A DNA stretch of 64,000 nt, taken from positions 49,088,760 to 49,152,759 of the forward strand of contig CP136069.1 of the NCBI GenBank assembly GCA_032622095.1, written 5' to 3'. Under the pieces are notes generated by a model. That model had not been told where the DNA came from. It ran no database searches and saw only the letters and a program-made list of their open reading frames with translations. This DNA is from Siphonodentalium dalli. Lineage: Eukaryota > Mollusca > Scaphopoda > Gadilida > Siphonodentaliidae. The translations under genes were made by a program, and so were the position numbers. Position 1 is the stretch's first letter. Every line of letters begins with the position of its first letter. Of the stretch, positions 1 through 64,000 are shown one piece after another.

Positions 1-2137
1 TCAAAATTGGAGCAAATTAGAACTCTTGTGTCTGACTTGCCATGTGTGTGATTTTCGTCCATGTGCATTTTTACATTTGTGTTGATAAAATAATCGGAGA
101 ACAGAATCACACAGTTTCGAAATATAGTTATTCCGTTTTAGTGGGACTTTTCAAACGTAAGGTTCAAAATTTATACAAATTTTGTTTGATTTTCTTGTGT
201 GCTTAACAAGAGCAGTATATTGCTCTGTTCGCTTAGTATATATCTTAATTTCGCGGAAGTCCACCAAATGTTGGTGAAATGTAGCGCCATATTTATTCTA
301 ATGTGTTTACACTGTTTTAAACTGTGAGAGGGTTGTAATTCCCGTAATTTATTTAATGTATTACATTTATATCTTCAATGTTTACTTAATCTATTTATTT
401 TTTGTTTATTGACACACATAATTACGATAACAATGGAGAATTCATCGTAATTTGCGTGGTTAGTCGAAAATCTACGGAATATTTTCAACGGAAAATGCCG
501 AACACAGTTCGCGAGGTCAACTGAGTTCGCATACTTTTAAAAATTTGTAAACAGTGCGGTAAATGTCTCTTTTCACATTAAATTACCGCTTTCAATTCAC
601 AACTGATGTGGGTTTCAGATCAAATAGAATGTCTTCTGCGGAAAATATCCGTTTATTGTCGCAATTGTGATATTTTATTTCATATAATTGTTGTTTTATT
701 TGAGCGGGTCATTAACGCTTAACTTGTGTCATAAGAAGGCATAGGGCGCGATCTCGGACTAAACACCAGCAAATCGCCATACAAATATCTTAGCTGGTAC
801 GAGAAGACTTGGACTACCTGATGTACAGAATTTCAACAAACTTTTCGGTCGTATATTCACACTAAATATACCAAAACCATACAGCATATAAGTCAAAATG
901 AAGATTAATGTCCCGTATATATGGACACTTAACGGGCAGTTCATAACACCTCATAACTGGCTGTGAAAATGCATGACTTGCTCGATATGGAGCACAAAAA
1001 CGTGTTTATGGGGACAGGTTACGTGGCATGAGTGTATGCACGAGTAAACATTGCTTATACGGATAATACATGTAATATTTTGGATACACAATACGAAATA
1101 GGCGTGAAACACCTTGTTCTGGTCTCAAAAACATCAAAATACTGCATGATCGCCGAAAATAAAAAAAACCAGCCCGACCACAACGTTGTTGCCATGAAAA
1201 CAACAACGGTGTTGTCATTTTTTCGCTGCTGTTGACCCACTTCGATTGGGATTTTATTGAACATTTAGGCCATTGGAGAATTGGGGCCGTTACCAGCATG
1301 ATCGGGGATAATTTTTCTTACGTGGAGAATACCAGCGGGGTGTCAAATTGTGTTCAGGGGTGAGCAAATAAGGCTTTCATGTCGAGGAACCATTGTCAGA
1401 ATGCCCACCCTGGCATTTTGTATAGGCTATTTCTCAGCCGTACAAACAAACAGAGAGCAAGGGAATCGCTCATTCGTTGGGTATAATATCCTTCTTCAGG
1501 GCTGTGGGGGTCTCATTATTATAAATATGCACATTAACTCTCCATCCCGATTTTGGTGATCAGCCCTCTCCCACCCGCTTGCGAATTTCGCCAAAAACAC
1601 CGTACAACGGCGTTTCGCCACACCCCAACGACCAAACGCACACCACAACGGTGAAACGGTTGGTCAGTGTGCCACATGTACATATACTGTATGCACTAGT
1701 GTAATTCACAAGAGCCTCAGTGTCAACAACAACACCGTAAACAATGAACTGACGCCGGGCAGTGACGGATGATCACATATCTACAATTCCAACTTTACAA
1801 TTACACGGACCAATTCATCCTGTGTTCATAAATTTTCAATGAAACGTGTGGATATGAGACATTGTCATCATTCGCCATGTTATCGTCAAGTTATTACGAC
1901 AATTTACCGGGAGTACACTATTGGTTGGATGTTCTTATCAAACAATCTTTGGCTGACTCACTGATATTGATACTACGTGGTTGTGATACCACTATACAGT
2001 CTGATGCATCATGCTTTAAAATTTCATGGAAAATGTGTGACCACAGGGGAACATTGTCGCCAAGTCATTGCGCACAGTTATTATGGGATCTGCTGTTGTC
2101 TTGAAGGTTCCAATCCCAACTAGCTGTTATTGATATA
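1..2137. other. no gene recognised
   Basis: AT-rich sequence with only short, unconvincing open frames (at most about 100 codons, overlapping on both strands). I see no protein family, RNA gene or clear repeat here. Confidence 0.5.
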
Positions 2138-2635
2138 CAGTACCAGTCAAACGAAGTGGTATATTGAGCGCGCTATTTTCGCGCCCAATATCACACTACT
2201 ATTACAAGTGGAAACGCTTATAAGCATGTTGCTTGTGATATTATTGTAATATTTTGGGCTTATAATATCTCAATATTTTGCGCTTAATATTGCGACATCT
2301 TGCGCTCAAAATTGTGACATTTAAATCAAATTATTGCTTCTTCTATATTGTTTATTGTATAAATAGAGACAATGTTTTAGATATGTATATAATTATAATT
2401 GTAAAAGCTAAATGTACACTATATTTACACTATATGCACAGTATTTATCTAATATAAATATAACACTATATATCGGGTCTGTATGACATTTAGCGCGCTT
2501 AGTATCGCAATATTTTGCGTTCAATATTGCAATAATAAGCGCGACAGATTTTTGGTAGTGTGCTATAATCACGCCTTTTTCTAAATTAAGCAATAAAGGT
2601 GCGCCTAAAAATACCACTTCTTCTGACTGGTACTG
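2138..2635. mobile_element. Tc1/mariner-like MITE
   Basis: The ends are inverted repeats of about 25 bp. The left end begins CAGTACCAGTCAAACGAAG, and the right end is its near-complement ending CTTCTTCTGACTGGTACTG. TA dinucleotides flank both sides (2136-2137 and 2636-2637), the target duplication expected for the Tc1/mariner superfamily. The ~500-bp interior is AT-rich with scattered GCGC words and has no transposase frame, so the element is non-autonomous. The superfamily call rests only on the TIR and TA duplication. Confidence 0.6.
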
Positions 2636-2654
2636 TATTGTCATGATGTACGGA

Positions 2655-3515
2655 TTCACCTCCCATATAAAAATGTACCTGGGTAAATCCACCCAGGTTT
2701 TTTGGGCCGAAACCCAGGTAAAAATCTATCTACCAAGACATCCACCAACTATCAAGACCCCGCGAAACCTGGGTTTTACCATGATTTACCCACCTGAAAC
2801 TGGATAAAAACCCTGGTATGGGTAAACCTGGGTGTAATTACCCAGGTGACCACACCCAGGTGTACCCTACCTGGGTGTTTCCCACCCAGGTCTACCCTGG
2901 TGTTTCCTACCTGGGTGTTTCCCCACCCAGGTGTACCATGGTGTTATTTACCCAGGTGTACCCTGGTGTTTCCTACCTGGGTGTTTCCCATCCAGGTTAC
3001 CTAGGTGTTATTCACCCAGGTGTACCCTGGTGTTTCCTACCTGGGTGTTTCCCACCCAGGTGTACCTTGGTGTTATTCACCCAGGTGTACCCTGGTGTTT
3101 CCTACCTGGGTGTTTCCCACCCAGGTGTACCTTGGTGTTATTCACCCAGGTGTACCCTGGTGTTTCCTACCTGGGTGTTCCCCACCCAGGTGTACCTTGA
3201 TGTTTCCAACCCAGGTATACCTTGGTGTTTTTTTTACGCCGGTGTACCTTGGTGTTTTCTTACCCAGGTGGATTTCCCATTGAGATGCACCTGGGTTAGA
3301 AAACCCCAAGGTACACCCAGGTAAGGAAACACCAAGGTACACCTGGGCAGGAAAACACCAAGGTACACCTGGGTAAGAAAACACCAAGGTACACCTGGGA
3401 AAGAAAACACCAAGGTACACCTGGGTAAGAAAACACCAAGGTACACATGGGTAGGAAACACCAAGGAACACCTGGGTGAATAACACCAAGGTACACCTGG
3501 GTGGGGATACCAAAG
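2655..3515. repeat. CCTGGGTG minisatellite, head-to-head arms
   Basis: From about 2690 to 3280 the plus strand repeats a degenerate ~27-54 bp unit built from CACCCAGGTGTACC and TGGTGTTTCCTACC. From about 3290 to 3510 the same unit appears in reverse complement (ACACCAAGGTACACCTGGG). The block is therefore a large inverted repeat of minisatellite units. It opens with the word CCCATATAAAAATGTACC at about 2662, which recurs in inverted form at the right end of the related block at 16.6-16.9 kb. The open frames here are by-products of the repeat period. Confidence 0.85.
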
Positions 3516-4440
3516 TGAAATGATGAGGATGGCAATGAAGTAGATTTTGATGGGATGCAGGGGTATTGTTATCAATGGAGTTGTTTTAGTATAATAGAAC
3601 ATTAAGGAAACTGATTGTGCAGCAATACAAGTTTATTCAAGGACAACAAACTAACTAAAGATAAAATACATGTATAGAAACACATGTAATATATAAATAT
3701 ATAAACTCATTAAACTGCATGGGTTAAAACTTACTGACAACAAGAGTTGGGTTAAAATTTTGATTAAAAAACACTTGCAAAGTCCCTCTTCATACATGTA
3801 TATGGTATGTTAGGCAAGTTACATGTACATGTAGTTGCAATGTATACTAGTACCGGTACATGACATACCGGTGGACACAAAAATCATTATTTTAGTTCCA
3901 ATGTCATTTACCAGAATACATGTACATGTTGTACCTTGCAACTACATCTACAGTGAGGTAGTTTTGTCTCATTTAAACTTTCTAAATGGGTTTCTCCCTT
4001 TGAATGACATAAACTAATGTGAGTATACACATGAGCTGTGGTGTGAAATACACACCAAAAAATTATTTCTTAGTCTGAGGACATGTTTCCTGTCATTATC
4101 TTACTGCTTACAAATATAGATTTGTAATAATGTGCTGTAATGCTCCAGAAATAGTCATATTTTGTCCTGGTTGATAAGAACATATTATTTCTTAGTGTTA
4201 GAAGGACATGTTGTCTGATATTATTTGACTCATAAACCCCCAAATGTACATGTAAACAGAACATTCAGGAAAGAGACACACCATCTTTATCCTGTTTTAT
4301 ATCAGTACTAAGTAGCAATATTGATCAGATAGCAAAATATGCTATAAATAGATTTCAGATGGTAGAGATTAAACAATCACATTAATTGCACCAACTCGAA
4401 ACAGTTAACATACCCTGTAGAATACAGACTATGATCAAGG
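3516..4440. other. AT-rich intergenic sequence
   Basis: No gene is recognised. The stretch is rich in the palindromes ACATGT and TACATGTA (for example around 3820-3850 and 3917-3930), a feature seen throughout the window. Confidence 0.5.
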
Positions 4441-4689
4441 AGGGTGTCACACACACCCCACCCCGCTTTGGTATGTGATATTCAAGCCATTTTCAGGTGG
4501 TATGCTATATACATGTACATACCCAATGTTATCTGGTACTAGGATTTCACACGGCAATATAACCGGCATTCACGATTCAGCAAAAAGGCTAGTATGCAGA
4601 TATAATAGCAGAAAATTATAAATTTTTTGAGTATTTTCCAGCTTAAACAGACCCAAGTGATATATTTTTATCTAATTCAGTCTAATGGC

Positions 4690-5048
4690 TCTTGATATGT
4701 TGATGTTTTGGATACTATTTCAGCAAATGTGAGAAAAAGTGTCCCCTAACTCCGATACTACATTTCAGAACAATCCAACCAGTGTCCCATGAAATGGTGG
4801 ATAATAAACTATCATACCAAATTTGATTCAGATTTGATCACACAAACTAAAATTATGTTGCGGAAACCAGAAATTAACACGATTCTAAGTCGAAAAAGGG
4901 CCATAACTCTCGCAAAAATGAGCGGAGCACACCTATAACTTGACCTGTATTTTGGTCTGATAAACTTACATACCACATTTGGTTCAGATATGATCACACA
5001 AACTGAAGTTATCATCCGGAAACCTACAATTTTCAAAGTTTAAATGTC
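4690..5048. repeat. interspersed repeat of 'GGGCCATAACTC' type
   Basis: Two imperfect copies of a unit with ATACCAAATTTGATTCAGAT, GATCACACAAACT and CGGAAACC occur about 175 bp apart, on either side of AAAAAGGGCCATAACTCTCG. This word set resembles repeats I know from mollusc and other marine invertebrate genomes. It has no coding capacity, and its class is not known to me. Confidence 0.5.
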
Positions 5049-5053
5049 TATTA

Positions 5054-5434
5054 GGCGACACCAATTTTTAAGTCTGGTTTACGAACATGTGGGCTGATGT
5101 GGGGAGAAAAAAAGTAGATGCAGGAGGGGGAAAAAAATAAAAATAAAAAAAATTGTCCCCCCCAATTTATATCAAGTAAATCTTGAAATTTTACATAAAT
5201 TTTACAAAAATTGTGAAAAAAAACTTTTAAAATGAAATTCTGAACCAAACAAGACATTTCTTGTCATGAAAATATGGATCTGCAAATGATCATAAGCAGA
5301 ACCGGATGCGACAGCACATGAAAATCAGTACGCGTGTAAAAAAATTTGGGACAAAAAAGTAAAAAACAAATTCATGAAATGGAAAAAAAGTTGTAGGAGG
5401 TGTTCGTAAACCGGACTTAAAAATTGGTGTCGCC
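5054..5434 (+). mobile_element. PIF/Harbinger-like MITE, copy 1
   Basis: The 381-bp element has long terminal inverted repeats (over 30 bp) starting GGCGACACCAATTTTTAAG and ending in the complement. TTA flanks it directly on both sides (5051-5053 and 5435-5437), matching the 3-bp TWA target duplication of PIF/Harbinger elements. The interior is poly-A/T rich and encodes nothing. A second copy in the opposite orientation lies at 12390-12768. Superfamily is inferred from the duplication length and TIR only. Confidence 0.65.
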
Positions 5435-5464
5435 TTATGTGTATATAACTCATATAGCTAACTA

Positions 5465-6409
5465 TTAAAGGTGCTCAATCAGATTCGATGGTCCCCATAT
5501 AATTAGATTCCAACAACAACATTTTTTTTAGAAATGCTGCTTCAGTAATATCAGAATCGATTAATTGCCCAAAAATAATGCTAACCACTGTCAACTACAT
5601 GTATAGTATAAAATCGCCTGATACGTTATATTTATCAACATGCTGTTCGACGAAGTTTGACCTTATTATCAACACAAAGCCTCTTCATTTTAGAGTTATC
5701 CATCTTCATCCGCAATTTGGTCTGAGACCGTCGGCTCGTCAAATTTTTCTGGGCCACTATTAAGTATCGATGGTGATAAATATTAAAATTTCAAAAATTG
5801 ATATCTAATAACTCTGAGCTTTGATACATGTAGGTGGGTCCCTCGACTTGATTAAAATATTTTTACCCCCCCCCCCGATTCCATATACATGTATATGTAA
5901 ATAGCAAATGAGGGGCACTTAATCGGATTATGCATCTTTAAACTGTATTTGAATTTAAAGATGCATAATCTGATGATTAAGGGCCCCCTGAATTAATGCT
6001 CGCACATTACTCTTTATTTGGACTTGGGGGGTAAAAGATATTTGGTACGAGTCGAGGAACCCACCACCTATCAAAGCTCAGAGTTATTAGATATCAATTT
6101 TTGAAATATACTATTTTTCACGATCAAGAATTAATAGTGGCCCACGGTCTCGGACCAAATTTCAGATCAAGATGGATAACTCTAAAATCAAGAGGCTTTC
6201 TGTTGATAATAAGGCCAAATTTTGTAGAACAACATGTTGATAAATAACATATGTCAGGCAATTGTATACTTTAGTTGACAGTGGTTAGCATTATTTTAGG
6301 GCAATTAATCAATTCTGATAACGTAACTGAAGCAGCCTTTCTAAATACAAATGTATGATGTTGGAATCTGATTATATGGGTATCATCGAACCGGATTGAG
6401 TACCTTTAA
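5465..6409. mobile_element. ~945-bp foldback element
   Basis: The two halves are imperfect reverse complements of about 470 bp each, meeting near 5945-5955 (words around GATGCATCTTTAAA and TTTAAAGATGCATAATC). The outer ends read TTAAAGGTGCTCAATC and GATTGAGTACCTTTAA. Matching pairs include CAACATGCTG with its complement near 6230, and the ATTAATTGCCC / GGGCAATTAAT pair. A C-run lies near 5868-5877. No transposase is present. TTAA at each end could be a target duplication, but it is also part of the inverted repeat. Confidence 0.7.
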
Positions 6410-7010
6410 AATGAACTGTATCCAGTATAAACATGTTAAACCTGATAATTAATTAGAGCATGCAGTCCCTGTTGACATGCGGTATCCGCTGGTAATCTTA
6501 CCACAGTAATATGTGTTAACTGTGATAACCAAGTTAATTGTTTTTACCACAAAAATTCTGAATTCTATCTAGACATTTTGAAACAATAAAAAAAAATTCT
6601 GGTGTGATTACAATGTCAACTTTAAAACAAAATTCATATTAACATCGCATGAAAAATACAGCCTAACTGCAAATGTGAGGTGGACCACATTCTGCGGCGG
6701 TATAACTGACTGCGGTTGATCGCATGAACACGCCTGAATACTGCAGTAATACCCGAGTAATATAAGGCGAGTTGATTAATTAAAGCATAGCTGTAATTTT
6801 ACATGTATGTTCTATAGACTTTGTTGGGAAAGAGAATATAGCTGTGCGACAATGTTAATCCTGATGAGCTAAGTTAGAAATTTTTCAATCGAAACCTCAT
6901 AAAAAAAATTTGAAATTCAATTCTCAATTTTCGAACACTTCTAGGAAATTGTTCAAAAATATTGTTAAAAGATGCCCATTCGATTTGACACTGTAAATAT
7001 ACCCTGTTCA
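6410..7010. other. no gene recognised
   Basis: AT-rich sequence in which I see no coding or structured feature. Confidence 0.4.
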
Positions 7011-7130
7011 AGTGTTCCTGCTAATGTGCTATGATGCGGTTGGGTCCTGCTTATTTGCTATGAATTGCACTACCCGCATCATAGCAATTCAGCAGGACCA
7101 CCAGCATCATAGCATATTAGCAGGACCACT
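7011..7130. repeat. 120-bp hairpin repeat
   Basis: The arms pair GTTCCTGCTAATGTGCTATG with CATAGCATATTAGCAGGACC. A second internal GGTCCTGCT/AGCAGGACC pair surrounds GCTATGAATTGC. This makes a compound hairpin of about 120 bp, probably a small foldback MITE. Coding is absent. Confidence 0.6.
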
Positions 7131-7550
7131 TGGCCAGTGGTAAAATAGTTTGTTTTCCATACGGATACGTGTTTTCAAATAATCATGTAATGATATCTAA
7201 CATACATGTATATGATCCCATTTATAAGTTTTATTCATCACGGCCAGATAAACTTTGTATACAGACAGTTTTACCAAACTTAGAATTTTTATTAGGTGCT
7301 TTCATTGTAGCTGTAATTACTAGTATTAAAAGAGTGCTCAATAAAGTTTGTTTTATCATTTATGCTCATTTGGAATTTGGATGCTATTTAATTCTGTTTA
7401 TCTATATAATTGGCTGCACTGCTAAATTTTGACTCATTTCAGTCATTTGATGTCAGTACATGTAGTTGTCCATCGAAATGGCGAACACAACCAAAGACAA
7501 ATTACAAGAGGAAAGACAACAAATACATTTGATGTGCACTAAAACAGATA

Positions 7551-7715
7551 CAGTAGTGCCCTAAGAAATCGACCCCTTAACCACAGCAGAATTATGTGTA
7601 ACTTTCAGGATTTAGTCGGATATATGGCTTGTTGCCATTCATCGGAAAGCTCTCCCCGAGTTTAATACCCGTAATTCTGCTGTGGTTAAGGAGTCGATTA
7701 ATTAGAGCATTACTG
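7551..7715. mobile_element. CAGTAATGC hairpin MITE, copy A (deleted)
   Basis: It begins CAGTAGTGCCCTAAG and ends GAGCATTACTG, with TA on each side, suggesting a Tc1/mariner-type target duplication. Inner words include CCACAGCAGAATTATG, GGATTTAGTCGG and CATTCATCGGAAAGC. Compared with the copy at 9208-9422, most of the right arm is deleted. Confidence 0.6.
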
Positions 7716-9207
7716 TAGTTACAAATGTATGTCTAGCCTCCTGTTGTGTCACTAATAAGATCTTTAATTCACATATGGTACACATGTACATGTACTATAT
7801 AGTACCCTTTTTTTTTTTTTCTTTTTTTTCTTTTTTTCTCTTTTTCTTATTCTTTCTTTTCCTTTTCCTCTTTTCTTTTCTTTTTTTCTTTTTTTCTTTT
7901 TTTTTCCTCATCTTTAGTTTAATTCCTTTTTTTCTTTTCTCCTTTTTCTTTTATCTTCAATGAAATTTAAGTTTACCCCCGATATTCTAAGTCCGCTCGA
8001 CTAAGATGGGTTTTTTCTCGAAAACTGATATCTGAATATACATGACTTTTTGTACGTCTTCCACTGGTTGGTATTCCCTCTAAAATGACTAATTTTAACT
8101 GATTAGATTAGCCCTGGTATGGAAAACTCTAACTGTTATAGCCCGATGAGCGGTTTACTGCCAACAGCGGTGATGATATGATGACCAGCGTTGTGCATGG
8201 CATATGTTGATCCAGGTAAGAATGCTACCATACATTCCAAACATTCATTAAATATCTTATTAATAGTAACCCAAACTACACAAGAGACTAGTATAACTAA
8301 GATTGGGCTCGATTAATGATGTGACACTTTCAGTACTTCATTTACTAGTAGCCTGGTACTGGTGGGCCTGGCTACAGATACTTGTTTGGCGTGTTTGAGG
8401 CCTGTGGCACAAGGGCAGCAGAATTAAAATTTCTCTTATTGTAGTGTAGTACATGTACATGAATAGTACCGGTAGTACAGCACACAAAGAGGTATATAGT
8501 ACCGGCACATGTACATGTATTCTCTCTGTTTTCACACATGTTTTTTTTCAATTTAACAACATGAGTCTTTTATGACACATACATGTACTAAAGTGAAAGT
8601 AGGCCTACATGTATATAATGTGCACCCAGTATACCGGTACATGTACTGATATATTACATTGCAATACAGTCCGAGTACAATGATATAGCAAAATTATGCA
8701 TAGTAGAATAACAACCTTTTGTACAAACAGTCCTGACAATGATATACCGGGATATCATGGTGATAGTTCATACATTTGGAATTACCGAATACCTGAGTTT
8801 GTGGATAGACCGCTTCATGCGATGTTTATGTGAATTTTTATTTTTAAGTCGGCATTGCGTACGGTAGTCCTATAAACCACACCAGAGAATAGCAATTGTC
8901 GGTCAGTGACCAACTTCTTATGTTTATGCAATCGATACAATCCGGTTCTGCTTTTGATGTCCAGTTCGATATTTGTGGTGTGTTCTTGTGCAAAAATATA
9001 ATTCTAACTAATGCGCCAAAAATCAGGTTTATAAATTTATCCATTCTTGAGCAAGAGCAACTCGTAAAACTTGTATGGTATAACATTCCAAACTGAGTAT
9101 TTCTGCTATCAAACCATATGATAATAATGTTGAACCGGACATCGAAATCTGAACCGCATTTATGGATTGCAGCACGTGATGTTGAATAAACAGTTATAGA
9201 GGATATA
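7716..9207. other. polypyrimidine tract and ACATGT-rich spacer
   Basis: From about 7807 to 7960 the plus strand is almost pure T and C, a simple-sequence tract that could adopt triplex structure. From 8440 to 8660 the sequence is dense in ACATGT, TACATG and ACCGGTAC palindromes. No gene is recognised. The apparent open frame in the T/C tract is low-complexity (Phe, Leu, Ser). Confidence 0.6.
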
Positions 9208-9422
9208 CAGTAATGCTCTAATTAATCGACTCCTTAACTACAGCAGAATTATGGGTAACTTTTCAGGATTTAGTCGGAAATATGGGTTGATGCCATTCAT
9301 CGGAGCTCTCGGTGAGAGCTTTCCGATGAATGGCAACAAGCCATATTTCGGACTAAATCCTGAAAAGTTACCCATAATTCTGCTGTAGTTAAGGAGTCGA
9401 TTAATTAGCTCTAGAATTACTG
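9208..9422. mobile_element. CAGTAATGC hairpin MITE, copy B (intact)
   Basis: A nearly perfect 215-bp palindrome. The arms run from CAGTAATGCTCTAATTAATC through TTCAGGATTTAGTCGG and back, and the centre lies near 9309 (GAGCTCTCGGTGAGAGC). TA flanks both ends. There is no coding capacity. It is the best-preserved of three copies in this window (7551-7715, here, and 41623-42010). Confidence 0.75.
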
Positions 9423-10956
9423 TAACATGGTTTATAATATACAAATGTATACTGTATGGGAAACATCAGAGGTTTACAAAGTAATAAAAACATTTGATTT
9501 GTTCTTTATTCTTGTGGTTATATACACGTACATGTATACATGTATTCTAAAAATAAATGTCCTTTACAACGTGGATCAATGAAATGCGGTTGTTGCATTT
9601 AAAATGCATTGAGGGTGCATTGTGTCACGCCACTTTGTAAATGCCTTAATGACAGCATTTAAATTAAATGCACTGCATTGGGAATAATCGCAGTCGCATT
9701 GAAATTACCGATCATTGCGCCGAAAAAGTATACTAGTATGAACACCCAAATAACGATACGATAGTGTATTTTGCAATTTTAGTTATAATTTTGTTTAATT
9801 TAAATTCACATCTGAATAATTCTGTGTTATTTTCCCACTCCTGGTGTACATGTATATGTTCGGAATCGGACATTCATGATGTAGTTTTCCATTCAAAATG
9901 GAATAAACATAAATAAACACTGTTGACATTAATTGTTTTATAATCAGAATCTGAGAATCATGATTCTCATTTTGATTCTAGTAAAAAGTCTTGATTCCCT
10001 GTAGAAAGTGATACACTAACATTTTGATTATTGCCAAAAATCTGATGGATTTTAAGGCCTGCATCAAGACATTTGTTTGTGAATAAATCAAGGTAAATGT
10101 GTTAAAATATGAACGCATTTACAAATGCGTTGCTCCAAAATCGCAAAGTAGATTCGAACATGTGGTCGCTTTTCTAAGAAATTTGTGAGTGGTCTGTACA
10201 TGCACATACATGTAAGTTACTTGACCAATTACACAAGGAGTCGAGGGACACAATCAATGAGGACGTTTGTACTAAAAAATATTTTTTTACGCAAGGAACG
10301 AACACAAGGCCACTTTCTTAATTTATATTATGAGCCAACAAGACAGATCGTAAATCGCTGTTATATGACAATATATGTGGCCATCATAATGGTCGACAGG
10401 CATGACGCCAACAAAAACCAATCTGTCAGGCCAATATAAAGAAGTCGCGACTTATTGCTGGTGGAACCTATTAAAGGCATCGTTCCATTTCGTTAATAAC
10501 AACTTACATGTAACATTCACCTCCACCTCTTTACTCTTGGGCTCCAAATAAATATGCATGCACCAGCTGCATCCACGTTTATTATTTTTCTTGGGAAATC
10601 CCCCCCCTTGCACAGTGCTTATTTGGGTCTGCACGTTTATTAATATTTTGAAGCTATGAAAATTTAAATCAGCACAAATTCAAGATTTCTATATGATTCA
10701 GATGTAAAAATGATCAACACGTCTACATTAGTTACTAGCTAAACAAGACATTTTGTCATATGTTTATACTTTACTGTGAAATTGCGTTTCTTCCGTTCTC
10801 CATGAACGGATTCTCAAAATGTTTGGTTTTCCAAAAAACAAGGATTCGAACTGTCTGAACTGAACTCCATGCGTTTGTTTAAATAGATGAATAAATAATG
10901 GGAAAGACATACAATCCTAGTTCATAATGAATTTAAGTATATAAATATAAATAATA
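9423..10956. other. spacer with GCATT-rich repeats
   Basis: Around 9585-9735 and again near 10110-10130 the sequence is dense in GCATT/AATGC words, including the palindromic pair GCATTTACAAATGC. This suggests a decayed foldback element of about 530 bp. The segment at 10450-10640 resembles the inverse of 11340-11470, sharing C-runs, TTATTTGGGTCTG and CACTTTTATT-like words. No gene is recognised. Confidence 0.35.
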
Positions 10957-11083
10957 AACGGCGGATTCAACGTGGTCATGGATTTTGACCGTGTTAAAAT
11001 AATCAGCAAACTCTGCATGAACCCCGAAGTTTGCTGATTTTTTCTCGCGGTCAAAACCCCATGACCGCATTGAAACCGCCGTT
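10957..11083. repeat. 127-bp hairpin repeat
   Basis: The outer arms are AACGGCGGATTCAACG with GGTCATGG on the left, and CCATGACCGCATTGAAACCG on the right. An inner stem pairs AATCAGCAAACT with AGTTTGCTGATT. It is probably a small foldback MITE. Confidence 0.6.
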
Positions 11084-11510
11084 CATTTCTTATATGAATA
11101 ACACAATTTAAGATTGGTGAATTATTTCTTTTGGTTAATTTAATAAACGTACAGGACCAAATAACGATCGTACAGGTGGGAATTTTACCTCGATTTTAAT
11201 AATCGTACATTAGGCACTCAAGAGTAGTACATATTCAAGTATGTGGCAAACCAAAAAAACACCACATGATACATACATGTACCTGTACTACATGTTGACT
11301 CGTATACCTGAACCTGCTATAAAAATTATTTGGTTAACCACAGTTGATGTTTTGCTCAGAGTTCCCCCTGCACTATTATTTGGGTCTGTACTTTTATTAA
11401 CTTTCAATGGAATTTCCCCCCCCCCCGCACTATTATTTGGGCCTGCACTTTTATTTGGAGCCTGAGAGTAAGTTGCATTGACATTTATTTTCACGAATTA
11501 CCATGCTAAA

Positions 11511-12203
11511 GGCCAAAGAAAAAAGATTGTATGTTTCCGGTAAAAAAATTTAGGGTAGGTAGGTAGGGAATTTTTTTTATTTTATTTTATTTTGATATTT
11601 TTTATCCAGCTGCAGAAATATTGAACTACCTCGACCAAAGTGACATAAAATGCCAACCCGTGCCATGGGGAAAGTATTACTTGATCAACACAGTGGAAAT
11701 ATACATTAAGATTGATAAAAAATCAAACTTACTTCATGCTTACGTATGTTTTTTATTATATCTAATACCACATTTTCATAAATTTGGCTATAAACTTGGT
11801 ACAAAATTGATGTCACTAACTTTTTATAAGAATTTTACCAATAATACCGCCATTATACCGTACATGTATTGTGACGATTACATCCCATTGTCTGGGGGTA
11901 GCCAGTACACCCACCGAGCATGCCTGGTTTTTGGAAACAGTAGCTACTAGTACATGTATACACCTAATATATGCAGTGATAACCTCTTTACATGTATATA
12001 TACAGATACACACCCACCATGTCTGTTGATAGTGTTCCATAAGTCCCAAACAAGACATAAAGCAGGCAGGAGATCCACTCTCAGGAAATTAAAATTGCGA
12101 AAATTTTGACTTTTTCTCAAAATATCAATAAAAAGTTTAGGGTCGGCGGGTTATTTTTAGGGTCGGTCGATGTACGGAAACATAGTATCTTTTTTCTTTG
12201 GCC
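11511..12203. mobile_element. ~690-bp TIR element
   Basis: The left end reads GGCCAAAGAAAAAAGAT then GTATGTTTCCGG. The right end is the complement (CGGAAACATAGTATC then TTTTTTCTTTGGCC). Next to each end are GGGTAGG- or GGGTCGG-type short direct repeats with TTTAGGGT. TAA lies just outside both ends, compatible with a 3-bp target duplication. The interior contains short frames that match nothing I recognise. Confidence 0.5.
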
Positions 12204-12389
12204 TAAGGAACATTGCAACTGGTTTGAAGTAACATGACCGCGTTGCGTCAACACTGGAACTGCATTGATGGTAATTTTCAACATGGTCTCACTGAGGTTC
12301 TATCAAATATAAATACTAGTATGGTTGAGGCCAACTTGAGGGAGACAATTATTTTGAGAATATGTGATCCTGTGTTAACATGAGCCTAA

Positions 12390-12768
12390 GGCGACACCAA
12401 TTTTTAAGTCTGGTTTACGAACACCTCCTACAACTTTGTTTCCATTTCATGAAATTTTTTTTTATTTTTTTTGTCCCAAAATATTTTACACGCGTACTGA
12501 TTTTCATGTGCTGTCGCATCCGGTTCTGCTTATGATCATTTACAGATCCATATTTTCATGTATTTCATGACAAGATATGTCTTGTTTGGTTTGAACAGAA
12601 TTTCATTCAAAAACATTTTTTCACAATTTTTGTAAAATTTATGTAAAATTCCACGATTTACTTGATATAAATTGGGGGGACAATCTTTTTTATTTTTATT
12701 TTTTTCCCTCCTGCATCTACTTTTTTCTCTCCCCACATCGTAAACCAGACTTAAAAATTGGTGTCGCT
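12390..12768 (-). mobile_element. PIF/Harbinger-like MITE, copy 2
   Basis: This is the same element as 5054-5434 in the opposite orientation. It begins GGCGACACCAATTTTTAAG and ends with the complement. TAA flanks both sides (12387-12389 and 12769-12771). It shares the internal words TTTTCATGTGCTGTCGCATC and TGATCATTTACAGATCC in inverse order. It is non-coding. Confidence 0.65.
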
Positions 12769-13087
12769 TAAATATCATCTGATGGAGTCAAAATCATTGA
12801 ACCGTCACTTATGCATGCACATGTTGTCTTGATGTTGAGTCTGGCTTTCATCATTTTCATTAGTTTTACTGTTAATATCCACCAAAGGTTGAGGTGTTAT
12901 GGAACAACTGTATGGCATCGTATGATTCGTATACTGTTATCTTCCGAGTAAATATGGAGTCTCTAATTCTTTTATCAGTCACGCATCTACTCATCAAATA
13001 GTATAATCCTCAAATATTTGTAGTCCAGGTGATCTCGACTGCACAGTACATGTATAAACATTCATCTGTGCACAGTGTGTTTTAAAT

Positions 13088-13292
13088 TTCTTTGCCGTGT
13101 AACAACTGTTGTCCCAAGTTTCAATGCCTTGTCCTCCTGGTATGTAGGGATTACCAATTTACCATTGCCGTGTTTTAATTTGCAATTTTGATGATGACGC
13201 TCACTAAGCTTGTTGATAATTTTCTTTGTCGTGTAACAACTGTTGTACCAAGTTTCTACGCCGCGTCCTCCTGGTATTTAGGGATTACCGGT
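13088..13292. repeat. 75-bp direct repeat, two copies
   Basis: Copies at about 13088-13165 and 13219-13292 share TTTCTTTGCCGTGTAACAAC, CAAGTTTC and GTCCTCCTGGTAT followed by TAGGGATTACC. The spacing is about 131 bp. No function is apparent. Confidence 0.6.
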
Positions 13293-13542
13293 GCCTTTAA
13301 TAGCGTCAGATGCATCATTGCCAGTTAATGTACATTAGAGTGGAACTGAATTAACAATGTCACATTGACACAGTACTCAGTTAAGACCAGTAAAACAGCA
13401 AAAGTAGTATTATTGTACAGCAGGCTTATCACTATCAGTACTTACTACATGTACTGACCCCTTACTATCGTGGATCAATCTGAATCTGAATGGTTACGCT
13501 GCAGATCCCAATTATGGTAATTTCGCAGCGGGCGAGAGAGTC

Positions 13543-14092
13543 TCAGATCTTTTCCTTCAGCGCACTCTTGAAGGAATCCACAGGCTGTTGTTGTAGGATT
13601 AAGGATTCCTCCAGCTGATTCCAGTCGCATATAGTTCGAACAAATGTGGAATTAGCGAACTGAGCTGACACGTATGGTATAGCCTCGTAGCACTGACTGT
13701 TGTTCCTTTAAATTAGGTGCCGAGGAATTTGGCTGGTGACGTAGCCTGTCAGAACTTTGCTCTGCGATCTAAGACGCCTTGTTTCGGGTGTAAAGTATTG
13801 ATTAGGCGGTATAGCCGGGACCAATCCACCCACCACCTTACTCATGAATCCCAGCCGATTTATTTTCCGCCGTTTCTGCAATGTTGGTAAATCTAGCTCG
13901 TAGAGGATCTTGGTCATATATCCATCTTCTTTGCTCTTATAGTCTCTTTTAATGAAACGGGCTGCTCTACGCTGGATTCTTTCCAGCTTGTCGATGTGAT
14001 TTTGTTGGTAGGGGTCCCAGATGGTGTCTGCGTAGTCCATGATGATGATCTTCAAACTTCTCAATTCTTCTTCTTCTGGACAGGTGCATTAT
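13543..14092 (-). pseudogene. non-LTR retrotransposon RT 3' end, decayed
   Basis: The minus strand encodes the C-terminal end of a jockey/CR1-like retrotransposon ORF2. The longest uninterrupted piece (14064-13708) has DYADTIWDPY, LERIQRRAARFI and LPTLQKRRKINRLGFMSKVV, the usual post-polymerase block of these elements. After a frameshift near 13720 the protein continues with YEAIPYVSAQFANSTFVRTI, CDWNQLEES and VDSFKSALKEKI, ending at a TGA at 13543-13545. That matches the family's usual C-terminus. The catalytic fingers and palm are absent, so this is a 5'-truncated, frameshifted relic. Confidence 0.8.
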
Positions 14093-14770
14093 GAGCAGGC
14101 CACTGGCACTACATCATGATTGTACCGGTACCACAAATTCAATTTTGAGAAAATATTCTGGTTATGGCCAGGTAGCTGAGGTACTGTTCAATACTATAGT
14201 TGATCCGTTTCGTTATCGCAGCTTAATTCTTACTGTTCCGGGAATTGAAATATTTTTTGTCACATGAAATTCAGTCTTTTTCGATATTTGCGCACATCCA
14301 TGGGGAGAAATCGGCGAATCTTATATATAAATCCACAGTTTATCCGTTTGTAGCCAATACACCATTTCCTTCTGTCAATCCGCGTTGATTCGCGACAAAA
14401 TTAACTCAAAATACCACAAGGAATTATCCGCGCTCCATTTTGAAGAACGATAACTAAAAGTTAAGATTGTAATTTGGCTGCAGAAACGAAACGAAACGAA
14501 TTTTGAAACACAATAATTGTATTCACTAATATTTTCCTGTTGGTATATGGTCTACTATAGTATATGCAATCATTTATTTGAAATAATAAGTATCACTTAG
14601 AGAATAATTCTTACTGATAATTAGAAATCTCTTTATTTTGTATCCCTTTAATATTAAATAATGGCCCTGAAAATTGTCTGTTTGTCAGTTTAATGTTCAC
14701 TAATTATAGCTAGGCTGTTAGATAAAGTATGATATTGCTTCATTTGTCCGGGGTAGTGTATTGTCATACT
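14093..14770. other. no gene recognised
   Basis: AT-rich spacer between the RT relic and the 45-bp array. I see no supported feature. Confidence 0.4.
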
Positions 14771-14774
14771 GTCA

Positions 14775-16570
14775 TAATAAACTTCAAGTAATAAGGTAAC
14801 TACTCGTCAATGATGCTTGAATACATAAATGATTAATAAGGTAACAACTACCCGCCAATGATCGACGTCTTAATATAGAAAGGTTTTATAAGGTAACTAA
14901 CTACACGGCAATGATACTTATTATAGAAGGTTAATAATTTAACTTCTTGTCAATGATGCTTTAATATAGAAAGGGTTAATAAGGTAACTACCCGTCAATA
15001 ATGCTTTAGTGTAGAAATGGTTTCTAAGGTAACTACATGTCAATGATGCTTTAATAAAGAAAGGGTTAATAAGATAAAGTTCTACACGTCAATGATGCTT
15101 AAATATAGAAAGGGCTAATAGGGTAACTACACGTCAATGGTGTTTTAATATAGAAAGGGTTAATATGGTAATTACACGCCAATGGTGCTTTAATATAGAA
15201 AGGGTTAATATGGTAACTACCGTCCATGATGCTTTAATATATAACTGGCTACTATGATAACTACATGTCAATGATGCTTTATTGTAGAAAGGGTTAATAA
15301 TGTAACTAATCACCAATGATACTCATTATAAAAAGGGTTAATAAGGTAACTGCCTGTCAATTATTGCTTCAACGTAGAAAGGGTTAATAAGGTAATTACA
15401 CGCCAATGGTGCTTTAATATAGAAAGGGTTAATATGGTAACTATCAGTCAATGATGCTTTAATATAGAAAGTGTTATAATATGGTAACTGCACGTCAATG
15501 ATGCTTTGATACAAAAATGGTTAATAAGGTAATTACCCGTCAATGGCGCTTTAATATAGAAATGGTTTATAATGTAACTACTCACCAATGATACTTAGTA
15601 TAGAAAGGGTTGTTTAATGTAACTACCTGTCAATTAATGCTTTAATATAGAAAAGGTTAATAAGGTAACTACACGCCAATGATACTTAGTATAGAAAGGG
15701 TTGGTAAGGTAACTACACGACAATGATACTTTAGTATATAGAGGGTTAATTAGGCAACTACCCGTCAACGATGCTTTAATATAGAAAGGGTTAACAACTA
15801 CATGTCAATGCTGCTTTAATACAGAAATGGTTAATAAGGTAACTTCACGTCAATGATGCTTTAATATAGAAAGGGTTAATACTGTAACTACTCACCAATG
15901 ATACTTAGTATAGAACGGGTTAATAAGATAACTACCCAGCAATAATGATGCTTTAATATAGAGAGGGTTATAATAAGGTAACTACACGTCAATGATGCTT
16001 TAATACATAAATGGTTAATAAGGTAACTACCCGCCAATGGCGCTTTAATATAGAAAGGGTTAATAATGCAACTACTCACCAATGATACTTAGTATAGAAA
16101 GGGTTAATAAGGTAACTACCTGTCAATTAATGCTTTAATATAGAAAGGGTTAATAAGGCAACTACACGCCAACGGTACTTAGTATAGAAAGGGTTAATAA
16201 GGTAACTATATACGACAATGATACTTTGGTATATACACAGTTAAGGAGCCAACTACCCGCCAATGATGCTATACTATAGAAAGGGTTAACATTGTAACTA
16301 CACATCAATGATATTTTAATATAGAAAGGGTTAATAAGGTAACTACGCGTCAATGATGCTTTAATAAAGAAAGGGTTAATAAGGTAACTTCACATCAATG
16401 GTGCTTTAATATAGAAAGGGTTAATAATGTAACTACTCACCAATGTTACTTAGTATAGAAAGGGTTAATAAGGTAACTACCTGTCAATTAATGATTTAAT
16501 ATAGAATGGTTAATAAGGTAACTACACGCCAATGGTGCTGTAATATAGAAAGGGTTAATAAGGTGACTTC
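14775..16570. repeat. 45-bp tandem array (~40 degenerate units)
   Basis: The repeated unit contains CTTTAATATAGAAAGGGTTA, then ATAAGGTAACTAC, then ACGTCAATGATG. The period is about 45 bp with small indels. Units vary at a few positions (ACGCCAATGGTG, CTCACCAATGATAC and so on), and some variant types recur in the same order, suggesting segmental duplication within the array. Short frames seen here are repeat artefacts. Confidence 0.85.
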
Positions 16571-16589
16571 AATGCAGATTATACAGTTT

Positions 16590-16895
16590 AACAAAATACC
16601 ACAGGTGTATATATCCGGGTGAACACTGTAGTAAATACCTGGGCGAAACCCTGGTGTAAATACCTGGGTGTAAATACCTGGTGTAAATACCTGGGTGTAA
16701 ATCCGTAAAAACCCGGGTAAACTGGGGTTTATACCTAACATATATAGAAAACACCTGGGTAAATCTATATAAATCCCTGATTTACCTGGGTGTAACCTGG
16801 GTGTGACCTGGGTGGAACCAGGGTAAAACCTATATGTACCGGGGTATACCTAGGTAAACACCAAGATTTACCCAGGTACATTTTTATATGGGCTG
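16590..16895. repeat. CCTGGGTG minisatellite, second locus
   Basis: It repeats words such as CCTGGGTGTAAATACC and ACCTGGGTGTGACCTGGG. It ends with GGTACATTTTTATATGGG, the inverse of the word that opens the block at 2.66 kb. This suggests a mobile or exchangeable repeat family whose ends carry this motif. Confidence 0.75.
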
Positions 16896-19532
16896 CTAAA
16901 ACGAAAACTGTGCTTACAAGTGACTGGACAATTTCACGCCTTACATGTTACCAAAAGGTATGCCATTAAGATATTTGACTTTTACATGTACATAAATTTG
17001 AGTTTTAACTGTGAAACATGTAGCTTTGTTCTTTTTATGGCTTAAAAGGGCATGCCGATTCATGTTTTAGAATAGTCGAAATTAGTATTACTCATAACTG
17101 AATAGTGATGGGTTGGCTTATCAGCTATTACTAGTATAGTTTTGTATTTACAGCCATATTTATACAGTAGTTAGTGAAAGGCGAACACATTACGCGTGCG
17201 CAGCCTTTTTCGGATTAAATTCTACGAAGCAGATAACAAGCTTGATCCTCTGCAAACTGCAAAGTTTCATAAGTATTGTCTATCACTTTATGCATTGAGG
17301 ATTTACATTTCATCAAAACTATGATCGTAACATAAGAACTAAAATGTATTTTTCAGTTACGAAAAATACTAGTTTCGACCATTCAAAAACATATGAATCG
17401 TAATGCCTACCGGGAAATCATATTGTCACCATGGGAACCTGGCTAATTCTATGGTAAATTAGCAAATTAAGAGCAAAAAAATGGTGTTGACCAATGAAAA
17501 ATACCATTGGTCTGACCTTTATTAGTTACGGTCTGCCAGTTACTTAAACGGTTTTATACCGTGGAACATGCTACGGCCTGACCGTATGTTTAACGGTCAA
17601 ATGTTGGCAGCGATGTTGCGCGGTCTCAGACCGTTAAAACGACGGTATTTTTTCTAACAGTGTATGAGCAATCGGCTACTCAATTGCGTTGCATAATTTT
17701 AGAGACTTATGCTGGTTTACACTCTCAAAATATGAGAAAGGAATTGTTAGATTCATGGACAAATTTACAAATGCAAAATCGCAAGTTTAGACAAATATGA
17801 TCTGACATAAAATGTGTTTTTGTTTTTGTTGCAAATATAGCCAATTTAACACTGGCGCAGATATCAAAATTAACTTCAAGAAAGATGGCGTCATAATTCT
17901 TAATGAATAAACGACCTGATCAGTCGCTGCTTGGTATGAACCGATATGCTAATAATTATTTGATTGACATATTTCGATCCATTCTTGATTGTGATTTATA
18001 GCCAGTAATCTCCAGCCTTGAGATCAAACCTAATATGACCTTTATCACGTTGAGCTGATCGAAATAGCTCGAAATCCCTACTAATTCTTCATATCTAAAA
18101 ATAGCTTTTTAAAGTCGTAAAATTTATCTTCTCGGAAGAAAACACGGTTCGCTCATTTTATTCGACGCGGAAAATTAAACGGACATGACTCATTCGACCT
18201 TCCAGATTATTGAAGGAGATATACGATAGGTTTATTGACAAATACACGAAATATTGATACGTATGCCAGCTTTATACGCTCTGAAAAATATTGTTCATGG
18301 TCACATCATTTTCCAGCTGTGTTCAACTGTTCGCACATAAGTGAAACAAACGCTCTTTGTTTCTATGGATCAAAAATAAACTAACACGGACCGCTCTGTT
18401 TTGTTACATGCCGTGCAAATTGCATTTATTTTGTTTGGGACCCAAACATCGTATTCAAAGTCACTTTGTGTATGACTTCAATGCATTTCTCTGAGACAGT
18501 ATACATACTCCTCGTAGAAAGCTTTAAGGTAATGCAAATGTTATCAATGTATTTCGATATCGCGACAACTTCCAAAACAATCAGTATAGGTGTGTTTTGG
18601 TGCGCAAACCGCCAAGTGACTTTAAAGAGCGTCACACAGTTGATATAATAAAGAGCGTTAAGTGTACCCCTAATGTGCGAACAATTACATTACGCTATAC
18701 TGATACATATAATGAGTTTGGTATTTGTTGTTTCGGATTATATTGAATCAATGTATTATTATTTCGTGTATTTACCGATATATCGTGATCAACGGAATGT
18801 GACTAAAAAAACAAGTTACTATGTCAAATTTAATGCCTGTATACGGCTGTCCTAAATATCTATTCAGGGTTCCAGACCTCAGGTTGCATCAACTAAATTA
18901 TATTTTGATATCACTGTTCGAACTGTTTCACTGCAGACAAATTTGAAACCAAGTGCGGCCTACATTTCAGACTTAAAAATGCAAAAAACTTCACAAAATA
19001 TATTATTGGTGTCGAAACTATTAAATGGACTAAATTAATTAAAACACGATTCAATATCAGACAAGATAGTGCCGGGTGGCTCTTCTCCTATTCAAAAATT
19101 GTAGTCTGATACCGGAATACAAAAAATAAACATGTTTAGTGAAAATTGGCTTGGAATCATGAATCTTTAAATGCAATTACTTCTTTCTTTATGATCGAGT
19201 TTCCAAAATCCGCTGTTTTATAGGTTCATATTTCCTGCCACTGGATTACCGACCATGTCATTTCCTTCAAATGTTAATGAAGTTAACAGCTGCTCAAGTT
19301 CCCGCACATAAGCGAGACATACACTCTTTATTTTCTCCATATCGAGAGACGGGAAACAACTTTATCTTTATAGTCCATATGTATGCTGAAGATATAGGGG
19401 TCTGCGGTGATGCGATGTGTTTTATGACTTTAATTGGTCTTTCCGTGGTATAAAAGTCCGTATTCAAGTTCGTTTTAATTGCTTGCCATACCTATTTTCA
19501 ATATATTTTAATCCCCGAAAACGACCTGAACT
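16896..19532. other. no gene recognised; diverged duplications
   Basis: No exon of a known family was found. Segments near 18300-18360 and 19280-19345 are diverged direct copies sharing CGCACATAAGTGAAAC-like and CTCTTT words, and a second match follows about 100 bp downstream of each. Around 17500-17660, ACGGTCTG/CAGACCGT words form imperfect inverted pairs. Confidence 0.35.
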
Positions 19533-19747
19533 TTAACCCTTTCAGTGCCAAGACCGATTTTTGTCTCAACCCATATTTCCTTGATCATTTTTCAAATTTA
19601 TTGATTATAATAATGTGATACATTGATGGAAAGGGCTCTTAGAGCTCTTTCCATCAATGTATCACATTATTATAATCAATAAATTTGAAAAATGATCAAG
19701 GAAATATGGGTTGATACAAAAATCGGACTTGGCACTGAAAGGGTTAA
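19533..19747. repeat. 215-bp near-perfect palindrome
   Basis: The arms run from TTAACCCTTTCAGTGCCAAG to the complementary CTTGGCACTGAAAGGGTTAA, with the centre near 19640 (GGGCTCTTAGAGCTCTTTCC). Only a few mismatches separate the arms, which suggests a recent foldback insertion or gene-conversion upkeep. TTAACCCTTT termini also occur at 55263-55663. Confidence 0.8.
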
Positions 19748-19774
19748 GCAAAAAAGCGAACATTGGTATAGGTG

Positions 19775-20120
19775 GCTTCAATTTAAGTTACGCAATTGAG
19801 TTATTGTCCATAAAACACTCAGGGTGATGCTGAATAGAACGCGCACGAGAATCGACTGACTCAACTCCCACATGATGTGGCGTCGACATTGAGGACTGAT
19901 TACATGTACTATATATCATAATTATGCGAAAGTTGAGGATTCAAACCGACTCGTGCCTTTAATTTAATATGTGTGCAAACAACGTAGATTGATTGCCTAT
20001 ATGCACTACTCTGGCTGGTGTAACGAGACTCCGTTGAGACTCTTCTCTCACATGTATCGCCTATATTAAATACGGAGAGTATACATGTAATACATATCAC
20101 ATGCAAACTATGAGGTTTCA
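19775..20120 (-). pseudogene. decayed tandem copies of the dioxygenase exon 3' end
   Basis: The segment at about 19955-20100 aligns with 20130-20280, the 3' end of the dioxygenase exon and its intron start. Shared minus-strand words include GGCGATACA followed by GTGAGA at the splice donor. The translated match is HVICITCILSVFNIGDT against the real exon's YSIYYMHSVPNIGDT. A further partial copy at about 19775-19830 shares the CATAAAACACTCAGG / CATAGAACACTCAGG word. Copies are spaced roughly 180 bp apart and are too diverged to be coding. Confidence 0.55.
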
Positions 20121-20224
20121 CACCAACACGCGTAGCGCCTTTAATTCAACCAACGCAAACAAAGTAGAGTCATTGCCCATAGAACACTCAGGCTCATGTA
20201 TCCAGCCTCGGGGGACGTTCTCAC

Positions 20225-20594
20225 CTGTATCGCCGATATTTGGAACGGAATGCATGTAATAGATAGAATAAGCAAACGGCGACTCCATGAAGCTCCCGTC
20301 GACATGCCAACCCGTCCGTCCCACATTTCTGCATCCCTCACCCTCAACGTTCGATACTCTGAACACGTCCGGGTGTGGAGATTTCGGGTGTTTGTAAAAT
20401 GTCGATTCAAGTTCACCAAACCACGTACTAATCTCGACTTGTCTTTCTCCGCTGACTGGGATCTGGTTTTTGAAAATCAGAATCCTATGTTTGTGCACTA
20501 AAGTCTTAATTGTATCAATACAATCTTCTGTGACCTCTGAACTCAGATCAACCCCTCTAATTTCCACTCCGAGTTTCACCGGTTGGATATCCAT
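20225..20594 (-). CDS. TauD/TfdA-family dioxygenase, one exon (partial gene)
   Basis: The 123-codon frame starting at the ATG at 20594 resembles the N-terminal half of Fe(II)/2-oxoglutarate-dependent TauD/TfdA dioxygenases, which hydroxylate small substrates such as taurine or carnitine precursors. The family-typical opening GVEIRGVDLSS lies at residues 9-19. LVHKHRILIFKNQ is at about 32-44, and GRTGWHVDGSF holds the HxD iron-ligand pair (His97, Asp99). The exon stops after NIGDT at a consensus donor (ACAG|GTGAGA, phase 1). The distal His and the 2-oxoglutarate Arg must lie on further exons that I could not find. The ATG has a favourable context (AAAATGG). An in-frame ATG at 20714 would add 40 residues. 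Because decayed copies lie alongside, the locus could itself be a pseudogene. The substrate cannot be inferred. Confidence 0.7.
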
Positions 20595-20714
20595 TTTCCT
20601 TTGTTTACATTTGTGTGAACTAAACGAAACGAAACGAATAGGTTTGCCGGAATATGTTTTTCTTGACCTTTTAATTCCCACGCTGATGACCTTTAGAAAA
20701 ATACCTCGTACCAT

Positions 20715-21856
20715 TCCAATGTTCTAAATGATTCCACAGATTTGCCGTTTACAAATATAAATACTGGTCCTGATTGCACACGAAATCACATGTACCGTAT
20801 ACTGCCCTGTGGCTGTCTGTGTACGTGACAAAAGCAAGTATCCGTATGGCTAAATAACAGACAACATCTATATCACACAATGTGGGATAACTCTACTTAA
20901 CTTACACCAGTGTAATGTCAAACTGCAAACTACATGGTATAGAGTTCTCTTCGTCGCCACACCAGATCGACAAACATGAGGCGGGTGAGTCGCGGGGAGG
21001 GCCCGGGGGGCAGTGCGCACGTACCCCAATGGCCTAATCCAGTATAGATACCTTGTGAGTTGTATACTAGTAATAGCTAGTATAATACAATTTTCAAATT
21101 TTGAGTCTTGTTTGCCTCCAATTTTGACTGCCAAAATCAACCAAATTGCACCATATTAAACCTATAAAAAAAATTTAATTGCCCCACGATTACCCCCCCC
21201 CCCCAACATCCCTGGGAAGAAAACTAAGTTACCCCCCCCCCCCCCATTTCCCCATTTCGCATTAGTATTGGTTGGAGAATCAATATATAATTTAATCTCT
21301 ACATTTTCGTTCTGACATTTCCGATTATCGGCAAGCAATATTAGCCATCGCATGAGGGGAGCTGCGCTGGTGCAGCATTAAATATGTGCCAGTGCATTCT
21401 CTTATATATTCTAGTCTAGTCCATATAATTATGTATGACATACTCGCATATATACGAGAGTGTATTGGTACAGGGCTTTCGCGAAATTTCTGGAAACTCC
21501 AGTAAAGAAAGGGTTAGAAATAACAAGAAATTATGGCATTGAAATCCATGTAAAAAAGGACGACCGTGCAGTCACGACGTACCTGCACTATACTCAGACT
21601 AATATGTGTTGACTTATATGAACGTCAAGATTTAATTAACTATAAATACTTCTTATAACGAATTACGTACACGAAGTTGGTTGCTTGTGGTAGGGGGATT
21701 GGGTCTGTACCTCATAATTATCATACTGTACTCATACATGTATCTTCCAGCCTTTCGATCGTGGCTCCCCGGGGCCATTTTTTTGACTGGCACATTATGC
21801 CCATTCTCAATTTGGATGAAATATTAGTGGTACTCGCCGGGAAAATTGGGAACATG
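20715..21856. other. spacer with two C-runs
   Basis: Two cytosine runs of about 13-14 bases lie at roughly 21193-21206 and 21232-21245. At 21363-21480 a decayed copy of the CCAATGCATTCTCTTATAT hairpin family is recognisable (GCTGGTGCAGCATTAAAT, GTGCATTCTCTTATATAT). No gene is recognised. Confidence 0.5.
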
Positions 21857-22792
21857 TCTCTATTCCGAAGGTTCGCTATTCCGAAGGTTCACTAATCCGA
21901 AGGTTCACTAATCCGAATGTTCACTATTCCGAAGGTTCACTATTCCGAAGGTTCGCTATTTCGAAGGTTTTTGTTATTTTAAAAGTTAATTCTATATTCT
22001 AAAGTATTGAGAGGGTTCTTTAGTACGAAGACTCTTTTTATGAAGGAAATAACTTAAAACATTAAAAAAATAAATGTGATTTTTGTTTTCGTGGGTTTCC
22101 TTGAGATTTAACCCGAGATTTAACCCTTTGGCGAGTAGAACGACATATATGTCGTCTATCGGCTGAGGACTAAAACGACATATATGTCGTCTATCGGCTG
22201 AGGACTAAAACGACATATATGTCGTTTTAGGAAGTGTTATTTTACGTAGACATAACTTCAATAAATCATCTGATTTATAAATGATTTACATAGGAGTTAT
22301 TTTGATTAATATAATGTCCCAAATGCTAAAGGCGGACTATAACAGTGGGGCTCTTACGGCCAATCAATACTGGAGCGCTATAACTTACTGTATAGCAGAA
22401 TAACAGAAGACCTAACTGCAATTCTGACTTTGTATTGATTTTAATGTTGATGTTTCTTTCAAGTACAGATTGCCAGTTCGGGTAGAATGCATCTCTAACT
22501 CGTAGTTTATTTCAGTCATTGTGTTTTCAACTTTCTATAATATTAAAATGATAAACTGATACTGTCTTCTTGCTATTAATAACCGACATCTGGGACAAAT
22601 TAGATATTAGATTGGGGTGTATAAATGTACGGGGGCGCAAATTTTGATTCATTTCTGGCTAAAAACTCCCATAATAGAAAACCTTCGGAATAGCGAACCT
22701 TCGGAATAGTGAACCTTCGGATTAGTGAACCTTCGGATTAGTGAACCTTCGGATTAGTGAACCTTCGGAATAACGAACCTTCGGAATAGAGA
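21857..22792. mobile_element. foldback element with 16-bp tandem arms
   Basis: The left arm (about 21857-21972) is roughly seven copies of a 16-bp unit ATTCCGAAGGTTCACT. The right arm (about 22679-22792) is the same unit in reverse complement (GTGAACCTTCGGAATA). Terminal inverted repeats made of short tandem units recall Drosophila FB elements. The ~700-bp core has no transposase, but it contains the three-copy ACGACATATATGTCGT repeat annotated separately. Confidence 0.75.
22138..22230. repeat. 35-bp tandem repeat of a 16-bp palindrome
   Basis: The perfect palindrome ACGACATATATGTCGT occurs three times, separated by CTATCGGCTGAGGACTAAA. Each copy could bind a dimeric protein or form a small cruciform. 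It lies inside the foldback element. Confidence 0.8.
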
Positions 22793-23103
22793 ACCCTACC
22801 CGTACTCGCCTCCACAACCCTTGGCCTAGGTTGGAAATTGGGGTTATTATGAGTGAGAACTTGGATTTACCCCCTCATAATTTGGGTTGTTTGTTTCAAA
22901 TCACAACACAAATCATTAGAATATAAGTAAGGAAGAACATTCAATTCCCAAGAAAATGTTTTGTTTGTAGGCCTACCTGTACAAATTATATAGTGATTTT
23001 ATAGGTTGGGATTTGATCAGTTTGATTACAATTGCATGGATCTACATTTATACCAGTGCCTGCTTTGTGTGCTTTGTCGCGTCCCTGTCAAAACGTCAAT
23101 AAC

Positions 23104-23165
23104 TTTCGCGGGAAAATGCGCGTGCCAATATGACGTCGCTTTGGATACAACATATGACGTAACCT
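23104..23165. promoter_or_regulatory. E2F-like and CRE-like motif cluster
   Basis: TTTCGCGGGAAAA at 23104-23116 matches the E2F consensus. TGACGTCG (23131-23138) and TGACGTAA (near 23155) resemble CRE/ATF sites. This locally CG-richer stretch may be a promoter, but no adjacent gene start could be shown. The nearest minus-strand gene piece starts at 20.6 kb. Confidence 0.3.
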
Positions 23166-23485
23166 AACAGTTTACGTGAACATGCTTCTACTAATTTACT
23201 AAACTAAAGAAAAGTTTCTTTAGTTATATAATAAACGTTCAAGATATTTACGATATGAATTATGTTGTTTTCGCGAGGTGGCTAAGGAAAATTTGCTGTT
23301 TTACGTATATTTCCGACATTTCCCGAATGTCACAGCAACCCGAGTCCGGTCGACAATATTTATGATTTAAGTCATGATTATTGTTCAAAGAATAAACCAT
23401 ATAATGCCTTAACGCAATGAATACTGTTATGTTGGCTATATGAAAAGTAACATTTTGTAGTTTGAATTTAATTGCAATGACGTTT

Positions 23486-23541
23486 CAAGATGGCGGCCCC
23501 TCAAATCCAAGATGGCGGCACTCCTAATTCAAGATGGCGGC
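23486..23541 (+). promoter_or_regulatory. three tandem YY1-like sites
   Basis: The word CAAGATGGCGGC occurs at 23486-23497, 23508-23519 and 23530-23541, exactly 22 bp apart. It matches the YY1 consensus (AAGATGGCGGC), known from animal promoters and retrotransposon 5' ends. The 22-bp tandem duplication is plain in the sequence. Its regulatory role is inference. Confidence 0.5.
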
Positions 23542-23568
23542 ACCCATGTTCGAAAGCGAACTTAGTAT

Positions 23569-23637
23569 AAGGACGACCTGCGCATATGTTGCTGCGCAAC
23601 ATATGCGCGACTGGGCTGCGCCCAGCTGGTCGTCCTT
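23569..23637. repeat. branched hairpin (three-way junction)
   Basis: An outer stem AAGGACGACC/GGTCGTCCTT encloses two complete hairpins: GCGCATATGTTGC/GCAACATATGCGC and CTGGGC/GCCCAG, each with a TGC loop. In single strands this would fold as a three-way junction. It lies 28 bp after the YY1-like triplet. The function is unknown. Confidence 0.7.
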
Positions 23638-23639
23638 AA

Positions 23640-24157
23640 AAAAAAATGAATATCAGAATAGAATAGAGTTTTTCTCCTTGTTATGAAGTGACACACGGTC
23701 GAATGTAAAATTTCCCTGTACGTATATATATAACTTCACAATCAGTCGCTTCGATATGTTGAAATTATAAGCTCCGAGTGATCAGATTTCGATTTTTGAA
23801 ATCCGAAATTTTTCACCACATCGAATAATTATGTGTCGGCCTAGCAAACATTCCAATAATCGTCTTCCAGAAACATACCGATATGCACGCACGCCGTCGC
23901 GAGAGTTCGAACGGTCACGCAATATCACAGTTCGATTCAGATCAGATTCATTTAATCCCAAATCACCATATACATTGGTATAATTGAGTGGATATATCTA
24001 TATATACATGTACATAAATCAATTGGACAGTATAACATGTGTGTGAATATAACACATTTATGGGTGGGTGCAGGTACGGTATACATGTAATCATGGAGAG
24101 GTGGGGTAAAATAATCTCACATGTTATCATTGGCATGCTATATATACATACGTATAT
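23640..24157. other. no gene recognised
   Basis: AT-rich sequence between the branched hairpin and the RT relic. It may include the 3' untranslated part of the retrotransposon, but I cannot show it. Confidence 0.35.
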
Positions 24158-25640
24158 TTATCTATGGGGGATCCATTGAATATAGACTAAAAATATGAGG
24201 ATGATATGATACTCATCCCCGAGTTCCTCGTTACATAGTGAACATTTTCTATCTGAGTAGTCCTTGTTGGTCCATGATCCGGACTCTACTGGTAGATGAT
24301 GGTTTCTCGTTGTGAACTTAAGTAAGCTGGCTACGGTTGTTTCGTTATCTAATGCAATGTATGTTTCTTTTGAGAATTCGGTTTTATTAATTCTATAGAA
24401 TGCACATTTATCAGAGCTTCCTATATCGCTTTGCCATGATTGTATATATGCGTCGCCCATTCTGCGTTTAATGAGCGTATTATAGATAGAGGGGGTGGGG
24501 GTTGATTGGTCGATCCAGATATTGGAGAGACAACGACTATTTATATTTGTATTCTTATACTGATTGGGAGGATGCCGGTTTCTCCGAAGATAAAGGCGGA
24601 GCTCGTTGTTTTGCGTACATTGAGTGCGAATTTAAGGAACCATTTCTCGAGCTTTTCTAGACAGGTGGTGCTCCCGAAACCCCATATTTCGAATCCATGT
24701 ATCATTACTGGGGCGATTGATTTATCGTATATTTCTAAGATACTATCGTACGAGAGATTGTGTCTTCTGGTCTTATTTATAAGCGCATACATTGCATTTT
24801 TCGCGTTTTTACATCTCATATTTCGTTCTTTGCTAAAATTACATTTTATGTTAAACCATGTGCCCAAATATTTAAAGCTGTCAACAATATCGATGTCATT
24901 TCCGTTTATGTTAAAGGCGAGTGGATTTTTGTGTTTTCTAGTATTGCCAAAGACTACAATTTTAGTCTTACTTGTATTTATATTCAGCTTCCAAGTGTTG
25001 CAGTATGTAGCAAAATGATTCAGGGAATTTTGTAGCTCAGCTGGGGAGTTTGCAAAAAGGGCGGTGTCGTCAGCGTATACTAGTAAGAAAATCTTGATGT
25101 ATATTCCTGTGTTTAAATAACTAATTCTGCCGATATCAATAGCGTTACATCGACCGTTATGCAAATATTAATCGAGGTCGTTGATGTACAGAGCAAAACG
25201 TATCGGCGATAACCCACTCCTTGTTTTAAGCCAGTCTGGCTTGTAAAATAGCCTGAATAAACGTCGGTCAGGGCACACATTTTGAGATATTTGTATGTAT
25301 ACATACTTTTTATAATTTCCAAGATTTTTCCGGAGATACCGGAAAGTAGGAGTTTTCTCCACAGGCCCTCTCGCCAAACGCTATCAAATGCTTTGGAGAC
25401 ATCTATGAAAGCGCAATATATAGGTTTCTTTTCATTAATATCATAATTTGAGTGAGGGCGTATAGGGAAAATGTGTGGTATGTTGTACTGTATCCTTTCC
25501 GAAACCCGGCTTGGTGGTACCCCCAGTGATGTTTTCTTCTAATGCTTCGAAAATTAAAATATTCCTGGAATTCATTGCTGGTAGGTATTGACCTATTTTC
25601 AAATTTCCCATCAAGTTCCCGGACTAATTTCCAAAATTAT
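24158..25640 (-). pseudogene. non-LTR retrotransposon reverse transcriptase, frameshifted
   Basis: Minus-strand pieces in changing frames reconstruct the order of a non-LTR RT. GFRKGYSTT lies near 25510, FIDVS.KAFDSVWREGLWRKL (across a frame change) near 25340-25420, and the catalytic LLVYADDTALFANSP near 25060. It continues with NTSKTKIVVFG, FKYLGTWF and an APVMIHGFEIWG-type block. The Cys-rich end (CSLCNEELGDEYH) lies near 24210. The longest clean frame is 207 codons (25164-24541). Stops and frameshifts separate the blocks, and sequence upstream of the GFRKG block is missing, so the copy is dead. It differs from the RT relic at 13.5 kb. Confidence 0.85.
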
Positions 25641-26398
25641 CTGCTTGATTCCCCCTTTAAGTTGTGTATTTTCTTGCCCATATTTATGTTATATGTACGT
25701 TTGCTTGATAATGGCGTGTGTGTATATGAGTTTCTACTTTCAATCATTTTTTTTCGGATTAAAGTTCGATGGATGTTTATTATAATTCTTTCGCGCCTTT
25801 CGGTACGCTGTCCTCGAGTGGACACAATCACGTGAAAACCAAGGCATACCTAACGGTTTTTTACTTCTGGTTCGCTTTGTATTCTTCCGCGTCGTGTCTT
25901 GTTTTCGATAGTTTGTTGCGTTCGTAAGGATTACTTTCAGTTCATTGTAAGCTATATATGTTAAGATTTTCCGTTGCGTTATGGTCGTGTGTCGGCTGAT
26001 CTAGGAGTGAGTTATACTTCGAATGGCGATCAGTGCTATCGCAAATTAATTTAGAGATAAAATACGACGAAAGGTAACGCCAACAGCAACAAATTAGGTA
26101 ACGTGTGGTAGTTGACGTTCGGCAACATACATATATACGTATTTGCAAATAGGTCATCATGTTTAGTCATGCAAATACACTTATTATATAACAGCATCCT
26201 GGTTACACGTCGTGGAACTATGTTTGTTTACATTTGTGATGACATATGTTGGGGAATTCCACTAAAGGAATAGGCACCACCACTCATCATATACAAACGT
26301 TTTGAATAAATTCCGTTGTTGTAACTTGATGATACGGGGACCGTCGAATCGGATTATGTATCGTTAAAATCAATGCTAGCTCATCATTTTCATCAAAG
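25641..26398. other. spacer before the satellite
   Basis: No gene is recognised. The last ~70 bp before the array (GTCGAATCGGATTATGTATC then GTTAAAAT) resemble the right end of the foldback element at 5465-6409 (TCGAACCGGATTGAGTACC then TTTAAAAT). The satellite may therefore abut, or have grown from, such an element. Confidence 0.35.
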
Positions 26399-27085
26399 GA
26401 AATAGATGTATTGTATAAGGATATAGATGTATTGTATAAGGATATAGATGTATTGTATAAGGATATATATGTATTGTATAAGGATATAGATGTATTGTAT
26501 AAGGATATAGATGTATTGTATAAGGATATAGATGTATTGTATAAGGATATAGATGTATTGTATAATGATATAGATGTATTGTATAATGATATAGATGTAT
26601 TGTATAAGGATATAGATGTATTGTATAAGGATATAGATGTATTGTATAAGGATATAGATGTATTGTATAAGGATATAGATGTATTGTACAATGATATAGA
26701 TGTATTGTATAATGATATAGATGTATTGTATAATGATATAGATGTATTGTATAAGGATATAGATGTATTGTATAAGGATATAGATGTATTGTATAAGGAT
26801 ATAGATGTATTGTATAAGGATATAGATGTATTGTATAAGGATATAGATGTATTGTATAAGGATATAGATGTATTGTATAAGGATATAGATGTATTGTATA
26901 AGGATATAGATGTATTGTATAAGGATATAGATGTAATGTATAAGGATATAGATGTATTGTATAAGGATATAGATGTTTTGTGTAAGGATATAGATGTATT
27001 GTATAAGGATATAGATGTATTGTATAAGGATATAGATGTATTGTGTAAGGATATAGATGTATTGTATAAGGATATAGATTTATTA
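26399..27085 (+). repeat. 21-bp satellite, block 1 (~33 units)
   Basis: Units of 21 bp containing TAAGGATATAGATGTATTG are arranged head to tail without interruption. Variants include TAATGATATAGATG, TATATATG and TGTAAGG. The plus strand has almost no C. The same satellite resumes at 27652. The long open frames are consequences of the 21-bp period. Confidence 0.97.
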
Positions 27086-27490
27086 CATATCTATCAACGT
27101 AATTCGCATGATCGCACGACGTTCCAGGCGTGTGATAATTCTCAGAATCGCACTAGTGCAATCTGTCGACGGAACTATTTCATTCAGTGTTGTTAGACTG
27201 GCTTTCGCCGTTACTATTTTAACGTTTTCAACTTTTCAACGCAAGGGCGACAACCCGCTTGCCGAAATCGCAGCGCGCTGATTGGGTTATATTTTGGGAA
27301 TATTTGGGAAAACCCATGCAATTAACACCTTTGCGCGGGTCAAGATGGGTCAAGTTCACTCGCGGATAGAAGGGCTTCCTGTTGCGTTAACCCTAAAATG
27401 CCGTTAAAACTCAATTAAATTCACATTTTCTGTACCGGAGATGTACGATTGTGAGTCAACTTACTATGATACGTAGATATGTAATAAAAA
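27086..27490. other. unique spacer splitting the satellite
   Basis: Non-repetitive sequence of about 400 bp, more GC-rich than the satellite (for example GCGCGCTGATTGGG near 27275). No gene is recognised. Confidence 0.5.
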
Positions 27491-27653
27491 TAGAACCGTA
27501 TAAGTGTCTGAATTTAGACGAAATTATCGCACTCGATTTGTTGGCGGAACACGATACCTCTCGTGCGGGACTGCGTCCCGCACTCGAGGTATCGCTCCGC
27601 CAACAAATCTCGTGCGATAATTTTGTCTAAATTCAGACACTCGTTCGGTTCTA
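27491..27653. mobile_element. 163-bp foldback (MITE-like) at the array edge
   Basis: The arms pair TAGAACCG with CGGTTCTA, GTGTCTGAATTTAGAC with GTCTAAATTCAGACAC, ATTTGTTGGCGG with CCGCCAACAAAT, and GTGCGGGAC with GTCCCGCAC around a TGC centre. The right arm ends exactly where the second satellite block begins. It contains no coding sequence. Confidence 0.75.
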
Positions 27654-30600
27654 TCTATGTATTGTATAATGATATATATGTATTGTATAAGGATATAGAT
27701 GTATTGTATAAGGATATAGATGTATTGTATAAGGATATAGATGTATTGTATAAGGATATAGATGTATTGTATAAGGATATAGATGTATTGTATAATGATA
27801 TAGATGTATTGTACAATGATATAGATGTATTGTATAATGATATAGATGTATTGTATAAGGATATAGATGTATTGTATAAGGATATAGATGTATTGTATAA
27901 GGATATAGATGTATTGTGTAAGGATATAGATGTATTGTGTAAGGATATAGATGTATTGTGTAAGGATATAGATGTATTGTGTAAGGATATAGATGTATTG
28001 TGTAAGGATATAGATGTATTGTATAGGGATATAGATGTATTGTATAAGGATATAGATGTATTGTATAAGGATATAGATGTATTGTATAAGGATATAGATG
28101 TATTGTATAAGGATATAGATGTATTGTGTAAGGATATAGATGTATTGTATAATGATATAGATGTATTGTATAATGATATAGATGTATTGTATAAGGATAT
28201 AGATGTATTGTATAAGGATATAGATGTATTGTATAAGGATATAGATGTATTGCATAAGGATATAGATGTATTGTATAATGATATAGATGTATTGTATAAG
28301 GATATAGATGTATTGTATAAGGATATAGATGTATTGTGTAAGGATATAGATGTATTGTGTAAGGATATAGATGTATTGTATAAGGATATAGATGTATTGT
28401 GTAAGGATATAGATGTATTGTATAATGGTATAGATGTATTGTATAAGGATATATATGTATTGTATAAGGATATAGATGTATTGTATAAGGATATATATGT
28501 ATTGTATAAGGATATAGATGTATTGTGTAAGGATATAGATGTATTGTGTAAGGATATAGATGTATTGTGTAAGGATATAGATGTATTGTATAAGGATATA
28601 GATGTATTGTATAAGGATATAGATGTATTGTATAATGATATAGATGTATTGTACAAGGATATAGATGTATTTTACAAGGATATAGATGTATTGTATAATG
28701 ATATAGATGTATTGTATAAGGATATAGATGTATTGTATAAGGATATAGATGTATTGTATAAGGATATAGATGTATTGTATAAGGATATAGATGCATTGTA
28801 TAAGGATATAGATGTATTGTATAAGGATATAGATGTATTGTATAAGGATATAGATGTATTGTATAAGGATATAGATGTATTGTATAATGATATATATGTA
28901 TTGTATAAGGATATAGATGTATTGTATAAGGATATAGATGTATTGTATAAGGATATAGATGTATTGAATAAGGATATAGATGTATTGTATAAGGATATAG
29001 ATGTATTGTATAATTATATAGATGTATTGTATAAGGATATATATGTATTGTATAAGGATATAGATGTATTGTGTAAGGATATAGATGTATTGTATAAGGA
29101 TATAGATGTATTGTATAAGGATATAGATGTATTGTATAAGGATATAGATGTATTGTATAAGGATATAGATGTATTGTATAAGGATATATATGTATTGTAT
29201 AAGGATATAGATGTATTGTATACGGATATAGATGTATTGTATACGGATATAGATGTATTGTATAAGGATATAGATGTATTGTGTAAGGATATAGATGTAT
29301 TGTGTAAGGATATAGATGTATTGTATAAGGATATAGATGTATTGTGTAAGGATATAGATGTATTGTATAAGGATATAGATGTATTGTATAAGGATATAGA
29401 TGTATTGTATAAGGATATAGATGTATTGTATAAGGATATAGATGTATTGTGTAAGGATATATATGTATTGTATAAGGATATAGATGTATTGTATAAGGAT
29501 ATAGATGTATTGTATAAGGATATAGATGTATTGTGTAAGGATATAGATGTATTGTATAAGGATATAGATGTATTGTGTAAGGATATAGATGTATTGTATA
29601 AGGATATAGATGTATTGTGTAAGGATATAGATGTATTGTATAAGGATATAGATGTATTGTGTAAGGATATAGATGTATTGTATAAGGATATAGATGTATT
29701 GTATAAGGATATAGATGTATTGTATAAGGATTTAGATGTATTGTATAATGATATAGATGTATTGTATAAGGATATAGATGTATTGTATAAGGATATAGAT
29801 GTATTGTATAAGGATATAGATGTATTGTATAAGGATATAGATGTATTGTATAAGGATATATATGTATTGTATAAGGATATAGATGTATTGTATAAGGATA
29901 TAAATGTATTGTATAAGGATATAGATGTATTGTATAAGGATATAGATGTATTGTATAATGATATATATGTATTGTATAAGGATATAGATGTATTGTATAA
30001 TGATATAGATGTATTGTATAAGGATATAGATGTATTGTATAAGGATATAGATGTATTGTATAAGGATATAGATGTATTGTATAAGGATATAGATGTATTG
30101 TATAAGGATATATATGTATTGTATAAGGATATATATGTATTGTATAAGGATATAGATGTATTGTATAAGGATATAGATGTATTGTATAAGGATATAGATG
30201 TATTGTATAAGGATATAGATGTATTGTATAAGGATATATAAGTATTGTATAAGGATATAGATGTATTGTATACGGATATAGATGTATTGTATAAGGATAT
30301 AGATGTATTGTATAAGGATATAGATGTATTGTATAAGGATATAGATGTATTGTATAAGGATATATATGTATTGTATAAGGATATAGATGTATTGTATAAG
30401 GATATAGATGTATTGTATAAGGATATAGATGTATTGTATAAGGATATAGATGTATTGTATAATGATATATATGTATTATATAAGGATATAGATGTATTGT
30501 ATAATGATATATATGTATTGTATAAGGATATAGATGTATTGTATAATGATATATATGTATTGTATAAGGATATAGATGTATTGTATAATGATATAGATGT

Positions 30601-33600
30601 ATTGTGTAAGGATATAGATGTATTGTACAAGGATATATATGTATTGTATAAGGATATAGATGTATTGTATAATGATATAGATGTAATGTATAAGGATATA
30701 GATGTATTGTACAAGGATATAGATGTATTGTATAAGGATATAGATGTATTGTATAATGATATAGATGTATTGTATAAGGATATAGATGTATTGTATAAGG
30801 ATATAGATGTATTGTATAAGGATATAGATGTATTGTATAAGGATATATATGTGTTGTATAAGGATATAGATGTATTGTATAAGGATATAGATGTATTGTA
30901 TAATGATATATATGTATTGTATAAGGATATAGATGTATTGTATAATGATATATATGTATTGTATAAGGATATATATGTATTGTATAAGGATATAGATGTA
31001 TTGTATAATGATATATATGTATTGTATAAGGATATAGATGTATTGTATAAGGATATAGATGTATTGTATAATGATATATATGTATTGTATAAGGATATAG
31101 ATGTATTGTATAAGGATATAGATGTATTGTATAATGATATATAAGTATTGTATAAGGATATAGATGTATTGTATAAGGATATATATGTATTGTATAATGA
31201 TATATATGTATTGTATAAGGATATAGATGTATTGTATAAGGATATAGATGTATTGTATAAGGATATAGATGTATTGTATAATGATATATATGTATTGTAT
31301 AAGGATATAGATGTATTGTATAAGGATATAGATGTATTGTATAATGATATATATGTATTGTATAAGGATATAGATGTATTGTATAAGGATATATATGTAT
31401 TGTATAATGATATATATGTATTGTATAAGGATATAGATGTATTGTATAATGATATATATGTATTGTATAAGGATATAGATGTATTGTATAAGGATATAGA
31501 TGTATTGTATAATGATATATATGTATTGTATAAGGATATAGATGTATTGTATAAGGATATAGATGTATTGTATAAGGATATAGATGTATTGTATAAGGAT
31601 ATAGATGTATTGTATAATGATATATATGTATTGTATAAGGATATAGATGTATTGTATAATGATATATATGTATTGTATAAGGATATAGATGTATTGTATA
31701 ATGATATATATGTATTGTATAAGGATATAGATGTATTGTATAATGATATAGATGTATTGTGTAAGGAAATAGATGTATTGTACAAGGATATATATGTATT
31801 GTATAAGGATATAGATGTATTGCATAAGGATATAGATGTATTGTATAAGGATATATATGTATTGTACAAGGATATAGATGTATTGTATAAGGATATAGAT
31901 GCATTGTATAAGGATATAGATGTATTGTATAAGGATATAGATGTATTGTATAAGGATATAGATGTATTGTATAAGGATATAGATGTATTGTATAATGATA
32001 TAGATGTATTGTATAAGGATATAGATGTATTGTATAAGGATATATATGTATTGTGTAAGGATATAGATGTATTGTATAAGGATATAGATGTATTGTATAA
32101 GGATATAGATGTATTGTGTAAGGATATAGATGTATTGTATAAGGATATATATGTATTGTATAAGGATATAGATGTATTGTGTCAGGATATAGATGTATTG
32201 TATAATGATATAGATGTATTGTATAAGGATATAGATGTATTGTATAAGGATATAGATGTATTGTATAAGGATATAGATGTATTGTATAAGGATATAGATG
32301 TATTGTATAATGATATAGATGTATTGTATAATGATACAGATGTATTGTATAAGGATATAGATGTATTGTATAAGGATATATATGTATTGTATAAGGATAT
32401 AGATGTATTGTATAATGATATAGATGTATTGTATAAGGATATAGATGTATTGTATAGGATATAGATGTATTGTATAAGGATATATATGTGTTGTATAAGG
32501 ATATAGATGTATTGTATAAGGATATAGATGTATTGTATAAGGATATAGATGTATTGTATAAGGATATAGATGTATTGTATAAGGATATAGATGTATTGTA
32601 TAAGGATATATATGTGTTGTATAAGGATATAGATGTATTGTATAAGGATATAGATGTATTGTATAAGGATATAGATGTATTGTGTAAGGATATAGATGTA
32701 TTGTGTAAGGATATAGATGTATTGTGTAAGGATATAGATGTATTGTGTAAGGATATAGATGTATTGTGTAAGGATATATATGTATTGTGTAAGGATATAG
32801 ATGTATTGTGTAAGGATATAGATGTATTGTATAAGGATATATATGTATTGTGTAAGGATATAGATGTATTGTATAAGGATATAGATGTATTGTGTAAGGA
32901 TATAGATGTATTGTACAATGATATAGATGTATTGTATAAGGATATAGATGTATTGTATAAGGATATAGATGTATTGTATAAGGATATATATGTATTGTAT
33001 AAGGATATATATGTATTGTGTAAGGATATGTATTGTATAAGGATATAGATGTATTGTGTAAGGATATATATGTATTGTATAAGGATATAGATGTATTGTG
33101 TAAGGATATAGATGTATTGTATAAGGATATAGATGTATTGTATAAGGATATAGATGTATTGTATAAGGATATAGATGTATTGTATAAGGATATAGATGTA
33201 TTGTATAAGGATATAGATGTATTGTATAAGGATATAGATGTATTGTATAAGGATATAGATGTATTGTATAAGGATATAGATGTATTGTATAAGGATATAG
33301 ATGTATTGTATAAGGATATATATGTATTGTAAAAGGATATAGATGTATTGTGTAAGGATATATATGTATTGTGTAATGATATAGATGTATTGTGTAAGGA
33401 TATAGATGTATTGTATAAGGATATAGATGTATTGTGTAAGGATATAGATGTATTGTATAAGGATATAGATGTATTGTATAAGGATATAGATGTATTGTAT
33501 AAGGATATAGATGTATTGTATAAGGATATATATGTATTGTATAAGGATATAGATGTATTGTGTAAGGATATAGATGTATTGTGTAAGGATATAGATGTAT

Positions 33601-36189
33601 TGTATAAGGATATAGATGTATTGTATAAGGATATATATGTATTGTATAAGGATATAGATGTATTGTGTAAGGATATAGATGTATTGTATAAGGATATAGA
33701 TGTACTGTATAAGGATATAGATGTATTGTATAAGGATATAGATGTATTGTATAAGGATATATATGTATTGTATAAGGATATATATGTATTGTATAAGGAT
33801 ATATATGTATTGTATAAGGATATATATGTATTGTATAAGGATATATATGTATTGTATAAGGATATATATGTATTGTATAAGGATATGTATTGTGTAAGGA
33901 TATATATGTATTGTATAAGGATATATATGTATTGTATAAGGATATAGATGGATTGTATAAGGATATAGATGTATTGTATAAGGATATATATGTATTGTAC
34001 AAGGATATATATGTATTGTATAAGGATATAGATGTATTGTGTAAGGATATAGATGTATTGTACAAGGATATAGATGTATTGTATAAGGATATAGATGTAT
34101 TGTATAAGGATATAGATGTATTGTATAAGGATATAGATGTATTGTATAAGGATATAGATGTATTGTATACGGATATAGATGTATTGTGTAAGGATATAGA
34201 TGTATTGTGTAAGGATATAGATGTATTGTACAAGGATATAGATGTATTGTATAAGGATATAGATGTATTGTATAAGGATATAGATGTATTGTATAAGGAT
34301 ATAGATGTATTGTATAAGGATATAGATGTATTGTATAAGGATATAGATGTATTGTATAAGGATATAGATGTATTGTATAAGGATATAGATGTATTGTATA
34401 AGGATATAGATGTATTGTACAATGATATAGATGTATTGTGTAAGGATATAGATGTATTGTATAAGGATATAGATGTATTGTATAAGGATATAGATGTATT
34501 GTATAAGGATATATATGTATTGTATAAGGATATAGATGTATTGTATAAGGATATAGATGTATTGTATAAGGATATAGATGTATTGTATAAGGATATAGAT
34601 GTATTGTATAACAATATAGATGTATTGTATAAGGATATAGATGTATTGTACAATGATGTAGATGAATTGTGTAAGGATATAGATGTATTGTATAAGGATA
34701 TAGATGTATTGTATAAGGATATAGATGTATTGTATAAGGATATAGATGTATTGTATAAGGATATAGATGTATTGTATAAGGATATAGATGTATTGTATAA
34801 GGATATAGATGTATTGTATAAGGATATAGATGTATTGTGTAAGGATATATATGTATTGTACAATGATATAGATGTATTGTATAAGGATATAGATGTATTG
34901 TATAAGGATATAGATGTATTGTACAATGATATATATGTATTGTATAAGGATATAGATGTATTGTATAAGGATATAGATGTATTGTATAAGGATATAGATG
35001 TATTGTACAATGATATAGATGTATTGTGTAAGGATATAGATGTATTGTGTAAGGATATATATGTATTGTACAATGCTATAGATGTATTGTACAAGGATAT
35101 AGATGTATTGTACAATGATATAGATGTATTGTATAAGGATATAGATGTATTGTATAAGGATATAGATGTATTGTATAAGGATATAGATGTATTGTATAAG
35201 GATATAGATGTATTGTATAAGGATATAGATGTATTGTATAAGGATATAGATGTATTGTATAATGATATAGATGTATTGTGTAAGGATGTAGATGTATTGT
35301 GTAAGGATATAGATGTATTGTGTAAGGATATAGATGTATTGTATAAGGATATAGATGTATTGTACAATGATATAGATGTATTGTATAAGGATATAGATGT
35401 ATTGTATAAGGATATAGATGTATTGTATAAGGATATATATGTATTGTATAAGGATATAGATGTATTGTATAAGGATATAGATGTATTGTGTAATGATATA
35501 GATGTATTGTGTAAGGATATAGATGTATTGTGTAAGGATATAGATGTATTGTATAAGGATATAGATGTATTGTGTAAGGATATAGATGTATTGTATAAGG
35601 ATATAGATGTATTGTATAAGGATATAGATGTATTGTATAAGGATATAGATGCATTGTATGAGGATATAGATGCATTGTATAATGATATAGATGTATTGTA
35701 TAAGGATATAGATGTATTGTATAAGGATATAGATGTATTGTATAATGATATATATGTATTGTATAAGGATATAGATGTATTGTGTAAGGATATAGATGAA
35801 TTGTATAAGGATATAGATGTACTGTATAAGGATATAGATGTATTGTATAAGGATATAGATGTATTGTATAAGGATATAGATGTATTGTATAAGGATATAG
35901 ATGTATTGTATAAGGATATAGATGTACTGTATAAGGATATAGATGTATTGTATAAGGATATAGATGTATTGTATAAGGATATAGATGTATTGTGTAAGGA
36001 TATATATGTATTGTGTAAGGATATAGATGTATTGTATAAGGATATAGATGTATTGTATAAGGATATATATGTAATGTGTAAGGATATAGATGTATTGTGT
36101 AAGGATATAGATGTATTGTATAAGGATATAGATGTATCGTATAAGGATATAGATGTATCGTATAAGGATATAGATGTATTGTATAAGGA

Positions 36190-37080
36190 TATATATGTAT
36201 TGTGTAAGGATATAGATGTATTGTATAAGGCTATAGATGTATTGTATAAGGATATATATGTATTGTGTAAGGATATAGATGTATTGTATAAGGATATAGA
36301 TGTATTGTATAAGGATATATATGTATTGTATAAGGATATAGATGTATTGTGTAAGGATATAGATGTATTGTATAAGGATATAGATGTATTGTATAAGGAT
36401 ATAGATGTATTGTATAAGGATATAGATGTATTGTATAAGGATATAGATGTATTGTGTAAGGATATAGATGTATTGTATAAGGATATAGATGTATTGTGTA
36501 AGGATATAGATGTATTGTGTAAGGATATAGATGTATTGTATAAGGATATAGATGTATTGTGTAAGGATATAGATGTATTGTGTAAGGATATAGATGTAAT
36601 GTGTAAGGATATAGATGTATTGTGTAAGGATATAGATGTATTGTATAAGGATATAGATGTATTGTATAAGGATATAGATGTATTGTATAAGGATATAGAT
36701 GTATTGTATAAGGATATATATGTATTGTGTAAGGATATAGATGTATTGTATAAGGCTATAGATGTATTGTATAAGGATATATATGTATTGTGTAAGGATA
36801 TAGATGTATTGTATAAGGATATAGATGTATTGTATAAGGATATATATGTATTGTATAAGGATATAGATGTATTGTGTAAGGATATAGATGTATTGTATAA
36901 GGATATAGATGTATTGTATAAGGATATAGATGTATTGTATAAGGATATAGATGTATTGTATAAGGATATAGATGTATTGTGTAAGGATATAGATGTATTG
37001 TATAAGGATATAGATGTATTGTGTAAGGATATAGATGTATTGTGTAAGGATATAGATGTATTGTATAAGGATATAGATGT
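36190..37080 (+). repeat. 525-bp higher-order duplication in the satellite
   Basis: A run of variant units including the rare AAGGCTATAG unit (its C at 36231) is repeated 525 bp later (C at 36756), which is 25 units. The surrounding order of TATATATG and TGTAAG variants is the same in both copies over at least about 18 units. This shows a recent 25-unit duplication. Confidence 0.85.
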
Positions 37081-37430
37081 ATTGTATAAGGATATAGATG
37101 TATTGTATAAGGATATATATGTATTGTATAAGGATATATATGTATTGTATAAGGATATAGATGTATTGTATAAGGATATAGATGTATTGTGTAAGGATAT
37201 AGATGTATTGTATAAGGATATAGATGTATTGTGTAAGGATATAGATGTATTGTGTAAGGATATAGATGTATTGTATAAGGATATAGATGTATTGTATAAG
37301 GATATAGATGTATTGTATAAGGATATATATGTATTGTATAAGGATATATATGTATTGTATAAGGATATAGATGTATTGTATAAGGATATAGATGTATTGT
37401 GTAAGGATATAGATGTATTGTATAAGGATA
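37020..37430 (+). repeat. 210-bp higher-order duplication in the satellite
   Basis: A ten-unit pattern with two adjacent TATATATG units (at about 37111 and 37132) recurs 210 bp on (about 37321 and 37342), with the same TGTAAG variants around it. Confidence 0.8.
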
Positions 37431-38682
37431 TAGATGTATCGTATAAGGATATAGATGTATCGTATAAGGATATAGATGTATTGTACAAGGATATATATGT
37501 ATTGTATAAGGATATAGATGTATTGTGTAAGGATATATATGTATTGTGTAAGGATATATATGTATTGTATAAGGTTATATATGTATTGTATAAGGATATA
37601 GATGTATTGTATAAGGATATAGATGTATTGTGTAAGGATATAGATGTATTGTATAAGGATATAGATGTATTGTGTAAGGATATAGATGTATTGTATAATG
37701 ATATATATGTATTGTATAAGGATATAGATGTATTGTGTAAGGATATAGATGTATTCTACAAGGATATATATGTATTGTGTAAGGATATAGATGTATTGTG
37801 TAAGGATATAGATGTATTGTATAAGGATATAGATGTATTGTATAAGGATATAGATGTATTGTGTAAGGATATAGATGTATTGTATAAGGATATAGATGTA
37901 TTGTGTAAGGATATAGATGTATTGTATAATGATATATATGTATTGTATAAGGATATAGATGTATTGTGTAAGGATATAGATGTATTGTATAAGGATATAG
38001 ATGTATTGTATAAGGATATAGATGTATTGTATAAGGATATAGATGTATTGTATAAGGATATAGATGTATTGTATAAGGATATAGATGTATTGTATAAGGA
38101 TATAGATGTATTGTATAAGGATATAGATGTATTGTATAAGGATATAGATGTATTGTATAAGGATATAGATGTATTGTGTAAGGATATAGATGTATTGTAT
38201 AAGGATATAGATGTATTGTATAAGGATATAGATGTATTGTATAAGGATATATATGTATTGTATAAGGATATAGATGTATTGTATAAGGATATAGATGTAT
38301 TGTATAAGGATATATATGTATTGTACAAGGATATATATGTATTGTATAAGGATATAGATGTATTGTGTAAGGATATAGATGTATTGTACAAGGATATAGA
38401 TGTATTGTATAAGGATATAGATGTATTGTGTAAGGATATAGATGTATTGTATAATGATATATATGTATTGTATAAGGATATAGATGTATTGTGTAAGGAT
38501 ATAGATGTATTGTATAAGGATATAGATGTGTATTGTATAAGGATATAGATGTATTGTATAAGGATATAAATGTATTGAATAAGGATATAGATGTATTGTA
38601 CAATGATATAGATGTATTGTACAATGATATAGATGTATTGTATAAGGATATAGATGTATTGTATAAGGATATAGATGTATTG

Positions 38683-41350
38683 TTTGTTCTTCAGTGGCGA
38701 TTAGAATATCCTGGAAATATCGGTGTTTGTAGACATAGTTCACTGTTCTGTTACAGTATTGTTTACAAAAGACGGACTTCAACACGCTGTATTTCTTCTG
38801 TTGGGCTTATTGCTAATGGAAATAACAACAAAGTTATTTGTTAACATCATTATTTGTGCTAATGGTTTGACAATGTTTGCATCATTTGTTCCGCTTTACC
38901 CACCGCTGGTGGGACTCCTTTTGTCTGCTTATTTATCCGGAAACCCCATCCAGATGAATAATAAACAATTCCAATATATACGTGTTCTATAACATAATGC
39001 ATGGGGGAATCCATTTGGTATTGAAAGGGTTAAATGATATCGAGGAGACACAAGTGCTCCCTCGACCCACCAAGTGTGGATATTGTACTTGAGTGGTATT
39101 ATTCTTTCTCAGTTCAACTCAATATATTTACTGTAAAGGCGTGTTAAATATAGAATCATATTTACGACAATATAATGGATACACTCAATCTGAGAGGATT
39201 TGGCTATTTGTGGACATCTTCGCAGTTTTGGACCATGCCATAACCAGAAATGTTACTTCTCACGTCGTTAGCTTTGGCAAAGATGCACACAGAAAAAAAG
39301 TTGTCAAAATATATATATGAAAATCAATTGTATAAATTCATTCGAATTGCGATGTGTGCGAAAACTGATTTGTTGTGGCAATGCGCTAACATTTTGTTTC
39401 CGATGCAACACCTTAACCAAACGAATATATCCCCGAGCATTACAGGATCTCCACCCCCTTTTAACAAATTAAATATACTCCATTTTTTTCTTCAAATATA
39501 TGAACTGTCTAGGAAGCGAAGATTGTTTTTTATTAGGTTCAGAAGTTAAACAATCAATAGATTCATTTATTAATTTTCATCAAATTTGTACGTCAACATA
39601 TAAATCATATCCCCACTAGCAGAAGACCGAAGTGCTATCCTATAATCTCAAGATGTTATCCTATACCCCCAGCACTGCGTCATGGTGTCAGTTTGTCCAT
39701 TCGGTATCCTTGAGCGTTATTTTAACATAAACGGTTGGTGATATTGTAGCTTTAATAATGTATTAGGACTAACCGTGTTGCTCGTGATTGTGGTAAAAAG
39801 TCGTAAAAATAATCCTTCGCATCTCACTCGAGGAGAAAAACCGTACGCTACTCTTGCAGAACAGTTAAATGTTGTCTATGTACACCAGTTCATAGGCGCA
39901 TTTGTTTCAAACTGAAACTCAAACCAAACGATAACTTCAAATCACACCTAGAAATATTCCGTATTTTGATATACTTTAGTTCCAATTTCAACGAATCTAG
40001 GTAGAAATACCAACATTGCGAATCTTAGTTATTAATACACCATTACATAAATTTTAGCTCTCATGTTGCTAGTTTTGGTAAAGATGCATTTTATATGCAA
40101 GGTTCCGGTCTTATTATGGCACCATATGGTATTTCTATGACGAAATGCCTGCAACACTTACCGTGCAAACTACCCAGTGTATGAACGTACCGTTACAGTT
40201 TTATAAATGTCTTTGCCCAGAACATGTTCCACAATTTCCATTTATGAAGTGTCACCCCAAGAAATGAAAGCACGCTCTTGTGACACATATTCCATAGATG
40301 TCATTCACCCTTTGAACATGTATTGTGCCACAAAGTATACACGCAAGAAATTACAAAACAAAACACACAGAAACTTATCTGAATATAAGTAAAATGGTAC
40401 ACATGCTGCAGGGGATCTGAACATGAATTACGAAACTTAGACGAGATTCATTTCATATTTCCCAAGATATAAAGCTGGTATAAGTTTCAACAAACGAGAT
40501 GGTTTATTAATATAAAGTAAGTGAGTGTAGCAAACTGTCCAAATTGCTTGTCTAGCAGTCTAAATATTGTAAAATTGCAGATCAGCTAAGAGATTTACCG
40601 CAAATTACGATCCAAATAAACAACTGTATTGTGTATTTACAGACAAATAGTATACCCCATGCATCTTCAGTTGTATCTGTATTTTATTCACAGAATAGCA
40701 ATTTGTCGTCTTGAAATCTGGATTTATAACAAACAATATTTTTTGTTGTAATTGTGGCCCGGAAGAGAAAGACCATCTTTAAGCCGAACAATAACTATAA
40801 ATAACACCCAGAAGATATTCCCCTAATCTGGTATATTGTAGTTACAATTTAAAAAATTCATCACGAGAGCTGTGCTGGTGCAGCATTAAATGTATTGTGC
40901 CAGTGCATTCTCTTATGTCTGCAAGTCTCCCATATATAGGAAGCCTCGCATACATAAGAAAATGCATTGGCTTATACAGGGTCAAGGTCAATATTGTTAG
41001 GTCAATGTATTCTCTTATATATGCGAGTCTTCCTATGACAGACTCGCATACATGTATATAAGAAAATGCATTGGCACACGGGTTTCGTAAAATTTCAGGA
41101 AGATCCATGCAGTAATGGAGGTTTAAGATAATATAGGTACAAGCAGAACATACCAATTTTGCGAACCTGAGTTACTACACAGTTCCCAAAATCACGGGAT
41201 AACCACTTCATTACCGCTTTGCATTGGAAATTATGACACAGAGAAGGGTGGAAATCCCGATCGAGCACACTCTAGAAACCTTTCTGCAATGATATAATGT
41301 GTATAGTACGTCTGTCTATATTCTACTTGGTAATACACATGTAGCTCGTA
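38683..41350. other. downstream flank of the transporter gene
   Basis: No separate gene is recognised. The segment 39675-39865 is a dispersed repeat that recurs, about 190 bp long, inside the hairpin MITE at 41730-41905 (shared TCGGTATCCTTGA and CGCATCTCACTCGAGGAG). Words at 39246-39290 and 40050-40170 (CTTTGGCAAAGATGCA / TTTTGGTAAAGATGCA, GACGAAATGCCTGC) belong to a decayed family also seen at 52310-52440 and 58480-58600. The part next to 41350 should hold the transporter's 3' untranslated region; a clear polyadenylation site could not be fixed. Confidence 0.45.
40862..41095. repeat. CCAATGCATTCTCTTATAT hairpin family, two units
   Basis: It contains GTGCATTCTCTTATGTCTGC paired with CATACATAAGAAAATGCA, then a second hairpin with ATGTATTCTCTTATATATGC and its complement. 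Related copies are at 21363-21480, 54723-54800, 55263-55663 and 56575-56735. Confidence 0.65.
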
Positions 41351-41552
41351 TCACAGCCGTTTAGTCATTATAGCCGGATAAAGTTTCCCACTTTCCGCCA
41401 GCGTTGTCATGGTATCATCACTATTATGCAGAACGTTGTTGTTGTTTGTCGTTTTCTTGTCCAACTCTCTTAATTCCGTCCTTGAGAGATGAGCCACGAT
41501 GCCTGCACCAACCGAGTCGCCCCAAACATTTATCGCCGTTCGGAACCTATCC
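41351..41552 (-). CDS. SLC1A: EAAT-like last coding exon (TM8 and C-terminal tail)
   Basis: The acceptor CCACAG lies just above 41552. The exon completes the Leu codon of DWLL and reads [20 protein letters not shown], then HLSRTEL, and ends at a TGA at 41351-41353. Against the archaeal homologue GltPh, the residues equivalent to Asp394, Arg397, Thr398, Asn401 and Asp405 are all kept. The usual NVLGD is NVWGD here, an unusual Trp near the sodium site. The 66-residue piece ends in a polar tail with four consecutive Asn. Confidence 0.92.
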
Positions 41553-44500
41553 CTGTGGTCGTAAAGACATCCAAAGTATTAGTTTAGACTCAAATTATCA
41601 CATCAGTAATGTAGTTGATATACAGTAATGCCCTAATTAATCGACTCCATAACCACAGCAGAATTATGGGTAACTTTTCACCGAAGTTTTCAGGATTTAG
41701 TCGGAAATATGGATTGTTACCACGCTGCGCCGTGGCGTCAATTTGTGCATTCGGTATCCTTGAACGTTATTTTAACATAATTGATTGGTGATTGTGTAGC
41801 TGTAAGAACGTATTATGTCTAACCGTGTGTTTCATGATTGTGGTAAATAGTCGTAACAATAATTCGCATCTCACTCGAGGAGAAAAACCTTACGCTACTC
41901 CTGTGGAGAGCTTTCCGATGAATGGCAACAAGCCATATTTCCGACTAAATCCTGAAAAGTTACCCATAATTCTGCTGTTGTTAAGAAGTCGATTACATAA
42001 TTAATCATTCTTTTTTCTTGTTTTTGGCAATTATGGCAAAGAGGATGCTGGAACTGATAAGGGTACAGAGACACCACACCGGTTTCCTGGATTAGCCGAA
42101 CACAAACCAGTAATAATGGTAACCGATCTGTCGGATATTTACCGGTCAACAAATTGGCATATGCGGTCGAGAATTAAGTATATATAGATGTTAGAAAATG
42201 ACCGCCATTACGTGTGTATACATGTATCTCATAATGCTATGCGGATCGGGTGGATCAACACACTATAGTTGTTTCTCCGATTGACCACGATATCGCGACG
42301 AACAGTATAGTCTGATATTTCTTGACGGGCAAAGTTAGAAGTTTTCGATTTCTCTGCATATATATAACTAGCTGGTGGACCCGACTTCGTCCTGGCTGTT
42401 TCACCTCTGCTTTTCGGCGAATTGCGCGATTTGACCTTGAATTGTCCATTTTGAAGGTCAAGGTCAGGTGAGGTAACGATTTGACCCGTCCAAAACACTG
42501 CCCGGACAAAAATACCCGACAAAAGTATCCGTCGAAATCCATCAGATTTGACCTTGAATTGATCATTTAGAAGGTCAAGGTCAGGTCGGGGTCACGATTT
42601 GACCCGTCCAAAACACTCAGTGGACAAAAGTAACCCTATGTATCAAATTTCGTCGAAATCCCATAAAAATTCGCGATTTGACCTTGAATTGATCCGATTT
42701 CAAGGTCACGTTGCACGGGCAAACGAATAGGTTTAGGACACTCCCCATACGAAAGTATCCCTAGACACTAATTTTCATCGTAATCCCGTGATACCCGGGC
42801 GTTTGACCTTGAAATGACCCGATTTCAATGTCAAGGTCACGTCGCACGGGGAAATTAATAGGCCCATGCCACCCCTCGGCCGAAAGTACCCCCACATACC
42901 AAGTTTCATCGAAATCGGGTCGGCCGTTTTCGAGTTCATCGCGAACACACACACACAGACAGACAGATCTTCCAAAATATATAATAGACTAGAAGGTGAC
43001 CCGACTTCGTCCGGGCTTTGACCTTGAATTGTCCTTTTTAAAGGTCAAGGTCAAATGGGGTCACAATTTGATCAGTCCATAATACTGCACGGACAAAAGT
43101 ACCCGACAAACGTGCCCGTCGAAATCCATCCGGTTTCACCCGATTTGACCTTGAATTGATCATTTAGAAGGTCAATGTGAGGTCGGGGTCACGATTTGAC
43201 CCGTCCAAAACACTCAGTGGACAAACGTAACCCCATGTATCAAATTTCGTCGAAATCCAATAAAAATTGGCGATTTGACCTTGAATTGACCCGATTTCAA
43301 GGTCAAGGTCACGTCGCACGGGCAAATTAATGAGCCTATGCCACTCCCCGGCAGAAAATACCCCCACGTTGTCCGGGCTATTCAAAAACCAAATTTCAAG
43401 TCGATAGCTCCACCCGTTTCCGAGATCTGGTCTGCGCATGCGCGAAGCTGGCGTCGCACGGGCTCGGCGACCCGATAAAATTCGTATCCGGGCAAGATAC
43501 ATTCACATACCAAATTTCAAGTCGATAGCTCCACCCGTTTCCGAGATCTGGTCTGCGCATGGCGAAGCTGGCGTCGCACGGGCTCGGCGACCCGATAACA
43601 TTCGTATCCGGGGCAAGATACATTCACATACCAAATTTCAAGTCGATAGCTCCACCCGTTTCCGAGATCTCGTCTGCGCATGCGCTGCACGGGCGCCGCA
43701 CGGGCTCGCCAATACGACACCGTCCACCGTCTGGTCAAACTACACGCACCTACCAAGTTTGGTCCCGATCGGTCGAGAATCGTAGATTTGTATAAATGAC
43801 AAACATACAGACAAACATACAGACAAACATACAAACATACAAACAAACAGACAGAGGTCTTCAAAATATATATGAGACTAGAAGGTGACCCGACTTCGTC
43901 CGGGCTTTGACCTTGAATTGACCATTTTGAAGGTCAAGGTCAGGTGGGGTCAAACACCAACACCCCAAATATGGTGGAAATCGGCCCAGCGGATACCGGG
44001 AAATCGGCCCGGCGGATACCGAGATACCCTATGCTATGCATCAAATTTCGTCCGTAAAAATCCGCCAGTTTAACCCGATTTGATTTCCACTCAAGTATAT
44101 AAACGCGCCTCATATACACACGCTCATTAATTATCAAGTTTCAACGTAAAGATAAATTACCATCGGTGCCCGAGATATCGCCAAGACGTCCGAAACAGTC
44201 AAATGCATCGGCCGGTTAAGCGTTAACGTGATCTAACGTTATGACCTCTAACGACGTCATAGAAGTTACGCATTGTTTTTATCCTGATGGAAGATAGTAC
44301 CACTTCTTCTTGATAATTGAGGCAGATAACTAAAACGGATACATATGCATTATATATCGTTGGAAAGAGGAAACACGAAAGATTCTCACAGTTTCATTAT
44401 TATGACTGGCATTTTATTATTCGGGCTGTTTCGAATCGATTTGTAAGCACCGAACTCAAATGAAAGTCCCGTAACACAGCGTAAAAACAGATTTGACCGC

Positions 44501-47500
44501 GGCACGTGAAAAGTTGACATCGGATCTGAAAATTGATAGGCCCATGCCACCCCCGGCCGAAAATACCCCCACATACCAAGTTTCATCGAAATCGGCTAGG
44601 TCGTTTTCGAGTCCATCGCGATCACACAGACAGACAGACACACACACACACACAAACACACACAAACAGATCTCCCAAAATATATAATAGACTAGCCGAT
44701 GAGCCCGACGTTGTCCGGGCTATTCAAAAACCAAATTTCAAGTCGATAGCTCCACCCGTTTCCGAGATCTGGTCTGCGCATGCGCGAAGCTGGCGTCGCA
44801 CGGGCCTGGCGGCCCGATAAAATTCGTATCCGGGCTATTCAAAAAACAAATGTCAAGTCGATAGCTCTACCCGTTTCCGATATTTGGTCTGCGCATGCGC
44901 AAAGCTGGCGTCGGACGGGCTCGGCGACCCGATAAAATTCGTATCCGGGGCAAGATACATTCACATAGCAAATTTCAAGTCGATAGCTCTACCCAGCCCG
45001 ACGTTGTCCGGGCTATTCAAAAACAAAATTTCAAGTCGATAGCTCTACCCGTTTCCGATATCTGGTCTGCGCATGTGCGAAGTTGGCGTCGCACGGGCTC
45101 GGCGACCCGATAAAATTCGTATCCGGGGCAAGATACATTCACATAGCAAATTTCAAGTCGATAGCTCCACCCGTTTCCGAGATCTGGTCTGCGCATGCGC
45201 GAAGCTGGCGTCGCACGGGCTCGGCGACCCGATAAAATTCGTATCCGGGGCAAGATACATTCACATAGCAAATTTCAAGTCGATAGCTCCACCCATTTCT
45301 GAGATCTCGTCTGCGCATGCGCGAAGCTGGCGTCGCACGGGCTCGGCGACCCGATAAACAAACATACAAACATACAGACAGACAGAGGTCTTCAAAATAT
45401 ATAAAGGAATTTGCTTTCGAAACTTACAGTAGCCAGTCAACAGCAAGAATGAGAGTAATGTCATCCATGGGAAATCCCACCGCTGAAAGAACAATCGCCA
45501 TGGTAACAAGACCAGCTTGTGGAATGCCGGCTGCCCCTATAGCCGCAGTCGTGGCCGTTATGCTGAAAATAATATCCGAATCATGGAGCATATACATACT
45601 GATATCAACTTATAAACGTTTAAATGGGTTGTACAGCATAGCCCCCACACAGTATAACGCCAACGTTGGAACACGCGGACACGAATTCAAACTACAAGTG
45701 GAACATAAATCTAAAGATGCGCAGAAGTTCTCATTCTCATAGCGTGCGCAGAATGGAACAACATGCCCCATCATGTAGTTCAATCGCCCACATTAATACA
45801 TTTCAAAGAAACATCGACTTTCATCTAGCACCACGAAGGTTTGTACACGACCTCAAGGACTAAATTTGGCATGCATCAGAATCTGACAATTCGATCCAGT
45901 GCGATCCGAAGAATTATAATACCAAACAAATAGAAGATGAACATTCTTTTAACTTTATGTATCCTCTTTTTGTATTCGTATAACTGGAACCATAAAGCCA
46001 CACTGGATTGTTTTCAAATCAATATTAATATTTTTTATATAAATGGACCATGCATACTTATCAACTTATAAACTTTTAAAACGGCTGTACAACATATACC
46101 CCACACAGTTATTTAAGTATATTTGGAACACGAATTCAAACTACAAGTGGAGCATAAATCTAAAGATGTGCGGAATTTCTCATTCTCACAGCGAGTAATG
46201 GAACAACCTACCCCCGCATGTAGTTCAATCGCCCACATAAATACAGTTCGCTGAACACAATATATTTGTTCAAATTATCAGATTGACACGATTTATTTAC
46301 CCAACACCGCGACAGACATATAGTAGTGCCCAGACGAAACCGTTGCGTCTCTTGACGTTGTCTGTACTCTGCGTTGGCACGATTCGTTATCTGCGTTAAA
46401 CCGTCCACACGAAAAGCGTACATATATGAGATAAATGTACTGTTGAGTTTGATATTCAGGGATTCGAACACTGAAACAGTTTATGAACATGCCGACTGGC
46501 CGGGAGTTTACAAACTGTTTTCATGCTGGACTTCCAGAATATCCAACGAAACAGGGTACGTTTATCTCATTTGTAAATCAATCCATCAATAATTTTAAAA
46601 GAAATTGCAAGAAAAGCACTTTTTACCGACATTACATACTTTGAAGTGAGATATTCGTGTTACGGTGATCAGCTCTATATGGTTACGTTCCATGTATTTA
46701 CACTTAACATCACCAGAACAACTGTTAACCGCGTAAGTAGAAACCAACGTACTATTGAGTCGACCGCGCGATACCAAGCATAGTGTCAAATATTCGACTG
46801 TTATTACAATGCGTTCTAACACAGAGCTTCAGAATAATAATTGCAGCTAACACGATAGGTATTGAAATAAGCACAATATTGCAAATCAATCTACCTGTAA
46901 TACATTGATTATACGATAATGTCAAACCTATCAAATCGCAACAACTAACACTTTATTGACATACATTACATAAATGAAATTAGATATTCCTTAGTTTCGA
47001 AGACAGCCCCAATCTGTTATCGATCGGAAACAAGCAACGCCTTAAGTTGCGTTGTAAATAGAATATCTCCGGTGCGTGCGTTAAAGACAATTTATGTACT
47101 TGTTCGAATGCGTAAAACTGATCAGTTAGAATCCAGGCGCTATGCCAACTGGAGAAGTGTACCATTCTACTAACATCGCCGAAAATCTTAAGCAAATCGA
47201 CCGTACCACTCCCTAGAAAACATCGTCTTAACTACGCTCAAATGTAAATATTTACTACTCGATTCGGGACGCATCTATCGGCGATAAACTAACAAAAACT
47301 ATTTCGCCATCGAGATTCACTGCATTTAATTCATACATAAGAATGACGGTGTGTGTTGTCAATTTGGATATAATATTTGTAACAATTACTACTTTGAACA
47401 AGATTATTCTCCATTTATATTTGATCACCCTACCGGAGTGTTTCACATCACTTTAACGAATACAACATAACGGACGAATTGCAGCCGTCTGGACGCCATT

Positions 47501-50500
47501 GTCTTATTGTTTGCATTCAATGTCAACACGCAACGGACTCACATAATCATTACTTAACTCCCCCAGCATGTGATGCTGCATCCACTCCAGGGCCCTGTAC
47601 TTTTGATTCCTATTAGCCGTGTTTTTAACGTTCCTCGGTAATATCCTAATCTTGTATAACGAGACGTGGGTGTGACTAAAATCCCACCCGGACGCATCAG
47701 GGGCGGTCCGGGCTGTTAGCTTCATTTCACGGCGAACATTTTCGCCGATGCCGGCATTTTGAGGGTTAATAGCGACCCTGAGTGGGTTTCCATGACACCC
47801 CTGCACTTATATTGCCCTTACAACACTCATATAGTCCATATGGGGGGTCCGGGCTGGACCGGGATGATCCGGGCTGGTCCGGGCTGTCAGCGTCGTTATC
47901 GCTAAACATAATCGGCGAAGGTGGCATTTTGGGGGTTAATTGCCAGGCATTCGTGGGCGTCTCGCCCTTGTATCTTCGTGAGTGTAGTCGAGGGTAGTTC
48001 CACAACACATATGTAAGGAGTTATTAGAAGTACGAGGACATTAAGGGGGTCCGGGCTGTGAATTTGTTTATTGGGGGCACAATTGTTTAATTCTGGCTGA
48101 ATCTGGGAAGTTTAGGGGTTAATAAACGACACTTCCGTTTGACCTTGACCACTCTCCGTGCGTATTTGGGTTTCATTAACACCCTCGCACATGTATGGAT
48201 ACTAAAATCACACCTGAACGCAGCAGGGGCGGTCCGGGCTGTTAGCTTCATTTCACGTCGAACATTTTCGCCGATGCCGGCATTTTGAGGGTTAATAGCG
48301 ACCCTGAGTGGGTTTCCATTACACCCCTGCACTTATATTGGCCTTACAATAACTCATATAGTCCTTAGGGGGGTCCGGGCTGGACCGGGATGATCCGGGC
48401 TGGTCCGGGCTGTCAGCGTCGTTATCGCTAAACATAATCGGCGAAGGTGGCATTTTGGGGGTTAATTGCCAGGCATTCGTGGGCGTCTCGCCCTTGTATC
48501 TTCGTGAGTGTAGTCGAGGGTAGTTCCACAACACATATGTAAGGAGTTATTAGAAGTACGAGGACATTAAGGGGGTCCGGGCTGTGAATTTGTTTATTGG
48601 GGGCACAATTGTTTAATTCTGGCTCAATCTGGGAAGTTTAGGGGTTAATAAACGACACTTCCGTTTGACCTTGACCACTCTCCGTGCGTATTTGGGTTTC
48701 ATTAACACCCTCGCACATGTATGGATACTAAAATCACACCTGAACGCAGCAGGGGCGGTCCGGGCTGTTAGCTTCATTTCACGTCGAACATTTTCGCCGA
48801 TGCCGGCATTTTGAGGGTTAATAGCGACCCTGAGTGGGTTTCCATGACACCCCTGCACTTATATTGGCCTTACAATAACTCATATAGTCCTTAGGGGGGT
48901 CCGGGCTGGTCCGGGCTGGTCCGGGCTGGCCCGGGCGGTGTTTAGTCACACCGGAGACGTGTGTTCTACAGTACTCGAGCAACTGTAATCTTGTAAATGA
49001 CTTGCATTGTTTATTGGAATGTAACAATAGTCGATTACCCTTTGTTCACACCATTCATCGTTGTGAACTGACTTATATGATATTCTCGGCGAGCCATCTG
49101 TAACTGGGATTCATTTCAGCAGAGAGCTGATCGGTTTTGGGGGTGAATGGAGTACCCTTACGCTGCATATTTTTGTTATTATATAGTACGCAAATTGTCT
49201 ATCGTGGGAAAAAAACAAGAACTCGCTTGACGGGCTGACAAATTACCAACTTAGGGAGTTCAATAGTACAGAAATAACATAGCATAGGGTAGAACACGGT
49301 GTTACAATTACAAGAATACTAGGCTGAATTAGTTATTGTCACCGAAGTGAAACGCGCGCGAATGTCCGTATGGAGGATTATCGCTGAGTATATTGCGCAC
49401 TCATCCATTAACCCTTTGTCGGCGTGCTAAGTTTCTCGGGGCCAATAAATGGCATATCATGTTGGGATGCTGGGTTGAAATTATGCACGGGCGTATATAG
49501 ATATATTTTGGGATTGGATTCATAAATATAGAGAAGTTGCATTTGATAAATACAGGGTTTCCACAGACATTGTTGTGACAGGGGCGATTCTAACCAAACT
49601 ACTCAACAATTGGGAGTTTCGATCGGTTGGAGTTGTTGAATTGGAGATTTCTAACATTTAGAAATCTTGAGTAACCATTGCAGAATTTCAAACGAATCGG
49701 GTTGAAACATATAGTTTCCCGGACTCGGGAATATTATCTGGTTCAAGGGATGCAGGTGCACTCGGGCAGCGGAGACCCTAGATATGCATGAACGTTACCG
49801 AAATTCCATGCAAGAAAAATGGCACTGAGTATGAAATTTAAGATTGGAGAATAGGTTGTAATCATTCCAATCGTAAAAAATTCATACCACAAGTATGATG
49901 TTTTCCTATATTATTGTCTAACTTTGGTTGTAAAATCTAAGTTGGACATACCCCCTTCTCCATAAACAAAAAGTAACACCAACCCTTTTGGAACGAAAAT
50001 ATACTCGAATTATGTATTTGCACTCTTTCCACTTGGAAATATTTTTATCAGTTTGTTATCTCCGGCAATTCATTTTTTGTTAATTACGTTGTACATGTAT
50101 CTAAATCTTGTGTATTCGACATCCAGTTAAACGTTTACCTGTTCAATTTGCCACCATATATATAATCACCATTTCTGTCGGTGGGGTTTATTTTTGGTCG
50201 CTATATCCGTCTCTCTTCCTTTTTTGTTCGTAGATACATCATTAAAAATATTTGATCATGAACCATGTATTCCAGAAAATACCAGAAAAGCCAGGAAAAG
50301 TACTTGTGTATAGTATAGCAATTACAGAGGCGGAGCAAGCTGGCATGGGGTTTCAATATGAATAGATTGGGGTGGGGTGTCACGTTAAACGTATAGTGGA
50401 TTCCTTATTCCGCTCAAGTATGCAATCGATGTGGGGTAAAACATCTCAACATGGTATAAAGTATTCCACGCACGACCGATGGAATGAATTTTCACCGTGC

Positions 50501-53500
50501 GCATGCAATTGTGGACAAAATAACACAATTATCGGAAACCAGTCACAAAGATGTGCATTTGTCCATGAACTGAACCACTCGACAACTGATTCAAATAGGT
50601 ATTGCTATATCCTTTCATGTATAACATTAGAGTAATTTCCCTTTACACATTAACAAGTGTTCGCTTTCACGCACAACAAACGCAGATCTATAGTACTGGA
50701 TTTTGTCTGCTCTTGTAATTGACGGGAAATCGCACACTATTAAATTTCCGATATCCATTGTATTCGACACGTTCTCCGCAAGTCAAAACACGGCTGTTAG
50801 GAATCTATAGTACATGGCCTATGTGGAACACTGAATACCAGAGGTGTCCAAATTAAAATGAAAACTTATAAAGGAATTACTTTATGGTACATGTACGTCA
50901 AATCGAGTTTAGTTTTGAACAGGAAAGTTGATAGCTAGAGGTATTTTTTCGGTGGTGAATGCTCAACTGTAAATTTACAACGATATACGCCCCCTTGAAC
51001 GAGGCCAACTTCCTAACTCCGGTACGTTCCTTACTGGTATATATGTAAATGTTCACCTTAAAATGCATGAGTTGATGAATTAAGGTAGATTTAACTTGAA
51101 CGATCTGGCTGAACACTCTCGAGTATTGGTCTCAAACAGCACTCTTTGTTGTAACGTGATAGTGTTAAGTGTTTAAAGTGACTCAAAAAATGGGCAACGT
51201 GTGTGACACCATCTGACAGTGGTGTGACTTCTTAACACCAGTTAGCTTCAAATTTGACCACATGTGAACGAACATGGTTTGAACTGTGTATATTTATCTA
51301 AATTATAAAGCAAAAACAAATTATAAATCATATACATGTATGGCGATTTAAAAAGTATACACCTATTAAAGATACGCAAGTGTATTTCGTTTCTACGAAC
51401 TTTCTGTGTTGCTTCCATGAAATTGCAGAATCGACATTGTCGCATAATCGGAGTCCATTGGAGGTTATTAGTATAAATTGGTGAAGATTCTCCGATTCTT
51501 ACCTTATAATTATTATTTGTCCCATATCCAGCGAAAATCCACGAATCTGTCCAATGAAAATCACAGCCACGGCTTCGTACAATGCAGTTCCATCCATGTT
51601 TATTGTTGCACCGATTGGCGCCATAAACCCAGTCACCCTCGGGTCAATTCCATTGTTCTCTTCCAAGCACCTCATTGTCACAGGCAGAGTAGCTGAACTG
51701 TGGTGCGAAACAGAATCAACACGAAATTCAGAAAACTCAAATAAAAAAAACACAGAAAAGATAGAGAAATAATTCAAATATCCCAATTTTACAACATCGG
51801 TATTTTTAGAGTCCATTCACCACACACAATCTTAGTTGGAATGTTCACAGGTATAAACTATATTTCCCAATTTTGGAACGGACTGGACAATTCATTGCTC
51901 AATTGATCAGATAACACGAAGAATAAAATGTAAGCCACATGTCACATTATTCAGTTAAAAAAAGGGAACTCTGATCGAGACGATATGAGTGAAAATAGTC
52001 GACTTTGGTAGTTCCGATATAGTTATGTCTCAGCATTACAAATTACATGCATTTTGTACACATTTTGTATCATAAGGTGTTCACTGCGAAATTAGGTTGC
52101 CTTTAATATACACGTATGTTCGGGGAAGTAAGAGCTGGAACTGTCCATCATTATACAAGAATTTCACGAAAATAATTATGTCATGTTTTAATCCTCACAC
52201 CGCGGTGCGTGAATTCAAAATTGAGGGACAAATAGTATATGCGCGAATTGTAATGTTGTACGAGTAAGATATGGTATTGATGTATGAGTCGACCAGTTTT
52301 TGAATAATATAATCCGCACACAGATATATTTGTACGGTATTTTTTGCCGGCATTTCGTCATAGAAAAAGCTAGAATATGAACGGCAATATGCATATTCAA
52401 TGCATATTTACCAAAGCTATAACAACATAAGAACTAACATTTCGACATTTCAACATGACTGTATATATAATTATGTGCTATACTAACACACTGCCTTAAA
52501 ATATATCTATGATTGATTCTTGCGATATATTTGCATGATATTTACAGGCAAATTTCGTCGATAGCTTCGCTACTACAGTGAAAGTACATGTACATAGTTT
52601 TTACTTGTTCATGTAGTTTACTGCGGTATATAAATTATGCATTGTATATACACAAAATCCAGCAAAAGAATACCTGGCAATGTTGCGTGTATATGAACGT
52701 ATCCTTACCTGGATGCCGTCCCGAGAGCAGTAACCAAAGCTTGCACCACGCCATACATGAATTTGAATGGATTTTTCCGAGTAAATATCAGGTATAGTAG
52801 AGGAAGTGATATGAATCCATGAACAGCCAGTCCCGCCATAACCGTAATGAAATAATACAGGAGTTGCTGGAATACCTCCTCGGGGTCATCCATATCCATG
52901 ACCTTTGCTGCCACCAGAAATAATATTCCGATAGGCGAATACCTTAAATGCATCATTGCCTAAAATAGCACGCAACACTCGTGGTTTGTAAGCAGTTTGT
53001 GATTCCAATGAAATGTCAACGTCGCTGTGTGGTACAAGTCTAGAATAGTCACCTTTCTCATAATGAACTACGACAGATAATTATTACGAATAGGTTACTA
53101 CGCCACTAGAATGTGTGTTCTTTCTGTTTGTTGCCGTTTTTCCCTAATCGTTACGATAACGGTTCGGATTCTCAACAAAACTCACAAATACATCATATAG
53201 AAATAAGTTCGCGATCGTTTCTCACGTATGTAGCGCATGCGAACCTGTTGTATTAAATTCCACCTAATACGCACACGTTTGACTACCAAAAGATAGTCAG
53301 CCGGGGTTCACGATTAGATGGATATTGGCATATAATCGCGACCACGTGAGGCACGCGTGGTTTCGATTGAATATCATATTTAATCCGAAGGGTAATAACT
53401 CTATAAAGAATGTACTTTGACGAAATAACGGCTCTTTAAAACACTTCTTCAAAATATCTCTGTATTTTCCTTTTTCGCTCTATTTCGCTATTTCACTGTA

Positions 53501-56500
53501 TTTTCCTATTTCGGTTTTCACTATATTTCGCCATTTTGCTGTATTTTCATATTTCGCTTTTTTCGTTGTATTTTATATTTCGATAATTCGCTATATTTGA
53601 CATATTATGGGATATGAGATTATATGATCTGATGATATCCAATATTATGATATTCAATCGAACATCAAGTGCCACCTGATGCCACCAGCCATCGAATAGT
53701 GAACCCCGATTACATATAGTTTGCTATATAATCCTTGGCGTATTGGCTGTAAATTCATGTTATGTATTTGAGTGAATTCAATATTATCAGACCTGGTATT
53801 ATCATCCTTTTCAGATGCGCTCATGTGTGGTTCAGATGTGCAATCAGCTACATCTACGTATTTGACAACCTGACGGATGCGCGGATATTTCCTTCGTGTC
53901 TATAACATAATCCGCCCGATATATACACGGAGCCATTCGGTTGGAAATGGGAACGTTTAACCGAAGAAAGAAAGCGACGCCCAGTCCATGTTGCCCATAC
54001 GTGCTTATTATGATAATTATATGTATGTTAACAACTACAGAAGGCGAACGAGAGTACCAATTTGCAAGGATGACGCTGAAATCACACATGCGATGTCACG
54101 AGAAGCAAACAGACCACGCTATTTAGCAATGTGTAACTAGTATGTTCGTTGTTCAGTTTTGGACACAATTGCTGCGGGTTGGATAATTATAAATGTAAAC
54201 GCCACGTCTTGTTACTACTCTACACAGCTAGATGCCGATTATTACAGGAAGTTAATATGAACATCATTATACATACATGATTATATAAGCACTCGAATTT
54301 CATGTATTGAGATTTATACTGTTAGGACATGTCTATTTTCATTTCCTTGTTAGCATTTTTTATACAAATAAAATTTAAATATATACAATGCTGTATTCGC
54401 TTATTACTGTTCATTTCAATAGGAGTAACGTTGATACGAATATACTGGAACAACGCACAGGAAAGTACACTCAAGAAATCACTGGATTATTAATCAAACC
54501 AAATCATCAAAACCAATTTTGGTTTTGGGAATATTATCAAAGATATGTAACCCAATTGGTTTTGATCAAAACCAAATTCTCAAAACCAAATTTTATATTT
54601 TGAGGATTTGGTTTTGGTCAAAATCACATTTTGAAGGCTTCGATCATATTCAAAGTGGGTTCCATATTTGTGACAACGTTCAAGACTAATTTCGGGTTCG
54701 TGTGAAATCAAATGTTTAAGAGTGTAAGCCAGTAGATTCTCGTCTATATGCGAGGCCCCCTATGGGATACTCGCATATATAAGAGCATACACTGGCAATT
54801 GCTCTGCAATGCTGCACCAATGCAGCTCCAATGATAAATGGTTAAAACCCGCTTGTAACGCCTTACCATATCGCTAGTGTGACCAACTGCATCGTAAGCA
54901 ACGTAAGAGCGTCGAATAGGTCTTTGAGTGGTTTTCCCTTTTCCTCTAGTCGCCCGATAATAACGCCAGCGAACACACAGAAGACCACGAGACCAAGGAT
55001 GTTAATCCCCTCCACTGTCTGGATTTCAACTATATTCTCGACACCTGTTGTCTCATCTGTGGAGATATCAGTTATATAGGTTTCAGGGGCAGGAAAATAC
55101 GTCACTAATGCAATATCTAAAACGACGCTTCATACGTTGGGGTACCTGATATCTGGAATTCATGAGGTGTGTGAGCTAGATATAATTATATTGCACGAGT
55201 TATTGTACTTATGAGTGAAGATATGTTGTTTTTTTTTAGATATTACGAAAATTCATTATCTATTAACCCTTTACCCAACAAACCGGCCAAAACCGGCCAA
55301 ATAAAGCTTCAACAGCCTAAAATATCTTCGGTCTGTCTCAATAGAACCATACACATATGGATATCATTGGAACCGGCTCCTTGACCACATTGTGATAGTT
55401 ACAGTTATGCCCTGTGCCAATGCATTCTCTTATATATGCGAGTCGACCATTGGTCGCCTCGCATATATAAGAGAATGCATTGGCCTAAAAAAAAATCTTT
55501 TTTTAACACTTTTTACCATTTTTTCTTACATTCTTTAACAATTTTATAATTTTTAATGTGTTAAGCCAATGCATTCTCTTATATATGCGAGGCGACCTAT
55601 GGTCGACTCGCATATATAAGAGAATGCATTGGCACAGGGCCCTTCTGTTGGGTAAAGGGTTAAATGGTTGAGTTGTGTTTGATGTTCAAAATTGGGGCAC
55701 ATCGATACTTATTATCCTTGTATATATCAGGTACATAAATTAGAGATTTTAATGGTCACTACTTTTTTAATGAATTGTGAATTTCCAAAGTTCGTGTTTC
55801 AATTTATCCCACCAGGAAAACGTTTATATAAGTTATAACCAGTGTCCGCGCTGGACCAAAATTTACTTTTGCCAAATAAATTGCCAAATGAAAATAGTTT
55901 TTGCCATATTATTCTAGCATTTGCCAAATGCTATCCGACACTCGCGGTTTGAACGACTTTTGATATCGATAGAAAAGCAGTTAGTTGATTATACACGCAT
56001 CTCTATTGTGATTTATCATACAACAATAAGCCAATCACCGAACAATACAATGGTAGTAGGGTTGCTTCACCAGAGGAGCACAACACATGAGGATTAGCTA
56101 TGTAAACACCACCACCACACTAAATACTAGTAATCCCTCCAACCATTGGTACTAATGCTATGAGATTAACTGCATCTTAATAGAGGTGTTAACTTTTCCT
56201 AAACCTTATAAAACACTACTTACATAATTATTTTGTAAGATTTTCCTGAAATGAATGGTATTGTTTGAACAATATTTTCAACTTTCTTGAGGAATTAAAA
56301 AGTGACTTGCCAAACATTTTGCCAAATGAAAATATTTCTTGCCAAATGTGAATTATTTTTGCCATTGGCAAATTTGGCAAGTGGCAGTGCGAACCCTGGT
56401 TATAACATATTAAAAATCAAAACTGCTTTGGGTTAGAGACTTAATTTGTGATGCAGGTTCCTGGCGCTGTATGCAGCAGTATACTATGGAGAGGGCAATA

Positions 56501-59500
56501 GTTACTAAATGTTATATGTTGGCTTCATCTTAACCCTTTCAAGACTCCATGGAGCTTCCTGATTTTTTTTGTTGCAAAAACCCTGTGTCAAAGCATTATC
56601 TTATACATGTATATGCGCGTCTTATATGGGGAGCCTCGCACATATATAAGAGACAACATTGGCCTAACAATATTTACTTTGACCTTGTAAGCAAATGCAT
56701 TCCTTGAATATGCGAGGTTCCCTATGTATACACATGTAACAGAAGTAAACAATCAACTGTTGAATTTAGCTAGAAATATATAGTATACACGTGCATTACC
56801 ATTTTGTTGTTGTGTTGAAGAGAAAGAGAGAGTGTGTCTGCTTGTATGAAAGAGAGAGGGTAGAAAGAGAGAGAGAGATAGAGAGAGAGAGTTAAGGGAG
56901 AGCAACTTACTTGTTTTGGGGTCTGTGACGTTTCTTGTGCCAATAACAGTGCTAACCCTCTGAAATAAATTATTTAAACTTGTCGGTTAAAGATACCCTG
57001 CCAATTTTACACCATAACACCACCAACTACATTTTCTACACTAGAAAATAATTAGATCGGACCCATGGTTCCATTAATTTGAAGTTATTGATATTGAAGT
57101 TTAAAAGAAGAGTTTTAAACATGTTCAAATAGGTATCAAATTTGCTATTCAAAAAACCAACAAGTCAAACAGTTTAGTTTGGACATTGACATCTATATGT
57201 TGGTTTTTTCTTCCTCAAATTATCATTTTCGGCATATAAATATTACCACTTCTGTAAAATGATCCTTGCACTCGTGACTTACTATGTGTATGTGTAGACT
57301 ATATAGACATAATAACTTTGTGATGTAACAGAACCAGTCCAGGGCCATAAACTATAAAACATTGGCCAACCAGATCTTCAATAAGTTCCCAGATTTTGAA
57401 CTGGTGGAGCTCTGCCAGTGCATAAATTCATGACAAGATCTAGGTCTGACCACTGGGGTCACGAAAAATGTAAGGATTTATTAAAAACTTTTGTTCGTTA
57501 CAATTCATTCTTCAATGTTCCGAGAAACTGAAATGTCCATTGTAAAGTTAAAATTGGTTGGGTCAGATCAAATCAGTCGGAAAACTTCCAAAATATAATA
57601 GCTCAAAATAGTCTGTCTGACAATTCCTACGCCGATTAGCCAGAATTAAAAAAAACATGGAATATCTTCTTCTAAATCCCCCGTTATATATAAGAACTGC
57701 AACTAGAAATGTTATCTGTGCATGGTGTACTTATATTGAGTCAAATTAAATCAACTAGATTAGTCAGAAGTTGGAGAACAAAATCTGATTAGAAACGATA
57801 CATGTTCCGCGTGGTGACAGCCATTTTTTATGGATTTTTATATTTAAAAAATGGACACAATCACGCTGTGGCAGTGGTTAGGCCATCTTAGCGCGGGGGG
57901 TAATTCTGCCTTCCAGTTTGTAAATATATGACGTACCTTCGAGAACATCGCGGCGACTAAATTATTTGGGAACGCTTGCCTGAAAAAGAAGACAGAAATA
58001 TATCATTTGAAATGCTGCAATCGACATTTTGTTTACTAAATGTCAAATCAACAAATTGAGTAATATGATGTTGAGGGAATATTATTCAACCGCTGAGTAA
58101 CAATCGCGTACTGAACAATGACCCAGCATGATATCATTTTCATAGTTAATCGACACTTTGACTAAACACAATACCGTGTCGTATATCCATCACGAGGTAT
58201 GTGTTTCAAGTGCTTGGTGGTTGTCGTATGAACGGGGAGGTGTAGATCGCAACCTACCTGATAGTCAGCCGTTTTTATCTCCTTTTGGATTATCAGCTAT
58301 TGATCGGCATTGACGAATAAGTTTGATAAACACATACAGACCAAAAATCAAGTTGTTGGGACTAAAATGTCTCTCAAATGTGAGTTTCCATAAAGATGGT
58401 GAATTAAAAAATATCACCCAGACGACGGACGCCTTTGTTTTTTCAGTGGATATTAACGTACGTTCATACGCTGGCACGTTATGTTCTTCAGGCATTTCGT
58501 CACATAATGCCATATATATGGTGATAGAATATGAACGGAAACGTGTATATAACACGCATATTTATACCAAAGCGAACGGCGTGAGAAGTAACATGTGTGT
58601 AGTTCTATACTTATAACGGTGCATGCTACTGACATTTGCCTTCAAATACTTGTATAGTTGATTCTTGCGAGATAACGATTTCTACGACGAAATGGCTGCA
58701 AACTATACCGTGCAAACTTGCTAGTGTGTGAACAAACCCTTATTGTACGTTTTCATAGCAGCATGGAAAAATTACGAGCCATACGTTCTTAAAATTCTTC
58801 TTAGCTGGCTATTATATCTATTGCACGATTTTGATTGACCACATCCTTACTGGTAGAATTTATACACATTTGATTGTATTGAATGAATTTATTTATTATA
58901 GTGACATTATGTATATAAATATAACATCCGGCCCATAGGGCCTATAAGTCACGATAAACAATTAATTATTATTGCTTTGTGAAACGGTGAAACGCCACGA
59001 GTTATGACAAGATTGATGATTGCAATATATTTGAAAATATGTTTTCTGATTAATGTCAGTTGTTTAATAACTTATGGAATGACACAAATCTCACAGGGTA
59101 TATATACATAGTAAACAGTGAGGTATGTGCATTTGTTTTAATAGTTTGACGTTAATATATTTAGCAAACTAAAGTCCTCTGCGACGAATTGCCGTAGCAT
59201 TGCCAGGCAAAACTGACAGCGTGCGAACGAATATATATATCGGTTAGTTTACAATTACTATGTTCTTTGCATAGTTCATTTGGGCACAATGTCATGAATG
59301 CATTTTGCAATAATCAGTGGCTCAAATTAATTCATTTGTTGCATATATTCTGTTGATTCAAATAAGGAGATGGTCCCATAAAAGGCAGGATTTAGTGTAC
59401 AGTACCCCTTTAATTTAATATCTAATTTATGTATGTGAGTTGTGACAGTAAATATGCTTCGAATACTTGCACTTCGATAACCTTAACCGCCAATGAATAT

Positions 59501-62500
59501 GAATCATTGTGCACTTTTGTATTAACTGTCGTCTTCTCATGTATATTGACCATCCCACAAGATGAATAATTGACCGTTTAAATGTAATTGTATCAGCACC
59601 CAGAGTGCATATCGTCAGGCTGGAACCAGGATGTTTTGTCGCCCATTGGATGTTTGGAATCCGCGCAAAAAATAAACCCGGATGTGTTGAGTCTATACTA
59701 TATTGACTTGTTTCGGGTTGAGACGCGAGTTAACATACTGAATTTACAATGACACTGCGCGTTGAACAATGTACAGTTCGTGTGTGTGTGACCTAAGTTA
59801 CAGTATAAGAGATCACGTCACATTCAAATCGATTCTCAATTAATTATTCTGTTAGGTGCAGTTTCATGGGCAAACAGGGATTTGAAAGCGAATCCATACC
59901 TGAGTTCTTTTCGAACCAACGGAATGTCACATAAACATACTGAAGTTCACACTGTGCAGATTGGACGACGTTCGACTGCGAATCACTACAATAGCTTGGC
60001 ACGCCTGTATACAATGTGAAGCGCGATCGCTGTTGCTTAAAGTGATGTTTTTCCCCAAAATTTAAAACACACCCCGCAATTATTATATATTAATTAAATG
60101 CAGTGACTCTAGTTGTGGAAATTTATCGTGCTAGTTTATCGCCGATAGTTGCGTCCCGAATCGATATGTAAATAATTACAATTGAGCGTAGTTCAGACGA
60201 TGAGATTGACGTATCGTGTCGTCTGAGTACTAACTTATCAAATCCATGAACCCGAACAAGTCTATAATATGTCTTTAAGTCCTATAAACGATCGTTTTGC
60301 CTAAAATCCTTGATGTTACAAACTTGGCAGACTTCATCGAATAACCTAACAATTCGTAATTTTCAAAGCCAAATTTAGCTGAACAATACTTGAAATCACC
60401 ATCATATACAGGTGTATCTCGGATGCATCACGAAAATTTACAAAATCATCTATAAGTAACACGTTGAAAACGATCACAAAGCATAATTGAAAACGCTTTT
60501 AATTATCTGCCGATTTATAGCGACACGATTTACGAGACAACATGTCCTCATGCAAATAGGTTCATATTTGACGTATATTCACAAATAGGCTCATATTGGA
60601 CGTATATTCACATTTAGGTTCATAGTGTACGGATTTGATTCTGAAATAAGTCCATATATAGTAAGCACACACCCGTCATTCCGTTCAATGGTGCGGGTCT
60701 CAGTGAAAACATATTCTAAAGAGCGTGGATTTAATAAGTCGTGTCGATGAAAAAAAGATGTAATCATGCCCATATGGACGTATTTTATATGGAAATAGTC
60801 CCATATTGGACTGTTTTAAAACACGCGTTTATACGCCCATATGGAGCGTATAACGACGTTAAATAATGCCAATATGAGTGTATTTCGCTCATTAAAATAC
60901 GCCAGTAACGCGCCTATTTTCACGAGAACAGGATGTACAAGAGGTGATTATTGGTATGTTTCTTGGCCGACAAAACATTAAACGTGTTAAAACGTCCTCG
61001 TTTGTAAATCGATATATCTTGCCATCCAGACCGCATATTAAAGGGCTCGTCTGTTTGATCTCATTATTCTCTGGGTATATAAACACATACACATTGTGGT
61101 TGAATAAAGTCGGCCAACGGTCGTTATACATGTATGTGAAATAGGTATATACGGACTTTAACACAGTTTATGTTATTAGTCTATAATCTTGGTATATATG
61201 TACTGAAGGTATGCGGCTTATACGGACCCTGGCTCTTACGGACCCTGGCTCTTACGGACCCTGGCTTTTACGGACCACCGGCTGATACGGACCCTGGCTT
61301 ACACGGACCCCCGGCTTATACGGACCCTGGCTCATACGGACCTCAATTTGATTTTTTATGTTTATTTAAATAAATTGAAATTATGATTGTCTTTTCACAC
61401 ATATATCTGTATTAATTGAGAATTTCGGTTATTTTTGTTTGTGATTTTCAAACTTTATGAATTTTACCAATTTTTTCGGTGATTTTCGGTGAACTTATAT
61501 TTATGAATTTAATAATGATTGTCTTTTCACACATATATCTGTATTAATTGAGAATTTCGGTGATGTTCTGACTTGAAAAAGCATTTATTGAATCGTGTTA
61601 ATTAATCTCTTCGCGTTGAATAAACACGTGTGATCCCTTTATGTCGTTGTATAAACAGACACGCGGTGATAAATGGTTATGAAAACGCAGCCTTTCGCGT
61701 ACGCAGTTCGGACGTTTGTAAGCAGATTATTAATTAAGAGGCGATTAGCATATTTGTCAACAAAAATAAAACAGATAGCATTAGCAACAGGTACATGTAT
61801 ATGACAGTTATGTCTCGGATTTAAAATACAGCCTATTTGGAGCATGATGTGAAGAACATTTCATATTATAATAATATAAATAAAGAGCGTTTTTGTTCGT
61901 ATTCAACGACTGTTGGAAATTATTAAAGAGCGTTTAGCCCAGTGCTTGCGGCGTGGTGTATTACACGATTGAGCTCTTATGCGGATATATTCTGTTTCAT
62001 ATAAGTAGATGCTTCAAACGGGCGTATAATGTACTCTAACCTAATACACACAACGGAAAGGAGCGAACATCGTTCATGGCTTTAAATGGTATATGGTATA
62101 TGTAATGTTCACCTACAAAGTTATGATGTATGCGTCCCTTTAATAACTGAAGTAATATATTGGAGCTTGTTTAGTTTCTATATAATATATTTGTATGGGT
62201 TAACCAATATAGATTAATGGGTGCCTGACAAGGTGACACATCTGCCCGGGTCATCGAAAATAACACCTAGCCCTCCGGAATGACAATGACAAGTCAGAAT
62301 GGAGCACTGGCTGACGGATCTTACGCCTTTCCGTTTGTCAACATACGTATAGCGAAAGAAATAATGGCTTACAACCTGTCCGTCGTATAATTTCCCTACA
62401 TAATGACAGTGGTGCATAAATGTATGGATGTCAATAGAAAGGGGAGGTTGCCTGCTAGGCATATTAAAGAAGATTCGAGGCTAAATATGATGGTGACCAA

Positions 62501-64000
62501 GGTCCCAATTTCTCGCAGACAATGTGCTCCTCGTTCTGTTGACATGAATTTTGAGGTGGAAGCTGGATCCTGGAGCGGTTTATTGGAATTTTGAAAATAG
62601 TTTTAGAACGTATCCTACAAACATTTTAGGAAAATGCTCCCAATGAATTACAAAAATGCCAAAATGTTTTGATAAGATCATCATCAGTTGCAGATTGCTA
62701 ACTACATGTCAGGATAAGCGCATGTCACATATCGTTTCGACTCGTTACCTAAATAAAGGTTCACCTCCAAAGTTATGATATATGCGTCTCATTAATAACT
62801 GAAGTAACATATTGGAGCTTGTTATGTTTCTATATAATATATGTATTATAAATATATAAGCATGCAGCTATACGTGCATTGGCATTGACACGAAAGCGCA
62901 GTTGAACAGTGCACGCAATATGCACCAGCCATACATGCACTACCGATCATCGCTTGTTCATTAAAATCTTCCAATTGTGCTTAGACACGTCCATTACCTA
63001 CATCCAGTCAACGTACCTAGGCATATATCACACACATAACCAATATGTTCTGTGCATAGCTGTCATACGTGGCCGAGAGCCAGCCTAAATGCGCGGGAAC
63101 TTAACTTTCTACTTAAGATGGACTTAAGTTTGTTTTATGAAACGATTTCTTGAAACGGAAAAGAAACAGTATAAGATCAACCGTTCGTCTTAGATTCAAG
63201 TCCATCTTAAGATCAGCTTAAGTCCTTGCTTCGCGCAACTGGGTCTAGAACCACACAACCTACCTCAACAGATCGAGGAGAGTGTCAGCAGTGCTAACTT
63301 ATTTGCCTCCCCTGTTGGTTCGATGTTCTCTTTTACTTTGTGTCCAGGTTCGATGGCAACAACGAGGATGATCCCCGTGATCAGTTTTTGTTTTGGTTCT
63401 GATCAAAATCAACTACTCATCCCATTTGGTTTTGATCAAACCAAATTGGTTTTGATAAAAAAAACTATATTGTTTCATATATGGAATAAGTTCAAAATTG
63501 GTTTTGAAATTTTTGATCAAAATCCGAATTGGTTTGATAAAAAACAAAATTGGTTTCATATATGGAATTTGTTCAATACCAGTTTTGGTTTTGATCAAAA
63601 CCAGCTGGTGGTTGGTGTTTGGTTTTGATCATAATTTGGTTAGATAGTTATATCGGACAAAGTTCAAAACCCATTTTTTTTTTTTTAGAAAAACAAAAAG
63701 TTTAAGAGCTATACTATAGCTATTATTATCAGTAGTGGTTAATTATGAGATAGGTGTCTTCTGTCTACCGACTAAAATTACAGTGAGCTCAAATAAAACA
63801 AACTAGAACAGAACCACGCAACCTGCCTCAACAAAATTAAACCCAGGAGAGTGTCAGCAGTGCTATCTTTCTTTGCCTCCCGGATTGGTTCGATGTTCTC
63901 TTTAACTTTGTCTCCAGGATCAATCGACACAACGATGACGATCCCCGTGATCACAGCGAGCAGCGTTGTAGTGAGATAGTAAACAATCGCCCTAAGTCCG
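41351..64000 (-). CDS. SLC1A: excitatory amino acid transporter (SLC1 family), gene span, 5' end outside window
   Basis: Eight coding exons on the minus strand join with matching phases to give about 420 residues of an SLC1 glutamate/aspartate transporter, a trimeric plasma-membrane protein that imports acidic amino acids with sodium and protons against potassium. Exons run 64000-63827 (TM3), 57979-57937, 56959-56911, 55104-54867, 52942-52709, 51697-51503, 45562-45428 and 41552-41351 (stop). Signatures in order are the HP1 serine-rich loop before [20 protein letters not shown] (TM7, with the proton-coupling Glu), [12 protein letters not shown] (HP2) and [20 protein letters not shown] (TM8). 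In TM8 the arginine that binds the substrate side-chain carboxylate is present, which favours glutamate/aspartate over neutral amino acids. Exons for TM1-TM2 lie beyond 64000. Introns are repeat-laden. Orthology to a particular EAAT is not resolved. Confidence 0.93.
41623..42010. mobile_element. CAGTAATGC hairpin MITE, copy C, split by another repeat
   Basis: The left arm (41623 to about 41725) and right arm (about 41905-42010) match the palindromic MITE at 9208-9422. Between them sits about 180 bp that matches 39675-39865. The right terminal repeat is degraded. The nested element lies in the last intron of the transporter gene, 71 bp upstream of the final exon. Confidence 0.65.
42367..45406. 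repeat. composite tandem repeat block in the last intron
   Basis: Successive blocks begin ACCCGACTTCGTCCGGGC or CGACGTTGTCCGGGC and contain TTTGACCTTGAATTGACC with AAGGTCAAGGTCA. They end with ACAGACAGAC-type microsatellites and TCTTCAAAATATATA followed by GACTAG. Inside, a unit of about 121 bp with CAAATTTCAAGTCGATAGCT and TCTGCGCATGCGCGAAGCTG is repeated about three times at 43.38-43.72 kb and about five times at 44.70-45.36 kb. The block ends about 20 bp from the donor of exon 45428-45562. The repeated ends suggest a self-inserting element, but the class is unknown to me. Confidence 0.75.
45428..45562 (-). CDS. SLC1A: EAAT-like exon (HP2 hairpin to TM8 start)
   Basis: The acceptor ATTATTTTCAG precedes it and the donor CT|GTAAGT follows (phase 2 at both ends). 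It encodes the second re-entrant hairpin, the extracellular gate, with [16 protein letters not shown], then [16 protein letters not shown]. The first Asp of TM8 (DW) is present. The family's usual TAASIGAAG is TTAAIGAAG here. Confidence 0.95.
45595..46250. repeat. ~190-bp direct duplication in an intron
   Basis: Segments at about 45600-45800 and 46060-46250 share ATCAACTTATAAACGTTTAA, ACGAATTCAAACTACAAGTG, ATAAATCTAAAGATG and TGTAGTTCAATCGCCCACAT. They are roughly 460 bp apart. The open frames here are repeat-derived. Confidence 0.7.
46251..47639. other. intronic sequence
   Basis: No exon is recognised. The words CGATTCGGGACGCATCTATC and GGCGATAAACTA (47258-47292) recur in reverse complement near 60130-60165, with further matches alongside. 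This indicates a dispersed repeat present at both ends of the gene. Confidence 0.45.
47640..48945. repeat. 526-bp tandem duplication, about 2.5 units
   Basis: The word GGGCGGTCCGGGCTGTTAGC occurs at 47701, 48227 and 48753, exactly 526 bp apart. Units are nearly identical. They contain CATTTTCGCCGATGCCGGC, GTCCGGGCTGG runs and CATAATCGGCGAAGGTGGC. The third unit is cut off after the GTCCGGGCTG run. Frames of 69-81 codons inside the units repeat in step and are probably not genes. Confidence 0.92.
48946..51502. other. intronic sequence
   Basis: A plus-strand frame at 50372-50635 (87 codons, Cys-rich middle CACNCGQNN) matches nothing I know and is probably chance. No repeats of note were seen. 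Confidence 0.4.
51503..51697 (-). CDS. SLC1A: EAAT-like exon (HP1 to TM7)
   Basis: The acceptor CACCACAG precedes it and the donor AAG|GTAAGA follows (phase 2 at both ends). It encodes [20 protein letters not shown] and [20 protein letters not shown], the first re-entrant hairpin and the unwound NMDGT sodium-site helix of TM7, with the adjacent proton-coupling Glu. All family landmarks are intact. Confidence 0.97.
52709..52942 (-). CDS. SLC1A: EAAT-like exon (TM5-TM6 and HP1 start)
   Basis: The acceptor CATTTAAG precedes it and the donor CCAG|GTAAGG follows (phase 2 at both ends). It encodes [37 protein letters not shown] and [13 protein letters not shown]. The length of 78 codons fits the family, and the sequence joins the next exon to give GTASSSATLP. 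Confidence 0.97.
53302..53708. mobile_element. ~407-bp TIR element with TTTCGC repeats
   Basis: The left end reads CGGGGTTCACGATTAGATGG and the right end CCATCGAATAGTGAACCCCG, near-complementary over 20 bp. The interior (53455-53595) is a degenerate tandem of TATTTCGCTATTT and CTGTATTTTC units. A target duplication is not evident. It lies in the intron between exons 52709-52942 and 54867-55104. Confidence 0.55.
54495..54660. repeat. GGTTTTGATCAAAACC repeat cluster, intronic
   Basis: It contains GGTTTTGATCAAAACCAAA and several ACCAAATTTT / GGTTTTGG words forming overlapping palindromes. A second cluster lies at 63388-63640 beside the truncated duplicate exon. Confidence 0.65.
54723..54835. 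repeat. CCAATGCATTCTC hairpin family, single unit
   Basis: GCCAGTAGATTCTCGTCTATATGC pairs imperfectly with the segment ending GCATACACTGGC (shown in part). It is followed by CTGCACCAATGCAGC. It lies 32 bp from the 3' edge of exon 54867-55104. Confidence 0.5.
54867..55104 (-). CDS. SLC1A: EAAT-like exon (extracellular loop to TM4c-TM5)
   Basis: The acceptor GCATTAG precedes it (entering at phase 1) and the donor ATATG|GTAAGG follows (phase 2). It encodes the end of the variable extracellular loop ([18 protein letters not shown]), then [20 protein letters not shown] and MQLVTLAIW. The Trp codon is completed by the next exon to read WYSPIGI. The length of 238 bp fits the phases exactly. Confidence 0.95.
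55263..55663. mobile_element. nested hairpin element with TTAACCCTTT ends
   Basis: The outer arms are TTAACCCTTTACCCAACA and TGTTGGGTAAAGGGTTAA. Inside are two further ~75-bp hairpins, each CCAATGCATTCTCTTATAT paired with ATATAAGAGAATGCATTGG: one at about 55409-55484 and one at about 55564-55633. They are separated by a TTTTTAACACTTTTTACC-rich spacer. It has no coding capacity. Confidence 0.7.
55840..56398. mobile_element. hAT-type MITE with 8-bp target duplication
   Basis: The element starts CAGTGTCCGCGCTGG and ends CAGTGCGAACCCTG, an imperfect CAG...CTG inverted repeat. The octamer GTTATAAC flanks both sides perfectly (55832-55839 and 56399-56406). An 8-bp duplication with these ends is the hallmark of the hAT superfamily. 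Subterminal regions carry repeated TTTGCCAAATG words. The 559-bp interior lacks a transposase. It lies in an intron of the transporter gene. Confidence 0.8.
56575..56735. repeat. CCAATGCATTCTC hairpin family, decayed unit
   Basis: It shows CAAAGCATTATCTTATACATG against CATATATAAGAGACAACATT, then AAATGCATTCC and TATGCGAGGTTCCC. It is a more diverged member of the family seen at 55263-55663. Confidence 0.5.
56810..56891 (+). repeat. GA-rich microsatellite
   Basis: A run of AGAGAG interspersed with GTGTGT, AGGG and GATAGAG ends about 20 bp from exon 56911-56959 on its donor side. In the transcript it reads as a polypyrimidine stretch just inside the intron. Confidence 0.85.
56911..56959 (-). 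CDS. SLC1A: EAAT-like small exon (extracellular loop)
   Basis: This 49-bp exon lies between acceptor TTTATTTCAG and donor AA|GTAAGT. It encodes [16 protein letters not shown]. The phases (0 in, 1 out) fit its neighbours. It corresponds to the variable loop between TM4b and TM4c in EAATs and carries one N-glycosylation sequon (NVT), as this loop often does in EAATs. The identity rests on phase, position and splice sites. Confidence 0.8.
57937..57979 (-). CDS. SLC1A: EAAT-like small exon (TM3-TM4 junction)
   Basis: This 43-bp exon lies between acceptor CTTTTTCAG and donor AAG|GTACGT. It encodes [14 protein letters not shown] after an Arg codon split with the previous exon. It matches the conserved NMFPxNLVEACF segment of EAATs. 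It enters in phase 2, which fixes where the preceding exon must end. Confidence 0.9.
61216..61345 (+). repeat. 15-16 bp tandem GGACCCTGGCTTATAC
   Basis: About eight imperfect units of TACGGACCCTGGCTTA, with variants ending CACCGGCTGA and CCCCGGCT. It lies in the large intron. Confidence 0.85.
61382..61565. repeat. direct repeat of ~55 bp
   Basis: ATGATTGTCTTTTCACACAT followed by ATATCTGTATTAATTGAG and AATTTCGGT occurs at about 61384-61437 and 61513-61565. The copies are nearly identical. Confidence 0.8.
62108..62855. repeat. ~95-bp direct repeats flanking 550 bp
   Basis: The segments 62108-62200 and 62759-62850 share AAAGTTATGATGTATGCGTC, AATAACTGAAGTAATATATT, GGAGCTTGTT and TTTCTATATAATATAT with about 10 percent differences. 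The enclosed 550 bp has no recognised coding sequence. It could be a tandem duplication or a relic with terminal direct repeats. Confidence 0.65.
63092..63235. repeat. CTTAAG-rich foldback
   Basis: The left side reads ACTTAAGATGGACTTAAG and the right side CAAGTCCATCTTAAGATC, with GCGCGGGAAC near the left edge facing CTTCGCGC on the right. This makes an imperfect hairpin of about 140 bp, ending about 30 bp from the duplicate exon. Confidence 0.5.
63264..63383 (-). pseudogene. truncated, frameshifted duplicate of the TM3 exon
   Basis: It is homologous to 63827-63944. The minus strand reads [20 protein letters not shown] before a 1-bp deletion (GCAAATAAG against GCAAAGAAAG) breaks the frame. 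The distal part in the restored register would read ADTLLDLL, which fits the family better than the outer copy. It keeps a good GT donor (GAG|GTAGGT). Its 5' part, encoding most of TM3, is replaced by the GGTTTTGATCAAAACC repeat from 63388 onward. Confidence 0.8.
63388..63645. repeat. GGTTTTGATCAAAACC repeat cluster at a duplication breakpoint
   Basis: Many copies of GGTTTTGATCAAAACC, AATTGGTTTTGA and ATATGGAAT with interleaved inverted copies. It starts at the position where homology between the two TM3 exon copies ends. It is related to 54495-54660. Confidence 0.75.
63827..64000 (-). CDS. SLC1A: EAAT-like TM3 exon (partial at window edge)
   Basis: It encodes [20 protein letters not shown] and then [13 protein letters not shown], the conserved transmembrane segment and loop of EAATs. 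To join the next exon in phase 2, splicing must occur after TTGAG, where the intron begins GCAGGT, a GC rather than GT donor. The nearby GTTGCG three bases on would shift the frame. Relative to the duplicate copy, six bases are inserted near the 3' end, giving LLGLILLR where the family has an LDLIR-type motif. The 5' end continues beyond the window. Confidence 0.85.

Follow-up and report, generated by a model that had tools for sequence, protein, structure and literature searches.

A long 21-bp tandem array, nearly devoid of cytosine on one strand, at a single locus of the scaphopod Siphonodentalium dalli

The window considered here is the whole stretch of 64,000 nucleotides that was analysed on contig CP136069.1 of the Siphonodentalium dalli assembly (GCA_032622095.1), read on the forward strand, and the coordinates of its features are collected in Table 1. 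As far as exons were found, a long tandem array is located there between a gene of the TauD/TfdA dioxygenase type and one of the sodium:dicarboxylate symporter (SDF) type, at least 5.7 kb away from the dioxygenase exon. With its in-frame methionine ahead of the domain, we infer that this exon is the first coding exon of its gene, and a 5′ non-coding exon of the same gene may possibly lie beyond the array. Transcription from the minus strand through the array would yield a nearly G-free RNA, which is the less favourable direction for the formation of R-loops.

Table 1. Position, strand and supporting evidence of the features discussed in the text (positions are those of the window)
Feature	Position	Strand	Evidence
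TauD/TfdA-type dioxygenase exon	20118..20723	-	Pfam TauD, E 1.6e-13
Reverse-transcriptase pieces of a retroelement	24541..25538	-	Pfam RVT_1 in 24541-25167 and 25113-25538
Dispersed repeat ending just left of the array	26016..26369	+	Genome matches to the left flank
Left border common to the single-copy relative on contig C8	26364..26396	+	91% over 33 bp; C8 piece 9616-9648
Left part of the 21-bp array	26396..27079	+	Tandem Repeats Finder array 26396-38683; segmentation; outside the interval of the preliminary description
Dispersed-element copy of 579 bp inserted in one array unit	27080..27658	.	Genome matches; unit split 12/9 without loss
Open frame of 2474 codons	27651-35075	-	ORF list; exists only through the nearly G-free strand
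Main part of the 21-bp array	27659..38683	+	Tandem Repeats Finder, composition, segmentation
Open frame of 2776 codons	30476..38806	-	ORF list; by-product of the nearly G-free strand, no gene
Block duplication within the array	36160..37085	+	Exact over 401 bp, the copies being 25 units (525 bp) apart
Right border common to the single-copy relative on contig C8	38671..38903	+	73% over 246 aligned columns; C8 piece 9649-9892
Sodium:dicarboxylate symporter (SDF) exon	51499..51816	-	Pfam SDF, E 3e-22
Probable further SDF exon	54863..55129	-	Pfam SDF, 27.6 bits (cut-off 27.9)

The array announced by a preliminary description of this DNA is real. Tandem Repeats Finder (TRF) sees a single 21-bp array, with consensus AAGGATATAGATGTATTGTAT (8 A, 8 T, 5 G and no C) and 91% matches, amounting in the assembled sequence to about 558 units placed head to tail, that is, 11.7 kb of repeat. 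It begins 1.26 kb to the left of the limit first assigned to it (27652), and the foreign stretch that had been taken as its left border is in fact a dispersed element lying inside it. Segmentation of the two parts gave 33 and 526 pieces respectively, a count that includes the incomplete pieces found next to the insertion and where the array ends, with only four pieces displaying indels and 48 distinct unit types spread along the main part. An 18-base piece of the unit finds 519 matches in the window with at most one mismatch, where 100 dinucleotide shuffles found a mean of 0.00 and at most 0. Rfam returned no match across the window at gathering scores.

The composition is as extreme as had been claimed. 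Between positions 27653 and 38683 the plus strand is made of 4095 A, 4308 T, 2577 G and 51 C (11031 bases), with an AT content of 76% in the array and a GC skew ranging from 0.920 to 0.983 over the ten 1-kb intervals between 28001 and 38000. CpG is likewise nearly absent, with 8 occurrences in the same 11031 bases, and this scarcity stands against the surroundings, since the observed over expected ratio of CpG is 0.99 in the window outside the array and 0.82 in 13 sampled pieces of the genome. The prediction that a transcript would be nearly free of C or nearly free of G, depending on the strand, follows from composition alone.

Within the array, a copy of a dispersed element interrupts one unit. 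A 569-bp query taken from it (27084-27652) matched essentially over its full length, at 92-100% identity, in all of the 40 places scored out of 1301 candidates, the copy of the window included. The 12 bases that precede the element and the 9 that follow it make up one complete unit, so that it most likely landed in an array that already existed. This high-copy element bears, close to its right end, an inverted repeat of 59 nt; it showed no clear duplication of a target site.

How widespread is this repeat? The preliminary description, which named it a satellite, had suggested that the assembly be searched for further arrays. In the whole genome of 2.2 Gb (9 contigs), the exact unit is present 302 times in the forward orientation and never in reverse, and the window accounts for 302; a 42-mer of the array, with up to three mismatches, gives 535 matches genome-wide and again 535 within the window. 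No copy was therefore found beyond the window at up to three mismatches in 42, the sensitivity being that of the exact unit and of this 42-mer, with runs of N that could conceal copies. Satellite is the wrong word for an array that sits at one locus. It does share with satellite families the fact of being long, head to tail, homogeneous and non-coding; at the sensitivity of the search, however, it lacks the abundance and the many genomic arrays that define them, its count in the genome being its count in the window.

The features of the locus rather suggest a very long minisatellite, a VNTR restricted to a single locus and ordinary in kind. The unit of 21 bp, in some 558 copies, falls within the range of about 10-100 bp of such repeats (15-100 bp in the abstract of PMC3618361), and minisatellites are specific to a locus, as is the case here by count, both for the exact units and for the near-exact 42-mers. 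The single head-to-tail locus, the variant units and the block duplications complete the likeness. It is the length that sets it apart: in a sample of 199.7 kb (13 arbitrarily placed 10-kb pieces, an 18-kb region of contig C8 and the window outside the array), TRF reported 98 arrays after merging of overlaps, 89 of them with a period of at least 10, and the longest array whose period does not exceed 30 bp spans 216 bp, to be compared with about 11.7 kb. Among human loci, as parts of the literature present them, the rare fragile sites FRA16B (33-bp unit) and FRA10B (42-bp unit) are similar in being single, AT-rich and kilobases long, and FRA10B is described in a passage of PMC9714581 as fragile above 5 kb; with 76% AT over 11.7 kb the scaphopod array resembles these expanded AT-rich minisatellites of several kilobases. 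It differs from them by its shorter unit, by an AT content lower than the 91% of FRA10B, and by the lack of a stable single-strand fold in three of its pieces. No description of this array came up in the portions consulted of the literature on strand asymmetry and origin of minisatellites, on long 21-bp arrays and on variant repeats.

The borders of the array suggest where it came from. When the right flank was used to search the genome, 40 of 2260 candidates being scored, a single place besides the window reached the border of the array, on contig C8, and the other matches listed among those 40 concerned another part of the flank, with the look of dispersed sequence. Around that place an 18-kb piece of C8 was compared with the window, and in it the two borders abut around one copy of the core, ATAGATTTATTGT on C8 versus ATAGATGTATTGT in the window; TRF found no 21-bp array in the 3.2-kb locus that surrounds it, and the remaining matches of the 18-kb piece are not collinear, leaving no sign of a longer homology. 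Because the borders close upon one core copy, growth on the spot from a single founder is the most likely origin of the array. Since the C8 locus is without a few bases beside the core, comparison of the two sequences makes of it a cousin, not an ancestor. A gapped pattern devised for further single-copy sites had no match, which is no evidence, because it required at least two bases at a place where the C8 relative has none. A source in the dispersed repeat whose end is immediately to the left of the array was considered and rejected: the array is absent from all 11 copies of this repeat that were fetched, the best match to a unit in these copies (36 bp, 78%, E 0.053, beside the end of the repeat in piece L017) being taken as chance, and the border shared with C8 extends beyond the end of this repeat.

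We can thus propose, with considerable confidence, that the locus is a minisatellite that grew in place from a C-free founder by slippage or unequal exchange. A short intergenic piece, of which a diverged single copy would survive on C8, would have been duplicated head to tail, then amplified to some 558 copies through slippage or unequal exchange, in a process that would have included duplications of blocks of 10 and 25 units. With a founder lacking C, the plus strand would have come out almost without C, and no maintenance would be required. Such a locus presumably varies in copy number between individuals and has presumably no function. The traces of the duplications are visible: besides the 25-unit block of Table 1, a second exact internal duplicate covers 300 bp at a distance of 210 bp (10 units). 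Identity within the 25-unit block duplication is 98.5% over 525 bp, where 320 other pairs of blocks average 75.1% and reach 97.3% at most, a contrast that is only rough because many of these other pairs are out of register through indels.

The map of variants is less eloquent. Substitutions average 0.61 per piece, and four changes dominate (20A>G, 101; 10G>T, 91; 3G>T, 65; 21T>C, 27). Like variants cluster weakly, the autocorrelations of these four at a lag of three units being 0.08, 0.16, 0.11 and 0.10, and at a lag of one unit -0.04, 0.04, 0.17 and 0.10, two of which are near zero (shuffles have a standard deviation of about 0.043). This weak clustering speaks against growth in place, as does the fact that the borders shared with C8 are limited to 73% on one side and to 33 bp on the other. 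Slippage alone, moreover, does not account for why this array, among short-period arrays, grew so long.

Does the absence of cytosine call for an explanation of its own? Among the 51672 21-mers of the window outside the array, 2.2% are without C and a further 1.9% without G; with about 4% of the surrounding 21-mers lacking one or the other, a C-free unit needs little explaining. In the 199.7-kb sample, six of the 89 arrays with a period of at least 10 have a consensus without C, without G or without both, and all six are at most 68 bp long. Nor is there any sign, among rare variants, of a depletion of changes that create C: T>C accounts for 11 runs and A>G for 8, and changes creating C in any manner for 20 runs, against 9 creating G. 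When the four common variants are included, A>G rises to 76 runs and T>C to 34, an excess that could reflect a bias toward G and that we take as the spread of two variants. The C-free character was most likely inherited from the founder motif that was amplified. A founder effect suffices, and we may take the locus as a reminder that extreme strand asymmetry can arise in this way.

Several other ways to understand the array have to be weighed against growth from a founder. The length could be an artefact, the assembly having expanded a far shorter locus, a kind of error to which long tandem arrays are liable; an artificial expansion should however leave long exact copies, and the longest exact internal duplicate of the main part is the 401-bp one (lags in multiples of 21 bp were scanned up to 7 kb), while the 48 unit types along the array and the single dispersed element placed off-centre also speak against it, which makes it very unlikely. 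That the array codes for a repeated peptide, (KDIDVLY)n on the plus strand or a huge frame on the minus strand, might be suggested by a period equal to seven codons, by indels as few as four units in 559 pieces and by the two giant minus-strand frames of Table 1. Yet stops and frameshifts cut the plus frame into several fragments, with 72, 414 and 506 stops in the three plus frames, and the minus frames run through different repeat peptides where indels shift them, so that no single frame is open throughout and there is next to no chance that the array is a coding one. Stops are rare in all three minus-strand frames, since TAG and TGA can scarcely arise on a strand with almost no G; frames thousands of codons long are the result, a trap for gene finders. 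The preliminary description had further proposed that the period, two helical turns at 10.5 bp per turn, would present the same face in every unit and thereby position nucleosomes. When steps within the unit were compared with 5000 shuffles of it, WW steps were unphased at 10.5 bp, the amplitude of the second harmonic being 1.79 versus a shuffle mean of 2.79 (P 0.73), and no phasing appeared for AA/TT/TA (P 0.84), TA (0.32), AA/TT (0.96) or SS (0.65); the weak dinucleotides of the unit are not in helical phase, and such positioning is extremely improbable. Of the preliminary interpretation there remains the near absence of C and of CpG; the same-face nucleosome signal finds no support, and satellite is a misnomer for a single locus. 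As for a hairpin-forming repeat, it was tried and rejected: three 105-nt pieces of the array, two from the plus and one from the minus strand, have a minimum free energy of 0, and for each of them none of the 200 shuffles folded less well; a piece from the 45-bp array nearby was folded as a comparison.

What does distinguish the array, in a respect that the preliminary description had not raised, is the weakness of its duplex, that is, its ease of unwinding. With nearest-neighbour parameters, the mean energy is -1.058 kcal/mol in the array versus -1.276 outside; at scales of 500, 1000 and 2000 bp each window of the array is weaker than each window outside it within the 64 kb, whereas at 150 bp there is overlap between the two ranges, with 0.035% of the windows from outside weaker than the mean of the array. 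TA steps make up 23% of the array versus 9% outside. This brings to mind base-unpairing regions (BURs), which a part of PMC12490858 defines as clustered segments of 25-50 bp in which one strand consists of A, T and C alone and the AT content is 65% or more, typically over 200-300 bp; the same part reports that breaking this context at unchanged AT content abolishes unwinding and the binding of mouse SATB1. A simple scan showed that 203 of the 215 array windows of 300 bp are covered to at least 90% by such segments at 65% AT or more, as compared with none of 1023 windows outside the array and none of 2535 in the 13 sampled pieces; coverage by half is reached in 10 of the 1023 and in none of the 2535. 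The genome also holds SATB-type exons, two matches to CUTL and two to ULD, all on the minus strand of contig C3 and within about 116 kb. For one CUTL piece, CUTL was the sole family above the cut-off and human-type SATB1 structures were the sole PDB matches. The ULD matches lie upstream of those to CUTL, which is the domain order of SATB proteins. The two CUTL matches may represent a duplicated exon or a second gene, since they cover overlapping parts of the profile.

It is tempting to imagine that the array is also a giant base-unpairing or matrix attachment region, which would unwind under superhelical stress, bind a SATB-type protein and anchor a domain from the SDF to the TauD gene. The ATC context is indeed nearly uninterrupted on a minus strand without G, the duplex is weak at 500 bp and above, the segment coverage has no counterpart outside, and the exons on C3 provide a candidate partner. 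Against this, the composition follows from the founder alone, the rare changes that create C and would break the context are not depleted, and the published work is on mouse SATB1. The likeness to SATB1-bound BURs, as far as the parts of the source consulted describe them, thus resides in ATC context, AT content above 65%, weak duplex and SATB-type exons in the genome, and the difference in 11.7 kb of one repeated unit, read here from the assembly, compared with the 200-300 bp of a typical BUR. We regard this reading as unlikely; that a naturally amplified, near-perfect ATC element of 11.7 kb between two genes would act as a strong domain anchor for the animal's own SATB-type protein appears, on these sequence data, decidedly doubtful. 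Being about function only, the base-unpairing reading is compatible with an origin in place. Were it true, the locus would offer a natural sequence of unusual length on which to test the recruitment of SATB-type proteins by ATC context alone.

Growth in place from a C-free founder, to come back to it, is of interest in its own right. The single-copy relative, both borders, the map of variants and the inserted element are all visible here, which makes growth from one founder traceable and the locus a clean case of a minisatellite.

The window and the sampled pieces contain other repeats. A second minisatellite, at 14789-16569, consists of about 39 copies of a 45-bp unit with a higher-order period of 361 bp and a mild skew of G over C. 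Two arrays of a 16-bp unit, at 21857-21971 and 22678-22792, are inverted with respect to each other about 0.7 kb apart, their arms of 115 nt having 97% complementarity, and are possibly a foldback-type element with ends built of repeats. Several arrays of ACCTGGGTG-like motifs occur at two distant places, 2854-3502 and 16631-16831. A tandem repeat of about 121 bp occupies 43380-45358; similar consensus units were met in two of the 13 sampled 10-kb pieces (L036 and L042), which makes a dispersed repeat composed of tandem units probable. A short C-free array at L043:2385-2452, with a 32-bp unit containing GGATATAGATGT, resembles part of the 21-bp unit, probably by chance. Finally, three short GGTCCGGGCT arrays start at 47846, 48372 and 48898, exactly 526 bp apart, a spacing that suggests tandem duplication of a 526-bp block.
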